This document shows positions 1-64,000 of a stretch of DNA of 64,000 bases, piece by piece. Positions within the stretch are counted from its first letter, which is position 1, and each line of letters starts with the position of its first letter. Below the pieces are notes generated by a model. The model made no database searches and had not been told where the DNA came from. It worked only from the letters and a program-made list of their open reading frames with translations. The position numbers and the translations under genes are program-made. Source of the stretch: Morinoia aosen (taxonomy: Eukaryota > Arthropoda > Malacostraca > Amphipoda > Talitridae); contig CM059562.1 in the NCBI GenBank assembly GCA_030386875.1, positions 22,435,360-22,499,359 of the forward strand. The letters are read 5' to 3'.

Positions 1-1020
1 GAACATTTTCCGGCAACGAATCACGTCCTGATCCCCGTAAATTGAAAATAATATCCCTCCTTTGGCGAGGTCATTTTAACCTGCAGTGGTCTTCATGCGG
101 CCATTGTGGGCTCGGTGCGTCAAAGCGCCATAACATCACTCGGAACCGAGGACACAAAACGACCGTCGATGGTGTGGGTGCGCACAAGGGTGCAGGAGCC
201 GCAGCAGCACACGCGAGCACTAGCGCCGAAGAGGGCGAGCAGCAGTGCGGGAGGCCCCGCGGTGCAGCTGAGGACGCGCGCGAGGCAGGGATACCCTAAC
301 ATGGCCAGGCCCGCGCGGCCCCGCCTAATGAAGCTCGGGCACCTTCGCTGCAGTAGGACATCCAACACATACACGCCACCGCACTGTTTTTATGGCCACT
401 GCCGTGCTATAGCAAATATCGCGTTTTTGTGAAGCTAGCTCTTTCTTTCGGTAATGGCTATGACTAGAGGCGAAAAGGAAAGTGAATTTTTTGATGAGTT
501 AACAACTTGGGTACAAAATTTTTCTCGCAGTACGACGCTCGCGCCTATAAAATATGCTGCGCAAGGGTCTAGAAATGATCCACCGAGACGGCGAGGACCA
601 AACAAAATTGAACATCTTGAAATCCGAGTTGATCATGCCAGCGGCGAACACCACAAGTAAGCTTACTAGAAAAAAATTCTAACTTAACTCACTGAAGACG
701 CTACTACAAATCCCTCAATATCAAGAGCAGAGATCGTGAAAGACAGATATAAATTGCGCAATCCTTTCATTTGACCCATTTCCTCGAAGGCTGCAGCGGA
801 GCCAATACTTAATGCACGCATTGATGGAGCACAGCCGTGAAAGAAGATCCAAGAACCCTCACAACGTCGGATGTCGACCCCGTAACTTCAGCGGTCATCA
901 CTCGGTATAAGACCCTGTTCGAGTGTCACACTTCAATTTCAATGTACATCCTAACACGAACTTATTAATAAGGGTTGTTTAATTCCACATTTTCTACCTT
1001 AGAGGATAGAAAGTAAATTA
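1..1020. other. Unassigned DNA with a GC-rich patch
   Basis: No recognisable gene. Bases 95-360 are distinctly GC-rich against an AT-rich background and hold overlapping short open frames on both strands, none resembling a known protein. A 68-codon frame at 454-660 is also unrecognised. The patch could be a promoter or exon of an unseen gene, but nothing in the sequence proves it. Confidence 0.5.
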
Positions 1021-1320
1021 GATTAAATGTTAGTTAAAAGCCTCCCTATCCGCAACAAAGGCGACCCAAAGAGGGGAAGGGGGAAAGCACCTTTTAGTGT
1101 GGAGATGAAGGAACGCGGAATCTGTGCACAAGGTGCAGAGGAACAGTAAGTTGAGAGCAGGAGAGCAGTGAACCGAAAAAAGATGGTCCGTAACAAAAAT
1201 AAAAAACCTATTCTGTTTCAATAAAAGGAAGGCCTACCTAACCTTTAGCTCGGGACCTCACAGAGTCCCCCTATGAGTGCTAATTTCCATGGATACAGTA
1301 GTTTTATCCCCCTTAGGGAG
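1021..1320 (-). repeat. R370 retroposon copy 1
   Basis: This is a copy of the roughly 370-bp family defined at 8167-8536. The plus strand shows the diagnostic blocks in order: AAGCCTCCCTA near the left end, CACCTTTTAGTGTGGAG, a GGAACGCGGAATCTGTGC block, AGCAGTGAACCG, then AGCTCGGGACCTCAC and the CCCCCTTAGGG end. The sense strand is taken as minus because the simple-sequence tail lies at the left end in better-preserved copies. It is slightly shortened relative to the best copy. Confidence 0.8.
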
Positions 1321-2220
1321 ACGGAAAATAATCACGAATGTTAATTGGCAAACTAGCATGCACTCTAATAACTCATGACTATATCATCAAGTTAAGTAAA
1401 CGGTAGAGTCACGAGACAACAACCACACTTCAGCAATCCATGCCAGGTTCAAGTCAATAGCGATTTCCACTAATAAAAACTACATCTTAAAGAACGAGTT
1501 TAATTGAGAACGGTCAAACTTGTAGGAGAGTGACGGATAAAGTGAAATCATCTGGGAGCATAGACGAAGGTAAATCAGTCCCCATTTACACGATACAACG
1601 ATCACTATTTGAGGTTTTATTAGTGGAAAACGTCAGCGATAATTGGAAAAGCGAAAAGAGTGATGCAGTTTGCCACTTTTGTGTAGTGCAACATTGGACA
1701 ATTAAGGCCTGAAATGCACGACCCTCCGCGCAAGGTAAGCAGGAAAACCAAGAAGCATACACGCTTTGTCAGCATCATCACAATGTCGTTTCTGTAAGCA
1801 ATGCCGACATGCAAGGCAAAAATTGGGTCGAGGAATCGCCGTGAAAATTCAGTTACAAATTGATTTCCCGGCAGATGAAATGCCACAGGATCGAAATTCT
1901 TCATCCATAATGAGAAATGAATATAGTCAGTGCGAGATATCCAGAAACTTTTAAAATACTTAAGCTCGTATTAACGCAAGCTTAAAAATCGTGTTTTTTA
2001 CAGCAAGACCACCATGCAGCGCGCAGCTGAGGATGTCAGGTGCGATAGGGAGGACAGGCCGGTCTGGGCAGCACCTGATACTGGCACTACGCAGACATCC
2101 GCTCCACTTCATCCGCTTCTGATATTAGGTTGTGAGGCAGAAAAAAAGCAACGCTTCCATTGAGCTCAGCAGATGCTCACCTGAAAGAAGCTAAACCGTT
2201 ATTGACAATTTAAAGTTTGA
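1321..2220. other. Unassigned AT-rich DNA
   Basis: No gene, repeat or structure recognised. The short frames present (at most about 94 codons) look like chance. Confidence 0.5.
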
Positions 2221-2605
2221 TCAGATTAAGTTAGATTAGAAGTTAGTTTAAGCCTTCCCAACCGCTACTCAAGTATTCTAAAAAGAGGAAGGTTGGAGGA
2301 ACACATTTGGTGTGGAGTTGAGGGAACGCGGAATTTAAGCACAAAATGCGCCTTCACACAAGATCTCTGCGCATAGAAACAGTAAGTTGATAAGGAAGGT
2401 TATGAGAGAAGATAAAAGATGAAGTAGAAAATCAGAGGTGCTGAAAAACAGGACAGCAGTGAACCGGAAAGACTCCCGTAAACAAAACAAATAATATGGG
2501 GTACTTCAATAATAAGATCTACCTAACTCGCAGCTCGGGATCTCACAATTTTCCCTGGGAGCGCTAATTCCCATTGATACAGTAGTATTATCCCTCTGTG
2601 GGAGA
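2221..2605 (-). repeat. R370 retroposon copy 2
   Basis: Near full-length member of the 370-bp family. It begins at the left with AT-rich GATTA-type tail sequence, then the TTTAAGCCTTCCCAACCGC block, and ends at the right with GATACAGTAGTATTATCCCT just short of the usual terminal hairpin. Orientation is the same as all other copies. Confidence 0.8.
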
Positions 2606-4190
2606 ATAAAGTTCGATAGTTCTCGTAACAACGCAAGTGAAAACTACCAATTAGTATTGCAGAAGAGACAGTAACGTTAGCAGTCTCGCTCTCAACAGCC
2701 AATATGTCATATCAGTACTCAAAAGCACAAGGATCTGAGATTTTATGCGTTACTTCAAAACACAAGAAAACAACGTTCAATTCTTGATCAAAAATACGAT
2801 AGGCAAGCTAAGAGAAGCAGCATTGCCACGCTATCGCAAGTTGAGTTTCTGCTTTGATACTCGATACATTTGAGTTTACCAGGAACTTCAAATCTTCCCT
2901 TTAAAGACCCAAAAAAATGCAAGGTGCAAACTTGAAAATATAACGTTGACGCAACGTATGACGGAGTGACCGTGTCCATTACCTAGATAAATACAGCTCC
3001 AAATGAAGGTTTTGAAATAGAATAATTCGAAATACGGCAGGAGCAATAAGTAAAAAAATAAATTTAATACAAAAAGCAAAGCTACGAAGCGCTCCTAAGA
3101 ACCTGTTAATAGTATCGTTTGGTATCAGAATGAAGTCAATAAAGTATTCCCTCGTACATTTTAGCAAGATTCAACATTGTGCCCAGGTCCCACGGTCGGA
3201 TCAGACAGCAGATCAGCGTGAAATAACATGTGCGCATCTGATGATCGAGCCCCGTGCTCGTGCGAAGGTAGACGAGCGCTGGTACGGAAGTGGCCACTTT
3301 CTACACCTGGCATTTGGCAGGAGATGCAGAGCGGCGGCCTCTTGCCTTCACGCACCGCCGAATCTGCCGAGGGCACCTCAGCCTCACATGCAGAGGAGAA
3401 ATGTAGCAAGGCAGCTACATTTTCCAGCGCAGCAGCCGCTCAGATTGATTTATGTACTTGTCACATCGCGGACAATGAAAGTCGATCATACGACTACAAG
3501 CAGAGCTAAAACACCACACATGAGGATATTGGTATCGTATAAATCAGAGCGTAGTTTCCAATGCAGTTTCACAAGTGAATTGGCAGAGACGAAAAGTATC
3601 AAAGGCAGCTGTCCTTTTAGTCGGTATGGAATGAAAAAGAAAAAAACGAGGCTAACTACTTAGCACTACAATTTAGCAAACAAGAAGTGCCAATTTCAAA
3701 AGAAATGATTGCACCTTTGAGAAACACTAAGACAGGTTAACAAGGGTGGGCACTTTCAGCACTACATAAAATCAAACAGCCCTCTCTTGGAAAATATAAA
3801 GCAAGAGTTCACATTCACACAAGGACGATAGCCATTTGCGCATTACGCCGGAAGAGGACTTGAAACAGTTCTTGCGAAACAAGGACTTAAACAAAGCAGG
3901 ACGTGGAGCGCGAGAATGACCACCGCCATGCAGGTCGGCGGACGGAAGCACATAACCAGAACGCGTCGGGAGGGGGAGAGGGGCCTCATTAGCCACCTGT
4001 TGAGGCGGCGTAATTAATGGCATTACGCCGCCGCCAGCCTTGACCCGTGCTCCACCTCGCTACCCACGGACCAGCTGGCCCTAACGAAACAGTCCGCGTC
4101 TTGCGTACCCGTGCACCTCGACTGAGGGGAGGCCACAACCCCAATGAGTGAATCCATTTTAAATATTACTCTAAACGGTCTGCAAGTTCA
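2606..4190. other. Unassigned DNA with two GC-rich patches
   Basis: No gene recognised. Two GC-rich patches (about 3230-3480 and 3880-4130) carry short open frames on both strands. A 177-codon plus-strand frame covers 3130-3663 but resembles no family I know and has no convincing start context. The remainder is AT-rich. Confidence 0.45.
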
Positions 4191-4198
4191 GTCTAGTA

Positions 4199-4558
4199 CA
4201 GTGGTTCTTGACCTTTTTTTCTCCAATTCTCCACTTTTAGTGAGCCAACTCTCCATTCACTACCACAGCATCGGTGGGGAATGGAGCATTCCCCACTACA
4301 GCATCTCCCTTTTACTCATCTGAGACATTTCTAGCCCAACAGTGTTGTCACTTTTAACCAAACATGACATACAATACCTCATTATGGTTGTTTTTGTAAC
4401 TGAAGCAGTCTGTAAATGGTTGTGATTCGTAAAGTAAATCGACATTAGGGTGTAATATCTTAAATTTTGAAATACTATCAATTTTTTGTGGGTAGAAACA
4501 AATGCACGAAATTTCCCACCTGGCAACTCCGCTATTCCCCACAGGTTAAAAACCGAAG
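4199..4558. mobile_element. hAT-type MITE
   Basis: A 360-bp non-autonomous element. The left end reads CAGTGGTTCTTGACC and the right end GGTTAAAAACCGAAG, which are imperfect inverted repeats of the CAGnGGTT type common in hAT elements. It is flanked by an 8-bp target-site duplication, GTCTAGTA at 4191-4198 and GTCTAGTT at 4559-4566 (one difference). The duplication length fits hAT integration. No transposase is encoded. Confidence 0.78.
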
Positions 4559-4627
4559 GTCTAGTTACTCTAGTACAATATCACTAGTGACGAATATGAG
4601 ACCTACGATATTCTCAGACTTTGGATT

Positions 4628-5222
4628 ACAGTCTAAGTTAGTTTAAGCCACCCTAACCACAACATAAGTATTCCAAAGAGTGGAGGAATGAAGGCACCAT
4701 CTAGTAAGGAGTTAAGGGAACGCAGAATATAAGCGCTATGTATTTTCCCATACAAGATACTCTCCGCAAAATAACAGTAAGTTGAGCGTGAAGTTCAGAA
4801 ACCAAGATAAAAGGTGAGAAAGAAAGTAATAGGTGCTGAAAAATTAGAACAGAAGTGAACCGAAAAACGATAGTCCTCAGCATGTTGACCGCGACGGGTT
4901 GAACTGAAAGATCAATATTCAACTCAAATTCAAAGTCAATAGTTGTGAGTAATTTTGAAAATAGCAAACATTAACTGTATCGCGCTTTTACTCAATTTGG
5001 ATTAGGTATTTATGAAAATTGAGTTTGTGACTACTAGTCGGTCAGTAGCATTATGAAAATCTTAGCAACCACCAGCGGATCACGCCGCAGTCAAACTGTT
5101 AAAACAAAACTATTCTATTTCAGCATAAAGAAGGTCTACCTTACGTTCAGCTCGGGTCCTCGAATTTTCTCCCTGAGAGCGCTATTTCTCATAAATACAA
5201 CAGTTGCATCCTCCAGAGGGGA
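4628..5222 (-). repeat. R370 retroposon copy 3, interrupted
   Basis: A copy of the 370-bp family running from TTTAAGCCACCCTAACC at the left to CATCCTCCAGAGGGG at the right. It is split by a foreign 218-bp insertion at 4881-5098. The insertion lies where other copies read GTCC-TTAAC or GTCCGTAAC, so the target was probably the TTAA in that block. Confidence 0.78.
4881..5098. mobile_element. piggyBac-like MITE inside retroposon copy 3
   Basis: A 218-bp insertion with ends CATGTTGACCGCGACGGG and the complement of CAGTTTGACTGCGGCGTG, which match at 14 of 18 positions. TTAA abuts the right end (5099-5102), and the left flank reads TCAG, a plausible decayed TTAA. The ends share the TTGACnGCG core with the elements at 12573-12698 and 13559-14154. 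The family call rests on the TTAA target and end similarity only, since no transposase is present. Confidence 0.6.
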
Positions 5223-6404
5223 TATTTTCAGTAAAGTTACCGATAATTATAAGAGAAAAATCCCTGGTGCTGCTAGATATATTACAGTAACAAATCTGCT
5301 GCAACTAGCAAGACGTACCTGAAAAGTACACATCAAATATTCAAGTACGAGGAAAGCTGAATGTCAAATTCATGTTAGAAAATAAATCCAAGTAAAACTG
5401 TTGATGTTCCACTAGCAAGTGACCGCAGAGAGCGTTCGAAACTTAGTTTGTACGACCTATTCCCTTACTATGAAGAGAGAAAATCGCGCATAGAAATGAC
5501 ACCAAAAAGCAGAGGTGAAGCCCCGTATGGCGATGTGGTGTGGCCGTGACAACAACAAAGGCACAGACCAGCAGGCAGGACTCGCACAACAACGCTGCTC
5601 TGTTCTCGTCCTGCTAATAACTCCGCCACGCTCCCTCCTCTCACAACACAACCCATCACCTTCGCTTCTTAATACGGAACTGTGGCGCCTGCACTCAGCT
5701 CTGCAAAAGGTAATGTTTTCATGCAAGTGATGCTGTTCCGTTTCTAAAAATGCTCTCGAACAGGCAACGCGAGTTGATACGCATATGTTCAAGAAGTTAA
5801 CGACGTCGTTGGCTCTGTCAGCTCTGAGCTCCTGAGCTTCAATTTACCCGATGTCTAATGATCGCAACTTTCTCTAATAGCCTTTCAGGATAACTCATTG
5901 GCCAACAGAACTTGAAGCACATTAACCATACACTTATAGGACACAAAGTGCAGACGCAGGGCAAAACCGTAGCAAAAGTCGTAACTATATTGTGCAAATC
6001 GTAGTTCAATGACCACAAAAGCTGCTGCACGCAACAAATCTTTCATGGGTACAATAGAATGTGAGGCACAGAGTCTGGGCATGACAGGCGCAAGATAGAT
6101 CCACGAAGCAAAGCTCTAGCATTCTGAGTGACGAACCAGAACGATAACAACTGGTAAGTCGAACGTCACTTGGTGAACAAATAGCAGTAGTGTAAGTAAA
6201 CATGCGATACGTTTTGAGAGAGTGCGACACTGCTGCCATTTTATCATCATCAGCTCGGCATCAAAAGCATTGGCCGCTCACACAGAGCATAGGTAACCTG
6301 AAACAGCACTTAAGTGCCGATGTTCACATGAACCGCGCCCTTAGGAACCTCTCAAGTGCGTCTACTGTCTATTGAATCAACTGAACTCAAATTGATTCTG
6401 ACTT
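5223..6404. other. Unassigned DNA
   Basis: No gene or known element recognised. A moderately GC-rich patch at about 5510-5700 produces overlapping short frames on both strands (the longest is 111 codons on minus), none recognisable. Confidence 0.5.
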
Positions 6405-6768
6405 CCAAGAGAGTTAGTTAGTTGAGTTAGTTTAAGCCTCTCAAGCCGCAACAAATGACACGACACCATAAGTATGGAATTAAGGGAACGGGGAATCTAA
6501 ACACAAGGTGTGTTCCCACATAAGATCACTGCGCATAGGAACAGCAGGTTCAGAAGAAGTTTGTGAAACAAGATAGAAGTTGGAGAGTAATTGATGCTGA
6601 AAAACAGAACAGCAGCGAACCAAATACAAAGGTCTGTAACAAAACAAAAACTGATCTACTTCAACACAATTATGGCCTAACCAATCTTCAACTCGGTACC
6701 TCACATCTCCACCTGGGAGCGCTAATTCACATAGAACCAATAGTTGAACCTCTCTGATGGCTGACACG
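6405..6768 (-). repeat. R370 retroposon copy 4
   Basis: Family member running from AGTTTAAGCCTCTCAAGCC at the left through GGAACGGGGAATCTAAACAC and AGCAGCGAACC to ATAGAACCAATAGTTGAACC at the right. The expected terminal hairpin is degenerate. Same orientation as the others. Confidence 0.75.
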
Positions 6769-7124
6769 TAAAATCTGTCACGCACACCGGTTAGGCTCAT
6801 CAACTTTGGTCAAATGAGACACTTCGTAACAGCAATACGACAAACAAGCGTGCACAGGACTCAATATGTCTTGCATTAATTTCACTAAAGAACTATTATT
6901 CTCACGATGTAAACAAAAACATGAGCGTTCATCTTAAATATATGAGTAAACAAAGATGACCTCTCTGTTCAACGTAGAAAATTCAGAATGCCTAGATCAT
7001 TACGAATGAAGTTCAAAAGATATGCATGGATGTAACGTATTGTACATATTGACATGTCTGAGCTAATCGTAAACGCATTATCATGGAAATGAAAAAAAAT
7101 CTGTAAATTATTGTTACATTAGCT
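6769..7124. other. Unassigned AT-rich DNA
   Basis: Nothing recognised on either strand. Confidence 0.5.
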
Positions 7125-7410
7125 GAAGACTCTCAAGCCACAACATGAGCGATCACAAAATAGTGAAGAGAAAGATCTCAAGAGTGCAAAAAGAAACTCA
7201 GTACGGACTATAGAAAACAGGGAATTTATATACGGGGTGTTTCCACACAGGATACTCTACACATTGCTACTGCAGGTTAAGATGGACTAGGAAGGAAAAA
7301 CAAGGAAACCAAGAAGGCATGGAAATTGAAAGAAGTGGGTACAAATAATGGAAATCTGGAGAACCTACCTTCAGCTGAGGTAGCCTTGCACTATACCCCA
7401 GGGGCATCTA
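7125..7410 (-). repeat. R370 retroposon copy 5, divergent
   Basis: A divergent member. CTCTCAAGCCACAAC opens the left end, followed by GGAATTTATATACGGGG, CACACAGGATACTCTACAC and a right end ATACCCCAGGGGCATC. The right end resembles that of the copy at 15345-15690 (CCCTGGGGGGCATC), which suggests the two form a subfamily. Confidence 0.6.
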
Positions 7411-8094
7411 AATGAATGAAAAGTACCCAAACCGAAAGTTCATTTTCATCGTTCACGCTAGCCAACAGCGATCGCATCCACAGAACGGATGGATTTCCAC
7501 TTCGCGTCACTACCGCAGCGTGGTTTAAAAATACATATATAATTAATGTCGAAAGCGAACAAACTAGCTTCAACTATGCATGCGGGATGAAACCTCAAGT
7601 TTCAAGTCGAACGCAGGCAAAATAGATTTAAGAAGTCGGGATTCTCAGCGATGAAACACGCACCTAAAAAGTCCTGCCACAGAGCATTGGAATGAGATTT
7701 TCGTGGCTACTTGAGACTCGTGCCTGCGGTAAGCCCGCACACGCGGTAGCCTCGCAGGCGCTGCCTCACATAACCAGGTTTTACGGGCGGTGTGACGAGG
7801 GTGACGGACGGCACCCGAACATCCCAGACCTAATTGGGCCGTGAATGGTCAAGTCTGCCATACTCGTTGCGCTAGCCAGGACTGGTGCTAGAGTAATCTG
7901 GCATACCGATATTTCACTGAAGAACAGCACGGCTTCTGCTCTCAAATAGGAAATGACACACACAGCGATGATGCACTGAAGAAAAGATAGAACAAGAAAA
8001 GCTGAGTGCGCGATTTACCTTCATTTTCACAGAACCAGAAAATTACGCATCATAGAAAGAAGATGCTTGAAAATCGCTAAAAAAACTGATTATA
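7411..8094. other. Unassigned DNA with a GC-rich patch
   Basis: No gene recognised. Bases about 7690-7890 are more GC-rich and hold a 60-codon minus-strand frame of unknown meaning. Confidence 0.5.
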
Positions 8095-8836
8095 TGCTAA
8101 TTCAAACTTTATAAGCCACAACAAGGGTATTCCCAGAGGAGGAAAGCACCACTTAGCGCAGAATTAGATTAGATTAGTCGTTAGTTTTAGCCTCCCTACC
8201 CGCAGCAACAAATGCGATCGAAAAAGAGGAAGGAAGAATAAAAATGGTGCCCATTTAGTATGGAGAAAAGGGAACGACCGCCGAATCTATGCATAAAGGG
8301 CATAGAAAGAGTTAGATGAGAACGAAGTTCATGAAACAAGATCAAAGATGAAGAAGAAAGTAGTAAGTGCTGAAAAAAAGGACAGCAGTGAACCGAAAAA
8401 GATGGTCCGTAATAAAACAAAAACCTATTCTATTTTAACAAAAAAAGCCTACCTAGCTCTCAGCTCGGGCCCTCACATTATCCCCCTGGGAGTGCCGATA
8501 CCCACAGATACAATAGTTGTATCCCCCTGAGGGGTGGCGCAGAATTAAAGGCACGGGGAATCTATGTACAAGATGTGTCTTCCATGCCCTGAGCATAATG
8601 ACAGAAAAATTGAAAAAAGTTTCAGAAACAATTTAAAAGCAAGACAGTAATAGATTCCGAATAGGACAACAGTGAACAGAAAAGACATGGTCCGTAACAA
8701 AACAAAAACCTATTCTATTGACTGAGCAAAAGTAAGGTTTATGTAGCATTCAGCTCAGGACCTCACATCTCTCTGTGAGCGCTCTTCCCCATCAATAAAA
8801 TAGTAGCTGTTTCCCCTGAAGGGCACAAGGTCATGT
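8095..8836 (-). repeat. Older R370 copy 6 split by a younger copy
   Basis: The left part (8095-8166) ends in the CACCACTTAGCGCAGAATTA block. The right part resumes at 8537 with the duplicated GCGCAGAATTA and runs through GGGGAATCTATGTACAAG, AGCAGTGAACAG and AGCTCAGGACCTCAC to TTTCCCCTGAAGGG. The interruption is the copy at 8167-8536. This shows one family member inserting into another. Confidence 0.82.
8167..8536 (-). repeat. R370 retroposon copy 7, type copy
   Basis: A 370-bp element with exact boundaries set by an 11-bp target-site duplication, GCGCAGAATTA at 8156-8166 and 8537-8547. Read on the minus strand it starts CACCCCTCAGGGGGATACAA, containing two small hairpins (CCCC-TCA-GGGG and GATACAA-CTA-TTGTATC), and ends in a GACTAATCTAATC tail. 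Duplication length and simple tail are what target-primed reverse transcription leaves. I see no clear tRNA-type A and B boxes and no coding capacity, so it is SINE-like but of unproven origin. It could alternatively be the 3' end of an unseen LINE. Confidence 0.82.
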
Positions 8837-9506
8837 TGTGGAGTTATCGCGATATTCCAGTCACATAGCTGCTGCTCACACTCAAGTAGCCATTAATAGT
8901 GTCAAGGTATAGAGCAAAAATAAATACAAGTTTACAGCCACGTCTACCAATAGCTGACCTTCAAACAACAAAGAGTGCAAAGATCAAAACAAACGCCTTT
9001 CATAAAAAGCACGAATGCAGTAAATGATAACAATAGGGAACAAAGAAAATTAATTCCTCACCGTGTGAAACCGCCCAAAATTGAGCTGATATAGACTAGT
9101 CACCGATGTGACTTATAATTACTACCATATAATCCAAGAATTTTCTGCTGCGTGAAGCCACGGAAGAGAAAAGCCGCGTGACGAGCCTTTGTGGCCTTGC
9201 GAAGGGAGCTTAGAAGAGTACGGGAGAGATCGTAGGACCTAAACACATTCCAAGCACGATGTTACTAAATGCGAACCAATAGATAACATACATTGGTTAC
9301 GTCCTCACTAATTGTGTCCATGACACATACGTTGGGTTGGGTTCTACTTGAAAATCGTGTTCCTCAAAGGATTGCGCTGGGTTCACAAATGGTTCATTTT
9401 TCTCGTAAAAATTCTCCAATTCTGCAGGATTGTCAGATACGGTGATCATAAGGAAAAAATTTGTACAAATAAAGCATAATTAGAAAAATTTTACACAGAT
9501 TATATT
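8837..9506. other. Unassigned AT-rich DNA
   Basis: Nothing recognised on either strand. Confidence 0.5.
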
Positions 9507-9930
9507 ACAAATTATTTTAAATCTCCTTAACCACAGCAAAGGCGTACCATTATTATTATTATTATTATTGTTATTATAATTATTATTATTATATAAGAAA
9601 GTTTTAGCCTCCCTTAACCACGACAAAGATGTTCCAAGAGAGGAAAGAGGAAGGCACCATTTAGTATGGAGTTGAGGGAACGCGGAATCTATGCACAAAG
9701 TGCACAAAAACAGCAAGTTAGAAAAAATATTATGAAACGAGATCAAAATTGAAGAAGAGAGCAATAAGCGTTGAAAAAACCATAGCAGTGAACCGAAAAT
9801 AGGAGGTCCGTAAAAAAACAAAAGACCTATCCTGGTTTAACATAAAAAAGACCTACACAACCCAGAGCTCGGGCCCTCAATTTCATCTTGGGACCACAAA
9901 CTCCATTAGGTACAACAGCCGTCTCCCCTG
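9507..9930 (-). repeat. R370 retroposon copy 8 with (ATT)n tail and older fragment
   Basis: Bases 9507-9548 are a fragment of an older copy (CTCCTTAACCACAGCAAAGG). Then comes an (ATT)n-rich microsatellite to about 9596, and then a fuller copy from TTTTAGCCTCCCTTAACC to GTCTCCCCTGAAGAG. The microsatellite sits at the retroposon's sense-strand 3' end, consistent with a TAA-type tail. The 49-bp minisatellite begins directly after the copy. Confidence 0.72.
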
Positions 9931-9942
9931 AAGAGAAAATTT

Positions 9943-10612
9943 GAGCGAGCAACATGCCAGTCTCGCACCTACTCCAGGGAAAGACAAATTTGAGCGAGCA
10001 ACATGCCAGTCTCGCACCTACTCCAGGGAAAGACAAATTTGAGCGAGCAACATGCCAGTCTCGCACCAACTCCAGGCAAAGACAAATTTGAGCGAGCAAC
10101 ATGCCAGTCTCGCACCTACTCCAGGGAAAGACAAATTTGAGCGAGCAACATGCCAGTCTCGCACCAACTCCAGGCAAAGATAAATTTGAGCGAGCAACAT
10201 GCCAGTCTCGCAACAACTCCAGGCAAAGACAAATTTGAGCGAGCAACATGCCAGTCTCGCAACAACTCCAGGCAAAGATAAATTTGAGCGAGCAACATGC
10301 CAGTCTCGCAACAACTCCAGGCAAAGACAAATTTGAGCGAGCAACATGCCAGTCTCGCAACAACTCCAGGCAAAGATAAATTTGAGCGAGCAACATGATA
10401 GTCTCGCACCTACTCCAGGGAAAGACAAATTTGAGCGAGCAACATGCCAGTCTCGCACCAACTCCAGGCAAAGACAAATTTGAGAGAGCAACATGCTTGT
10501 CTCGCACCAACTCCAGGCAAAAATAAATTTGAACGAGCAACATGCCAGTCTCGCACCAACTCCAGGCAAAGATAAATTTGAACGAGCAACATGCCAGTCT
10601 CGCACCCACTCG
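9943..10612. repeat. 49-bp minisatellite, about 13.7 units
   Basis: Tandem array of a 49-bp unit (GAGCGAGCAACATGCCAGTC, then TCGCACC, ACTCCAGG, AAAGACAAATTT), with 13 whole units plus a part, no length change between units and few substitutions. Variants are patterned: in units 5 to 9 the junction alternates AAGATA and AAGAC, giving a 98-bp dimer. Because 49 is not a multiple of 3 and the unit lacks stops on the minus strand, long minus-strand frames appear in all three phases. They are by-products, not genes. Confidence 0.95.
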
Positions 10613-12568
10613 AGGCCGAGCAGGCGTGGGTGGCGAGGTACGCAAGTTACCCAAGGAGCAGAGGCGCGCTCAAGGCCGCTCACCTCCGCAGGGAAAGTAG
10701 CCAGGCAGGCAACCGGGAACGAAGGACGTCAGATGCGCCGCTTCACTGAGGACTGTGACACTGTCACGGCACGTGTCGGCTAAATGCGGCATGCCGAGGA
10801 ATTTACGAGGTCCTCGCAATAATGGTAAGTTTGAAACTGAAATTTGCCGACCATCAAATAATATTATGAGCATTTTGTTTTCGTAAATAGCCTTTAACTT
10901 TCTCTAGAAGGATAAATTATACACAAAATGAATAATTATACACGGTTAATCAAATATAATAATTATACTCGGTTGATATACTTTACAGACCAGCAAAATT
11001 GTTAATTTATTAATCCAGTCGCAGCACAGGAAAGTTCGTTCAAACTAAGGAGCGTGTGAAACTTTCCACACTAGGGCTTTGTTACAGGGAAATTGCAATC
11101 CTCCGTATTTATGAATGAAGCTTTCAAAATTAACTCAAATGAGCATTAGCACGCCAAATATACATTAAGGAATTTATGGTGCAGAAATGTTTTAATGAAT
11201 AATTTTCATTGAAACTCATTTATGAAACTTATTCCCCTATAAGCACTAATTCTCATAGATAAAAAAATCACATCCTCTCAACTCTTAAGGGGTTGTTCCA
11301 AATATGAATTAAACCGAAAATTCACTTGGCTTCAACTAAAGTGTAGTCGTCACTGCAAAACAAACAACGTTCACAGCCGACACATTTTTGAAAAATAAAT
11401 AATTTCATACCAAAACGCACATAAACATGAAAAAGAGTTTTCTGGCTCGAAGGAAACACGAGTAGTAATTCTACAAGATATAAAAAACTTAAGGTGTACT
11501 TGGTAAATAAAAGCTATTTCATGCTCCACGAAGACGCCACAACTGCAAAGCGATGCACCACAACCAACGGTGAATTGTGATAAGCTGCAGATGCCTCAAA
11601 AATAACCGCACAGATAACAGGGCAAAGTCTTTCACTCATTATCACAATACTTGTGTTGAATTGAATATAATTAATGCCTCCCAACACACACGATGCGTGG
11701 GTACAACGCGCCAGCTGGTACGGAAGTCGGAACAGCTTCACTGAAAGAGCACGGTCCCCGAGTTGTTATAATCACGACCAAATTCAGGGCGAACTGTAAA
11801 ATTTGTCACAAAAAGATATAAGCCATTAATTTTTTGTGTTCGTCTCAGTCGATTCCTAAAAACCAATTTCACAGACTTCACGCACCATTTTGACAGTGTC
11901 GAGACAATGATTTCAATACATCATTGCGAAACTCCTGAGCTTTTTGTTCAGAGAATCTCCCATTAAATGAACAACACATACGATATTGCAACTAACGCGA
12001 CCTTCCACGTTTAAAATGGGGCCTGTAAATTTGCTAACCTCGAACATTCATAAGGTCATCTCATTCTACTCGTTGATACAGCTCGGTGAGTCACGGCTAC
12101 TTTAATAACAAAACTACAAATAAATCCAGTGACATTTAAATTTTCAACAGTACATAGTCCTAGAACCCAACAAAATTTTTGTAAACTTTCTTTTGAGAAT
12201 TTGAATCTCCGTACCATTAAATTAGATTACACGCGACAGCCAAGCCCTCCAAAAAGATTCGAATAAATCTCTCAAAACTAATATCAACTCCGAAACCCCA
12301 GAAAAACAAAGCTCTATTACGGGGGGGTAATTGAAACGGATAATATTCAAGCAATAAGTTCGTAGATCAGAGAGGCACAGCTGCAAGCGCAGTCTCGCCC
12401 CACTTCACAGAAGCGTAGCTCCTCACACACAAGCTGAGACGGATCATTCTAAGAACACAATAACGAATACGGCCTGAGTTAAAACGAAACGGAATCCCAT
12501 TGTGTACCATGGATAGGGAGCAACACCCGCGTCTTGATACTTGATTTGCCAGATTCTATTAATCGTAG
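10613..12568. other. Unassigned DNA with a decayed R370 end
   Basis: Bases 10613-10800 are GC-rich with no recognised product. About 11217-11296 resembles the right-hand end of the R370 family (CCCCTATAAGCACTAATTC, then ATAGATAAAAA and CTTAAGGGG) and is probably a decayed fragment. The rest, to 12568, shows no gene. Confidence 0.5.
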
Positions 12569-12702
12569 TTAACACGTTGACTACGTATTGGGACAAATAT
12601 GTACCACTAGGTACATACCGTACTAGTCAATTTCCCAATTCTGCTTCTCATAACCTAACCAAATCAACCTTACAATTCGCGAAATCGTAGTTAACGTGTT
12701 AA
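12569..12702. mobile_element. piggyBac-like MITE, 126 bp
   Basis: A 126-bp sequence (12573-12698) bounded by TTAA on both sides (12569-12572 and 12699-12702). Its ends are inverted repeats, CACGTTGACTACG at the left and CGTAGTTAACGTG at the right, with one mismatch in 13. TTAA target duplication plus short inverted ends fits the piggyBac superfamily. There is no coding capacity. Confidence 0.7.
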
Positions 12703-13554
12703 ATTGATCAAATTTGACAAAAATAATCCAACGAAGTCGTTAGACTGCCAGGAATGGCTACCGTCAACGTGTCCGCCTTGTTCTATTATTTCAAGCATTA
12801 ATAGACATGTCTCTGTGACCGCTAGGAGAATTTTCAGTGATACCATTTGAAATTCACACTATTTGCTCCAGAGCGGGAGGACAAGCAGCAAAGAAGACTT
12901 CCCAGTTCACAGCATCAAGTTTTTTGATAATGTTAATGAATCAGCCAGAGGAACAACAAAACTAACAAGAGACAGTAATGTATATTACAATTGAACTTTC
13001 ACGCTTAACTTTCAAATTGTGTACCCTTTTCTACAAAACTGTTAAGAAAACTATAAACAGGGTAAAAATATTACGGTTTTGCCTTCCCACACAGACTATG
13101 GTTGATTATTTCACATAAACAACAGAGAAAATAAGAATAACATTTCAGCGTTAACTCTTACTCAGTCGATAAATACGCACGCGTGGTGAAGGCTCACATT
13201 TACAGCCGAGAATTGTCACGACGAAACAGTAAGGAAATAAATCAAGCAGGGGTAAGACTCATCTTTAAGACTCTGTAAACATACAAATAACAGCAACGAA
13301 TCAAAAATCGAAGATATTCTCACGGTTCGTCAACCGCTCGAAAGAGAGTGACAAACGAGGTAATTTCACTAAGTATACCGTCACACACGCGACGTTACCC
13401 TGCCCCTCTCAGTCGAGTTATTTTGCCAACTTCATCTTAACACTGCAAAGAACAGCCCATGAACCTCTCGAGAGGCTCTCTCATCAAAGTGTTCGGAAAG
13501 ACGATAGATTTTGTTGCTTTTGCGAGTTGAAGTGCATGTTAGTAATGTGGAAAG
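12703..13554. other. Unassigned AT-rich DNA
   Basis: Nothing recognised on either strand. Confidence 0.5.
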
Positions 13555-14158
13555 TTAAACAAATTGACTGCGAAACGGGACATATATATATGCACTACTA
13601 GGTTAAATTATTATTATATAAGAAAGTTTTAGCCTCCCTTAACCACGACAAAGATGTTCTAAGAGAGGAAAGAGGAAGGCACCATTTAATATGGAGTTGA
13701 GGGAACGCGGAATCTATGCACAAGGTGCACAAAAACAGTAAGCTAGGAAAGAAGTTCATGGAACAAGAAAAAAGTTGAAGAAGAAAGTAGTAGGTGCTGA
13801 AAAACAGGACAGCAGTGAACCGAAAAAAGATGGTCTGTAACAAAACAAAAACCTATTTTACTACAACAAAAAGGAAGCCTACCTAACCTTTAGCTCGGGC
13901 CCACACATGGTTCCCCTGGGTACTAGGTTAAATTTCTCACTTATGTATCTGTGTAAATAAACAGCAATTCAATTATTTCAATTCCTTTTTTTAAAGAATA
14001 AATGTAACCGTAAAAGAAAAATCTCACGCCACTAAATTTTTCACATTTTGTAGAAAAGAAACGAGTTTTTCTACCAGTAAAATCGTTTTTTACACTCAGC
14101 AACTTACAAAGTTACTTAAATAACTGTAGGAACCGCAATAACGCAGTCAACGTGTTAA
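13555..14158. mobile_element. piggyBac-like MITE hosting a retroposon
   Basis: TTAA at 13555-13558 and 14155-14158 bound a sequence whose ends share TTGACTGCG in inverted orientation (ACAAATTGACTGCG at the left, CGCAGTCAACGTG at the right). About half of its length is a later R370 retroposon (13610-13920). Without that insert and its duplication the element is about 270 bp. Ends match the MITEs at 12573-12698 and 4881-5098. Confidence 0.6.
13610..13920 (-). repeat. R370 retroposon copy 9 with 14-bp target duplication
   Basis: A 311-bp copy flanked by the perfect 14-bp duplication TACTAGGTTAAATT (13596-13609 and 13921-13934). The sense-strand 3' tail is a TATAATAAT-type simple sequence at the left. 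The sense 5' end begins CCCAGGGGAACC, so this copy lacks the two terminal hairpins of the type copy and is 5'-truncated, as retroposons often are. Confidence 0.88.
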
Positions 14159-15344
14159 TCGGTTCACAGCATGGGCAGTAGTTGTGAAATTTTATATCGA
14201 AGTGCTCAAGAAAACCCCGCTCAAATAATTCAAAACCTTTCAACTAACTTACTAGGTGGCTCTCAGGAGTCCCGCCCAGCATGCCGGGACACATTTAATT
14301 CGAAAAAATCCAAAGTTTGAGGATTTTGGCCAGAAAAAAAAAGGCAACCTGACAACCCTTGAGGACACCACCCAAACACGCTCTCGGCTAGCCCCTCGCC
14401 ACCATAGACAGGTACGCCGGCGCCGCCAGCTGCCAAGAGAGCCCCGACTTGACCGCCGCTGAGCACAGATGGCTGCACCATACCACCTGCAGCGGCCCAT
14501 GCACTCACCAGCTGTGCAACATCTGTCACAACGCCCCACTCGTTTCACTCAATGGAAAACAGTCAAAGCGTTACCTACACTTTGCCGTGGCTTGCTTCAC
14601 GGTCTGAGAGAATTATAACTATATTCTCCACTCCATAACCGCAAATAGCTTGAGAAAACTCATAAAAGCATAAAACACAAAAATAGAGACAAGATAAAAA
14701 TTGTTTTCACAGCTTACGAAACAAATATACTAAATTTTGTAGGTTATGTAACAGCCTGCAAAAAACGGGAAAAATTACCAAGGTTGCTTAGAGAAGCACT
14801 GTATTGATGTCGATCGTTAAGCGGTACTCACTTCCCGCTTACAATGCAGGGACCAGAATCACCAGATTTTCAAAAAATTGTACGACGTCGTAGGGACACC
14901 GTCGGCAGTAAACGTTCGCATGACGATTTGTCTACCGCACGTGTTAGTGTTTCAGGCCAATATCCTGAAGTTTAGGCGGTTTCTGTGAACCAACAGCATC
15001 TGGTAACAGCGTAGGATCGCCAGATGCTGTATGTACAAACTTTATATGAAAAAAATCGAGCTTGAGGATTACCTCCAGAAACAAGAACACATGAGGTAGA
15101 CAAGTCGACACGTGAACTTATATCACCGACAGCACTGCTACGGTAACGTGGAATATCTGAGAATAAGGCCCCCGACATACAAGTGATTTACCCCGACATT
15201 ACCCTTCTAAATCGGCAAAAACGAAAATTTGCCATGTCTATAATCCTCAACTAAAAAAGGATTCCTAATTCTGTCCGGTACATCGCTACTAATTCTAAAC
15301 ACAGTTAGAGAATAGGTTTGCGTTATTTGTAGGAAGATAAAACA
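14159..15344. other. Unassigned DNA with GC-rich open-frame patch
   Basis: GC-rich patch at 14250-14540. On the minus strand, 14263-14529 holds an 88-codon frame rich in Ala, Gly and Val with a protein-like feel, and a GTGAGT splice-donor-like word lies inside it. I recognise no domain. It might be part of an exon, but a chance frame in GC-rich DNA is equally possible. The remainder is AT-rich and unassigned. Confidence 0.35.
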
Positions 15345-15690
15345 ATTATAATTATATCAGTTAAAGACTCCCTAGCCCAATTGAGGCGATCTCCAGAGAG
15401 GAAAGAGAAGGGACCATTTAGGAGTCACTTCTCGAGGAACGTGATCTATGAATGCAATCTAAAAAAAAAAGGGAATCTATGCACAAGGCAGGTTCCTTCC
15501 CACACTGGATACACTGCGCATAAAAGCAGCAAGTACAAGACGGTCGAGAAAGAAAATACCAAGAAGTGCTAGAGAAAAAAGGCTTGAAACTGAAACAAAT
15601 AAAATGGACACAAATTATAAAAGTTCCCGAATACCAATCTATGGCTGAAATAACGTAACCCTATTCCCCTGGGGGGCATCAGTCCAATAG
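15345..15690 (-). repeat. R370 retroposon copy 10, divergent
   Basis: Divergent member. An AT-rich tail and AAGACTCCCTAGCCC lie at the left, CACACTGGATACACTGCGC in the middle and CCCCTGGGGGGCATC at the right. It pairs with the copy at 7125-7410 as a possible subfamily. Confidence 0.65.
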
Positions 15691-15714
15691 CACAGGATAT
15701 AGAAGAGTTGATTT

Positions 15715-16055
15715 GAATTATAAGCTCCACTTAACAAAATAAAGATACTCCCAAGAGAGTGAGAAAGGCACCATTTACTGTGGCATTAAGGATCACACAT
15801 GGTCAAGGTGTGTCAGCGCACTCAGCACATAGAAACAAAAAGATAGAGAAAAGTTTATGAAACGAGATAAAAGTTGAGAAGTAATAGGTGTTTGAAAAAG
15901 AGAACAGTGAACCCAAAAAAAGGTCTGAAATATAACAAAAAATGATTTAAACAAAAGAAGTGCTTGTTTAACGCTCGGCTGGGAACCTCACATCTCCCCT
16001 TTGGAGGTGCTCATTCCTCTAAATAAAATGGTTACATCCTCCTAAAGGAAGTAAG
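15715..16055 (-). repeat. R370 retroposon copy 11
   Basis: Family blocks in order: TATAAGCTCCACTTAAC, GGCACCATTTACTGTGG, AGAACAGTGAACCC, GGCTGGGAACCTCACATCTC and ACATCCTCCTAAAGGA. Moderately diverged; same orientation. Confidence 0.7.
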
Positions 16056-16112
16056 CAAATAAAAGTGGGCTCCAGCACTGATAAATGAGCCCCACTCATC
16101 TTTTCTTCTATC

Positions 16113-16478
16113 AGATTAGGTTAGTCGTTAGTTTTAGCCTCCCTACCCGCAGCAACAAATGCGATCCAAAGAGAGGAAGGAGGAAGGCACCATTTAGTAT
16201 GGAGTTTAAAGAAACGCGGAATCTACGCAGAAAGATCATAGAAACAGTAAGTTGGGAAAGAAGATTATGAAACAAGATCAAAATTGAAGAAGGAAATAGT
16301 AGGTGCTGAAAAACAGGAGAGCAGCGAACTGAAAAAAGGTGGTCCTTAACATATCAAAAACATTATATTTCAACAAAAAGAAGGCCTGCTAACTCTCAGC
16401 TCGGGCTCTCACATTGCTCCCCTGGGAGCGCTAATTCCCATAGATACAATAATTGTATCCCCCTGAGGGGTTTTTTCT
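16113..16478 (-). repeat. R370 retroposon copy 12, near full length
   Basis: Very similar to the type copy at 8167-8536, from GATTAGGTTAGTCGTTAG at the left to GTATCCCCCTGAGGGG at the right, including both terminal hairpins. The flanks TTTTCTTCTATCA (left) and TTTTTCTACCA (right) may be a decayed target duplication. Shared ends with the type copy argue that the 5' end is genuine rather than a random truncation. Confidence 0.82.
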
Positions 16479-18788
16479 ACCAGAGCGACAGAAAGACTGA
16501 AGTACTAAATTGATACCTTGCAGTCATTAAGAATTGAGCAGTGATCAAGGTATTCCAGGTGTTCAATTATACTTCGAGAGACTCTCAAATCGTCTGAAAT
16601 CCAAGGATGCTTGGCACGTTTATTAAAGCCCCCGAGCATTGAGAACAACTTCTACCAAACTGCATTCGAATAGAAAAACAGATCGCTCAAGTGTTTTGCA
16701 TTCCATTTACGAAAGTGACTTGTTAGAGCGAGCACCGACAAACTTAAAGTTTCAAAACACCGTCAGACAGCTAAATACACAGACGTGTTTCCTTGAACGA
16801 CTAATTTTAGCGACACGTTGAATATGAAGGAAAAATTTTTAAGCCTCGGTTAAGGCGCTATTTGTTTGTGTAGGAAGAGTAGCGACTCGATAAGCAAACA
16901 GCGCCTGAAACGTTGACGCAAAAACTGAGCTAAAGAGGACAATCGGCGAGAAAAAAATGCAGGATAAAATGTTGGGAACTGAGACGGGACCCCAGGCATT
17001 TTTACCTGTTACCGTCATGGCATGATCAATTATGCAAGAACCAAGTTTCTAAAAAAATTTTGGACTACTAACTGACCATGACATTCAAAAACCGGACACG
17101 CAGCATCAGCATCGTGTTAACTAAACAACCCAGCTAACTCGTACTTCCAAGCGAAAAATGAAGAAAGAATAAATCTCTCAACAAGCTGGGCAATGAACTT
17201 CGTAAGTATAATTTTGATAACAAATTTCAAATTAGATAAAGTTGTCAACAACTGAAAAACTTTTCCGAAATATTATCTATACGAACGAGCAAAACAGGAA
17301 AGGTAAACTTCATTCAACAGAAAATCTATATTCTAAAATATAACTTTACATGAGAAAATGTCGAACAAGTAATTCCTGTGGCATTCCACAAACACAAATC
17401 TATAAAAAATAGCTAGCAAAATCATTCCTCGTCCTCTTCACAGAAATGCATGCAGCGAAATTTAGGTGAATGATACGCTTTTCTTCCAATGTCAGCCGCA
17501 GAGTCGAACTGTCGCTCACACGGCAATCACCACACTTTGAACATCACAGTCCAAAAATAAATGAGGCCCGCTTAGCAAATTTGTTACCGCATTTAAAAAT
17601 GAGGGACAGGTAAAATAGAATCGCTTCTATGATGACGCTACCTAGACCACAACCCGGAGGGCGCTGGTTAAAATCACACATACGGGCAGTACTTACAATA
17701 GGGATAAGGTAAATTCGGTAAGGAAAAACTTCAAGAATAGAACCCGCTCTGCTCACAGCATCTGTACCATCTCCTCAGCCAGCTTCTGCTACGGTACTTT
17801 AAGCGTCATTAATTTTCACCTGCACAAAGCATTGCCAAGCCAGAGTTTAACAGCCCATCTCTCTCAGGCGTAGAGCAATATCTCTTCGCTGTCAGGAGCG
17901 CAGTTATTCTTGATCGACTTTACAGAACACATAACATCAACCATTAGTTATAAATCAACGAGTTAACTGACTATAGCTTTTCTAGCTCAATGTTAATTGT
18001 GTTGTACAGCTTACTAGAACATTTGTCAAAATTCAGTCGAGTCAACCGTACGAAAGATATTATTCAATCGGTGCCTACGAAATGTACAAAGACGAAAGTA
18101 GTACCAGAACAGAAACTAATGTTCTCCATAACATTCTTAACCCACGTCTCGATTTCTCCCCTTTTGTTGACGGCTCGCTAGAGCGTGGAACGATAACCAC
18201 ACTTACCACAGAGCGGGTTAGGCAGCCAACACGTCGTGTTTTTCAATACCGCAGGTGACACATCAGCTCCTCAAAATTGGCCAGCCAACCCGAACGCGCG
18301 TGAGTCACTCAAAAGTACATCCGCTTCTTTGGGGCACCGCGTTAACATCGAGATTTGGCGGGACCACAGTCGCGATAACTCTGTACAAAAATGAATTAAT
18401 ACCTACTTCAAAGCTAAACAAACATTTCTACGACTAGGACGGCAGGCATCATTAGATCTGGGCAACAGCGAACAACAGCAGTACCTAGGGAAAAGTGGTG
18501 ATTTTGCTATGACACATCGCTCCACACTTGAACTACGGCCAACGCAGAGATGCTTTACGTGAATGAGACAACCAACGAAGCAGCTATCCGCAGCAACCAG
18601 GCAGAAATAGATCAATGCTGCGAGTTACAAGGGCAGCGCGTGTAGGGGAAATTATGTCAGGTGAACGTACCTCAGCGCAAACGAACACAAAAAAGCAAAA
18701 AGAATACACACTCAAATAGAATAGCATGGTGAGTAGAGAAAAGCTCGGCCTGGGCGCTGACAATGGAACTTTAATGTCTCCATCGATG
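16479..18788. other. Unassigned AT-rich DNA, 2.3 kb
   Basis: No gene, element or strong repeat recognised on either strand. The longest frames (about 60-70 codons) look random. Confidence 0.5.
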
Positions 18789-19105
18789 CTCTAGATTAGA
18801 TAAGTTAGTTCAAGCCTCCCTAAAAGCAACAAAGGCGTTTGAAAGAGAGGTAGGCACCAATTAGTATAGAGTTATAGGAAGTTAGGAACGCTGAATCTGT
18901 GCATAAGGTGCATAGCAACAAGTTGAAAAAGAAGTGTGTGAAATAAAATAAATGTTGAAAAAGAAAGTAGTACGTGCTGCAAAACAGGACAGCAGTCAAT
19001 CGAAAAAAGATGGCCCGTAACAAATAAAAAAAACTTGCATTTTAACAAAATGAAAGCCTATTGAACCTTTAGCTCAAGACCTCGCATATCCCTCCTAGGA
19101 ACGTC
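18789..19105 (-). repeat. R370 retroposon copy 13
   Basis: Runs from GATTAGATAAGTTAG and AAGCCTCCCTAAAAGC at the left to AGCTCAAGACCTCGC and CCCTCCTAGGAACG at the right. Its right end stops about 40 bases short of the full family end. Confidence 0.75.
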
Positions 19106-19934
19106 TTCACTGAGGCTTTAAAATGAACATGTGAGATACAATAGGCTTTTCGCTACCGATCAGACAACGATTAAGACGAAAATTATCAGTCTATTTCAGA
19201 CCAAAAAACTTCAGAGAACATCGCACATGTAAATATTTATTTGAAACTGGTGAGATAAGTAATGTATATCACAACAGTAAACAAGAGAGTTGCTCAGCAT
19301 CGCAACACTCGACATAAATTCAACAATATTCCAAGAAGAGAGTAGTCAACACAACCATTTAATTTAATTAGCCAACGAAAATGAAATAAAGAATTAACTA
19401 TTGCAAACTGCACACACCAAAAAAAATAAAAACTCAAGCTCACACAGCGCTGAATCTAACGAACGAGCCTCGATATGACAGAAATAGGTGACGGCAAGAA
19501 GTCATGCTATAAGTATGGCGAATAATAAGCGAGCAGCAGAGGGAGGCGCAGCAGCGAGAAGGTGCAACACTGGCGCCAGGCCAGGCACCGTGCACGCCTC
19601 AAATAGCCTGCCTGCACTGCTCCCACACTCGCGTCCTCTATCCCACGCCCGCTGGGGTGCACCACTACACAACTCCACGAGTCTGGGGCACCAAATTCAA
19701 CGAAATCTTAACGTTATGCCTTCTGTGGTCGAAATTGTTAAAATTTGGCATAATATGGTTGAAGCCAAATAGCTAACTCCTATTGCATGTAGTTGACAAT
19801 TTTCATGAGGTCCGGTCATAAAAAACAATCTCAACACTCACCTCTGCAGTTGTAGCTCTGCAAGGAATGTGGCCCCACCAATCCAAGTTTTCTCATTTCA
19901 AAAAGGATGGCAAGGTACTAAAATGATTTACAGC
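19106..19934. other. Unassigned DNA with a GC-rich patch
   Basis: Bases 19490-19700 are GC-rich and lie in a 94-codon plus-strand frame with no recognisable domain. The rest is AT-rich and unassigned. Confidence 0.45.
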
Positions 19935-20283
19935 GATTATTATTACTATTATTATCAATAATTATTATATTACTTCACAACTCTAGCCCAAACACAGGCA
20001 ATCTCAAAAGAGCAAAGAGAAGGGACTAAGGTGGATAGCGCACTGACGAAAACAAGGAATCTATGCACAAAGTGTATCCCCACATCTTTCACATAGAAAC
20101 AAGTCAGGAATGAAGTTTATGGAATAAGACAAAAGAAAGTAATAGGTGCTGGAAAAAAGGGCCGCACTGAAGAAAAAAGTTGGTCCACAACAAAATGAAA
20201 TTAATCCAACAAAATGAAGGCTTACTAAACATTTGGCTAGGAACCTCGCATCTTCTCCCTGTGAGCAGTAGTTTCAACCAATT
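19935..20283 (-). repeat. R370 retroposon copy 14 with (ATT)n tail
   Basis: An (ATT)n-like tail at 19935-19970 is followed by TCTAGCCCAAACACAGGC, AAGGAATCTATGCACAAAG and AACCTCGCATCTTCTCCCTG. It lies immediately left of the mariner element. I cannot tell whether the mariner entered the very end of this copy. Confidence 0.7.
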
Positions 20284-20293
20284 TTCAGATCTA

Positions 20294-20459
20294 CAGGGTG
20301 TTTCAAAAATACACGGCATAATTTCAGGTATGTATTTCCCACATGTAGACAATCAAAATAGTTCATTACAACATATGTCCGGAAATGCTTCATTTCCGAG
20401 TTATGGCCTTCACAACATTGAAATTCACCGGAACGTTTTTCTTTCCGCAGGTCGTTGCC
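20294..20459 (+). repeat. Left terminal inverted repeat of the DD41D element
   Basis: Begins CAGGGTGTTTCAAAAATACA just inside the TA target. The 166-bp match with the right copy has a single difference, about 90 bases in. Confidence 0.95.
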
Positions 20460-20460
20460 A

Positions 20461-21552
20461 TTACAGAAGATGTTCAAAATGACCACCTCCTGCTTGAATA
20501 CAGACCTCACATCGATGTCTCATTGACCTGCGAACACGATCCCACACTCCAGGAATGTTGCGTATGTCCTCAGAGCGTGCCACAATTCGATTCCGAAGGG
20601 ATTCCAAATCAGGCACCGGAGACGAATAAACCAATGATTTTAAATGGCCCCACAAGTAGAAATCGAGAGGGTTCAAATCAGGTGAGCGTGGAGGCCAAGC
20701 AATTGGGCCACCTCTACCTATCCATCGATCAGGAAATCTTCGATCCAAGTACCGGCGAGCCGTACGACTGAAGTGTGCAGGAGCGCCGTCATGCAAGAAG
20801 TGAGCGTGCTGACGATCGATCAGTGGAGTGTCGTCATAAACATCAGGTATGATGTTTTCCAGGAAGTTTGTGTACGCCTGCCCCGTAAGTCTGTTTACAA
20901 GTACATGGGGTCCAACTAACCGATCACCAATGATACCGGCCCACATGTTGAGGGAGAACCGCACCTGGTGATGAGATACAACAGTTGCATTTGGGTTTTC
21001 ATACGCCCATACATGCTGATTGTGGAGATTTGTTATGCCATCTCGTGTGAACTGTGCTTCATCTGTAAATAATACTAAGGCAGGAAAGTTCGGATTTGCA
21101 GCACATTGCTGCAAGAACCACTGACAGTACCTAACTCGTGCAGGGTAATCTGCTGGTGACAGCGCCTGTACACGTTGCAAATGGTAAGGATACAATTGAT
21201 ACTCTTTCAGCAGTCTCCAGACAGTCGTATGGGGAACATTCACTTGCAACGCTAACCTTCGTGTGCTGATAGAAGGAGTTCTGTTCACAATCTCCAGAAT
21301 CTCCTCCTGTTCTTCTGGAGTTGTAGATCTTGGTCGTCCCCTTCCCAATCCAGGAGAGTCAAATTTTCCATACTCGCACAGACGCTGATGGAGACTTACA
21401 AATGTCTTCCGATCTGGACATTGTCGCTGTGGGTACCTCTCCTGGTACAAACGACGAGCCAGCGCAGCATTGCCGTCTGCCTTACCGTAGATCAAGTGCA
21501 TCTCTGCCAGCTCCTGATTTGTGTACATGACACACAGTCGAACGCCAAACAC
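20461..21552 (-). CDS. DD41D Tc1/mariner-type transposase
   Basis: A 363-residue transposase that would act in the nucleus, binding the inverted repeats and catalysing cut-and-paste insertion at TA. Residues about 9-115 form the DNA-binding part: a first helix-turn-helix of the DUF4817 type often seen in insect transposases, a GRGRPR linker at about 70-75, then a second helix-turn-helix. The catalytic triad is visible as D164 in LFTDEAQF, D255 in HDGAPAH and D297 in SPDLNPLD. The last two are separated by 41 residues, hence DD41D, a spacing reported for rosa/Visitor-type elements. The frame is fully open. M1 is used here, but the Met at about residue 9 (MYTNQEL) is an equally good start. Intact ORF and near-identical repeats suggest a possibly active copy. 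Confidence 0.93.
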   Translation of the reverse strand: MFGVRLCVMYTNQELAEMHLIYGKADGNAALARRLYQERYPQRQCPDRKTFVSLHQRLCEYGKFDSPGLGRGRPRSTTPEEQEEILEIVNRTPSISTRRLALQVNVPHTTVWRLLKEYQLYPYHLQRVQALSPADYPARVRYCQWFLQQCAANPNFPALVLFTDEAQFTRDGITNLHNQHVWAYENPNATVVSHHQVRFSLNMWAGIIGDRLVGPHVLVNRLTGQAYTNFLENIIPDVYDDTPLIDRQHAHFLHDGAPAHFSRTARRYLDRRFPDRWIGRGGPIAWPPRSPDLNPLDFYLWGHLKSLVYSSPVPDLESLRNRIVARSEDIRNIPGVWDRVRRSMRHRCEVCIQAGGGHFEHLL

Positions 21553-21617
21553 AACACTGAATTTAACCTTCGCCTAGGAATGATCTGTCAGAGTGCCCTC
21601 TTAATGTGTCCTTTGAC

Positions 21618-21783
21618 GGCAACGACCTGCGGAAAGAAAAACGTTCCGGTGAATTTCAATGTTGTGAAGGCCATAACTCGGAAATGAAGCATTTCTGGAC
21701 ATATGTTGTAATGAACTATTTTGATTGTCTACATGTGGGAAATACATACCTGAAATTATGCCGTGTATTTTTGAAACACCCTG
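21618..21783 (-). repeat. Right terminal inverted repeat of the DD41D element
   Basis: Mirror of 20294-20459. Ends AAACACCCTG before the right TA. It includes the start-proximal untranslated region of the transposase gene on its inner side. Confidence 0.95.
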
Positions 21784-21785
21784 TA

Positions 21786-22487
21786 TAGACTAATTCCGCC
21801 AGGAACTTCACAATATAGTTTATCTCCAGATTGATATGATCAACTGGAAGCACCAGGCCAGCTACCACAACTGTAGGGCTGTTATAACAAGACGGAGACT
21901 CAATATCATGTAAAAATGAAAGTATCTGATATAAATTTATATATATATATTGGTGATTTCATAATACAAAGTCTCTAATTTGAATGAAAGTGTGTAGCCA
22001 GAGGAGTAATTTCTACAGCAATTTATGCTAAAAAAGCAATTCCCTTTCAATCCCAACATTTCAAGTCAAATAAATCATTCTACACTGTACGCCATACTCC
22101 ACATACCATGATAAAACATAGATTAATTGGTATTGGTAAGAGTTTTTCATCACTTTATAATTAAGGAAGCAAAAGATTAACCATCTAACACACCAAGTGG
22201 CTGAGTTAATTTCTAGACACCCAAGAAAGAAGTGCAGTGTCAAGAAGATGGCACTACACTGTAATCTGCTTCTTTGTAAAATAAAAAATCTTAGTCAAAA
22301 TCATTGGTGCTTCCTAAATAATTCACAACCAATTGTGCCAAAAGACCATAACAACCATCCAATGAAATACAAATCTAACATATATTCAAAAGCATATAAA
22401 ATAGTGTTTTCATTGAAGTGTCATTGGTTTTGAGTCACAGAAAAACCACATCAAAAAGTGCACTACTTCAGTCAAGTGATCACTAGA
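21786..22487. other. Unassigned AT-rich DNA
   Basis: A short TA microsatellite lies near 21940. No gene or element recognised. Confidence 0.5.
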
Positions 22488-22850
22488 TTAGATTATGAGA
22501 TAGTCCAAGCATCCCTAATTAGAACAATATCTTCCCAAAAGAGGAAGGCACCATTTGGTATGGAATTAAGGGAACAGAGAACCCATGCCAAAGGTATATC
22601 AAAATGTATCCTCACATACTGTATATAAAAACAATAAGATTGAAAGAAGTTTATAAAAGACAATAGAATTTAAAGAAGAAAATAATTTTTACTAAAAAAA
22701 AATAAAAGCAATGAACCAAAAAAAGAGTTCATAACAAAATTCTACTTCAACAGAAAGAAGAACTACTTTTCAGCTCAAGACCTCATATCTTCCTCTTGAA
22801 AGCTTCAATTCCTATAGATGCAATAATTATTTCCTGCTATGGGGCAAGTT
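22488..22850 (-). repeat. R370 retroposon copy 15
   Basis: The rightmost copy in the window: GATTATGAGATAGTCCAAGC at the left, GGCACCATTTGGTATGG in the middle, CAGCTCAAGACCTCATATC and GATGCAATAATTATTTCC at the right. AT-drifted but nearly full length. Confidence 0.75.
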
Positions 22851-23329
22851 TTTACAAACTTGTGCTATTGGAAATGCTAGAGGGCATGGCTAAGTTCACT
22901 GATATTGCAGAGCTTGCAAGTTGGGATGCTTGTATTATTTTCTAGATCAAACCATTTATGAAACCAATTTTTTGTAAAATGACTATTGAAAATTACACAA
23001 AAATATTGTTAAACCCAATCCCTTTTCAACTAATGTTTAGCATGAATGAACCAAAATCTCTTCCAAAACACAAGCTCACTCAAATTAAAAACATAAAATG
23101 TGGGAACTAGAAACTTCATTAAATAATAAGTTAAGGCAAATGCTTAAGGGAAATGACCGGATTTTTCTTATAAAATTTCATAAATTAATAAAAAATACTT
23201 CAAGAGCAAAATAAGCTTGGAGGTATTCATAACATGTTTAGAACATTCAAATGGATGTTCAGACCCCTAAAATTTTTGGAATTTATCCATATCCCCTTCC
23301 CCTCCTCAAAGGGAAATTTCCAAAAAATC
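22851..23329. other. Unassigned AT-rich DNA
   Basis: Nothing recognised. Confidence 0.5.
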
Positions 23330-24175
23330 ATATTTCTTAAACTATATTGTACCTAGACACGATTATTTTTTTTTGTCTGATTCAAGCAACAAAAATTTGA
23401 AAATCGATTAGTAGCTGTTTATTAGAGCGCATTCGTCATCAAAGATGAAAATTAACATACCGCTATAACTCGTAAAATACTCATTTCTGACAGAAAGTGT
23501 ATAGAAGAAAATAGTTTAATGTTGAGGATTATTCAGGAATCAATATTCGATTTTTAGATGCCTTAACATAGTTAATTAGATCGAAAAAAAACAAGTTTTC
23601 TTCTATGCACTTTCCGTCGTAATCAAGTATTTTACAAGTTATAGCGGTGAATTAGTTACCGCAACTCAAGTGTAAGTGTTTGAAGCGGGAAGTAATTCAT
23701 TTGGCCTAGCAAATGGCAATGCTGCAATGGCGTCTCGCTTCCGGTTTTCTCGTTATCAAAGACAAAACTAAACCTATCCCGCTAACTCCTAAAATATTCA
23801 TTTGACGAAAAAAGTGTATGGAAGAAAAGCAGTTTCTTTTCATGTTATTACCATGATTCAAGGAACAAAAATTAAAAAATCATTGAGTAGCTGTTTATTT
23901 ACGCGCATTGGTCATCTTAGAAGAAACTAAACCTACTGCTACAATTCGTAAAATTATCATTTACAACGAAAAAAGCATGGAAGAAAACTTGTTTATTTTG
24001 ATCTAATTTACTATGTTTAGCATTTGAAAAGTAGATAATCGATTCTCGAACAATCCTCAACATTTACCAAGAAAACTTGTTTATTTCGATCTAATTAACT
24101 ATGTACAGGCACCGAAAAGTAAAAAAATCAATTACTGGCATATGCTTCACACTTACCAAATTTTTTTTCAAATTT
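23330..24175. repeat. Fold-back repeat cluster
   Basis: Repeated and inverted copies of a motif built from AAAACTTGTTTATTTTGATCT, CTTCTATGCACTTTCC and GAGTATTTTA-type blocks. One pair of arms, about 23460-23515 and 23600-23655, is clearly inverted. Related blocks recur near 23815, 23965 and 24068. The same motif forms the arms of the palindrome at 26716-27262, so both belong to one fold-back or palindromic transposon-like family. No coding sequence. Confidence 0.65.
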
Positions 24176-24499
24176 TTGGTTCAGGTTATATTCCTGAAAT
24201 CATTATAGAGTAATACAGAGACATAGGAGATGCCATAGCAACATCGCGCCGTGAAGAAAGAGCCAAGGGGTAGATATAACGATAAAATACCCGTTCCCCC
24301 TTTCCTTCCCCATTCTTCTAGCGGGTGAACAAGTGAACGTACAAGTCTAATTTTTTCCGCAGGATGTACCTGACCTCCTACACTTCCTATAGCAGCAAAA
24401 ATCCTCATTTATCAAATGATCTCAAAATCATGAATTCCTATTGGGGACGCTGTCCTTAATGCATGGGGGCTTATGACAAGCTGGCACTACTTGGAGATC
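24176..24499. other. Unassigned DNA
   Basis: Nothing recognised on either strand. Confidence 0.45.
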
Positions 24500-24507
24500 C
24501 CCTAAGG

Positions 24508-24829
24508 CATTGGTTCCCAACCTGGGGGTAAATTACCCCCTGGGGGTAATTTAACATTTTTTCGGGGGTAATGGAGGGGTGATAGGAAAATGTTAAGAAT
24601 TCTGAAAATCAAGTAAGCATTGGTCCAACCATCTTATTGATGCTCTTGACATCTTTGGTAAGTCATTAGAAATGCAAAATGTACTAATACAATAAATAAA
24701 AGAAATTATCTCTAGTGTTTTAGTTTAGCCATATATACATTAATGTTGACAACATTTTGTGAAAGGGGTAACATGCTTAATGTGACATGCTAAATTGGGT
24801 AACAAGCTGAAAAAGGTTGGGAACCACTG
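24508..24829. mobile_element. hAT-type MITE with perfect 8-bp duplication
   Basis: A 322-bp element whose ends are CATTGGTTCCCAACCT and, inverted, CAGTGGTTCCCAACCT (one mismatch in 16). It is flanked by the perfect 8-bp duplication CCCTAAGG (24500-24507 and 24830-24837). Duplication length and the CAGTGGTT-type end are diagnostic of hAT. The interior has G-rich GGGGGTAA blocks near the left end and no transposase. Confidence 0.93.
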
Positions 24830-24916
24830 CCCTAAGGGTTCATATTGCATGGAATGTCCCAGGATAATTCCTAGTAATTTCTCTAGTTGAATCTGACACA
24901 TAAACAAAATAAACTC

Positions 24917-26608
24917 ATGGGAACTTGAACTTGAACTTGAGGGCCGACAGTGTCGGGGCCTTTGTAACGGCCTACAATTCCCTCCACAATTTTCACACAA
25001 AGAGTTCAGCGCCTGGTACCGGACTTGTCCACTAAACTACTCAGGATCTACGATCCTTGTCACAAGCCTCCATTAGAAGGCATCACCGGGACAGCCAGTG
25101 TGTCAAAACACCATCCCCCGGCACATTGGGTCATTACAGCCCATTCTACCAGACTGGCTCATTCCAGTCACTGTCTCTTACTCCAGGCACGCACAAGAAA
25201 CACTTTCATAGCCTCAGTGATACTCGCATTACACTCCTGATCTAATCCAGCAAGACAGCTCATACCGCAATCATCTTCAGCACATCTGGCATTCCACTCA
25301 TTCTCTCCATACTGCTCAGACACCACATTCATTAAACTCTCTCTCTCTTGCTCATACTTACTACATTCCAGCACAAAATGCTCAATTGTTTCCACTACTC
25401 CACTATTACACTGCTGACATAATCTGTTATTATTCTCATTCCATCTCCATGTACGTCTGTTCACACTCAATGACTTACATCTCACCGCAAACAAGAGTTG
25501 ACTTCCAAAACTACCATCATAGAACAGCTCAAACTTAGGTGCTTTCTTTTTCATATACCAGTTAAGTGTAGGCTTCCGCATCATGCTAAGCTTCCACTTA
25601 TTCAATCCATACTCTTTTGTTTGTCTCTCAATCTCTTTCTTCCACCTCTTGCAGTCCCACTCAGGCCCTACACCTACATTTATTAAACTCCAGTCATCCA
25701 CAGGTCTCCCAATTCTAACATGAATAATCTTTTGCATACTGAGTTTCCTTGCATGCCCCCAACATACTTTCTCCCAATAGCTTACACTCAGATTCCATTC
25801 AAAGATTCGCCTTACCCACCTGCTATTCTGCATTCTTTCAATTCTCACCTTATAATTCAGCACAGCTTTCATCATTCTTTCTGAAAATAGGCTCCACCCT
25901 AGGTCACCTCTAATGGCTTCTATAGCTGTCCATTTCGGAGCACCCAATGCTACACGTCCTACCTTATTTTGTATCACATCCAGCTTTTCAAGATCACTTC
26001 CATTCCAAGCAAGAGCACTCATACCATACATGACACTAGGTACAGCAACATACTTCCACATTCCTCTCACACATTTGTACTTGTTTGCTCTGTATCTGGC
26101 CACACTACCTAACCGTCCACTCCACTGCATTGCTTTAGCCACTTTCTCACCTTTAGTTCTAGTACATCCATCTTCACTCATCATACAACCTAGATATTTG
26201 TATTCTTTTGTTCTACCTATTCTGATTTCTCCAATATTCCACAGTCTGTCTCTATCAGTCTCATCACTATTTATAACCATGACCTTACTTTTATCGGCAC
26301 CAAAGTTCATCTTGAAATCTGTACTATATCCATTCACAATGTCAAGCATCCTTTGTAGTTCATGACCACATTCACTAACCACAACCATATCATCAGCATA
26401 CAACAAACAGCTCAGTCTCTCATTACCAACTTTCAGTCCTAAACCACTCCCTCTCAGTCGAACTGCTAATTCTTCTGTGTACAATCCAAACAGGGGGGAC
26501 AGAGTACAGCCCTGTCTCACTCCTTTAACACTCCTCACTTGCCCTGTTTCCAAATTTCCTAACCTGTAGATAGCACTTGTGTTCTCATACAGACTCTGTA
26601 TGAGCTAT
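24917..26608 (-). mobile_element. LINE copy A1, 5'-truncated
   Basis: A non-LTR retrotransposon fragment. On the minus strand it begins about 26608 inside the reverse transcriptase and ends with a terminal stem-loop (palindromic core CCGACA/TGTCGG, about 24941-24962) followed by a TTCAAG hexanucleotide tail (about 24921-24941). No poly-A tail. A related, more decayed copy lies on the other strand at 28429-29640 with the same 3' hairpin and tail. The clade is not assigned with certainty. Confidence 0.9.
25168..26553 (-). CDS. LINE reverse transcriptase, C-terminal part
   Basis: A 461-residue open frame, in frame for a further 50 or so bases upstream to the truncation point. It holds the distal half of a reverse transcriptase: a GVRQGCTLSP block near residue 11 and the LLYADD catalytic motif near residue 50. 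After that come the thumb and connector regions and a C-terminal CQQC...EHF...C zinc-binding motif typical of LINE ORF2 proteins that lack RNase H. The N-terminal endonuclease and the first catalytic Asp are absent, so it cannot retrotranspose alone. The long open frame despite truncation indicates a fairly recent insertion. Confidence 0.88.
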   Translation of the reverse strand: METGQVRSVKGVRQGCTLSPLFGLYTEELAVRLRGSGLGLKVGNERLSCLLYADDMVVVSECGHELQRMLDIVNGYSTDFKMNFGADKSKVMVINSDETDRDRLWNIGEIRIGRTKEYKYLGCMMSEDGCTRTKGEKVAKAMQWSGRLGSVARYRANKYKCVRGMWKYVAVPSVMYGMSALAWNGSDLEKLDVIQNKVGRVALGAPKWTAIEAIRGDLGWSLFSERMMKAVLNYKVRIERMQNSRWVRRIFEWNLSVSYWEKVCWGHARKLSMQKIIHVRIGRPVDDWSLINVGVGPEWDCKRWKKEIERQTKEYGLNKWKLSMMRKPTLNWYMKKKAPKFELFYDGSFGSQLLFAVRCKSLSVNRRTWRWNENNNRLCQQCNSGVVETIEHFVLECSKYEQERESLMNVVSEQYGENEWNARCAEDDCGMSCLAGLDQECNASITEAMKVFLVRAWSKRQ

Positions 26609-26715
26609 CCTCTTGCAGGTGTGCATCATTCAGACCAGAAATTGTAGGTTGTCACAATGCTTCAGTGCGGTCAGCATTTGCTCTTCAAGTTTTGCAAATT
26701 GGTACCCATATACAA

Positions 26716-27262
26716 TTTTGGTAAATGTATAGTGTTTGACCATAATCGATTTTCCACTTTTTGATCAAGAAAGATGGTTAATGAGACCAAAATAAACAAG
26801 TTTTCTTCAATGCACTTTCCTTCGGAAATGAGTATTTTAAAAGTTATGGCGTTGAATGAGTTACCGGAACTCGATAGTGCATGACCCTATTACAAACGTA
26901 AAGAGGTTGGGTCGTGAGGGGTAGCCACAGTTCTTTTAGTTTCATAATTTTCACTAAAAGAACTGTTGCAACCCCTCACGACCCGACCTCTTTACGTTTG
27001 TAATAGGGGGTTTGCTCTTCGTTGGCTTGGTTGGCGCGCGGGAACGCCTGTTTACTTTCACGTCGGACCGCGCGGTGTATTTTTCCCCGCCTCAAATACT
27101 GGAGTTACGGTAACTCATTTCCCGTTCTCACTCCTAAAATACTCATTTCCGAAGGAAATTGCATAGAAGAAAACTTGTTTATTTTCGTCTCATCTACAAT
27201 GTTTCTTGGTCCAAAAGTGGAAAATCGATTATGGTCAAACACTATACATTTACCACAATTTT
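26716..27262. repeat. Large interrupted palindrome (fold-back)
   Basis: The core is a near-perfect inverted repeat with arms 26885-26940 and 26952-27007 and an 11-base loop. Both arms contain AAACGTAAAGAGGT and GGGTCGTGAGGGG. Outer arms (about 26716-26878 and 27107-27262) are also inverted copies, diverged, and share TTGACCATAATCGATTTTCC. The right arm carries about 100 extra bases (27008-27106) missing from the left. Motif content links it to the cluster at 23330-24175. Confidence 0.85.
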
Positions 27263-27954
27263 TTCCGCGCAATTCATCAAGCAACTAGGTCGGCAGTGAC
27301 GCTTAAAAACAATGAGGGTTAATTGAGAGACGATTGTCTCGAGGCGAACCAATTAGACTACGGAGGGGCAGACTAAGTGTCATAAGATCTGCTGTTTTAC
27401 TATTTAACATACCTGTTGAGCAACCGGCTCGAGGATGCTTTCAATTGTTTTTGTATGAAACACCGGCATGACGTGTTGTTTGCCACGCCCTTCAAAATAT
27501 CATGTGCTTCAATGCACCATACACTCCTTGGCACAATTTTACACGCACACACTCACTCGCCCGTAGACCAAGGCACACTGAAGAATTTTACGGAACGAAC
27601 TTCGACATTGTCTCTATTTCATCCGCAAAATAATCTTCATGATCACTAAGTTAAGAACTGACTGCAAAGTTGATTCATTAATAAATTATAATCCATATTT
27701 CTATTTCCTTCCACTAAAGTTACAAGAAAAATATATTTTTTTGAGTTTTTTGAGGACAGAAATGAGTAATCAGGTTGCATTCGTTGCATTAAACCATTGT
27801 GATTCAAGATAAACTTATTCCCAGCACATCTTAAATTAGCTGTGAGGAATATGTTTTCTGAAGACGAGTGAGATTTAGTTATTTGTTCATTTGTTGTGAC
27901 TTGGCGAAAAAAATGACCCTATATATATATCACTTCGTCCTTGACGTTGACGAA
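27263..27954. other. Unassigned AT-rich DNA
   Basis: No gene or element recognised. A 77-codon frame at 27416-27649 has no known domain. Confidence 0.5.
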
Positions 27955-28200
27955 GGGAAAACGATTGGATCTTTTCCAGATTAGCCCCGCCACAAATGCA
28001 ACACATAAGTTCACCCACTTGTAACTTTCGAAATAAGGCACCTATCGACTTCAAATTACTCTCAAACTTAAAAATGTTTTAATCTTTCGTTTGAGAGTAA
28101 TTTGAAGTCGATAGGTGCATTGTTTCAAAAGTTAAAAGTGGGTGAACCTATGTGTTGCATTTGTGGCGGGGCTTATCTGGAAAAGATCCAAACGATTTGC
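27955..28200. repeat. Palindromic element with arms of about 110 bp
   Basis: Left arm about 27968-28069 and right arm about 28091-28196 are inverted repeats with a handful of differences and a loop of about 20 bases. Shared blocks include GGATCTTTTCCAGAT, GCCCCGCCACAAATGCAACA and CACCTATCGACTTCAAATTA. It is unrelated in sequence to the palindrome at 26716-27262. Likely a fold-back MITE. I could not define a target duplication. Confidence 0.82.
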
Positions 28201-28428
28201 TTGTCGGTATGAATGGTTGTGCACCACCCCAGCTGTGCTGGTATTTTCTGGGTTGGATACTTGGTATTTTTAATATTAAATCAAAGGTATTTTCATGATT
28301 TTTTAAATATTCATTAAATAAAAATCTATAAAAAGCAGCGAAAATCTGAATTACGTATGGTGTACCCCACAGGAGGAACTGTACCACACAGGCTTAATTA
28401 ACGCACAGTCTTTGTGGTAGGTTCCACA
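28201..28428. other. Unassigned DNA
   Basis: Nothing recognised. Confidence 0.45.
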
Positions 28429-29640
28429 TTAACGTGGTAGAATGTGTGAGAAGAATGTGGAAGTATGTTGCTGTACCTAGTGTCATGTATGGTATGAGTG
28501 TTCTCGCCTGGAATGGAAGTGACCTTGAAAAACTGGATGTGATACAAAATAAGGTAGGACGCCCAGCATTGGGTGCTCCAAAATGGACGGCTACAGAAGC
28601 CATTAGAGATGACCTAGGGTGAAGTTTATTTTCAGAACGAGTTATAAAAGCTGTATTAAATTATAAGGCGAGAATTGAGAGAATGCAGAATAGCAGGTGG
28701 GTAAAGCAAATATTTGAATGGAATCTGAGTGTAAGCCATTGGGAGAAAATTTATTAGGGGTATGTTAGGAAATTAAGTATGCAAAAGATAACTCGTGTTA
28801 GAATTGGAAGACCTGTGGATGACTGGCTTTTAATGAATGTTGGAGATGAAGGACTAGAGTGGGACTGCAAAAGGTGAAAAAAAGGAGTTGAGAGGCAAAA
28901 AAAAAAAGAGTTTGGATTGAATAAGTGGAAGCTTAGCATGACGCAAAAGCCTACGTTAATCTGGTATTTGCTTATCAAGAAAGTACCTAAGTGTGAGATG
29001 TTCTATGGTGGTAGTTTTAGAACCCACCTCTTGTTTGCTGTGCTGTAAGGTTTAAGGCATTGAGTGTGAATAGACGCCCTAGGAGGTGAAATGAAAATAA
29101 TATTAAATTATGTCGGCAGTATGATAGGGTTGTGAAGGAAACAATTGAACATTTTGTGCTGGAATGTAGTAAGTATGAGCAAGAGAGGGCATGAGAGAGG
29201 TTCATGGATGTGGTATTTGAGCAGTGTGAAGAAAATGAGTGTTATAGCAGATGTACTGAAGATGATTGCGGTATAAGCTGTTTTGCAGGATTGGATCAGG
29301 AGTGTAATTTGACTATAATTGTTACAATGAAAATTTTTCTAGTACGGGCCTGGAGTAAGAGACTGTGACTGGAATGAGCTAGTCATGTAGAGTGGGCTGT
29401 AGTGACCCACCATGCCTGAGGATCGTGTTTTGACGTACTGGTTATCCCAGTGATGCCGTCCAATGGCAGCTTGTGACAAGTATTGGAGGATCCTGAATAG
29501 TCTATTGAACATATCTGGTGCACAGGCACTGAATTCCTTGAGTGAATATTGTAAACATTGTAGGGGGAATTGTAGGCCGTTACAAAGGCCCCGATACTGT
29601 CGGCCCTCACTTTCAAGTTCAAGTTCAACGCTTATTTCAA
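28429..29640 (+). mobile_element. LINE copy A2, truncated and decayed
   Basis: A plus-strand relative of the LINE at 24917-26608. It begins at the segment that reads MWKYVAVPSVMYGMSVLAWN and continues through the EHFVLECSKYEQER zinc motif region to the same 3' stem-loop (GGCCCCGATACTGTCGGCCC) and TTCAAGTTCAAG tail near 29610-29636. The reading frame is lost at several places: a stop just after 28620 and more downstream. Older than copy A1. Confidence 0.88.
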
Positions 29641-31179
29641 AACCCAACGTAGATATACAAAATCGACAGTGCACTTACGAAGGAAATGCCTTCATACCAG
29701 CAGAATATTAATTAACTCAAGCATAGGATGATCAGCTTTACTAAGTCATTTTATTGTTTAATTTTTTTTAAGCGCTGGGGCAACCTATTTTACAGCAGAG
29801 CACCTGAAACTAAGAAAGCTTTTTGTCCCAGGTCATATGAGCGGTAGCTATCTGAAACATCATTTCTCAGATTCGGATTGTTGATCGGAATACTGGAGGA
29901 AATTTTGTTTACGATATCTGCATTACTCCGGGGGGTCGGGAGATGTGAACACTTATCGGGCTTTTGGAATAGTAAATAAAGAAAGTAAAGAAGGAATACA
30001 GGGGTTCAGCCAAATTGCTTTAGGAAAAGGTTGAGTGATCGCTCTTCTTGTCTTTGCCTAAGAACATGACCTTAGCTGCAAAGTTCACTCGTTTAACATT
30101 TATTTAAAAAAATATTGAAAAATAACTAACCGGACTAAACTGCAACAATCAAAACGCAATGATACTAGAAACAGAATGACCAAAACAGTATTTTAAAGAA
30201 CGTTCCAAGAAGTCAAACCTAAGCTGCAATATCGTTTCAACGAGTGCAACAGCGCGACGCTTCCTCAATAGCTCTGCATCACGAAAAAAACTCAAGATGG
30301 TTCATCAACGACGAAGATACCAACACCAACTTCATCATTAGTACGCGAGAGAATTGTAAGTGTAAGTGATAAGTTAGAACCTGAAAATTTAAATTGTGTT
30401 AATATTAATACTAAGTAATCCTCTTGTAGCACTGTAAATGCTTCTCATAGTCCGAAAGGTATTATTACCAATACCCGTGCACAAAATGATACTGGCAGTA
30501 AAATATTTATCTCGGAGTGTGAGCTGCGAGGATAACGTAACATTTTCAGTGCAGAGCAACATGAGCAAAACTGCTACCTTTTTGGCTGGATACTTGCACC
30601 CGCTGCAAATAACTAGTTCCGAAATTATTCATAAAATTACTAATACGCTTTCTATTACAAACAGCACTTTTCAATGAAACAATGATACAACGCGTGCCTT
30701 CAAGCTTTTCGTCGATTCTTTCCATTGTATCAAATATTTGAATAAATACAGAACAACTATTTGCTCTAAAATTCTCATATAAGTTCTCATGACCTTACGA
30801 TTGATGTACCCCCCAGCATCTAGCGTAATGCCGAGTCCAACTGTAAAGAACTTGATGATAGTACTCAATGTTTCAAATCAAACCATGAAGAAGTTTTGAA
30901 TACTTTTCTTGTCGGAGATAATATTATTACAGCAGTTAACAGACATGACAATGATAACTCGAGTAAAATTCAAACCATGAATTTACGATGTTTTGATGAC
31001 GTCCTTGACTCAATTGACCGAGTCTCAATTCAAAAATTACATCATCTGCTTCAGAGATTTAAGCATTTCGTTCACTGGCCTCACTAAGATCAAAGAACTT
31101 ATAATGACCAAGCATGTCATTTCTAATATTTGTGTAGTAAGTGCTTGCATTGGTCAGTGTCGATACCGTCGTGTGGTCG
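29641..31179. other. Unassigned AT-rich DNA
   Basis: No gene or element recognised. Short frames at 30438-30677 and 30896-31268 have no recognisable domain. Confidence 0.5.
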
Positions 31180-31266
31180 ACGTGAGGGTTCGTGGAAAAG
31201 GGGCTGTCTTCTGTGCAGCAACCTTTTTTCCGGGGGCGCTAGCTTTTCTGCGCAGCTGCTCTTCCT

Positions 31267-31625
31267 GAGGTTCGTGTGGGTGCCGCCTACGCCGTAATAA
31301 GTCCGCTAGGGTAACAGAAGAAACTTCTGCTTGTGCCGAACTACGACGGTCTCGTTAGAGTGAGGTTTGTGTGGGTACCGCCTGCGCCGTAATAAGTCCG
31401 CTAGGGCAACAGAAGTAAATTCTGTTTGTGCCGAACTACGGCGGTCCCGTTAGAGTGAGGTTTGTGTGGGTACCACCTGCGCTTTAATAAGTCCGCTAGG
31501 GCAACAGAAGTAAATTCTGTTAGTGCCGAACTACGGCGGTGCCGTTAGGAAGACGAGCAAATGCCTGCGCCGTAATAAGTCCGTTAGGGCAACAATTAAA
31601 TTCTGTTTGTGCCGAGCAGCGACAG
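31267..31625. repeat. 95-bp tandem repeat, about 3.7 units
   Basis: Units start at 31267, 31362 and 31457 (period 95), each with GAGGTTTGTGTGGGTACCGC, CCGTAATAAGTCCGCTAGGG, CAACAGAAG and GTGCCGAACTACG blocks. A fourth, partial unit runs about 31563-31625, and a weak partial unit may precede at about 31180. It is GC-rich relative to its surroundings. It may be part of an LTR or leader of the retroelement fragment at 32130-32535, but no direct link is visible. Confidence 0.88.
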
Positions 31626-32129
31626 TGTCTTCCTTTACGACCAACTATGCGGTATAGTTGGTCCTACCGGGGTCGTTCCTTTAACCCCTGTTAAAGCGGG
31701 GTAACATATTAGACCTAAGCCTGTGTTACACAGGAAAAAGAAATCTGTTATGACCTCAGAAAGTTCCTCGTTAACTGCCGAATCTCTTTGCAGTGCCTCT
31801 TACATACACAGATACATTTTAACATAGCCAGTGATTTATTCTCTATTGCAAAAATAGTGTGTACAGACATGAGCTACAGCATATCATGGTACAACACGCA
31901 AAATTACATTTAAAATATTAGTCTTATTTAGCTAGGTAATCAAAATAACATTGGAATATTGAAATGCAATACAAATGATACCTAAGGGCTAACTGAAGTA
32001 AATGCACAGACGCATCATTAGCGCAGAGAAACAGACCAAGGCAGGGTTCAGGGAGCTGGACACATGAAGAAAATACTTAAGATTATGGGTAACTAACACA
32101 AACTGGACTGGACACCACTTGCTGCCTGA
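31626..32129. other. Unassigned DNA between tandem repeat and gypsy fragment
   Basis: No gene recognised. A short palindromic word near 31640-31665 (GACCAACTATGCGGTATAGTTGGTC) stands out. Confidence 0.45.
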
Positions 32130-32535
32130 CACGCCCGGGGGAGGGTGTCTCTGCTACGAAAGCCAAGACAGGAAATCAGCAAGGTGGTTGTCGACTCCCG
32201 AAAGGTGTTCTGCTCGAAACCTAAAAAAGCTTAAATACAAAGCCCAGCGTTTCAATCGGAGGTTCAACTTGTCTGTCTGCTGTAAATACAGGAGCGGTCG
32301 ATGGTCGGTCTGTAACACAAATTAACGTCCATACAGGTAGACCTCAAACTTCTGTAGAGCCCAGTATATGCTTAGCGCTTCGTTTTTCAATGGTAGAATA
32401 GTTCATTTCAGCTCCTCTCAGTCGACGTGACGCATTTTCTACTGGCGCGCAGTGACGGAAGTCTCGTTTGCTTTGCTGGAGGAGAGCCGCTCCAAGTCTA
32501 GTTTGGAAGGCATCTGTCCTTAGAATGAAAGGACA
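32130..32535 (-). pseudogene. Gypsy-type RNase H fragment (fossil)
   Basis: A reverse-strand remnant of a second gypsy element. Recognisable RNase H signatures include a LRTDA block, GAALLQQ, NYSTIEK and a downstream VDNHLADFLS motif typical of gypsy pol. No other parts and no LTRs can be assigned. It is broken and ends where the large gypsy element's left LTR begins. Confidence 0.75.
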
Positions 32536-32640
32536 TGTGGTGGTATGAACACACACCACCACACAAGCTTAAAAGCGCCACCTCACAGCCTCGAAGCGCC
32601 AGTACTAAACGACTAATAATCAGAGCTCAAGTTTGGCGCT
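32536..32640 (+). repeat. Left LTR of the gypsy element, first part
   Basis: First 105 bases of the LTR, matching 56640-56744 with about four differences. It opens with an internal inverted repeat (TGTGGTGGT...ACCACCACA). It is cut off at TTTGGCGCT by the LINE insertions and resumes at 46275. Confidence 0.93.
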
Positions 32641-32655
32641 GGGGGGGGGGGGGGG

Positions 32656-33467
32656 CGGTGACAATAGGAAAGAAGAGAAGAGAATTAGAGTTTGGCACAG
32701 TGTGTGCCAGAAGAGAAAAAGGAGGAGAGAAAAGGAAAAGGATAGTGGAAGAAGAAAAAGGCGCTTAACGCATAATTAGGTGATCATGTGCATCTTGTTT
32801 AATGTATACTGCTAGTTAGTTAATATAAAAAGGGAAAAGTACCCGTCAGGGCTTTTTATGCTAAAATTGATTTCTTGTTTTGTATTATGCCGCGTCTACT
32901 GTGCTCTATTGTCTTATTATATCCGGTAGAGGGCGACATGAGAAGTCCGTACACCGAGTGAATTTTAATTTAAGCTTAGGAGATTTTATGCTCGTCTACA
33001 AGTCCCTATATACATAAACTATATATACATATACTGTATACTAACCTATACATTTGTACATACATAATTTAGTGCAATTTTTTATTTTTTTTTCCATTAT
33101 AGTTATTTTTTATTATTATTTTTTTTTCATACATATGCATATATACAAATTTTACATACATATATATATTTACACACACATACCCGACACGTGCACACAT
33201 GTTTTTTTTCAATTACGCACACACACAATACACAAGCATACATATCAGTATGTAAAACTTGGTTTTATCATACATATATACACAACACCACCCACACACA
33301 CGACACATGAGCACACAATGGTTATAAACGTTTCCATACTCCTACACCCACTAGCCTACACACACACGCACACGATACTCATGCACACCAATATGCATAC
33401 ATACACTATTTTTTTTTATTTTTGTTTTATTTTATTTTTTTTTATATATTTTTTATGCATTTATTTA

Positions 33468-33498
<31 letters not shown>

Positions 33499-34246
33499 TT
33501 TTTTCATTTATTTATTTATTATCTTTTTTTTTCTTTCACATTACCTACATTACATCCTAGCTATCTAAACAATTATACTTATCTTACCTACACAGTAAGC
33601 AATACCTAAAACTTCATTCTTTGTTACTGAACTATGACTTAGGCCTATCTAGTTATGAACTACGAGTATATACAATCTAATATCTACACATGTACATCAT
33701 CTAGCGCCTATAATTAAAGAATAAGTTTTTACTCATTCACTCCCTTATTTACGAGTGTTGTCCATTCTCTTTAATACACGAGCACATATGTTACGCTACT
33801 ACGACCTACCATATATATCTACATACATGTATACATTTCAAGTTACTTGTTTTTCTCTACCTATTAACAATAATAGCGTCTGTGCTCATCTTGCATTATA
33901 TACACCTAGATACAGTTTTGCAGACATGCACTTTACACTATATACATTTGAACCAATAGGCTATTGAGTAATTAGAGGTGTAAGCAAACAGGAATTTAAG
34001 AACTTTTAAAGTTATGAAAAATAATTAATGAAAAAAGTCTTTGTGTATGTCAGTGCAACTGAAATGAAGTTAAAAGTCTGGGGTTTTGGCTTCCCACCCA
34101 TGGGGGGGAAGACCGTCCTACTGCTCGCCAAAACCCCAGAAAACAAAAAATAAAAAAATACTAATGAAATTTGTTTGGTCTTCCCCCACGTCCTCCTAAA
34201 AGGACTAGAAATTGTCTTAGTAGGTCTGCCTGGCAAGGTTGTTGGT
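32656..34246 (-). other. 3' untranslated region of LINE J1
   Basis: About 1.6 kb between the ORF2 stop and the C-tail. Plus-strand T-runs, (ATTT)n and (CA)n tracts at 33060-33545 give spurious hydrophobic frames. A GC-richer block near 34084-34200 is conserved in copy J2 at 41060-41180. Confidence 0.85.
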
Positions 34247-36981
34247 TCATGTATATTTTGGAGGTGGAGGGGGGGCCATTGCAAGTAGTCTAGAGCTTTT
34301 AAATCGGGAATGTTGATTGGGGATAAGCTCCGGAGGAAAACTTAATTTTGTATACAGGTCTGGATCGAATTGCTGCATGTTGTGCCAGATCCTGTTAGCA
34401 TGCTCGTGCAGCAGTATGTTTATGGGAGGGACATTTAGGTGATTGTGCAGGTGTTTGGATGGTACTGCTTCTATTAAACTTGTGCCGGTAATAAATCTAA
34501 GTGCTTTGTTTTGAACTCTTTGTAATTTGGATATTGCTGTTGCTGATGCTGTGTGTAAAGGTATGACTGGGTATATTAATGCTGATCTAACAAAGGCCAT
34601 ATATAGTTTCAGTTTGGTTTCTGTACTGAGGTGAGTAAAACGGTAAATTTTTTCTAGATTTTTGTAGGCTATTGCTTGTCTAATGGAGGCTTGTGATGAA
34701 ATACCATGTGTTGTTATGTTCAAACCCAGGACTTTTCCTTTATTTGTGTATGGTATTGATTTGTCATTTATGGTAACTTCAAATGTTTTCCTTCTATTTA
34801 TAGGGATTATGGCAAATTTACTACTATTGGTTAATATTTTCCATTTCCTTTCAAACGTGTTTATTTGTTCTATTGCTTTTTTGGTGTTGGCTGTCGCGTA
34901 TTTTGGTGAATATTTCCCGGCTGTTATCTGTGTGATGTCATCTGCGAAACATATGTAATCTGTTTTAGGTAGCGGCGGTGGTAAATCATGAGTATAAAAG
35001 CTGAAAAGTGTAGGGGATAGGCATGCTCCTTGGGGTACACCTGTACACAGTGAGAATCGCGGCCCTATATAATTGGATATTCTTATTGAGGCTGTCCTAC
35101 TATTAAGGTAATTGTTCAGGGTCCGGAGAAATATAGGGTGAAGATTGATTTGTGAAAATTTGAAGATGAGACCAGAGTGCCATACCTTGTCGAATGCTTT
35201 TTTAACATCTCTTAAGCAAATGTCTATTGTGAATTTTTGTGCTAATTGAATGGAAATTGATTCGTGCAGGGTTGCCAGTGCGGTATGTGTGCCTCTATTA
35301 CATCTGAAACCGTGTTGTCTGCTATTTAAATGATTATGAATTGTAAGGAAATTTGTTAACCTATTATTTAAAATTTTATCTAGTAGTTTGCCGTGTACAT
35401 CCAGGAGGGAAATTGGTCTGTAATTTTGAACTGATTTTGGGGATGTGTTTGGTTTTGGGAGGAAAATCATTATGGCATGTTTTAGATTGTTCGGGAAGTA
35501 GCCAGCTGATATGGACATATTGAAAATATAAATCAGAAAGTAAATCATGTTTTTTGGTAAGTTTTTAAGTTGTAAGGTGGTTATTTCCGTTGTCCCTGGT
35601 GCTTTCTGTTTAAACGGTCTCAGCGCTTGTAATAGTTCTTCATATGTAATAGGGGGAAAATGTATAGGGTCCAATCTGTTGATATTTCCAGTTCGGTATG
35701 GTTTGATTGTATTTGCTATGTTGTTCATTTGTTCTTGTACTATTGCAATGTGTTCTCTGTCGAAGTGGGGTTCATCTTGTTCTGTAAATATTTCCTTCCA
35801 ATGTGCTCTGAAGATGGGTTCTTTTTCTTGAGGAGTATATAACTGTTCTTTATTATGTTCTATGTATGGTATTTGTTGTTTGGTGTTGCCGCCCATCATC
35901 CTCTTGCAGGAGGACCAAAACCTTTTCGGATCCTCCTGCAGTTTAAGGTTATGAATTAAATCCTCTCAAGCTTGCTGGTATTTGCCTTTGTAAATATCTT
36001 GTAAACGGAATCTTATTGTGTTCAAATGTCGGTTCAAACCAATAGATGGCCCATATCTGGAGATAAATTGGGTTGTCTGTCGGTATTGTGCTTGTATCGT
36101 CAAAGTTTCGTGAGTTGGTTTGATCCCCGGGATTATCCTATGGGTTATGAGTGGGACTGCTGTATTTGTGGCATCCTGCACGTGTTTGGTCCATGCGTCT
36201 AGGTACTTGTTTATTTCGTTAATAGTTGGATCCAGTTGTGAAGGGGGTGTGATAGGTGATAGTAGCTGCTTGTATAATTTCCAGTTGCTTTATGATAGTG
36301 TCTTCGCGGTTTGATGGGAATTTGTATTGGGTTGGCTGTGATGGTGGCGATTATTGGAATGTGATCCGATGGTGTGATGGGGCCGGGCTTCAAGAAAATA
36401 TTATGGAATGCATGCTTGTTTTGTAGAACTACATCGGGTGAGGTGGTGCTATTGTGAGTTATTAGGGTGGGAAAAAAGGGTCCAATGTGTGTGCATTTTT
36501 GTTTTGAAATTAGGTAATAGAGATGGTTACCTCTATTGTTCCTATGTGAATATCCTGTTATACTATGTGCTGCATTTATGTCTCCAAGAAAGTAAGTTGG
36601 ATGAGGTCTGTTAAAAAGCGTGTGAAAGTCTATGAAGTGCAGATAATCCGTTCTGGGGGGTGTATAAGTAGTGCCTATAGTGATTGGTCCTTGAAATGTG
36701 TCTATTGTTACTGCCATCATGTCTGAATGAAAATTATCGTGAAGTCTGCATGAAATGTTTTTCTTAAGAGCTATTGCGGTGCCTGCGTGATTTTCGATCA
36801 ACTTATTTGAGTAGAATGTATTGTAATTAAAGATCTTGAGGGGTTGGTTATTTATGAGGCAGTGACTATTGATGAGTATTATGTCCGGGTCTAGCGTGTT
36901 GTATATGTTGGACAGAGTGATTTTATTGGTATTCCATGATTGTACGTTGTGTTGAATTATTGTTATTTTCTTCAAATTCAT
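34247..36981 (-). pseudogene. LINE J1 ORF2 (endonuclease-reverse transcriptase), broken
   Basis: Homologous throughout to the intact ORF2 at 41226-43961. The endonuclease part is open from 36981 to about 36280, where a one-base deletion relative to J2 shifts the frame. A Trp codon conserved in J2 is a TGA stop at 35966-35968. The remainder, including the reverse transcriptase with its FADD motif, is open for 550 codons (34247-35899). Two disabling changes in 2.7 kb suggest relaxed but not ancient decay. Confidence 0.92.
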
Positions 36982-38653
36982 TTTTGAGCAATTAATTTTT
37001 TGGGTTTCTTAGTGACTGCTATTAGTGACTGGTGTCTTGGAAGGTTTGTGAAGTCCTCATGTGGGATGATGTTTATTTTAGTTCTTGTGAATTGTACCCT
37101 GTAGTTGTTTATGTACTCGTATTCCAGTAATGTTTGCAATCTCATGTCTTGAACAGTAAATTTTAATCCTTTGTCATCTTCTTTTCTATTGAATTCCTGG
37201 ATGTACCATTCTGTCGGGGGATTTTCTGGGATTGGTGAGTTGTCGAGGAAATTTCTGTAGAGTTTGATATTAAGGTTGTGCTTATTGTCCAGTACTATGC
37301 TTGAATTTCCAACGTCATCACTGATCCTACGCTTTGCTCTCGCCTCCGTTTCCATGGCCTCCTCCACGAGCTCCTGCTCACATTCCAGAGACACATCCAC
37401 CGTTTTTTCCTGGTCAGTTTCCGTTTCCTGTGGGGTTGATTCTGCTTTGTAATAGAAGTTGAAAATTGCTGCAGAGTCTCGATCTGGAAAGGTGGTGTCA
37501 ATATTGAAATTCATTTTTAGGGATTGCGATAGAATTTCACCAAATTTTTGGGTTCTATTGAGCGCTGCTATATGTGCTTCCAATATGAGTGCTGTGAGTT
37601 TTATATGTGTTTTTGTAGTTAGTGTGAGAGTATGTTCGGGGGGGTTTGTTTGTTGAATTTCGTGCTTCGCAATTTCAGCATAGGTGTTTTGGGTTTGCTG
37701 ATGCTGTTCATGTTTTTCATTTTCGATTTTTTGTTTAATTACATTTTTTCTGTACGGGCAACTTGATGCTAATGTCCTATGAGGTCCATTACAGTTGAGG
37801 CATTGCTTGAGTGTGCTTGTGCATTGATCGTACGTGTGTTCTTGAGAGGAGCATTCTGAGCAGTATTGAGTTGGTTGGGTGCATTTGTTTGTTGGGTGGT
37901 CTTCATATTTATAGCATTTGTAGCAGATGAGGATGTGTGTATATTGCTCTTGTTCACATTGATAGGGTGTAATTTTCGTGTGGAACATGTAAAAACCATC
38001 TCGGAGGATCCTTTGTGCAGTAGTAGTATCGGAAGTTATCAGTTTGATTAGATGAGTGTATTGTTTTATTTTGACTATTTCTGTTACTGATAGCCATGAG
38101 TTTTGTTGCTGGATTTCTGCTTTTACTCGTATTTCTTCTGCAGGTCTTGAGCCTATTTCACCGTCTATTTGTCTAACAAAAATAGATCTTTTTGCTCTTA
38201 GGTCCGGGGGAATGGCTGGAATGATGTTCAATTTCTGAAATGCGTTAATTGCTTTGCTCGAGGTTAGTTTGTCAACTGAAGTGGCATCATCTGTTACTGC
38301 ATAACCGGTTTTGGTGGGAGTTAGTCGAATAAGGGGAGCATTAAGGTCTTTAAAGGTCGTTTCGAAAATTTTTGTTTATCTACTGGCTTTGAACTGTCAA
38401 TAAGTTTTAGTTGTATTCTGTACGTTGGTGATTTGGTTCTATGTGCAGAAACGGTTGCGGCACTGCTTGAAGTTGGCGGTATGAGTACCGTGGGTGGAAG
38501 GTTACTAGGATTTATGGGGAGGGACCCCGGAGTAGCATTCCTAGTTTTAGAATTAGAACGAGGGTTTGGAAGAAGAGGGGCCCTGGGGGGGGGGCGGCCA
38601 CCCAAGCCTCCCCGCCCAGCAGCAGCTCCCCTCCCCCGATCTGGGGGAGGCAT
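36978..38653 (-). pseudogene. LINE J1 ORF1 (gag-like CCHC protein), broken
   Basis: Homologue of the intact ORF1 at 43964-45625. The N-terminal Pro/Gly/Arg-rich segment is open from 38653 to about 38375, where a single missing base relative to J2 shifts frame. The remaining part, with three zinc knuckles, is open as 417 codons (36978-38231). The ORF1 stop overlaps the ORF2 start as ATGA, whereas in J2 the two are separated by two bases. Confidence 0.92.
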
Positions 38654-39271
38654 ATCGGAAAACGCCTAGCCCTACCCTTATTATATTTACAATACAATAT
38701 ACAGTATTATACTACAATATATACAACTCTCGACCACACAATTAGGAACCAACTTAGGGCACACCTAGCTGCAGTTTAACTGAGTGAGATATCAGGTTCC
38801 TTAACTGGCGAAATCTAGATTGAATACGTTAAACTGTACAGTACTGATACATTCAACTATACAATGAAAATACATTAAACTGTACAACACTAATACAATA
38901 AACTACACAATACTTATACACCTAACTATACAATATCAATACTGTAAACTATACACATCAACACAGCAAACTATACAATATCAATACATTTAAACAAGTA
39001 TGCACAAGATCACCGGAATAGAATGACGGAGACAAATGAAAAAGGCAATAGTTGAAAAAAAATCTCACCTCTGGCCCAGAGGGGTTGCCCCGGGGCAGGT
39101 GGTCAAAAACCACACTCCGATCCGACTAAGCTACCTCTTAAGCTTTCAAATAGAAAGAAAAGAAAAATAGAAAAATTAGGTAGCTGAAGAAAGTATTGTT
39201 TTTAAGCACATTTATCGCACAAAGAGAGCCACAAACCATCCACGGCGCATTCACGAGAGTCCTTTGGCGCT

Positions 39272-39301
39272 GGGGGGGGGGGGGGGGGGGGGGGGGGGGG
39301 G
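39272..39301 (-). other. Poly(C) 3' tail of LINE J2 at the head-to-tail junction
   Basis: Thirty consecutive G on the plus strand (C on LINE sense) between TTTGGCGCT and CGGTGACAATAGG. The equivalent tail of J1 is 15 bases (32641-32655). The empty site in the right LTR has four (56745-56748). Tails of different length in both copies suggest the tail is part of the element's replication rather than host sequence, although slippage can also change it. Confidence 0.85.
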
Positions 39302-41225
39302 CGGTGACAATAGGAAAGAAGAGAAGAGAATTAGAGTTTGGCACAGTTTGTGCCATAAGAGAAAAAGGAGGAGAGAAAAGGAAAAGGAAAGTGGAAGAAG
39401 AAAAAAAGGCGCTTAACGCATAATTAGTTGATCTTGTGCATCTTGTTCGATTGATACTACTAATTTGTTAGTTTAACGAGGGAAAATACCCGTCAGGGCT
39501 TTTTATGCTAGAAACGATTCATCTATTTAATTATGCCGCGTCTACTCTGCTCTATTGTAATTTTTTTTTTTTTTTGTGGGAAGGCGATAAAAGCCCTCGT
39601 CAAGCAATATAAATTTTAAATGGGAGAAATTTATGCTCATCTACAAGTCCCTATATACAATATACACACATAATTATACATATATATATATTTTTTTTCA
39701 AATTTTTTTTTTTCTTTTTTTTTTATTCATTTTATTCTCAATTTTTTTTTTATTTTTTTTTATTTATTTATTTTATTTATTTTTTTTTTCATTCATTTTT
39801 TTTTTTCATTCATTTTTTTTTTTTTTTTTTTTTTTACATATGCATATACACATATTACATTTATATACACACACACACCCGACACATGCACTCGTACCTT
39901 TTTTTTTCTTAATTCAGAATTTCACACACACACGATACACAGACATACATATGAGTATATAAACTTTTTGTACAATTTTTGTTTTATCATACATATATAT
40001 ACATATATTATCACCCACACACGACACATGAGCACACAATGGTTCTATACGTTTCACACCCACAACCTACACACACACGCACACGAATTACATGGACACT
40101 AATATGCATATATACATAATTTTTTTTTTTTTTTTTGTTCTATTATATATATATTTTTTTTTCATTTGTATTTTTTTTTTATATTTTTATTTATTTATTA
40201 TTATTATTTTTTTTCAATTTTTTTCCTTTTTCTATTATTATTATTATTTTTTTCATTTTTATTTTTATTTTTATTATTTTTATTTTTATTATTTTTTTTA
40301 CACACTATATTACATCCTAGCTATCTAAACAATTACACTTAGCTACCTACACAGTAAGCAATATCTAAAATTCATTCTTTATTACTGAACTATGACTTAG
40401 GCCTATCTAGTTATTGATCTACGAGTATATACAATCTAATATCTACACATTTACATCATCTTGCACCTATAATTAGAGAATAAGTTTTTACTTATTAAAT
40501 ATCTTATTTACATTACCTATATTACATCCTAGCTGTCTAAACAATTACACTTATCTTACCTACACAGTAAGCAATACCTAAAATTTCATTCTTTGTTACT
40601 GAACTATGACTTAGGCCTATCTAGTTATTGGTCTACGAGTATTTACAATCTAATATCTACACATTTGCATCATCTAGCGCCTATGATTGGAGACTAAGTT
40701 TTTACTTATTTACTGTCTTATTTACGAGTGTTGTCTATTTCTCTACAGTGCGCGAGCACATTATGTTGCATTACCTTCGACCTACCATATATATCTACAT
40801 ATATATATACACATTTCAAGTTACTTATTTTTCTCTAACTATTTACAATTATTGCGTCTGTGCACATCGTGCATTATATACACCTAGATACAGTTTTGCA
40901 GACATGCACTCTACGCTACGTACATCTTTACTAGTTGGCTATTAAGTAGTTTGAGGTGTAAGTAAATAGGAATTTAAGAAATTTTACAGTAATGAAAAAT
41001 AATTAATGGAAAGAAGAATTTTTGTGTATGTCAATGCAACTGAAATGAAGTTAAAAGTCTGAGGTTTTGGCTTCCCACCCATGGGGGGGAAGACCGTCCT
41101 ACCGCTCGCCAAAACCCCAGAAAACAAAAAATAAAAATATTACTGAAATTAATTTGGTCTTCCCCCACGTCCTCATAACAGGACTGGAATTTGTCTTAGT
41201 AGGTGTGCCTGGCAAGATTGTTGGT
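39302..41225 (-). other. 3' untranslated region of LINE J2
   Basis: About 1.9 kb with extensive poly-A/T and TA-rich tracts (39660-40310) and a partial internal repetition: the CATCCTAGCTATCTAAACAA block at about 40315 recurs at about 40525. The block at 41060-41180 is conserved in J1. Confidence 0.85.
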
Positions 41226-43961
41226 TCATGTATATTTCGGAGGTGGAGGGGGGGCCAATGCAAGTAGTCTAGAGCTTTTAAATCGGGAATGTTGATTGGG
41301 GATGAGCTCCGGAGGAAAACTTAATTTTGTGTACAGGTCAGGATCGAATTGCTGTATATTGTGCCAGATCCTGTTTGCATGCTCGTGCAGCAGTATGTTT
41401 ATGGGAGGGATATTTAGATGATTGTGCAGGTGTTGTGATGGTACTGCTTCTATTAAACTAGTGCCGGTAATAAATCTAAGTGCTTTGTTTTGAACTCTTT
41501 GTAATTTGGATATTGCTGTTGCTGATGCTGTGTGTAAAGGTATGACTGGGTATATTAATGCTGATCTTACAAAGGCCATGTATAATTTCAGTTTGGTTTC
41601 TGTAGGAAGGTAAGTAAAACGGTAAATTTTTTCTAGATTCTTGTAGGCTATTGCTTGTCTAATGGAGGCTTGTGATGATATACCATGTGTAGTTATGTTC
41701 AACCCCAGGACTTTTCCTTTATTTGTGTATGGTATTGATTTGCCGTTTATGGTAACTTCAAATGTTTTCCTTCTATTTATGGGGATTATTGCCAATTTGC
41801 TACTGTTGGTTAATATTTTCCATTTACTTTCAAATGTGTTTATTTGTTCTATTGCTCTTTTGGTATTGGCTGTTGCATATTTTGGTGAATATTTTCCGGC
41901 TGTTATCTGTGTGATGTCATCTGCAAAGCATATGTAGTCTGTTTTAGGTAGCGGCGGTGGTAAATCATGGGTATAAAAGCTAAACAGTGTAAGGGATAGG
42001 CATGCTCCTTGGGGTACACCTGTGCACAGTGAGAATCGCGGTCCTAAGTAATTGGATATTCTTATTGAGGCTGTCCTGCCATTGAGGTAACTATTCAGGG
42101 TCCGGAGAAACATAGGGTGAAGATTAATTTGCGAAAGTTTGAAGATGAGACCAGAGTGCCATACCTTATCGAATGCTTTTTTAACATCTCTTAAGCAAAT
42201 GTCTATTGTAAATTTTTGAGCTAATTGGATGGAAATTGCTTCGTGAAGGGTTGCCAGTGCGGTGTGAGTGCCTCTATTACATCTGAATCCGTGTTGTCTG
42301 CAATTAAAATGGTTATGAATTGTAAGGAAATTTGTTAATCTATTATTTAAAATTTTATCTAGTAATTTGCCGTGTACATCCAGGAGGGTAATTGGTCTGT
42401 AATTTTGAACTGATTTTAGAGATGTGTTTGGTTTTGGGAGGAAAATCATTATGGCGTGTTTTAGACTGTTCGGGAAGTAACCAGCAAATATGGACATATT
42501 GAAAATGTAAATCAGAAAGTGAATCATGTTTTCTGGTAAGTTTTTAAGTTGTAAAGTGGTTATTTCCGTTGTCCCTGGTGCTTTCTGTTTAAACGGTCTC
42601 AGCGCTTGTAATAGTTCTTCATATGTAATAGGGGGAAAATGTATAGGGTCCAGTCTGTTGATATTTCCCGTTCGGTATGGTTTGATTGTATTTGCTAAGT
42701 TGATCATTTGCTCTTGTACCGTTTCAATGTGCTCCTTGTCGAAGAGGGGATCGTCCTGTTCCGTGAATATTTCCTTCCAGTGTGCTCTGAAGATGGGTTC
42801 TTTTTCTTTAGGAGTATGTAACTGTTCTTTATTATGTTCTATATATGGTATTTGTTGTTTAGTGTTACTGCCCATCATCCTTTTGCAGGAGGACCAAAAC
42901 ATTTTCGGATCCTCCTGCAGTTTGAGACTGTGAATTAATTCCTCCCAGGTTTGCTGATATTTGCCTTTGTATATTTCTTGTAATCGGATTCTTATTGCGT
43001 TCAAATGTCGGTTCAAATCTATAGATGGCCCATATGAGGAGATGTATTGAGTTGTCTGTCGGTATTGCGCTTGTAATGTCAAAGTTTCGTGAGTTGGTTT
43101 GATCCCCGGGATTATTCTGTAATTTATGAGTCGAACGGCTGTATTTGTGGCATCCTGTACGTGTTTAGTCCATGTGTTTAGGTACTTGTTTATTTCGTTT
43201 ATAGTTGGATCCGGTTGTAAAGGGGGTGTGACAGGTGATAGTAACTGTTTATATAAATTCCAATTTGCTTTACGGAAGTGTCTTCGCGGTTTGATGGGAA
43301 TTTGTATTGGGTTGGCTGTGATGGTAGCGATTATTGGAATGTGATCCGAAGGTGTGATGGGGCCAGGCTTCAAGAAAATATTATGAAATGCATGCTTGTT
43401 TTGCAAAACTACATCGGGTGAGGTGGTGCTATTGTGAGTTATTAGGGTGGGAAAAAAGGGTCCAATGTGAGTGCATTTCTGCTTTGAGATTAGGTAGAAA
43501 AGATGATTTCCTCTATTGTTCCTATGTGAGTATCCAGTTATGCTATGTGCGGCGTTTATGTCACCTAGAAAATAGGTTGGATGCGGTCTATTGAAAAGCA
43601 TGTGGAAGTCTATAAAATTCAGGTAGTCTTTTCTCGGAGGTGTATATGTAGTACCTATGGTGATTGGTCCCTGTAGCGTATCTATTGTTACTGCTAACAT
43701 GTCTGTGTGGAAATCATCGTGAAGTCTGTACGAAATGCTTTTCCTGAGTGCTATTGCAGTGCCTGCGTGGTTTTCGTTTTGCTTATTTGAATAAAATGTA
43801 TTGTAATTAAAGATCTTAAGGGGCTGGTTATTTATGAGGCAGTGACTATTGATAAGTATTATGTCTGGGTCCAGTGAGTTGTATATGTTGGATAGTGTGA
43901 TTCTATTTGTGTTCCAAGATTGCACGTTATGTTGAATTATTGTTACTTTCTTTAGGTTCAT
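41226..43961 (-). CDS. LINE ORF2 protein: AP endonuclease and reverse transcriptase
   Basis: A 911-residue enzyme that would nick target DNA and copy the LINE RNA onto the nick. The endonuclease spans about 1-225: QHNVQSW at 10-16, a GTAIA block near 67, LGDINAAH near 132-139 and SDHIPI near 205. The reverse transcriptase spans about 480-760: YRPITLLDVHGKLLDKIL near 521, QHGFRCNRGTHTAL near 555, the first catalytic Asp in LRDVKKAFDKVWH near 592, GVPQGACLSLTLFS near 648 and FADDITQIT near 679. No RNase H domain follows. The frame is uninterrupted. Its ATG lies two bases after the ORF1 stop, so translation probably depends on reinitiation or coupling. Confidence 0.95.
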   Translation of the reverse strand: MNLKKVTIIQHNVQSWNTNRITLSNIYNSLDPDIILINSHCLINNQPLKIFNYNTFYSNKQNENHAGTAIALRKSISYRLHDDFHTDMLAVTIDTLQGPITIGTTYTPPRKDYLNFIDFHMLFNRPHPTYFLGDINAAHSITGYSHRNNRGNHLFYLISKQKCTHIGPFFPTLITHNSTTSPDVVLQNKHAFHNIFLKPGPITPSDHIPIIATITANPIQIPIKPRRHFRKANWNLYKQLLSPVTPPLQPDPTINEINKYLNTWTKHVQDATNTAVRLINYRIIPGIKPTHETLTLQAQYRQTTQYISSYGPSIDLNRHLNAIRIRLQEIYKGKYQQTWEELIHSLKLQEDPKMFWSSCKRMMGSNTKQQIPYIEHNKEQLHTPKEKEPIFRAHWKEIFTEQDDPLFDKEHIETVQEQMINLANTIKPYRTGNINRLDPIHFPPITYEELLQALRPFKQKAPGTTEITTLQLKNLPENMIHFLIYIFNMSIFAGYFPNSLKHAIMIFLPKPNTSLKSVQNYRPITLLDVHGKLLDKILNNRLTNFLTIHNHFNCRQHGFRCNRGTHTALATLHEAISIQLAQKFTIDICLRDVKKAFDKVWHSGLIFKLSQINLHPMFLRTLNSYLNGRTASIRISNYLGPRFSLCTGVPQGACLSLTLFSFYTHDLPPPLPKTDYICFADDITQITAGKYSPKYATANTKRAIEQINTFESKWKILTNSSKLAIIPINRRKTFEVTINGKSIPYTNKGKVLGLNITTHGISSQASIRQAIAYKNLEKIYRFTYLPTETKLKLYMAFVRSALIYPVIPLHTASATAISKLQRVQNKALRFITGTSLIEAVPSQHLHNHLNIPPINILLHEHANRIWHNIQQFDPDLYTKLSFPPELIPNQHSRFKSSRLLALAPPPPPKYT

Positions 43962-43963
43962 TT

Positions 43964-45625
43964 TTAAGCAATTAATTTTTTTGGTTTTTTGGTGGCTGCT
44001 ATTATTGACTGGTGTCTTGGAAGATTTATGAAGTCCTCATGGGGGATTATGTTTATTTTTGTTCTTGTGAATTGGACCCTGTTACTCTTGATGTAATCCA
44101 GTAATGTTTGTGATCTTATGTCCTGAACTGTGAATTTTAGTCCTTTATCATTTTCTTGTCTGCTGAGTTCCCGGATGTACCATTCTATTGGGGGATTTTC
44201 TGGGATTGGTGAATTGTCTATGAAGTTTCTGTACAGTTTCATTTGAAAGTTGTGTTTGTTATCTAATACTATGCTTGAATTACCCAAATCATCACCACTT
44301 ATCCTTCGTTTAGTTCCAGCCTCCGTGTCCATAGCCTCCTCCATCTGTTCCTGCTCACATTCCAGAGAGACATCCACCGTTTTTTCCTGTTCCGTTTCCG
44401 TCTCCTGTGGTATTGTTTCTGATTTATAGTAAAAGTTGAAAATTGCGGCTGAGTCACGATCTGGGAAAGTAGTATCGATATTGAAGTTCAGTTTTAAAGA
44501 TTGTGAAAGAAGTTCGCCAAATTTCTGTGTTCTGTTCAGTGCTGCTATGTGTGCTTCCAAGATGAGTGCTGTCAGTTTAATATGTGTTTGTGATGTTAAT
44601 GTGAGGGTGTGTTCTGGGGGGTTTGTTTGTAATATTGCGTGCTTTGCAATTTCAGCATAGGTGTTTTGAGTTTGTTGGTGATGCTCCTGTTTTTCATTTT
44701 CGATTTTTTGTTTGATTACATTTTTCCTATACGGGCAACTTGATGCTAATGTTCTGTGTGGTCCATTGCAATTGAGGCATTGTTTAAGTGTGCTAGTGCA
44801 TTGTTGGTAAGTATGTTCTTGTGAAGAACATTCTGAGCAATATTGTGTTGTTTGGGTGCATTTGGATGTTGGGTGGTCTTCATATTTATAGCACTTGTAA
44901 CAGATGAGGATATGTGTGTATTTTTCTTGTTCACATTGGTAGGGTGTAATTTTTGTATGATACATATAAAACCCATCTCGGAGGATCCTCTGTGCAGTGG
45001 TGGTGTCGGAAGTTATAATTTTGATTAGATGAGTGTATTGCTTTATTTTAACTATTTCTGTGACTGATAACCATGAATTTTGCTGTTGGATTTCCGATTT
45101 GATTTCATCGGCAGGTCTTGCACCTATTTCATTATCAATTTGTCTGACAAAAATGGATCTTTTTGCTCTTAGGTCGGGGGGAATAACTGGTATTATATTC
45201 AATTTTTGGAATGCATTGATTGCTTTACTGGAAGTTAGTTTATCAACCGAAGTGACATCGTCAGTTACTGCATAGAAACCTGTACTGGTGGAAGTCAGTC
45301 TAATGAGAGGAGCATTTAGGTCTTTGAAGGTTGTTTCAAAGATTTTTGTCTTGTCCACTGGTTTAGCTGGATCGATATACTTAAGTTGTACTCTATATGT
45401 TGATGACTTTATTCTAGGTGCTGTACTGGTTACGGCAATGTTGGGTTTTGGTGGAATAAGCATCGTAGGCGGAGGGTTTCCAGGGTTAAGGGGGAAGGAC
45501 CCCGGAATTGTGTTTCTAGTTTTGGAAGCAGAACGAGGGTTTGAAGAAAGAGGGGCCCTGGGGGGGCGGCCACCCGGGCCTCCCCGCCCAGAACCAGCTC
45601 CCCTCCCCCGATCCGGGGGGGGCAT
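43964..45625 (-). CDS. LINE ORF1 protein: gag-like nucleic-acid-binding protein
   Basis: A 553-residue RNA-binding partner of ORF2, expected to coat the LINE RNA. Residues 1-60 are Pro/Gly/Arg-rich and probably disordered. A central domain (about 75-235) has the IFVRQI block seen in jockey ORF1 proteins. Three zinc knuckles follow at about 242-298: CYKC...H...C, CSEC...H...C and CLNC...H...C. The acidic C-terminal region contains runs of Glu near residue 400. The frame is fully open from an ATG followed by three Pro codons. The gene sits directly upstream of ORF2. Confidence 0.95.
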   Translation of the reverse strand: MPPPDRGRGAGSGRGGPGGRPPRAPLSSNPRSASKTRNTIPGSFPLNPGNPPPTMLIPPKPNIAVTSTAPRIKSSTYRVQLKYIDPAKPVDKTKIFETTFKDLNAPLIRLTSTSTGFYAVTDDVTSVDKLTSSKAINAFQKLNIIPVIPPDLRAKRSIFVRQIDNEIGARPADEIKSEIQQQNSWLSVTEIVKIKQYTHLIKIITSDTTTAQRILRDGFYMYHTKITPYQCEQEKYTHILICYKCYKYEDHPTSKCTQTTQYCSECSSQEHTYQQCTSTLKQCLNCNGPHRTLASSCPYRKNVIKQKIENEKQEHHQQTQNTYAEIAKHAILQTNPPEHTLTLTSQTHIKLTALILEAHIAALNRTQKFGELLSQSLKLNFNIDTTFPDRDSAAIFNFYYKSETIPQETETEQEKTVDVSLECEQEQMEEAMDTEAGTKRRISGDDLGNSSIVLDNKHNFQMKLYRNFIDNSPIPENPPIEWYIRELSRQENDKGLKFTVQDIRSQTLLDYIKSNRVQFTRTKINIIPHEDFINLPRHQSIIAATKKPKKLIA

Positions 45626-46265
45626 TACGGAAGGAGCCTAGCCCTACCCTACTATAAATACAGTTGAGCTACTCAATATTATGATACAATGTATACAACA
45701 CACAGCTGTACAAATTGCCCTCCGAAGGCACACTTAGCAACGGTGCCCCTAGTTCAGTTATTAATTACCTAAATAGACGAGTTCCAGAAAATTGTATCAC
45801 TGTGAACTATACAATATCAACACAGTGAAGCAATCCCTAAATGATGAGGCATATTATTACATTACACTATACGATACTAATATAGTAAACTATACAGTAC
45901 TAATACAAATAGGCTATACAATTATAATACAATAGACTATACAATATCAATACATTAAACTATACAATGTGAGTGAATACAAACTGTACAGAATTAGGAC
46001 ATTTGAATCGACAAGTATGCACAAGATCACACAACCGAAAAAACACACGGAATGAGAAAAGCAACAATTGGGAAACAGTGCTCACCTCAGGCCCGGAGGG
46101 GGTGCCCCTGGGCCGGTGGTCAAAAAAAACACACTCAGTTCTCCGACTTAACTTTCTGTTAAGCTTCAAAAAACAGAAAGAATAGAAAATAGGGAGCTGA
46201 AGAAAAAGCACTTTTACCGCACAAAGAGAGCCAGTAACCAACCACGGCGCATTCACGAGAGTCCC
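45626..46265 (-). promoter_or_regulatory. 5' leader of LINE J2 (probable internal promoter region)
   Basis: About 640 bases between the element's 5' end and ORF1. Jockey-type LINEs carry promoters inside their 5' untranslated region, so this is the expected place; no specific box is claimed. The first 60 bases match J1's 5' end closely, showing both copies are full length at this side. Confidence 0.6.
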
Positions 46266-46274
46266 TTTGGCGCT

Positions 46275-46940
46275 GGGGTGCCGAACCGACCGTTATAAGC
46301 AGCCTGCCTCGAGCAGTTAGGCTACGTCGATAGAAACCTTCGTAAGTTTAGCACAAGCCTAGACGGCGACAAGCGGCACCTCCGTCTCGACCAATCAGAG
46401 ACCTGGACGGCCAGAGTGGGGCTCCAGCAAGGCTTATATAAACAGCCACGCGGCAAGCGCTGCTTCAGTACACTCTCAGCGTCCCTGATATTCACAACTA
46501 AGTCTCGACGCTCCGCTAGTACCTCACCCGTTGCCTTCACCGCCGCCTCGACTGCCAGCCGCCACGCCTCGTCGCTTCCTTGATGCGCCAGTTCCTTGCA
46601 AGCGTCTGGGACTCCTTGGTCGGAGACACTCAGCCTCGCCGGTCTGCCCTCGTTCTCCAACCGCGCCTCCCCGACAACCGTTGGTCCGCCAAGACGACCT
46701 CGGTTGCTGTATTACTCGACTGTAATATTCCCTTGTGCCATTATTGTCGGCGATCTTCACAATAATACGACGTTTATTCCAGTTGTGTTTTCCTTACCTT
46801 GCCGGGTTCGTTTGCACCTCAGGTACTCACTTCGGGCAGAGATATTTCACAAGTCTAGTGATATTCACAAGTCTTTCGAAATTCACAAAGTCTGCTCGGA
46901 GTGTAAAGCAGCCTGAGGGAGAACACACTACACTGGTAAC
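46275..46940 (+). repeat. Left LTR of the gypsy element, second part, and leader
   Basis: Resumes the LTR after the LINEs. It matches 56745-56940 until about 46470, including a CCAAT word (46391-46395) and a TATATAA box (46435-46441) that mark the retroelement promoter. Beyond 46470 the right-hand copy no longer matches, so the LTR and leader boundary is approximate. Confidence 0.8.
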
Positions 46941-46966
46941 CCCAGAGTGACCCGGTAGGTGGAAGC

Positions 46967-47810
46967 ATGGCTAGGAGAGATGTCCGGTTACCCACCTTCA
47001 GTGGTGACATCAAAGGATGGCTCCTCCCCTGCGATGTGTTTCTCGCACAAATCCCGAACCTGGACGACGCTTCGAAGTTCGGGGCGCTCCTAGGAGGACT
47101 ACCCACGCACATTGTATCCGGAGTACTACAAGAGATACTACTGAACCCCCCGGCAAAAGGGAAATACGACGCATTAAAAGCGGCGTTGACGCAACGTTTC
47201 GTGCGTCACGACGAAGAAACAAACTACAACGCCATCGTTAAAATAACGCTGGGAGACAATACGCTTTCCGAGTTATTCCTGGAAATGACGCGTCTCAACA
47301 ACTGTAGACAAGCTCCGCTACCCCGTCAGTCATCCGCTCGATTCACCTTCCAAAATTGCCAGTGGAAGCGCAGCCACTGATTGAAGCTTTAGGAAGAGGA
47401 AAAACGGACGAAGAGTACAGGGAGATTGCCGATCAAGTCACAGCAAGGCAATCCGCATGTCGGTCCTCAACTGCCAAGCCCCTCACCGTAAACTCTGTCA
47501 AGCCATCACCGGCTCCGACAGTGTCGAGAGCCGAATTCGACGCAGCTATGAAGGAGATAGCAGAACTCAAAGAAATGTTAGGAAGGGCGTTTCGCCCGCA
47601 AGAAAATGTCCACCAAATAGACAATTGGCCGAATCAAGCCCCGGCGCCCAGAAACGCCCAAAACGCAAACAAAGGAAGCAGGGTCGAACAAATTTACTGC
47701 TACTACCACCGTACCTTTGGCGATCGGACAAGAAAGTGCACGCAACCATGCAGCTTTGCGGGAAACGACGGCCGCGGAGGATGGAAGGCGCCCCATCTTT
47801 CGCGCACGCA
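46967..47810 (+). pseudogene. Gypsy gag region (fossil)
   Basis: The start region reads PTFSGDIKGW, the conserved opening of many arthropod gypsy Gag proteins, followed by an LGGLPTHI-type helix segment. It is the structural-protein part of the element. Broken. Confidence 0.8.
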
Positions 47811-49000
47811 AGAGCAGGCGAGCTGGTGTACGTTAAAGATGCGAAAAACGGCCGATATCTGGTCGATACTGGCTCGGCGGTCAGTCTTATCCCGCCCGAT
47901 GGAAAAAACTCGACCAGAACCCCGTCCTACGATCTGCTAGCAGCCAACAATACTCCAATAGCTTCATACGGGACGGCAAGAAGGAACATTCAGCTCGCCC
48001 CTCAATTGTTCGTGAGAAGGGATTTTTTAGCGGCCGATGTCGGTCAACCTATTATAGGCATTGATTTCCTACACATGAACAAAATAAACGTCGACGCAGC
48101 AAACGCAAGATTGTACATCCAAACCACACAAACGGAAATTCCTTGTGAGCGAGCAAACTTGAGTAGCGCAAAAATTCACAGGATCGATCATCAAGCATCG
48201 CCGGAGTTCAACGACATTTTTAAGGAGTTCCCCGAGATACTGGCGTCACACGAATGCACTCCTCAGCCAGGAAGAAAAAATGTAGAGCATCACATCGAAA
48301 CGGTCGGCCCCCCGGTGTACGCGAGACCTCGGAGACTCCCTCCAGAAAAACTCGAAGCAGCACGGAACGAGTTTAAAAAGATGTTAGATCAAGGCATCAT
48401 CAGACCATCAAAAAGCGCCTGGGCGTCTCCTATGCACATGGTCCCTGAGTCGTCCGAACCCGGGGCTTGGAGAATTTGCGGGGACTACAGGCGACTAAAT
48501 GCAGTTACGAAGCCCGATCGTTACCCCATTCCTCACTGCCAAGACTTCCACTACAAGCTGCACAAGAAGACAATTTTCTCAAAAATTGACCTCGTAAAGG
48601 CCTATCACCAGATACCGGTGAAAGCAGAAGACATTCAGAAAACGGCCATCACCACGCCGTTCGGCTTGTACGAGTACGCTGTAATGTCTTTCGGACTCCG
48701 GAATGCTGCTCAAACGTTCCAGCGTTACATCGATGCGATCACCAGAGACATGGATTTTGTCACGGCGTATATAGATGACGTGCTGATAGCATCTTCGTCC
48801 GCCAAAGAGCATAAAGATCACTTTAGGCAACTGTTCCGTCGTCTGCGAGAAGAGAAACTACAAGTGCACCCAGTAAAATGCCTTTTTGGAGTGCCCGAAC
48901 TAGACTTCCTCGGGCATAAAGTGTCAGCTCGGGGGATCTCGCCGCTTCCATAGAAAATAGAAGCCATCTGCAACATCCCACGACCGTCGACGATAAAGAA
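47811..49000 (+). pseudogene. Gypsy protease and reverse transcriptase region (fossil)
   Basis: An aspartic protease signature ([11 protein letters not shown], near 47860) is followed by a Ty3/gypsy reverse transcriptase with [25 protein letters not shown] and YIDDVL blocks. The order gag, protease, reverse transcriptase is that expected of gypsy elements. Broken. Confidence 0.88.
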
Positions 49001-49571
49001 ACTTAGACAGTTTCTGGGAATCGTCAATTACTATCACCGATTTCTCCCAGCTGCGACAGAAAAAATGAAATCCCTCACTGAACTAACGAAAGTCTACTCA
49101 CTCGAAGAAAATCATCAATTGGACTCCGGAACAAGATGCAGCTTTTGTGAAATTGAAGAACGAAATTTCCCAGCTCACAATGTTAGCGCACCCAACTCCA
49201 GAAGGCAAGGCAAGCCTAGTTAAGGATGCCTCTGCCACCGCGGTGGGGGCCGTATTACACCAGGAAATCAAAGGAGAGCAACTACCAGTAGCCTTCTTTG
49301 CAAAGAAGTTGGACGACACGCTATGCAAATACAGCACCAACGACCGGGAGTTAATGGCTATCTTCTTAGCAGTCCAACACTTTGAACATTTCTTGGAGGG
49401 CAGGAGTTTTGAGATCAAAACGGATCACCGACCACTCTGCTTCGCTCTTCACAAATCTACGGAGGGCAGCAATCCACGCCTGGCCAGGCAATCGTCGTAT
49501 CTCTCGCAGTTCGAATGTGAGATCAACCACATCAGTGGCACCACCAACACTGTAGCGGACGCACTATCGCG
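49001..49571 (+). pseudogene. Gypsy RNase H region (fossil)
   Basis: Contains DASATAVGAVLHQ, YSTNDRELMAI and TDHRPL blocks of a gypsy RNase H, then the VADALSR motif. It ends at the Harbinger-type insertion. Confidence 0.88.
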
Positions 49572-49574
49572 TAT

Positions 49575-50860
49575 GGGTGCGTTCACACTACGAGTGGAGA
49601 GGAGCGGCGCGGAGCGGAGCGGCAATAATGTTTGTACAGGTTTGAATGCAGAAACGCTTGGCTGTTCACACGACAAGCGGAGCGGAGCGGCACGCTCGGG
49701 AAATTCGTTGGGATTTTTTGACGCTCGCGTCGAGCGTTTCTCCTCGGCTCCGCCTTTGGATCGTCATATCTTACAGGGGTAGAATTGTCGTTTGAGTTAA
49801 AAAAATCTAGTATATAACTATTTATTTCTACAACTAATCATATAACAATTATAACTGATAGTGTAACATGTAATATTTTAGTGTAATTTCACCCATTGGG
49901 GTTCATTAATCATTTATTTCTATTTTCTTCTGCTTTCTCTGATAAGTTATTTTATTATTGCTTCAGTTTAAGGAATTCATTTTGCTTTTCTCGTGATGTA
50001 GTTTCATCTTTCTTGTGATGCTGTGTATTTTATTATATGATCTTGATTAAAGTATAATCATGCATGATTTTTAAATAAATTTTTCATTTTTTCCGTAAAA
50101 TGGGAGAAAAAGGAAGCCGTATGATGATGAGGAGGACTCAATGAGTGTCAAATACACAATAAGTTGCAAAATTTTATGAGCTTGGGTGATTTTTTCCAAT
50201 ACTAACGGAAAGCATATCAGTGTCTCGAGAACTATTTGGTCAGGACAAGTCAATATTTGTCAGTATTTTTCACTTAGGTTTCTCTGGCACAACCCTGAAT
50301 TTCTCAAGGGAATTAATTTACGATCACTCACGTTTAAATCACCACAAGACTTTTTTGTTCGTACTGGCCTACGAAAACCTGTAGTAATATATGTGATACA
50401 GCCTATATGGAAAGACTTTAATTTTGCTTAAACTACTTTGCTTTACATGTATCCTCAATAAAAATTTGTGTATTGCTAAACAGCAAATTTATCTAATCTC
50501 GTTGGAAATTTTTCTTTCTATAAGGGATTGTAGTACATCAAAAGTTGCCGGCTTCATCCGTAAATACTCGTAGAATTGTGATTCATCTCTCCTCAGTGCT
50601 TCGAAGAGATAGTGGTATTCTCCATAGCGATCTCTCCTCATGTTGATGGGATGGATCCAGTGTTTCCGTTTTGCCGTCGAGCAACAAAAGCGCATTCACG
50701 GAACGCTCCATAGCGACTGATGCTTGTGTAGGTCGCTCTGCTCAGCTCACATGTGAACACACGCGCCGCTCCGCTCCGTGCCGCGACGCTCCGCGCCGCT
50801 CCGCTCGCTCCGCTCCGCTCGCTCCGCTCCGCTCGCTCCGCTCGTAGTGTGAACGCACCC
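49575..50860 (-). mobile_element. PIF/Harbinger-type transposon inserted in gypsy
   Basis: A 1286-bp insertion with perfect 20-bp inverted ends, GGGTGCGTTCACACTACGAG, and the 3-bp target duplication TAT (49572-49574 and 50861-50863). Both subterminal regions are packed with GGAGCGGAGCGG-type repeats. The interior is AT-rich and keeps only the start of a HARBI1-like nuclease gene, so the copy is non-autonomous. A 3-bp duplication and HARBI1 similarity both point to PIF/Harbinger. Confidence 0.9.
50489..50695 (-). pseudogene. HARBI1-like nuclease, N-terminal remnant
   Basis: A 68-codon frame with KHWIHPINMRRDRYGEYHYL and FYEYLRMKPATFDVLQ, the N-terminal helical region of HARBI1-type Harbinger nucleases. 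The DDE catalytic part is absent, so this is a deletion derivative. If an intron boundary lies at the end of the frame, a little more could be present, but I see no downstream catalytic motif. Confidence 0.75.
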
Positions 50861-51016
50861 TATGGTGTCAGCAATCCTACCAAAAGAACCTTCAATCGAC
50901 TACGAGGAAATAATAAAGGAACAGAATGAAGATCAAGAATTAGAAGAGCTCCTGAATCCAGCATCAAAGAGTGCTCTGAAGATACGACCTATCAATAATA
51001 ATGAAGGCATCTACGG

Positions 51017-51311
51017 ATGCTTTATTTCCAATTTCAAGCATGATACATATCACCTTATACATTGGATTTTCAAATGCCTTATAACTAACGCCAGGACGCC
51101 ATTACGCTTTCCCCCGGTCAATACCGGTACCCATTTCAGACACCTGGGTAGAGTGGGGTATTGTGCTTGGAATTTTTCCCCTATACCCAACAGCGAAAAT
51201 CGCCACCAGCGCCGGGACTCGAACCAGGGTCTGCCTGGACGGAGGCAAGTTCGCTAGTCTCATGGCTACGACGAGCACTAAGTCATCAACACATACGGCA
51301 GCAAAATACCC
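51017..51311 (-). mobile_element. tRNA-derived SINE-like insertion in gypsy
   Basis: About 295 bases absent from the gypsy coding context. On the minus strand it has a tRNA-like head: TAGCCATGAGACT as a possible A box, a TGCCT/AGGCA hairpin in anticodon position and a perfect B box GGTTCGAGTCC followed by CGG. A non-tRNA body with ACCGGTATTGACC follows. These are the features of a tRNA-derived SINE with an RNA polymerase III promoter. Exact ends and target duplication could not be fixed. Confidence 0.68.
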
Positions 51312-51775
51312 TTGTGGTGCGACGTGTCCACCGGCCAGGAGTGGCCGTACATCCCTAGGAGTTGCCGAAAAACAATATTCACGCATTTTCACGGAGCCAG
51401 TCATCCTGACATTCAAGCTACGTGGGACCTCCTGAGACAACGGGTAATCTGGCCCGGCCTCAACAAAGATGTCGGCAAGTGGACACGAGAAATTCGAGAA
51501 TGTATCCCGTGCCAATCGAGCAAGATTACGGAGCACGTCACAAGCCCGCTTGGAAAAATGCCAGTTCCAAATGAACGATTCCAAACCATATACGTGGACA
51601 TTGTCGGGCCGTTGCCCCCGTATCGCAGAATTTCCGGTATCTTCTTGCATTGATCGTTTCACAAGATGGTGCACGGCTATACCAATGATGGATTGTACAT
51701 CAGAAACGTCGGCCCGCGCTTTTCTCCCGGGCTGGGTGTCTTCATTTGGAGTTCCAACGACGATCATTAAAGGCG
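51312..51775 (+). pseudogene. Gypsy integrase region, first part (fossil)
   Basis: Shows the zinc-binding H2C2 region (HFHGASHPDI through CIPCQSSK) and the start of the DDE core (YVDIVGPLPP). Cut by the compound insertion that follows. Broken. Confidence 0.85.
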
Positions 51776-52853
51776 AGTACTCACTTGTAGACATGTTGCG
51801 CGATTTTGGTCTCTGAGACCTGTCTAGCGCAGTCTACGTAGACGCGTCTATAGACCAACCGTCGTCTGCGAGTCGGTTGCGCGACCAAAAGTCTCAGGTC
51901 TAGGGTCTCCCGATCGAAATGGGAGACAGCGTGCAACGGTAGACATGTTGCGCCACGTTTTGCTAGTATATACGACATTTGCAACGATAGACGATACGCA
52001 CAGGGTTGCCGGATTGGTCATTTCATGGCCAATTTACACAAAATTAACAACATTTTAAAACGCATTAGCCATGAGAAAATATACATGGCAATTTTTTACC
52101 TATATCGTAGGACTATCGGTTGGTGACACAATATCGACTATGTATCAAGTTAATTACTATTGGGAGGTTTTATCTAACAAATATCTATATATTTTTAAGT
52201 GGCTATTTTTTACATTTTCTCGTAAAATGTGACCCCATACATCTTCCACCTCCAACCCATCACATTCCCCATTGTCTGACGATTCGCATGACAGTTATTC
52301 TGCAAATCCAAATACATCACCTGTTCCATTTCAGCAGCAATCAGAGTCAAGGGTTGAAGGTTTCGATGATATGCAAGAATTTCTGTAGTGCACGAACACC
52401 TGTACCAATATGTAATTAGAACAATAATGACTGAAACTTGTGAGTTTTTCCATGAAAGGCGATGTTAGAAAAGTCGTTAGTAGCATATTTTGATGAGAAA
52501 GTAGAGGACCTTAGTTCATCATGCAACAGTATTGATGTAAGATTCATCAATTCGGATTTTCTTCTTTTTTGATTTTATTACTACGTACTAAGAGTATAAT
52601 TAGCTCCATTTTTTGTGGTCGAACGCTATCTTGCTTGCTTTCTTGCGCAAGATTTACTATTGTACTGGGATAATATGAACAAGGAAGCAGTACATGCCAA
52701 TATAACTCGTAGCTTTTCTTTGAAAAATTGACAGGTATAGACAGTAAAATCTTTTGTACTTTTAATACCCAACGGTATGTTACCATTAAGTCATTTTAGT
52801 TAAAGGTATCTATTTTAAGCCCTGACAAACATAATTTTAATAAGATGCGTGAG

Positions 52854-53309
52854 TTATCGTGGGCCATAGGCTTTTTTTCTGTAAGATATTCCCCCTATGC
52901 ACGAGTGCGGAGCGTATTCGAAAGGAGGTCCAAAACTTAAATAAATACTTTCGTTTAATGTAAATTCGTGCTTCATATATACCTTTACATGTTTTAATGA
53001 TGAGATAATTACTTCGCAAACCTCTGGTACCATCCGCGATATTGCCTGCTTAGATATTCTCAAGGTACACATGAGGCTCGTGAAAGAGTCTCCACTTGCT
53101 AAGAAACGCAGTGTGACTGCTAGTCGAAGAGAAGCTGTGATAGATTCTCTAAATTTTGTATTATTTTTCGTTATCAGTGTTTCAACCATCAGCAGCAAAT
53201 CTTCGAAATCAGTAGGGGTTAGGCGTGTGAAATTTCGAAAACCTATGGCGTCTTCCAGTCTTAATTTATTTAATAATGAAATCCCGAAACTAAGTCTTTC
53301 TGCAAACAC
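52854..53309 (-). pseudogene. HARBI1-like nuclease remnant, second family
   Basis: A 151-codon frame with NFTRLTPTDFEDLL, SLRLAVTLRFLASGDSFTSL and RISKQAISRMVPEVC, the helix-turn-helix region before the DDE domain in HARBI1-type proteins. It differs in sequence from the remnant at 50489-50695, so two Harbinger families entered this gypsy element. The catalytic DDE part is missing. Confidence 0.82.
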
Positions 53310-53639
53310 TTCGTGACTCCATCAAGGTTTACGTGTTCTCCTTCTTTCACTAGCGATTAGTGCTAAGCAGGAACTTACTCCGCACAGAGCAATATCCTCC
53401 ATGACGTACCGTCTGAGACTAAACGATAAATTCAAATCATAGTGTGGACGCTAGGCGAGGCAAAACCGGAGTCTATAGAAGCTCGATAGACATGTCTATA
53501 GACGGTCTATAGACCAGGTCTATAGACACATCGCGCAAAAACAAAAACAAAAAAAAAACCGTTCATTTCCAAGTTGCCACATGAGATACATGCCAACGTA
53601 TTGGCTTTTAAAAGTTTTTTAATATAAGACGTCCTGTAA

Positions 53640-54055
53640 CAAAAGTTCCATACGAGGAGTATTAATTGACAAACCATCCGAGGTGTACAAATAGATAAGC
53701 CATACGAGGCATAATAATAGACAAACTATACGAGGTGTGCTATATTGATAGACCATACGTACGAGGCATATTAATAGACATAATATACGAGGCGTACTAA
53801 TAGACAAACCATACGTGGTGTGCTAATAGTCTAACAAAGTTCCATACGAGGAGTAGTAATTGACAAACCATCCGAGGTGCACAAATAGATAAGCCATACG
53901 AGGCATAATAATAGACAAACTATACGAGATGTACTATTAGACAATACTATCAGAGGTGTACAGATAGATAGACCATACGAGGCATATTAATAGAAAAATA
54001 TACGAGGCGTACTAATAGACAAACCATACGTGGCGTGCTAATAGTCTAAACTCTG
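53640..54055. repeat. Nested tandem repeat, about 195-bp period
   Basis: Two roughly 195-bp units start near 53643 and 53838 (AGTTCCATACGAGGAGTA). Each is made of shorter, degenerate units of about 27-30 bases with the core CCATACGAGGCATATTAATA and GACAAAC. Non-coding, AT-rich. Confidence 0.85.
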
Positions 54056-54339
54056 TCAAGGGTAGTTGAATGAGAAATGAGAAATATTATCTCTTGGATA
54101 TTTTATATTCCAAGAGATTCCGGTACAGCGCTTCTTGCCTTTTTCCTACTTCGATAATTTCAACTAAGAACTTGGGAGTTTCGAAGAATTCTTTAGTAGT
54201 TTTCGAATTATTTATAAGATTATCGAAGTAGGAAAAATACAAAAAACGCTACACCGTACTAGATTGAAACACCACCGTAAATGACAATCAAGTATTGAGA
54301 AAAAGATAGTCTCGAAATTATTTGTAAAGAACATCGCGC

Positions 54340-55830
54340 AACACAGCACGCACATCTAGAAATGCGTAAACAAACTTACACTCAAAAATGAAATGCATGG
54401 CTTGTTCGGCATACAAATATAGAGATAATATTTGCACGAGCGCTTTATTTCATTTGTCTGTTTATACTTTTAATTTCTTCTGTTCATAGAAATGCCCTTC
54501 GGGGCCGTGATAGATCGATTTATAAATCATTAAGCAAGCGCAATCAATTTGTTTATTTCTGAAATTTGGTGCAGTGTTAACTGATCGCAGAGCTTTAGGT
54601 AAAATGTAATGTGTCTTGGTGTTTTGCTTTTTATGCAAAAAGTAGAAATAGAAACCTACATATGTACATGTGCGCATATATGTGTGCGAAACGTGTGCAT
54701 GTTTACACTGATACATAGACATTTATGTTTGCGTGCGCACACATACATACTCAAGCACACACTAACACGCATATTCATATATATACGTATTGAAAATGAA
54801 TATAAGAAAAATGCTAACAGACATGAAATATGATCTTGCTGCTTCAATATTTAAAATGACAGCCAAAGCTCTGATGAATCGTAAGAAATAACCTGAGGAA
54901 AGATAAGGAATAGAAAAAGGACTTCGAAAAACGTAAAAATGGAATGGTTTTTTAATTTCCTATAGGAAATTTTAAGAAAACTCAAGTTACCGCCGAGGAA
55001 CAACAACAAAAAAGAAAGAAAAACATATCATATCTTCAATATATCATATCATATATCATATCTTCTCGATATTCTCTGCAACATCATGCGGACATGGGTA
55101 CATGGGATAAAATGGAGATACAGTGTAAGCCAGTTACCACTCATGATTGACAAATATCTACAAAATTTTGGCAGAAATGCGCAAACAAACATATACTCAA
55201 CATCAAAATTTATAGCTTGTGCAACATACGGACAGAAAAATAATTTTACCACGATTCATACGCTCAAATTGCGATTAATTTCATTAATTGTATTTGTCAT
55301 TAATCCGATTCACAGAGACGCCCTCTGGGGAAGTGAGAGATCTATTTTTGAATCATTTCGCTAGTGCAATAAAATTTATTAACCGGATGGTTTTTGTGTA
55401 AAGAAATGAAATAGAAACATGTATATCTATTTATGTAGATATATATATATATATATATATACCTACATACGTACACACACATATCAATATATATACTTAT
55501 TGAGAATTAAATATAAGAAAAAAATACATATATAAAATAAAAAGAAAGAAACAACCTACCATCTATTACACCGATAATGACAGTTGAGCTCAGTGTAATC
55601 CTAAGAAATTATTCAAAAAAAAATGAAATAAAATAACTAAAAGGAAAAGAAGACTCGAAAAACGTAAAATGAACTGGTTTTTAGTTTCTTCATAGAAATT
55701 TTTAAGAAAACTCAGGTTACAGTCAAGAAACAGCACAACTCTTCAGCGTTATACGGACATGTGTACATGGGACAAAATGGAGTAACATTGTAGCCGGATG
55801 TCACATCTGAGTGGAGAATATTTACATGTC
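54340..55830. repeat. Two diverged direct copies of a block of about 750 bp
   Basis: Shared blocks recur in order. GAAATGCGTAAACAAAC at 54358 and GAAATGCGCAAACAAAC near 55175. A CGCCCTCTGGGG-type block near 54495 and 55320. TTTTTAATTTC followed by TTTTAAGAAAACTCA near 54950 and 55680. CGGACATGGGTACATGGGA near 55090 and again near 55750. The copies differ by many substitutions and indels. (TA)n and (CA)n microsatellites lie in both. Confidence 0.75.
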
Positions 55831-55889
55831 TACAAGTGAGTACGCGGCTTTCCGAATCAAGGTGTACAGTTTGAATCGACTCTGTAGAA

Positions 55890-56608
55890 GAACCTTCTAG
55901 CAGCGTTGGGCACAAAGCGACACCGAACTACAGCCTACCATCCACAAAGCAACGGCTTGGTGGAAAGATTACACCGGCGATTGAAAGAAACTTTGAAAGC
56001 CACTGTCACCGATGCGAACTGGGTGGACGCCTTGCTTCTCATACTTCTTAACATCAGAGCCACACCACACTCAGATCGATGCCAACATTTCGCCGGCCGA
56101 AATGGTATACGGGCAGACGTTACGCCTCACCGGAGAACTACCTGCAATGAAGAACGAAACTCTACCAGCGGGAGAATTCCTGCAAAGGCTACAAGAGACA
56201 ATGACACGATTACAGCCAGTACTCCCAAGACAGCAAGGGCCTAGAAATGTCAATGTCCCAAACGCCTTGCTAACGGCGACCAACGTTTTCGTTAAACATG
56301 GAGGGGTCAGAAAACCATTGCAGAGACCGTACGATGGCCCTTTTCGCGTTCTAAAAAGGACCCCGAAGTACTTCACCTTAGACATACGAGGAAAACCTAC
56401 CAATATAACGAATGACAGGGTGGAAACAGCGCACCTACCCGACAGCAGCGAAACAGAAACGGAGCACGTGGAACCAACAAGCGCGAGAGTACACGATGTC
56501 TACGAAGGAGTTCCCTTCCCTCAGAAGGTGGTGGCTCCTGAACGAGGAACCATAACTAAGTACGGAAGAAGAATCAAACGTCCACTGTTGAGATACTCGG
56601 AAACTTAA
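55890..56608 (+). pseudogene. Gypsy integrase region, C-terminal part (fossil)
   Basis: Contains the TTAYHPQSNGLVERLHR motif at the end of the integrase DDE core and a C-terminal chromodomain-like or GPY/F-type stretch (YDGPFRVLKRTPKYFTLD). It lies right of the compound insertion. Broken. Confidence 0.87.
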
Positions 56609-56616
56609 AAAACAAC

Positions 56617-56635
56617 GGGGGGGGGGGGGGGGGGG
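56617..56635 (+). other. Run of 19 G before the right LTR
   Basis: An A-rich stretch followed by 19 consecutive G, four bases before the right LTR. The position matches the polypurine tract that primes plus-strand synthesis in LTR retroelements. The homopolymer length is unusual. Confidence 0.7.
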
Positions 56636-56639
56636 CACC

Positions 56640-56940
56640 TGTGGTGGTATGAACACACACCACCACACAAGCTTGAAAGCGCCAACTCACAGCCTCGAAA
56701 CGCCAGTACTAAACGACTAATTATCAGAGCTCAAGTTTGGCGCTGGGGTGCCGGACCGAGCTTTATAAGCAGCCTGCCTCGAGCAGTCAGGCAACGTCGA
56801 TAGAAACCTTCGTAAGTTTAGCACAAGCCTAGACGGCGACAAGCGGCACCTCCGTCTCGACCAATCAGAGACCTGGACGGCCAGAGTGGGGCTCCAGCAA
56901 GGCCTATATAAACAGCCGCGCGGCAAGCGCTGCTTCAGCA
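56640..56940 (+). repeat. Right LTR of the gypsy element
   Basis: Matches the two left-LTR pieces with about 4% difference and keeps the uninterrupted target TTTGGCGCTGGGGTGCC (56736-56752), which proves that the LINEs inserted into the left LTR. It includes a TATATAA box (56905-56911). Similarity to the left side stops at about 56940. Confidence 0.92.
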
Positions 56941-58518
56941 CGTTTAAAGACTGTTCGTTTTGTCTCACAGTAGTTCGTCGTCAAGCAAAGTGAACAATAT
57001 TTACATTCAAAAAGGTGTCGTTACTTAGTTATTACATAATTAAGTTAATAATGCAATGTTCCTATATCTCCCGCCGATTTCAAAATTTTAGATTCAGCTT
57101 CAACCCCGCATGACCTCAGAATTTTAGAGTCCTTGCATATTTTCAAGCGAACCCTTCATATGAACAATATGGCCAGTTCGTACCTTTTTCAAATAGTGAA
57201 TAGGTAGATTCCTCGTCAGAACCAGCCTAATTTCATTGCATACTTATGTGTCGCATGTATTCTCTTTGTGCTTCTGTATTTTATTCTTTGTTTTTGTCCG
57301 TCTCAATGCTCTGTATTTTTACTTACATGATATATTTGTAGTACCTACAATCCATTTTACTTTGATCTTATATTTCAGACGAAATTCTTTTGTTTTTCGT
57401 TTGAACTGATGATGGAACTGGACTCCGAAACGTTTTCATAGTGAAGATGATAAATTTTATCGGACTTTCCTTCGTTTTTGAGTTTCTGATAAGGTTGCGA
57501 TTAAAGCAAACCACTAATGTGTTCAGATTTATTGAGTTACTATAATTACAACCTGCTGGCTAACTGTACGGAGATAATGCTAGTTTGTGCAGGATGTTTT
57601 ACGACAAGAAATTCACAATTTCACCAGCAGAATATGGCCAGATGAACAATTTTTTTTATGAAATTTTCAGAACACTTTTGGGTTTTCGAGATATTAGCAG
57701 TTAACTGTTTTAAGTATGAAATTTTAAGATACAATTACTCTCAATATTTAGTTTGAATTTACGTTATAAACACTTCAAATGTACGAGGGTGTACTACGAT
57801 GAAATTTCCTTTGAGTGATGTTCGATTAAAAGGTTTCAGCAAAAACGTTTTAAATGGAAATGTGAGGAAGATCTCGTGGCCGAAATTTCAGAGGCTGCTA
57901 GTGAGATTTCTTAAATTCCCAGTCGTGTTTCCTAATATCCGACTGTCGTTAACACTTTTTACATAGAGTATACAGTATAAGGGGAATAAGCGAACACAAT
58001 ACGTTAGTTATTGGCGGTATCTGGCTTGCAGCACAGGTGATCATGATAGAAGGGGGGGCAGAGGCAAGCTTTTGACACGAGCGCTTCCCGGGCAAAGCAT
58101 TGCCCCGACCTCGTCTTCCGCCGAAGTCGTATTGAAGCATTCGGACATTCGAGTGGTAATGAGTATTTTATCTAGGTGCTCGATTTACCGTGGATGTGGG
58201 GATCCCCAATACCATGGCTCTGTTTGTTGCATTATAGTTTTCTTTGAGCCATGATTGGAATCTAGACACTTTTAAATTATAGTGACGAGTCAAAAATATA
58301 GCGAATTTCTTTTTAAATTATTGTAAAAGACCTCCAAGGCATTCTCCAGTAATATATAAAGCATGCATAAGCTCTCGGTCACCTTGCAGTGGATAAAATA
58401 TCCAAGAAAATACATGTATATTGTTTCTCAAATAACATAATTAGCCCCTGGCACGGCTGTTGTAGACCTCGTATGGTATATTTATCAAATAAGAACCTTA
58501 ACATTAAAACATTTTAAA
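56941..58518. other. Unassigned AT-rich DNA
   Basis: No gene recognised. A weak hammerhead-ribozyme-like core (CTGATGA ... GAAA) lies at 57406-57430. A short G-run lies near 58050. Otherwise nothing supportable. Confidence 0.5.
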
Positions 58519-58695
58519 TTCTGTAGTGTCTGCTGCCGCGAGAGGGCGCTGCGAATGTGTACTGAGGGCTGAGTGAGACAGCCATTTCGCTGGCGGTCGG
58601 CAGATGGCTGCCAGCGTGGCGGCAGTGTGATTACAGCAGCGGTAGAGTGAGGACGAAGCTTACGTTTTGGCATTAGAAGTGCGTCTTTGTGTATA

Positions 58696-58793
58696 CAGTG
58701 AGGCAGTGATAGAGCAGCGTAGTTGCGAGGGAACTGGAATTTTACAGTGAGGCAGTGATAGAGCTGCGTAGTTGCGAGGCAACTGGAGTTTTC
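58696..58793 (+). repeat. 49-bp direct duplication in the retroelement leader
   Basis: Two adjacent copies starting at 58696 and 58745, each with CAGTGAGGCAGTGATAGAGC and GCGTAGTTGCGAGG. A few differences between them. Confidence 0.88.
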
Positions 58794-59050
58794 AGAGTGA
58801 TAGAGTGCTCGGCGACTCGTGGAGTGATTTGATCGCTCCTGATCGGAAGGAGTAGGGTTGCAACAATGAAATGTCATACAGTTGAGGATTATTCGTATCT
58901 TTGGCACGGTTCTCCACCTAAGGACGACTCTGAGGAAGGCAAGGCCGAGTGCTCGGTAGGCGTGTCACCCTCTCACTCGTGGCTTTATTTCTGTTTAAAG
59001 ACCACAAGCTATCTAGGCAGGCCTTTAGCTTTGGCCTGTGGTAGTCATCT

Positions 59051-60050
59051 TTGTTACTGGCAAAGATGGCGCCGGCCAGGAAGGCTGCGACGGCTGAGAC
59101 GGCTGTGGCGGTTGGAGCTGGCGATCTGGGATCGTCAGTGCCACCGGCGGGAAGCGAGCCGAGTTTGCTCGTGGATGTTGGCATGTTGGCAAATATCCTG
59201 ACTCAGGCTCGAGTGCCGATTCTGGATCGGCTGGCTAGGCAGCTGCCTAAGTTGACTGGCGATGGATCGATCGATGCGATTGAATGGCTGGAGAATCTGA
59301 AGAGGCTCTGCCTCCTGGAGTGAGTGGAGCCGACCAACGTCTTTGGGCTTATGCTTGACGCAACGCCGCTCCGGCTTTCTGCAGCATGACTGTCGGTGAT
59401 GCTGTTCAGTGGCGGTAGTTAGATCTACGCTAGCCGCGGAATTCGCATTGCCCATGCAGGAGAATTTTGGGCGGTACAACGAACTTTAGGCTTGCAGCTG
59501 GCAAATCGGTGGACGTATACCTAGATGACTTCGTGCGTCTTGGTGGGAGAGTGGGGTTGACCACGGGAGATTTGTCTTTCAGGGTCAAATTTTACGTGGG
59601 TCTCACCACCGCTTTGTACACTTGGGCAGTTACACGTGAGGACGCGCATACTGCCGTGTTCGACGCTGTGGTGTCTAGAGTGCGAGAGAGAATGGCCGCA
59701 CAGAGGGCTATGGCCTGGCGAGGTCAGAGGGCCCAGACCTTGCTGCTTCTGGGAAGCAGGGCAGTGATGGCATGGGTGTTTGCTACCGCTGTGGCGGTGC
59801 ACACTGCGTGAGGATGTGCCCTCAGACGCAAGGTACTGCGGTGCCTGCTGGTAAGGGGTCCACAAAGGCTCCCGCCAGAAGGAACTCAACGAAGTTCGCA
59901 TGCTTTGCGTGTGGAGAGACCGGGCATTTTGCCCGTGACTGTCTCACGGTAGCTCCGTCTCTGATGGTAGCTGGGCCCACGGTTGGTGGGTCGGGTTTCT
60001 TTGCGAAGGGCGCCAGTCAGGGCAACGCGTCTTCCCCAATGGAAATCGCG
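59051..60050 (+). pseudogene. Retroelement gag region with two zinc knuckles (fossil)
   Basis: The N-terminal part includes LPKLTGDGSIDAIEWLENL, a capsid-type helix region. The C-terminal part has two zinc knuckles, CYRCGGAHC...C and CFACGETGHFARDC, near 59780-59945. Broken. Confidence 0.8.
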
Positions 60051-60198
60051 TAAGCCGGGCTTAGGAGAGAGGTGACGGTGCCCCTTCGGAGAGAGGGACC
60101 TTGAGCGGTGCAAGTGTGACACTGAGGTGAGGCAATCTGGGATCGCTTGGAGCGACTAGTGTTACGGCTAGGAGTCGTTTGTCAGTATTCGTGCCCTG

Positions 60199-60340
60199 TT
60201 GAATGGGCATTGTTCTTGGTGTCTGGTAGATTCGGGGAGCGAGCGGACGGTGGTTTGTTCGCGGGTGGGGGTGGGTCAACGCCTCCGACCGGACCGGCCG
60301 TTGCTAACGGCGGACGGCAGGACTTTCTGTGAGGGGAAGC
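60199..60340 (+). pseudogene. Retroelement protease region (fossil)
   Basis: A CLVDSGSERTVV segment carries the D-S-G active-site signature of retroelement aspartic proteases. Nothing else is needed to place it between gag and reverse transcriptase. Confidence 0.75.
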
Positions 60341-60824
60341 ACTGTCGTGTTGTAGTCGGGCTGCAGGAGCATGGTTTTAGTGTCGGTGCGCTCGTCATGC
60401 CGTACTGTTGGGGAATCTTGGCGTTGACTGTCCCATGGGGAGTGATGTTATTGATCACATGTGGGGCGTCACCGTCAGGAGAGGCCCTGACTCGAAGTAT
60501 GCAGTTGACTGGGGGAGACCCTGGCCTGCTGGATATTGTAGGAAGTCCAGCAATGGATTTGCATGTGACGAGCTGGGAGTAGGCCTAGTGGCAGGGGCAA
60601 GGTCGGTGGATTCAAGAGGTGCGCCGGCACCGATCAAAAGTAGCGACCATGACTTTGTAGCTAGGTTCGCTGATGGTCGGTGGACCGTCAATTGGCGGTG
60701 GCCCGAGAAGCCGCCCGAGGGGTTGCAGACTCGGATCGCGAAGTTCGGATAAACTCGGGCGCCTCATGTGAGTGAGAGTTATGACGCGGAGATTCAGAGT
60801 TGGATTTCGAAGGGTTGATTGAGG

Positions 60825-61400
60825 CGATGGCATGGCCCCATCCAGGGCATTATTCCGTTGCTGGTCGTCGTGCAACAAACGAAGGACAAAGTCTTTCCGG
60901 TCATGGATTGTCGTGAATTGAACGGCTTTATTGCGGGTCATACTAGTGATGACATGGTCTCTGTGTGTGGCGACAAGATTCGGAAATGGCGACAGCTGCG
61001 GGGTTAGCTTAAGGTCATTGACCTGAATTCTGCGCATCTGCAGATCCACGTTTCCGATGATCTGTGGAGATGTTCGTGAAGTTTAAGAAGATCGTGAAGT
61101 TTAAGGGTGTGCCTTACGCTTGACGCGATTAGGCTTTGGCCTCTCGTGTGTGCCTCGAATCATGACCGTGATTCTCGGCAAAGTTCTGTCGTTGAACAAC
61201 CGTGTTCGTCAAGGGACGAACCACTATATCGATGATGTATTGGTTTGTGAGTCCGTTCTCATCATGCAGGTGCTCCGGGAGCATCTGGCGAGGTACGGGC
61301 TTGTGACGAAGGAACCTGAGAGCCTGGATGGAGGCCGGTTGTTGGAAATTTCTTTGCGGAAAGATTTCAATGAACATCTTAGGATGTCGAGGGGGACTGA
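60825..61400 (+). pseudogene. Retroelement reverse transcriptase region (fossil)
   Basis: IIPLLVVVQQTKDKVFPVMD, then a TRLGFGLSCVPRIM block and HYIDDVLV, which contains the catalytic Asp pair. Broken. Confidence 0.82.
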
Positions 61401-61639
61401 TCTCTCCGAGTTCGGTTCGGTGAATGCCGGCTTGACGAAGAGATGGCTGTTTTCCTTGTGTGGTCGGAAAGTCAGCCATTACCCCCGTGGCGGGGTTACC
61501 GCGTCCATATTGCAGTTTTTTGAAACGGCTGGGGTGCAGCGGCTCTTTTAACGACTCGGTCAACAGTTCTGTCAGCTTGTTGGATGAGGAGCTGTTGGCG
61601 CATCTCATCGGAAGGACCCTGTTGGGAACGTTTGGGGTG

Positions 61640-62090
61640 TCGATCCGTATGTCGATTGAATTCTTTACCGTGTGGACTGATGCCAGCTCCCTCGGAGTCG
61701 ATGTCGCCCTTGAGGTCGATGGCTGCATTGATGAAAATGCATCTTGGCTCCGAAAAGAGTCAGACCATCTTCATATCAATATGGCTGAAATGGAGGCTGC
61801 TGCGCGGGGTATCAATTTTGCGATTGCTTGGGATTTTAAAACTTTCACGGTCGCCAGTGATTCCCAGATAGTCATCACATGGATTGACAGCACTGTCGAT
61901 GGCCGCAATCGTGTTCGCACGAAGGGTGCGGCAGAGATGCTCATGAAGCGACGTTTTGGGATGATCCGTGAGACGATCGCTGATCATGTTCTGGTCATGT
62001 CCGTTTGTTTCGTATCGACGATCAAGAACAAAGCCGATCAGACGACTAGGGTACCAAAGAGGTGGCTTAGTTACCACGACGCTGGTGAAG
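61640..62090 (+). pseudogene. Retroelement RNase H region (fossil)
   Basis: WTDASSLGVDVALEV, the HINMAEMEAAARGI helix and VASDSQIVITWI show the D-E-D catalytic pattern of RNase H. Confidence 0.82.
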
Positions 62091-62229
62091 CCGTGCCAGA
62101 GGTATCTGCTGTGCTTGCCACTGGAGAGAGTCTCGAGGATACCATATGGGCGGCTCATCTGCTGCATCATTTGGGCATCGATCGGATGTTCTACTTGGCT
62201 CGTTAGATCCCTAGTGATCTGTCGCGAGA

Positions 62230-62695
62230 GCAGGTGATGCATGAGCTGGTTGGATGCGAGGCCTGTCAGCGGATCGATCCCGCTTTGCAGGAGGAGAATC
62301 TCGTGGTGCGATATGGTTTTTCTGAAGAGGAGAGCTGGTGCCGGGCTGCGGTTGACGTAACCCATTACGGTGCCAAGCTCTACCTGTCCATGGTTGACTG
62401 TGGACCCTCGCGGTTTGCCATCTGGCGACGGTTGCTGAATGAGTCAGCAGCGAGCATTGTCGCTCATTTATGCGAGGCCATAATTGAGCGAGGGCCGTGC
62501 GATGAATTGTTGTTGTACAATTCGACGGCGTTTCGATCAGCGACTATTGAGCAGTTTACTAATGAGTGGGGGATTTCTCTGCGATTCCGTGCCGCCTACG
62601 CTCCGAGTGGCACTGAGATCGTCGAGGGAAATCACCGGACAATCAAAAGGATTGCTGCTAAGGGTGGTATCTCCTCTGAGGAGGCCACATTTTGA
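62230..62695 (+). pseudogene. Retroelement integrase core (fossil)
   Basis: The AVDVTHYGAKLYLSMVDCGP block and the later APSGTEIVEGNHRTIKR segment correspond to the DDE core of an LTR-element integrase. Confidence 0.82.
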
Positions 62696-62870
62696 TAATA
62701 TGTGACGCCTAGGAAGGAAACTGTGATTAGCTAAGTCCCTTCGAGCGGTATTTTCAAGTACCGCTGGCAAGTACCATTTGATGTCAATCTCCGGGTGATT
62801 GATGGCTGCGAGAACAGTAGTTTTGCTGTTGGTGATGAGGTGTGAGTGTGTGGAAGGCTGCTAATTTTCT

Positions 62871-63349
62871 GTAGCCCCTTCCTCGAGTCTATCATGGGGT
62901 TTAAGGCCCGGTAAGGGATAGTAACAAATCGGTCGGAGAAATGGGTTTATTGTTTAGATTACTGAGGCCAGTAATCTCAAGAAGTAACGAGAAAGTAAAA
63001 TAGTGTGACTAAAAGAGTGTAAACGTATGGGGGTGGCTGTGATCTGACGAAGAACAAAAGGGGTTAATATAATATAAAATAGTGCAAGCATGAACTAACA
63101 AAAAATGTACGGTTACATAAGAAATTGAATGAAAAGAATTAATTTCATTTGCCAGAAATAATAATTGGTTTTAGTGAATGCAGGACAGGGACCATCCGCC
63201 TGCTAAAGCAGAAATGACTATCGTGCACTGGGTACTTTACGAAATACGACTTATTAACCGACCTTTGTGACATTGGAAACACATTAACTATTATTTATTC
63301 TTCAACTACTAACTATTGCGATCTATCAAATGATAACAATTAATCAATG
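62871..63349. other. Unassigned DNA
   Basis: No gene or element recognised between the retroelement fossil and the copia LTR. Confidence 0.5.
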
Positions 63350-63625
63350 TGTTAGACCAAAGAGGCCTCTTTCCATCTTGGAATAATGGAGTACGGCAAC
63401 GATTATAAGTGTGAGTGTGGGGTAGAGAAACACAGTAGGTAATCTAGGAACTACATGTACTGTACGTCCGTCGGGTACGGCGGCAAGAACAAGAAGAAGG
63501 AGCTCGATCGCTCTACAAAGGCGGTTAACACATGAACGTAGAAAACGGGACGGAAGCAATTTAATGGGCTACTGCGACAACTCATATATAATAAAAAATA
63601 TATATACTGGAGTTGGATCTCAACA
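63350..63625 (-). repeat. Copia-type LTR
   Basis: A 276-bp LTR beginning TGTTGAGATCC and ending GGTCTAACA on the minus strand, with short inverted ends TGTTg/cTAACA. A TATA-rich stretch lies near the upstream end. The partner LTR lies outside the window. Confidence 0.78.
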
Positions 63626-63892
63626 CACCCCCTCCAACTGAAGTATTCCATCCCACTATGCATCAATTCACTTGAACATTGAACAGCAGAAAAAACAACA
63701 TAAAAAAAATCATCAGTGTAGATCAACAGATTACACTGAGCACGATACAAAAAAATATAACGCACAATAATGCATTGTCCGCAATAGCGTTAAGAGTATT
63801 GTACTCAAGAAAGTTCTACCTTTTCTTGCAACTGGTCTACACAAAGCTAAACTGGAAACATGTCAGACACAGTAACTTAGAATTAAACACAC

Positions 63893-64000
63893 ACTTTGAA
63901 TTTAAGCAACGACTGTCTAGTAACATGCTTTGTGAACATGTCAGCCATGTTTTCCTCTGAAGGAACAAAGCTCAAAACTGCTTTATTGTCGTGAATGATT
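63893..64000 (-). pseudogene. Copia pol, C-terminal RNase H tail (partial at edge)
   Basis: About 35 codons with DNKAVLSFVPSEENMADMFTK, the RNase H end found in copia-type pol, followed by a stop. Labelled pseudogene only because it is a partial piece of an element whose state is unknown. Confidence 0.82.

Follow-up and report, generated by a model that had tools for sequence, protein, structure and literature searches.

Recurrent insertion at exact sites in multicopy sequence is a known property of the R1/R2 and TRAS/SART groups of LINEs, each of which uses essentially one target sequence, while the telomeric jockey elements HeT-A and TART form head-to-tail arrays. According to excerpts of PMC4640811, the target-specific LINEs Tx1, Keno and Utopia also occupy recurrent exact sites in multicopy sequence, with tandem insertions reported in U2 genes for one Utopia family, and the targets named for such LINEs are rRNA, snRNA and tRNA genes, spliced-leader exons, transposons, microsatellites and telomeres. 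TRE5-A and its relatives in Dictyostelium, APE-endonuclease non-LTR elements of the L1 group, recognize a promoter position and not a word: TRE5-A inserts about 44–54 bp upstream of tRNA genes, i.e., of RNA polymerase III units, in the opposite orientation, and its ORF1 protein contacts TBP, Brf1 and Bdp1 (excerpts of PMC5911963). Dada elements are DNA transposons inserting into multicopy genes for tRNA and snRNA (excerpts of PMC3706591 and PMC8869645).

The LINE family described here, designated J, is represented by two elements (J1 and J2) in a gypsy LTR of the amphipod Morinoia aosen. As far as the excerpts go, it is like TRE5-A an APE-endonuclease non-LTR element whose target is apparently a promoter position, but its copies are sense-oriented and occupy inferred starts of polymerase II units. 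Whereas R1/R2, TRAS/SART and, in the same partial sources, Tx1, Keno and Utopia keep to essentially one target sequence each, J is found in many unrelated sequences at a single promoter position. It shares head-to-tail arrays with HeT-A/TART and differs from them in its interstitial location (~22.5 Mb into a 90-Mb contig), promoter-like sites and C tail. Multicopy gene targets link it to Dada as excerpted, although J is a LINE and not a DNA transposon. Titles and abstract openings from a full-text search, with subscription journals mostly outside its coverage, contained no description of a LINE targeting polymerase II start sites. Overall, the target of J is probably the RNA polymerase II core promoter: this APE-endonuclease LINE would integrate there in the direction of transcription, most often in units present in many copies, namely histone genes and LTR retrotransposons.

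Architecture of the locus

The window (64,000 nucleotides, C7:22.44–22.50 Mb of 90.07 Mb) is interstitial and not located at a chromosome end. As stated in the preliminary description, two minus-strand LINEs lie head to tail inside a gypsy LTR, three copies of a 9-bp word bound them, and the same word is uninterrupted in the right LTR (Table 1). This word, TTTGGCGCT, is present in the window in these four copies, against a mean of 0.54 in 100 shuffles, none of which had four. The right LTR and the two left-LTR parts match at 289 of 301 bases, and the homology stops near 46471 because the right LTR is broken. Since both LINEs end in C runs, the duplicated word may extend beyond 9 bp, to as much as CCCCAGCGCCAAA.

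Table 1. Features of the J1–J2 locus (positions within the window)
Feature	Position	Strand	Remarks
Left gypsy LTR, 5' part	32536..32640	+	starts TGTGGTGG; ends with target duplication copy 1 (32632-32640)
LINE J1	32641..39262	-	promoter-distal; both ORFs broken; 15-base C tail at 3' end (32641-32655)
Target duplication copy 2	39263..39271	.	sense AGCGCCAAA; separates J2 tail from J1 head
LINE J2	39272..46265	-	promoter-proximal; ORFs open; 30-base C tail (39272-39301); 5' end GGGACTCTCGTG
J2 ORF2	41226..43961	-	911 aa; APE-type endonuclease and reverse transcriptase; no RNase H family listed
J2 ORF1	43964..45625	-	553 aa; three CCHC-like knuckles, by eye
Target duplication copy 3	46266..46274	.	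promoter side
Left LTR, continuation	46275..46471	+	sense TATATAAA at 46435; initiator-like TTCAGT at 46464
TATA-like box (TATAA), LINE-sense strand	46293..46297	-	23 nt to nick, 32 nt to J2 5' end
Gypsy pol fragments	47457..49782	+	reverse transcriptase and RNase H ORFs
Right gypsy LTR	56640..56937	+	broken at sense start; empty target (fourth copy of word) 56736-56744
TATAAAG in right gypsy LTR	56761-56767	-	on the minus strand

The J2 ORF2 matched the profiles PF14529, PF03372 and then PF00078, i.e., an APE-like endonuclease followed by reverse transcriptase, as in APE-type LINEs, and no RNase H family was listed for it in Pfam at E ≤ 1. An ORF2 without RNase H and an ORF1 with CCHC knuckles are features of the jockey clade, and J2 has both, the knuckles being recognized by eye. 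ORF1 gave sub-threshold Pfam matches alone, the best being ArfGap over the knuckle region. Assigning the clade through a structure library was given up: the PDB matches of ORF2 at E ≤ 0.001 were either chains of L1 and R2 type or RT-like proteins without a name, and the endonuclease part matched no PDB chain at E ≤ 10. The hallmarks of TPRT were present, namely C tails and short target duplications (see below).

Where the family inserts

Using LINE-only queries (three sets, A, B and C), 114 LINE 5' ends were collected, one of which (L140) was classed by hand. Each search scored its best 40 candidates, so the sampled ends are those of the closest copies. The gypsy antisense site accounted for 40 ends directly and for five more apparently behind another LINE; L063 and L065 were placed there solely because AGCGCC follows another LINE tail. 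The gypsy sense start had seven direct insertions and one more, the LTR3 sense start six and one more, and the LTR3 antisense site five. Histone targets were H3 (18), H4 (two) and H2A (one), followed by LTR4 (two), one LTR5 site (three), four further TATA-bearing targets and 19 others, which match no recognized start site. In the sample of 3' ends, 23 of 40 were at the gypsy antisense site and three at the gypsy sense start, with 5' junctions usable in seven of the 20 stretches examined for 3' loci. Recurrent insertion at the gypsy LTR word, as first suspected, is thus borne out from both ends. The preliminary description had staked this specificity on the absence of copies elsewhere; 69 of the 114 5' ends do lie off the site, yet most of them, which come from the same young lineage, are at recurrent promoter-like starts, so targeting seems to reach beyond a single LTR word.

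All 21 histone insertions read in the same direction as the gene. Coding sequence of H3, H4 and H2A was confirmed beside the insertions, and empty H3 sites were read at three loci. Insertions in H3 occupy two positions that lie about 10 nt from each other.

Promoter geometry and the nick

A TATAWAW match (at most one mismatch) at −40 to −24, thus some 30 bp upstream, was found in nine of 23 target representatives, with 0.61 expected. Not one of 200,000 draws reached this number, and the control windows yielded 0, 0 and 1 of 23. Because the positive representatives include related LTRs (gypsy1/2 sense; L072/L173), the unrelated matching promoters number about six. Among the 14 representatives without a match are H3, H4, LTR3 sense (box CATAAGG, two mismatches), LTR3 antisense and gypsy2 antisense (TTGTAG). 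Where measured (six pairs, four target classes), the TATA started 21–24 nt before the nick, the position of which is blurred by C runs by at least one base. A fixed geometry to promoter elements, as in retroelements of the TRE5-A and Ty3 kind that are targeted to promoter complexes, was observed in the TATA-bearing subset, to which H3, H4 and gypsy2 antisense do not belong. In comparison, an alignment of the nicks of 13 targets reached at most 0.54 bits at any position, i.e., almost no motif, and the targets are unrelated, so that a single conserved target sequence of the R1/R2 type was not found.

A script detected target duplications of 7–14 bp, and one of 17 running through its C run, in a total of 20 among the 26 flank pairs compared; for the other six it found no exact duplication. 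L105 was read by eye after the script had missed it, and L102 was unreadable. In the stretches examined, 3' ends were not found for L057, L173, L193, L131, L045, L143, L053, L062, L064 and L044.

Among the alternatives, the one that survives best, albeit as an unlikely one, is site specificity of the ordinary kind: the endonuclease would read a DNA word (AGCGCCA and look-alikes), and start sites would be hit on account of their resemblance to that word. Indeed, the AGCGCC site is the most used, and its commonest form, gypsy2 antisense (29 of the 40 direct copies), has no TATA match. Against a word-reading enzyme stand the near-absence of a motif at the nick while a TATA 20 or more nt away is enriched, and the use of unrelated words by near-identical copies: L053 and L054, identical in a tree of 31 copies, are at two unrelated targets. 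Annealing of the C tail to the CCCC before AGCGCC was also considered as the cause of site choice and rejected, since other targets have no C run.

Passenger spread and survivorship

The LINEs might also have been carried passively, their host LTRs or histone units being copied by gypsy retrotransposition or array expansion. The window locus does have a paralogue, histone arrays do expand, the neighboring H3 copies L190–L192 have one junction in common, and part of the H3 copies may be array duplicates. However, the target duplications copy the local LTR variant (AGCGCCAAA, AGCGCCAGCC or AGCGCCGAA), only three pairs among 19 gypsy-site loci have flanks in common and in register, the H3 junctions comprise seven different sequences over six contigs, and one LINE sequence occurs at unrelated targets. 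Passenger spread is already contradicted for most copies examined and is very improbable as a general explanation. Survivorship, whereby scattered insertions would persist in intact or young-looking form only where they had hit the promoter of a multicopy unit, seems just as improbable. A copy must have kept its 5' end to be recovered by the 5' queries, and it is the youngest copies that make up the best 40 candidates; but the 3'-end sample, for which no 5' end was required, fell on the same sites, and a 2-Gb genome offers ample neutral space.

J1 and J2 as independent insertions

The two LINEs had been thought to differ by about 5%. Over 6,532 aligned bases their identity is 86.2% (K2P 0.154), i.e., a divergence of about 14%; within the coding part, identity rises to 92–95% in the best 500-column blocks. 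Both had also been called complete, which holds for J2 with its open ORFs; since both ORFs of J1 are broken, J2 alone is complete in coding terms. At a paralogous locus 0.7 Mb off on the same contig, J1 joins the LTR directly, without J2. The divergence and this J1-only locus support two independent insertions at one site and disfavor the very old duplication offered as the other choice. The order of events would be J1 first and J2 later, the newest copy adjoining the promoter. The head-to-tail layout with a common 9-bp word might suggest that a single LINE was duplicated in tandem or that the locus is misassembled, but both can be practically dismissed in view of the 86% identity, the paralogue with J1 alone and the J–J junctions elsewhere (L014, L025, L040, L044, L104 and L189).

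Proposed mechanism

Promoter-position targeting would explain the J1–J2 arrangement, since the family repeatedly inserts at apparent transcription start sites; as these belong to histone genes and other transposons, J appears to borrow the promoters of its targets. The J sites are probably start sites used in vivo, and the gypsy antisense site is a putative promoter. In the TATA-bearing targets measured, the first nick falls about 21–24 nt past the beginning of the TATA, which puts it some 7 nt short of the inferred +1; the second strand is cut 7–14 nt beyond the first nick, close to +1. With this spacing the duplicated stretch would roughly equal the region that melts when polymerase opens the promoter, and the LINE 5' end would adjoin the +1 of the captured promoter, from which the LINE RNA would then be made. 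The LINE particle may be recruited by the initiation complex or may nick the DNA which that complex has opened. As the duplication would rebuild promoter and start site before the new copy, the next insertion could occur at the same place, and repetition would build head-to-tail arrays with the newest copy beside the promoter.

If true, J would be a LINE that finds polymerase II starts whatever their sequence and gains a promoter on arrival, thus being mobile without a promoter of its own; start-site targeting would also account for head-to-tail arrays. Moreover, J would represent a natural enzyme writing long cDNA at active start sites.

Lineage, related LINEs and the H3 leader

The tree of 31 copies, comprising 30 set-A loci and J1, with sets B and C (and hence most H3 copies) outside it, had 14 target changes compared with 15.2 when labels were shuffled. 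Clustering of the gypsy-antisense and LTR3-sense labels was weak, equally low values being reached in 36 and 25 of 500 shuffles, respectively. A J subgroup preferring H3, which seemed likely by eye, may exist; target labels clustered only weakly in this tree of set-A loci.

The related LINEs X, Y and Z, with ORF1 36, 57 and 66% identical, also occur at gypsy, H4 and H2A promoter regions. On balance, we slightly favor the wider view that J, X, Y and Z form a group led to its sites by the RNA polymerase II initiation complex in its open state, nicking both edges of the promoter bubble, capturing LTR and core histone promoters, restoring the promoter and building arrays, with leaders such as that of H3 marking the promoter of the parent RNA. 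A carried H3 leader would let parent promoters be traced by genome sequence alone. Leader 10-mers of H3 were found in six copies at non-H3 sites (L004, L062, L066, L094, L095 and L159), as would be expected if the LINE RNA started at a captured H3 promoter.

Probable order and state of the tandem LINEs

As the preliminary description had stated, the word TTTGGCGCT occurs three times at the borders of the two LINEs, J1 and J2, in the window (C7:22,435,360-22,499,359; genome 1.99 Gb, 29 contigs), with an uninterrupted copy in the right gypsy LTR. Its figure of about 5% for the J1-J2 difference was too low: J1 (6622 bases) and J2 (6994 bases) are 86.2% identical (K2P 0.154), and 92-95% is reached in the best blocks alone. 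The view of both as complete holds in coding terms for J2, which keeps two open frames, ORF1 (553 aa) and ORF2 (911 aa, encoding endonuclease and RT), but not for J1, whose ORFs are both broken. Both 3' ends are C runs; such tails, varying from about 6 to 30 bases, were found at almost every 3' end read and are, to our knowledge, unusual among LINEs.

A paralogous locus lies on the same contig, 0.7 Mb from the window. Its segment L010 aligns with window 31159-33287, which spans the left flank, the start of the LTR and the 3' part of J1 (98.9% across 2138 bases), and its segment L086 aligns with the 5' end of J1 (99.0% across 808 bases). There, the J1 head directly abuts the same LTR variant (GCTTATAACGG...AGCGCCAAA) and J2 is absent; the LTR match in L086 covers only about 55 bases before different sequence begins. 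On the simplest reading, J1 came first and J2 inserted later between LTR and J1, an order consistent with an intact J2 versus a broken J1. The paralogue may instead have held J2 once and then lost it.

Three 95-base tandem repeats occupy window 31266-31550, left of the gypsy LTR. The right LTR breaks off at the TTCA of its own sense start; from window 56938 the sequence is that of an unrelated repeat. At least 38 other places begin at the same base of this repeat, and four such starts form inverted pairs about 570 bases apart; it is therefore probably a DNA transposon end.

Recurrence and range of targets

Ends of the J family were sampled with LINE-only queries, and the samples represent the closest copies. 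All 40 places of the 3'-end sample were fetched. In 23, window J1 included, the tail is followed by AGCGCC-like gypsy LTR sequence (22 by script table, L105 by eye; L033 begins two bases inside the word), which supports recurrent insertion at this LTR word. The remaining ends lie at the gypsy sense start (three: L012, L035, L100), at another J head (three: L014, L025, L104), at the head of a related LINE (L030), in a diverged gypsy LTR (L099) or elsewhere (eight: L013, L018, L022, L023, L029, L032, L098, L103); one was unreadable (L102).

Three 5'-end sets of 40 places gave 114 distinct places once overlaps were removed; each was fetched and classed, with both window copies included and L140 classed by hand. 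Use of this LTR site by J is recurrent (40/114 direct) but not exclusive, as other targets are used too (H3, 18/114, among them). Long flanks were compared for 19 of the 3' loci at the gypsy site; three pairs share them in register, so most of these insertions are separate events. The target duplications copy the local LTR variant (AGCGCCAAA, AGCGCCAGCC, AGCGCCAGC, AGCGCCGAA).

C-run tails in the window and target classes at 5' junctions. The gypsy antisense site is the LTR position of J1/J2, the sense start the LTR's own inferred start; LTR3, LTR4 and LTR5 are our labels for repeatedly used targets, LTR-like or repetitive, that are putative LTRs.
Feature	Window position	5' junctions	Loci or remark
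C-run tail, J1	32641-32655		3' end
C-run tail, J2	39272-39301		3' end
Gypsy antisense site		40/114	direct
Gypsy antisense word behind LINE tail		5/114	window J1, L189, L025, L063, L065
Gypsy sense start		7/114	plus L044 in tandem
LTR3 sense start		6/114	plus L040 in tandem
LTR3 antisense site		5/114	
Histone H3		18/114	
Histone H4		2/114	
Histone H2A		1/114	L057
LTR4		2/114	
Single LTR5 site		3/114	
Other TATA-bearing targets		4/114	L070, L072, L173, L187
Others		19/114	L048, L066, L067, L075, L127, L128, L138, L141, L145, L153, L154, L156, L157, L158, L160, L168, L175, L194, L195

In L013 the LINE is followed by a target that is tandemly repeated; every unit is a few hundred bases long and holds CATAAATAAG and AGGAGCTCAGTG. 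Other LINE or SINE tails, (CGAA)n or (CCAAG)n, occur in L063, L065, L145 and L004; in L004 the tail lies between gypsy sense TATA and start and has a duplication of its own, GGAGCCTCA, at that start.

Histone targets

The H3 insertions lie on contigs C4, C8, C22, C23, C26 and C27 with seven distinct junction sequences, at two positions marked by the duplications AACTGACTCTT (L200, L202, L203) and TTGCGTCTCATCG (L116, L163, L201). In L163, the C tail leads into TTGCGTCTCATCG and then an H3 protein (77 residues read, MARTKQTARKSTGG...); the targets of L178 and L196 are H3 variants, about 91-92% like the reference. The H3 leader and coding start match at 100% in at least 40 places (the best 40 of 173 candidates), and empty sites were read in L198, L199 and L206, the latter two each differing by one base near the leader start. 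A complete, divergent H4 gene of 103 aa lies upstream in L052. L057 lies 34 bp after the start of TATATAT in a promoter; the empty copy of this promoter, L207, leads into H2A. With references offered in both directions, the LINE runs in gene direction in 21 of 21 histone insertions. H3 and H2A units form large arrays, C4, C22, C23 and C26 among the contigs, with neighbours often about 15-40 kb apart; LINE insertions may have enlarged them.

Promoter geometry and proposed mechanism

For 23 representatives that we chose to stand for one target class each, the interval 40-24 bases ahead of the LINE head was scanned for its best TATAWAW match. This match had at most one mismatch in 9 of 23, where dinucleotide shuffles of those flanks predict 0.61; three control windows gave 0, 0 and 1. 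These nine (gypsy1 antisense, gypsy1 and gypsy2 sense, LTR4, H2A, L070, L072, L173, L187) include related LTRs, about six being unrelated. From box start to nick, a script measured 21-24 nt (six pairs of flanks from four target classes; three of the pairs are LTR3, with CATAAG as its box); by hand, the window gave 23 nt. By eye, gypsy sense, L013, L022 and L187 show initiator-like words (CAGT, CCAGT) that touch or span the duplication's 3' edge. A nick motif sought in 13 targets gave no position above 0.54 bits. A strict TATA rule is disfavoured, since the TATA match is missing from H3, from H4 and from gypsy antisense sites of the TTGTAG form, which account for 29 of the 40 direct copies at that site.

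The DNA stretch that melts at polymerase II initiation corresponds to about the 7-14 bases duplicated here, and this match suggests that the polymerase II initiation complex may recruit J or open the DNA that J nicks. Known targets of target-specific LINEs are listed in a section of PMC4640811, and part of PMC5911963 deals with TRE5-A, its targeting and the ORF1-TBP contact.

H3 leader in other copies, lineage and relatives

In six copies whose target is not H3 (L004, L062, L066, L094, L095, L159), the LINE head is separated from the target by at least 10 bases of H3 leader (maximum 17, L066), against about 0.3 flanks expected by chance (rough count: 29 ten-mers, 111 positions, 95 flanks). L140 and L169 carry GGACTCTT repeats resembling the other H3 junction. 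The natural explanation is descent from parent copies that stood at H3 and whose transcription began at the H3 start.

A tree built on 1400 bases of J1 and 30 set-A loci required 14 target-class changes versus 15.2 with shuffled labels (36 of 200 as low). Singly, clustering was weak for gypsy antisense (8 versus 10.7) and LTR3 sense (4 versus 5.6). End branches have a median length of 0.4%, and L053, at the LTR3 start, is identical to L054, at the gypsy antisense site. Within the tree set, subfamily appears to determine target choice at most weakly.

Heads of other LINEs (X, Y and Z) stand in the flanks of L018, L030 and L057, with ORF1 36, 57 and 66% identical to that of J over 308-322 aligned residues. 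Among the relatives, the head of X also stands after the gypsy antisense site in L154 and after the H4 start in L198; that of Y stands after gypsy sense TATA promoters in L077 and L091 and after the H4 start in L199; Z lies across the H2A promoter from J, facing away. Since related heads occur at gypsy, H4 and H2A promoter regions, the promoter-site habit is probably older than J. In L091, J and Y run back to back out of one LTR.
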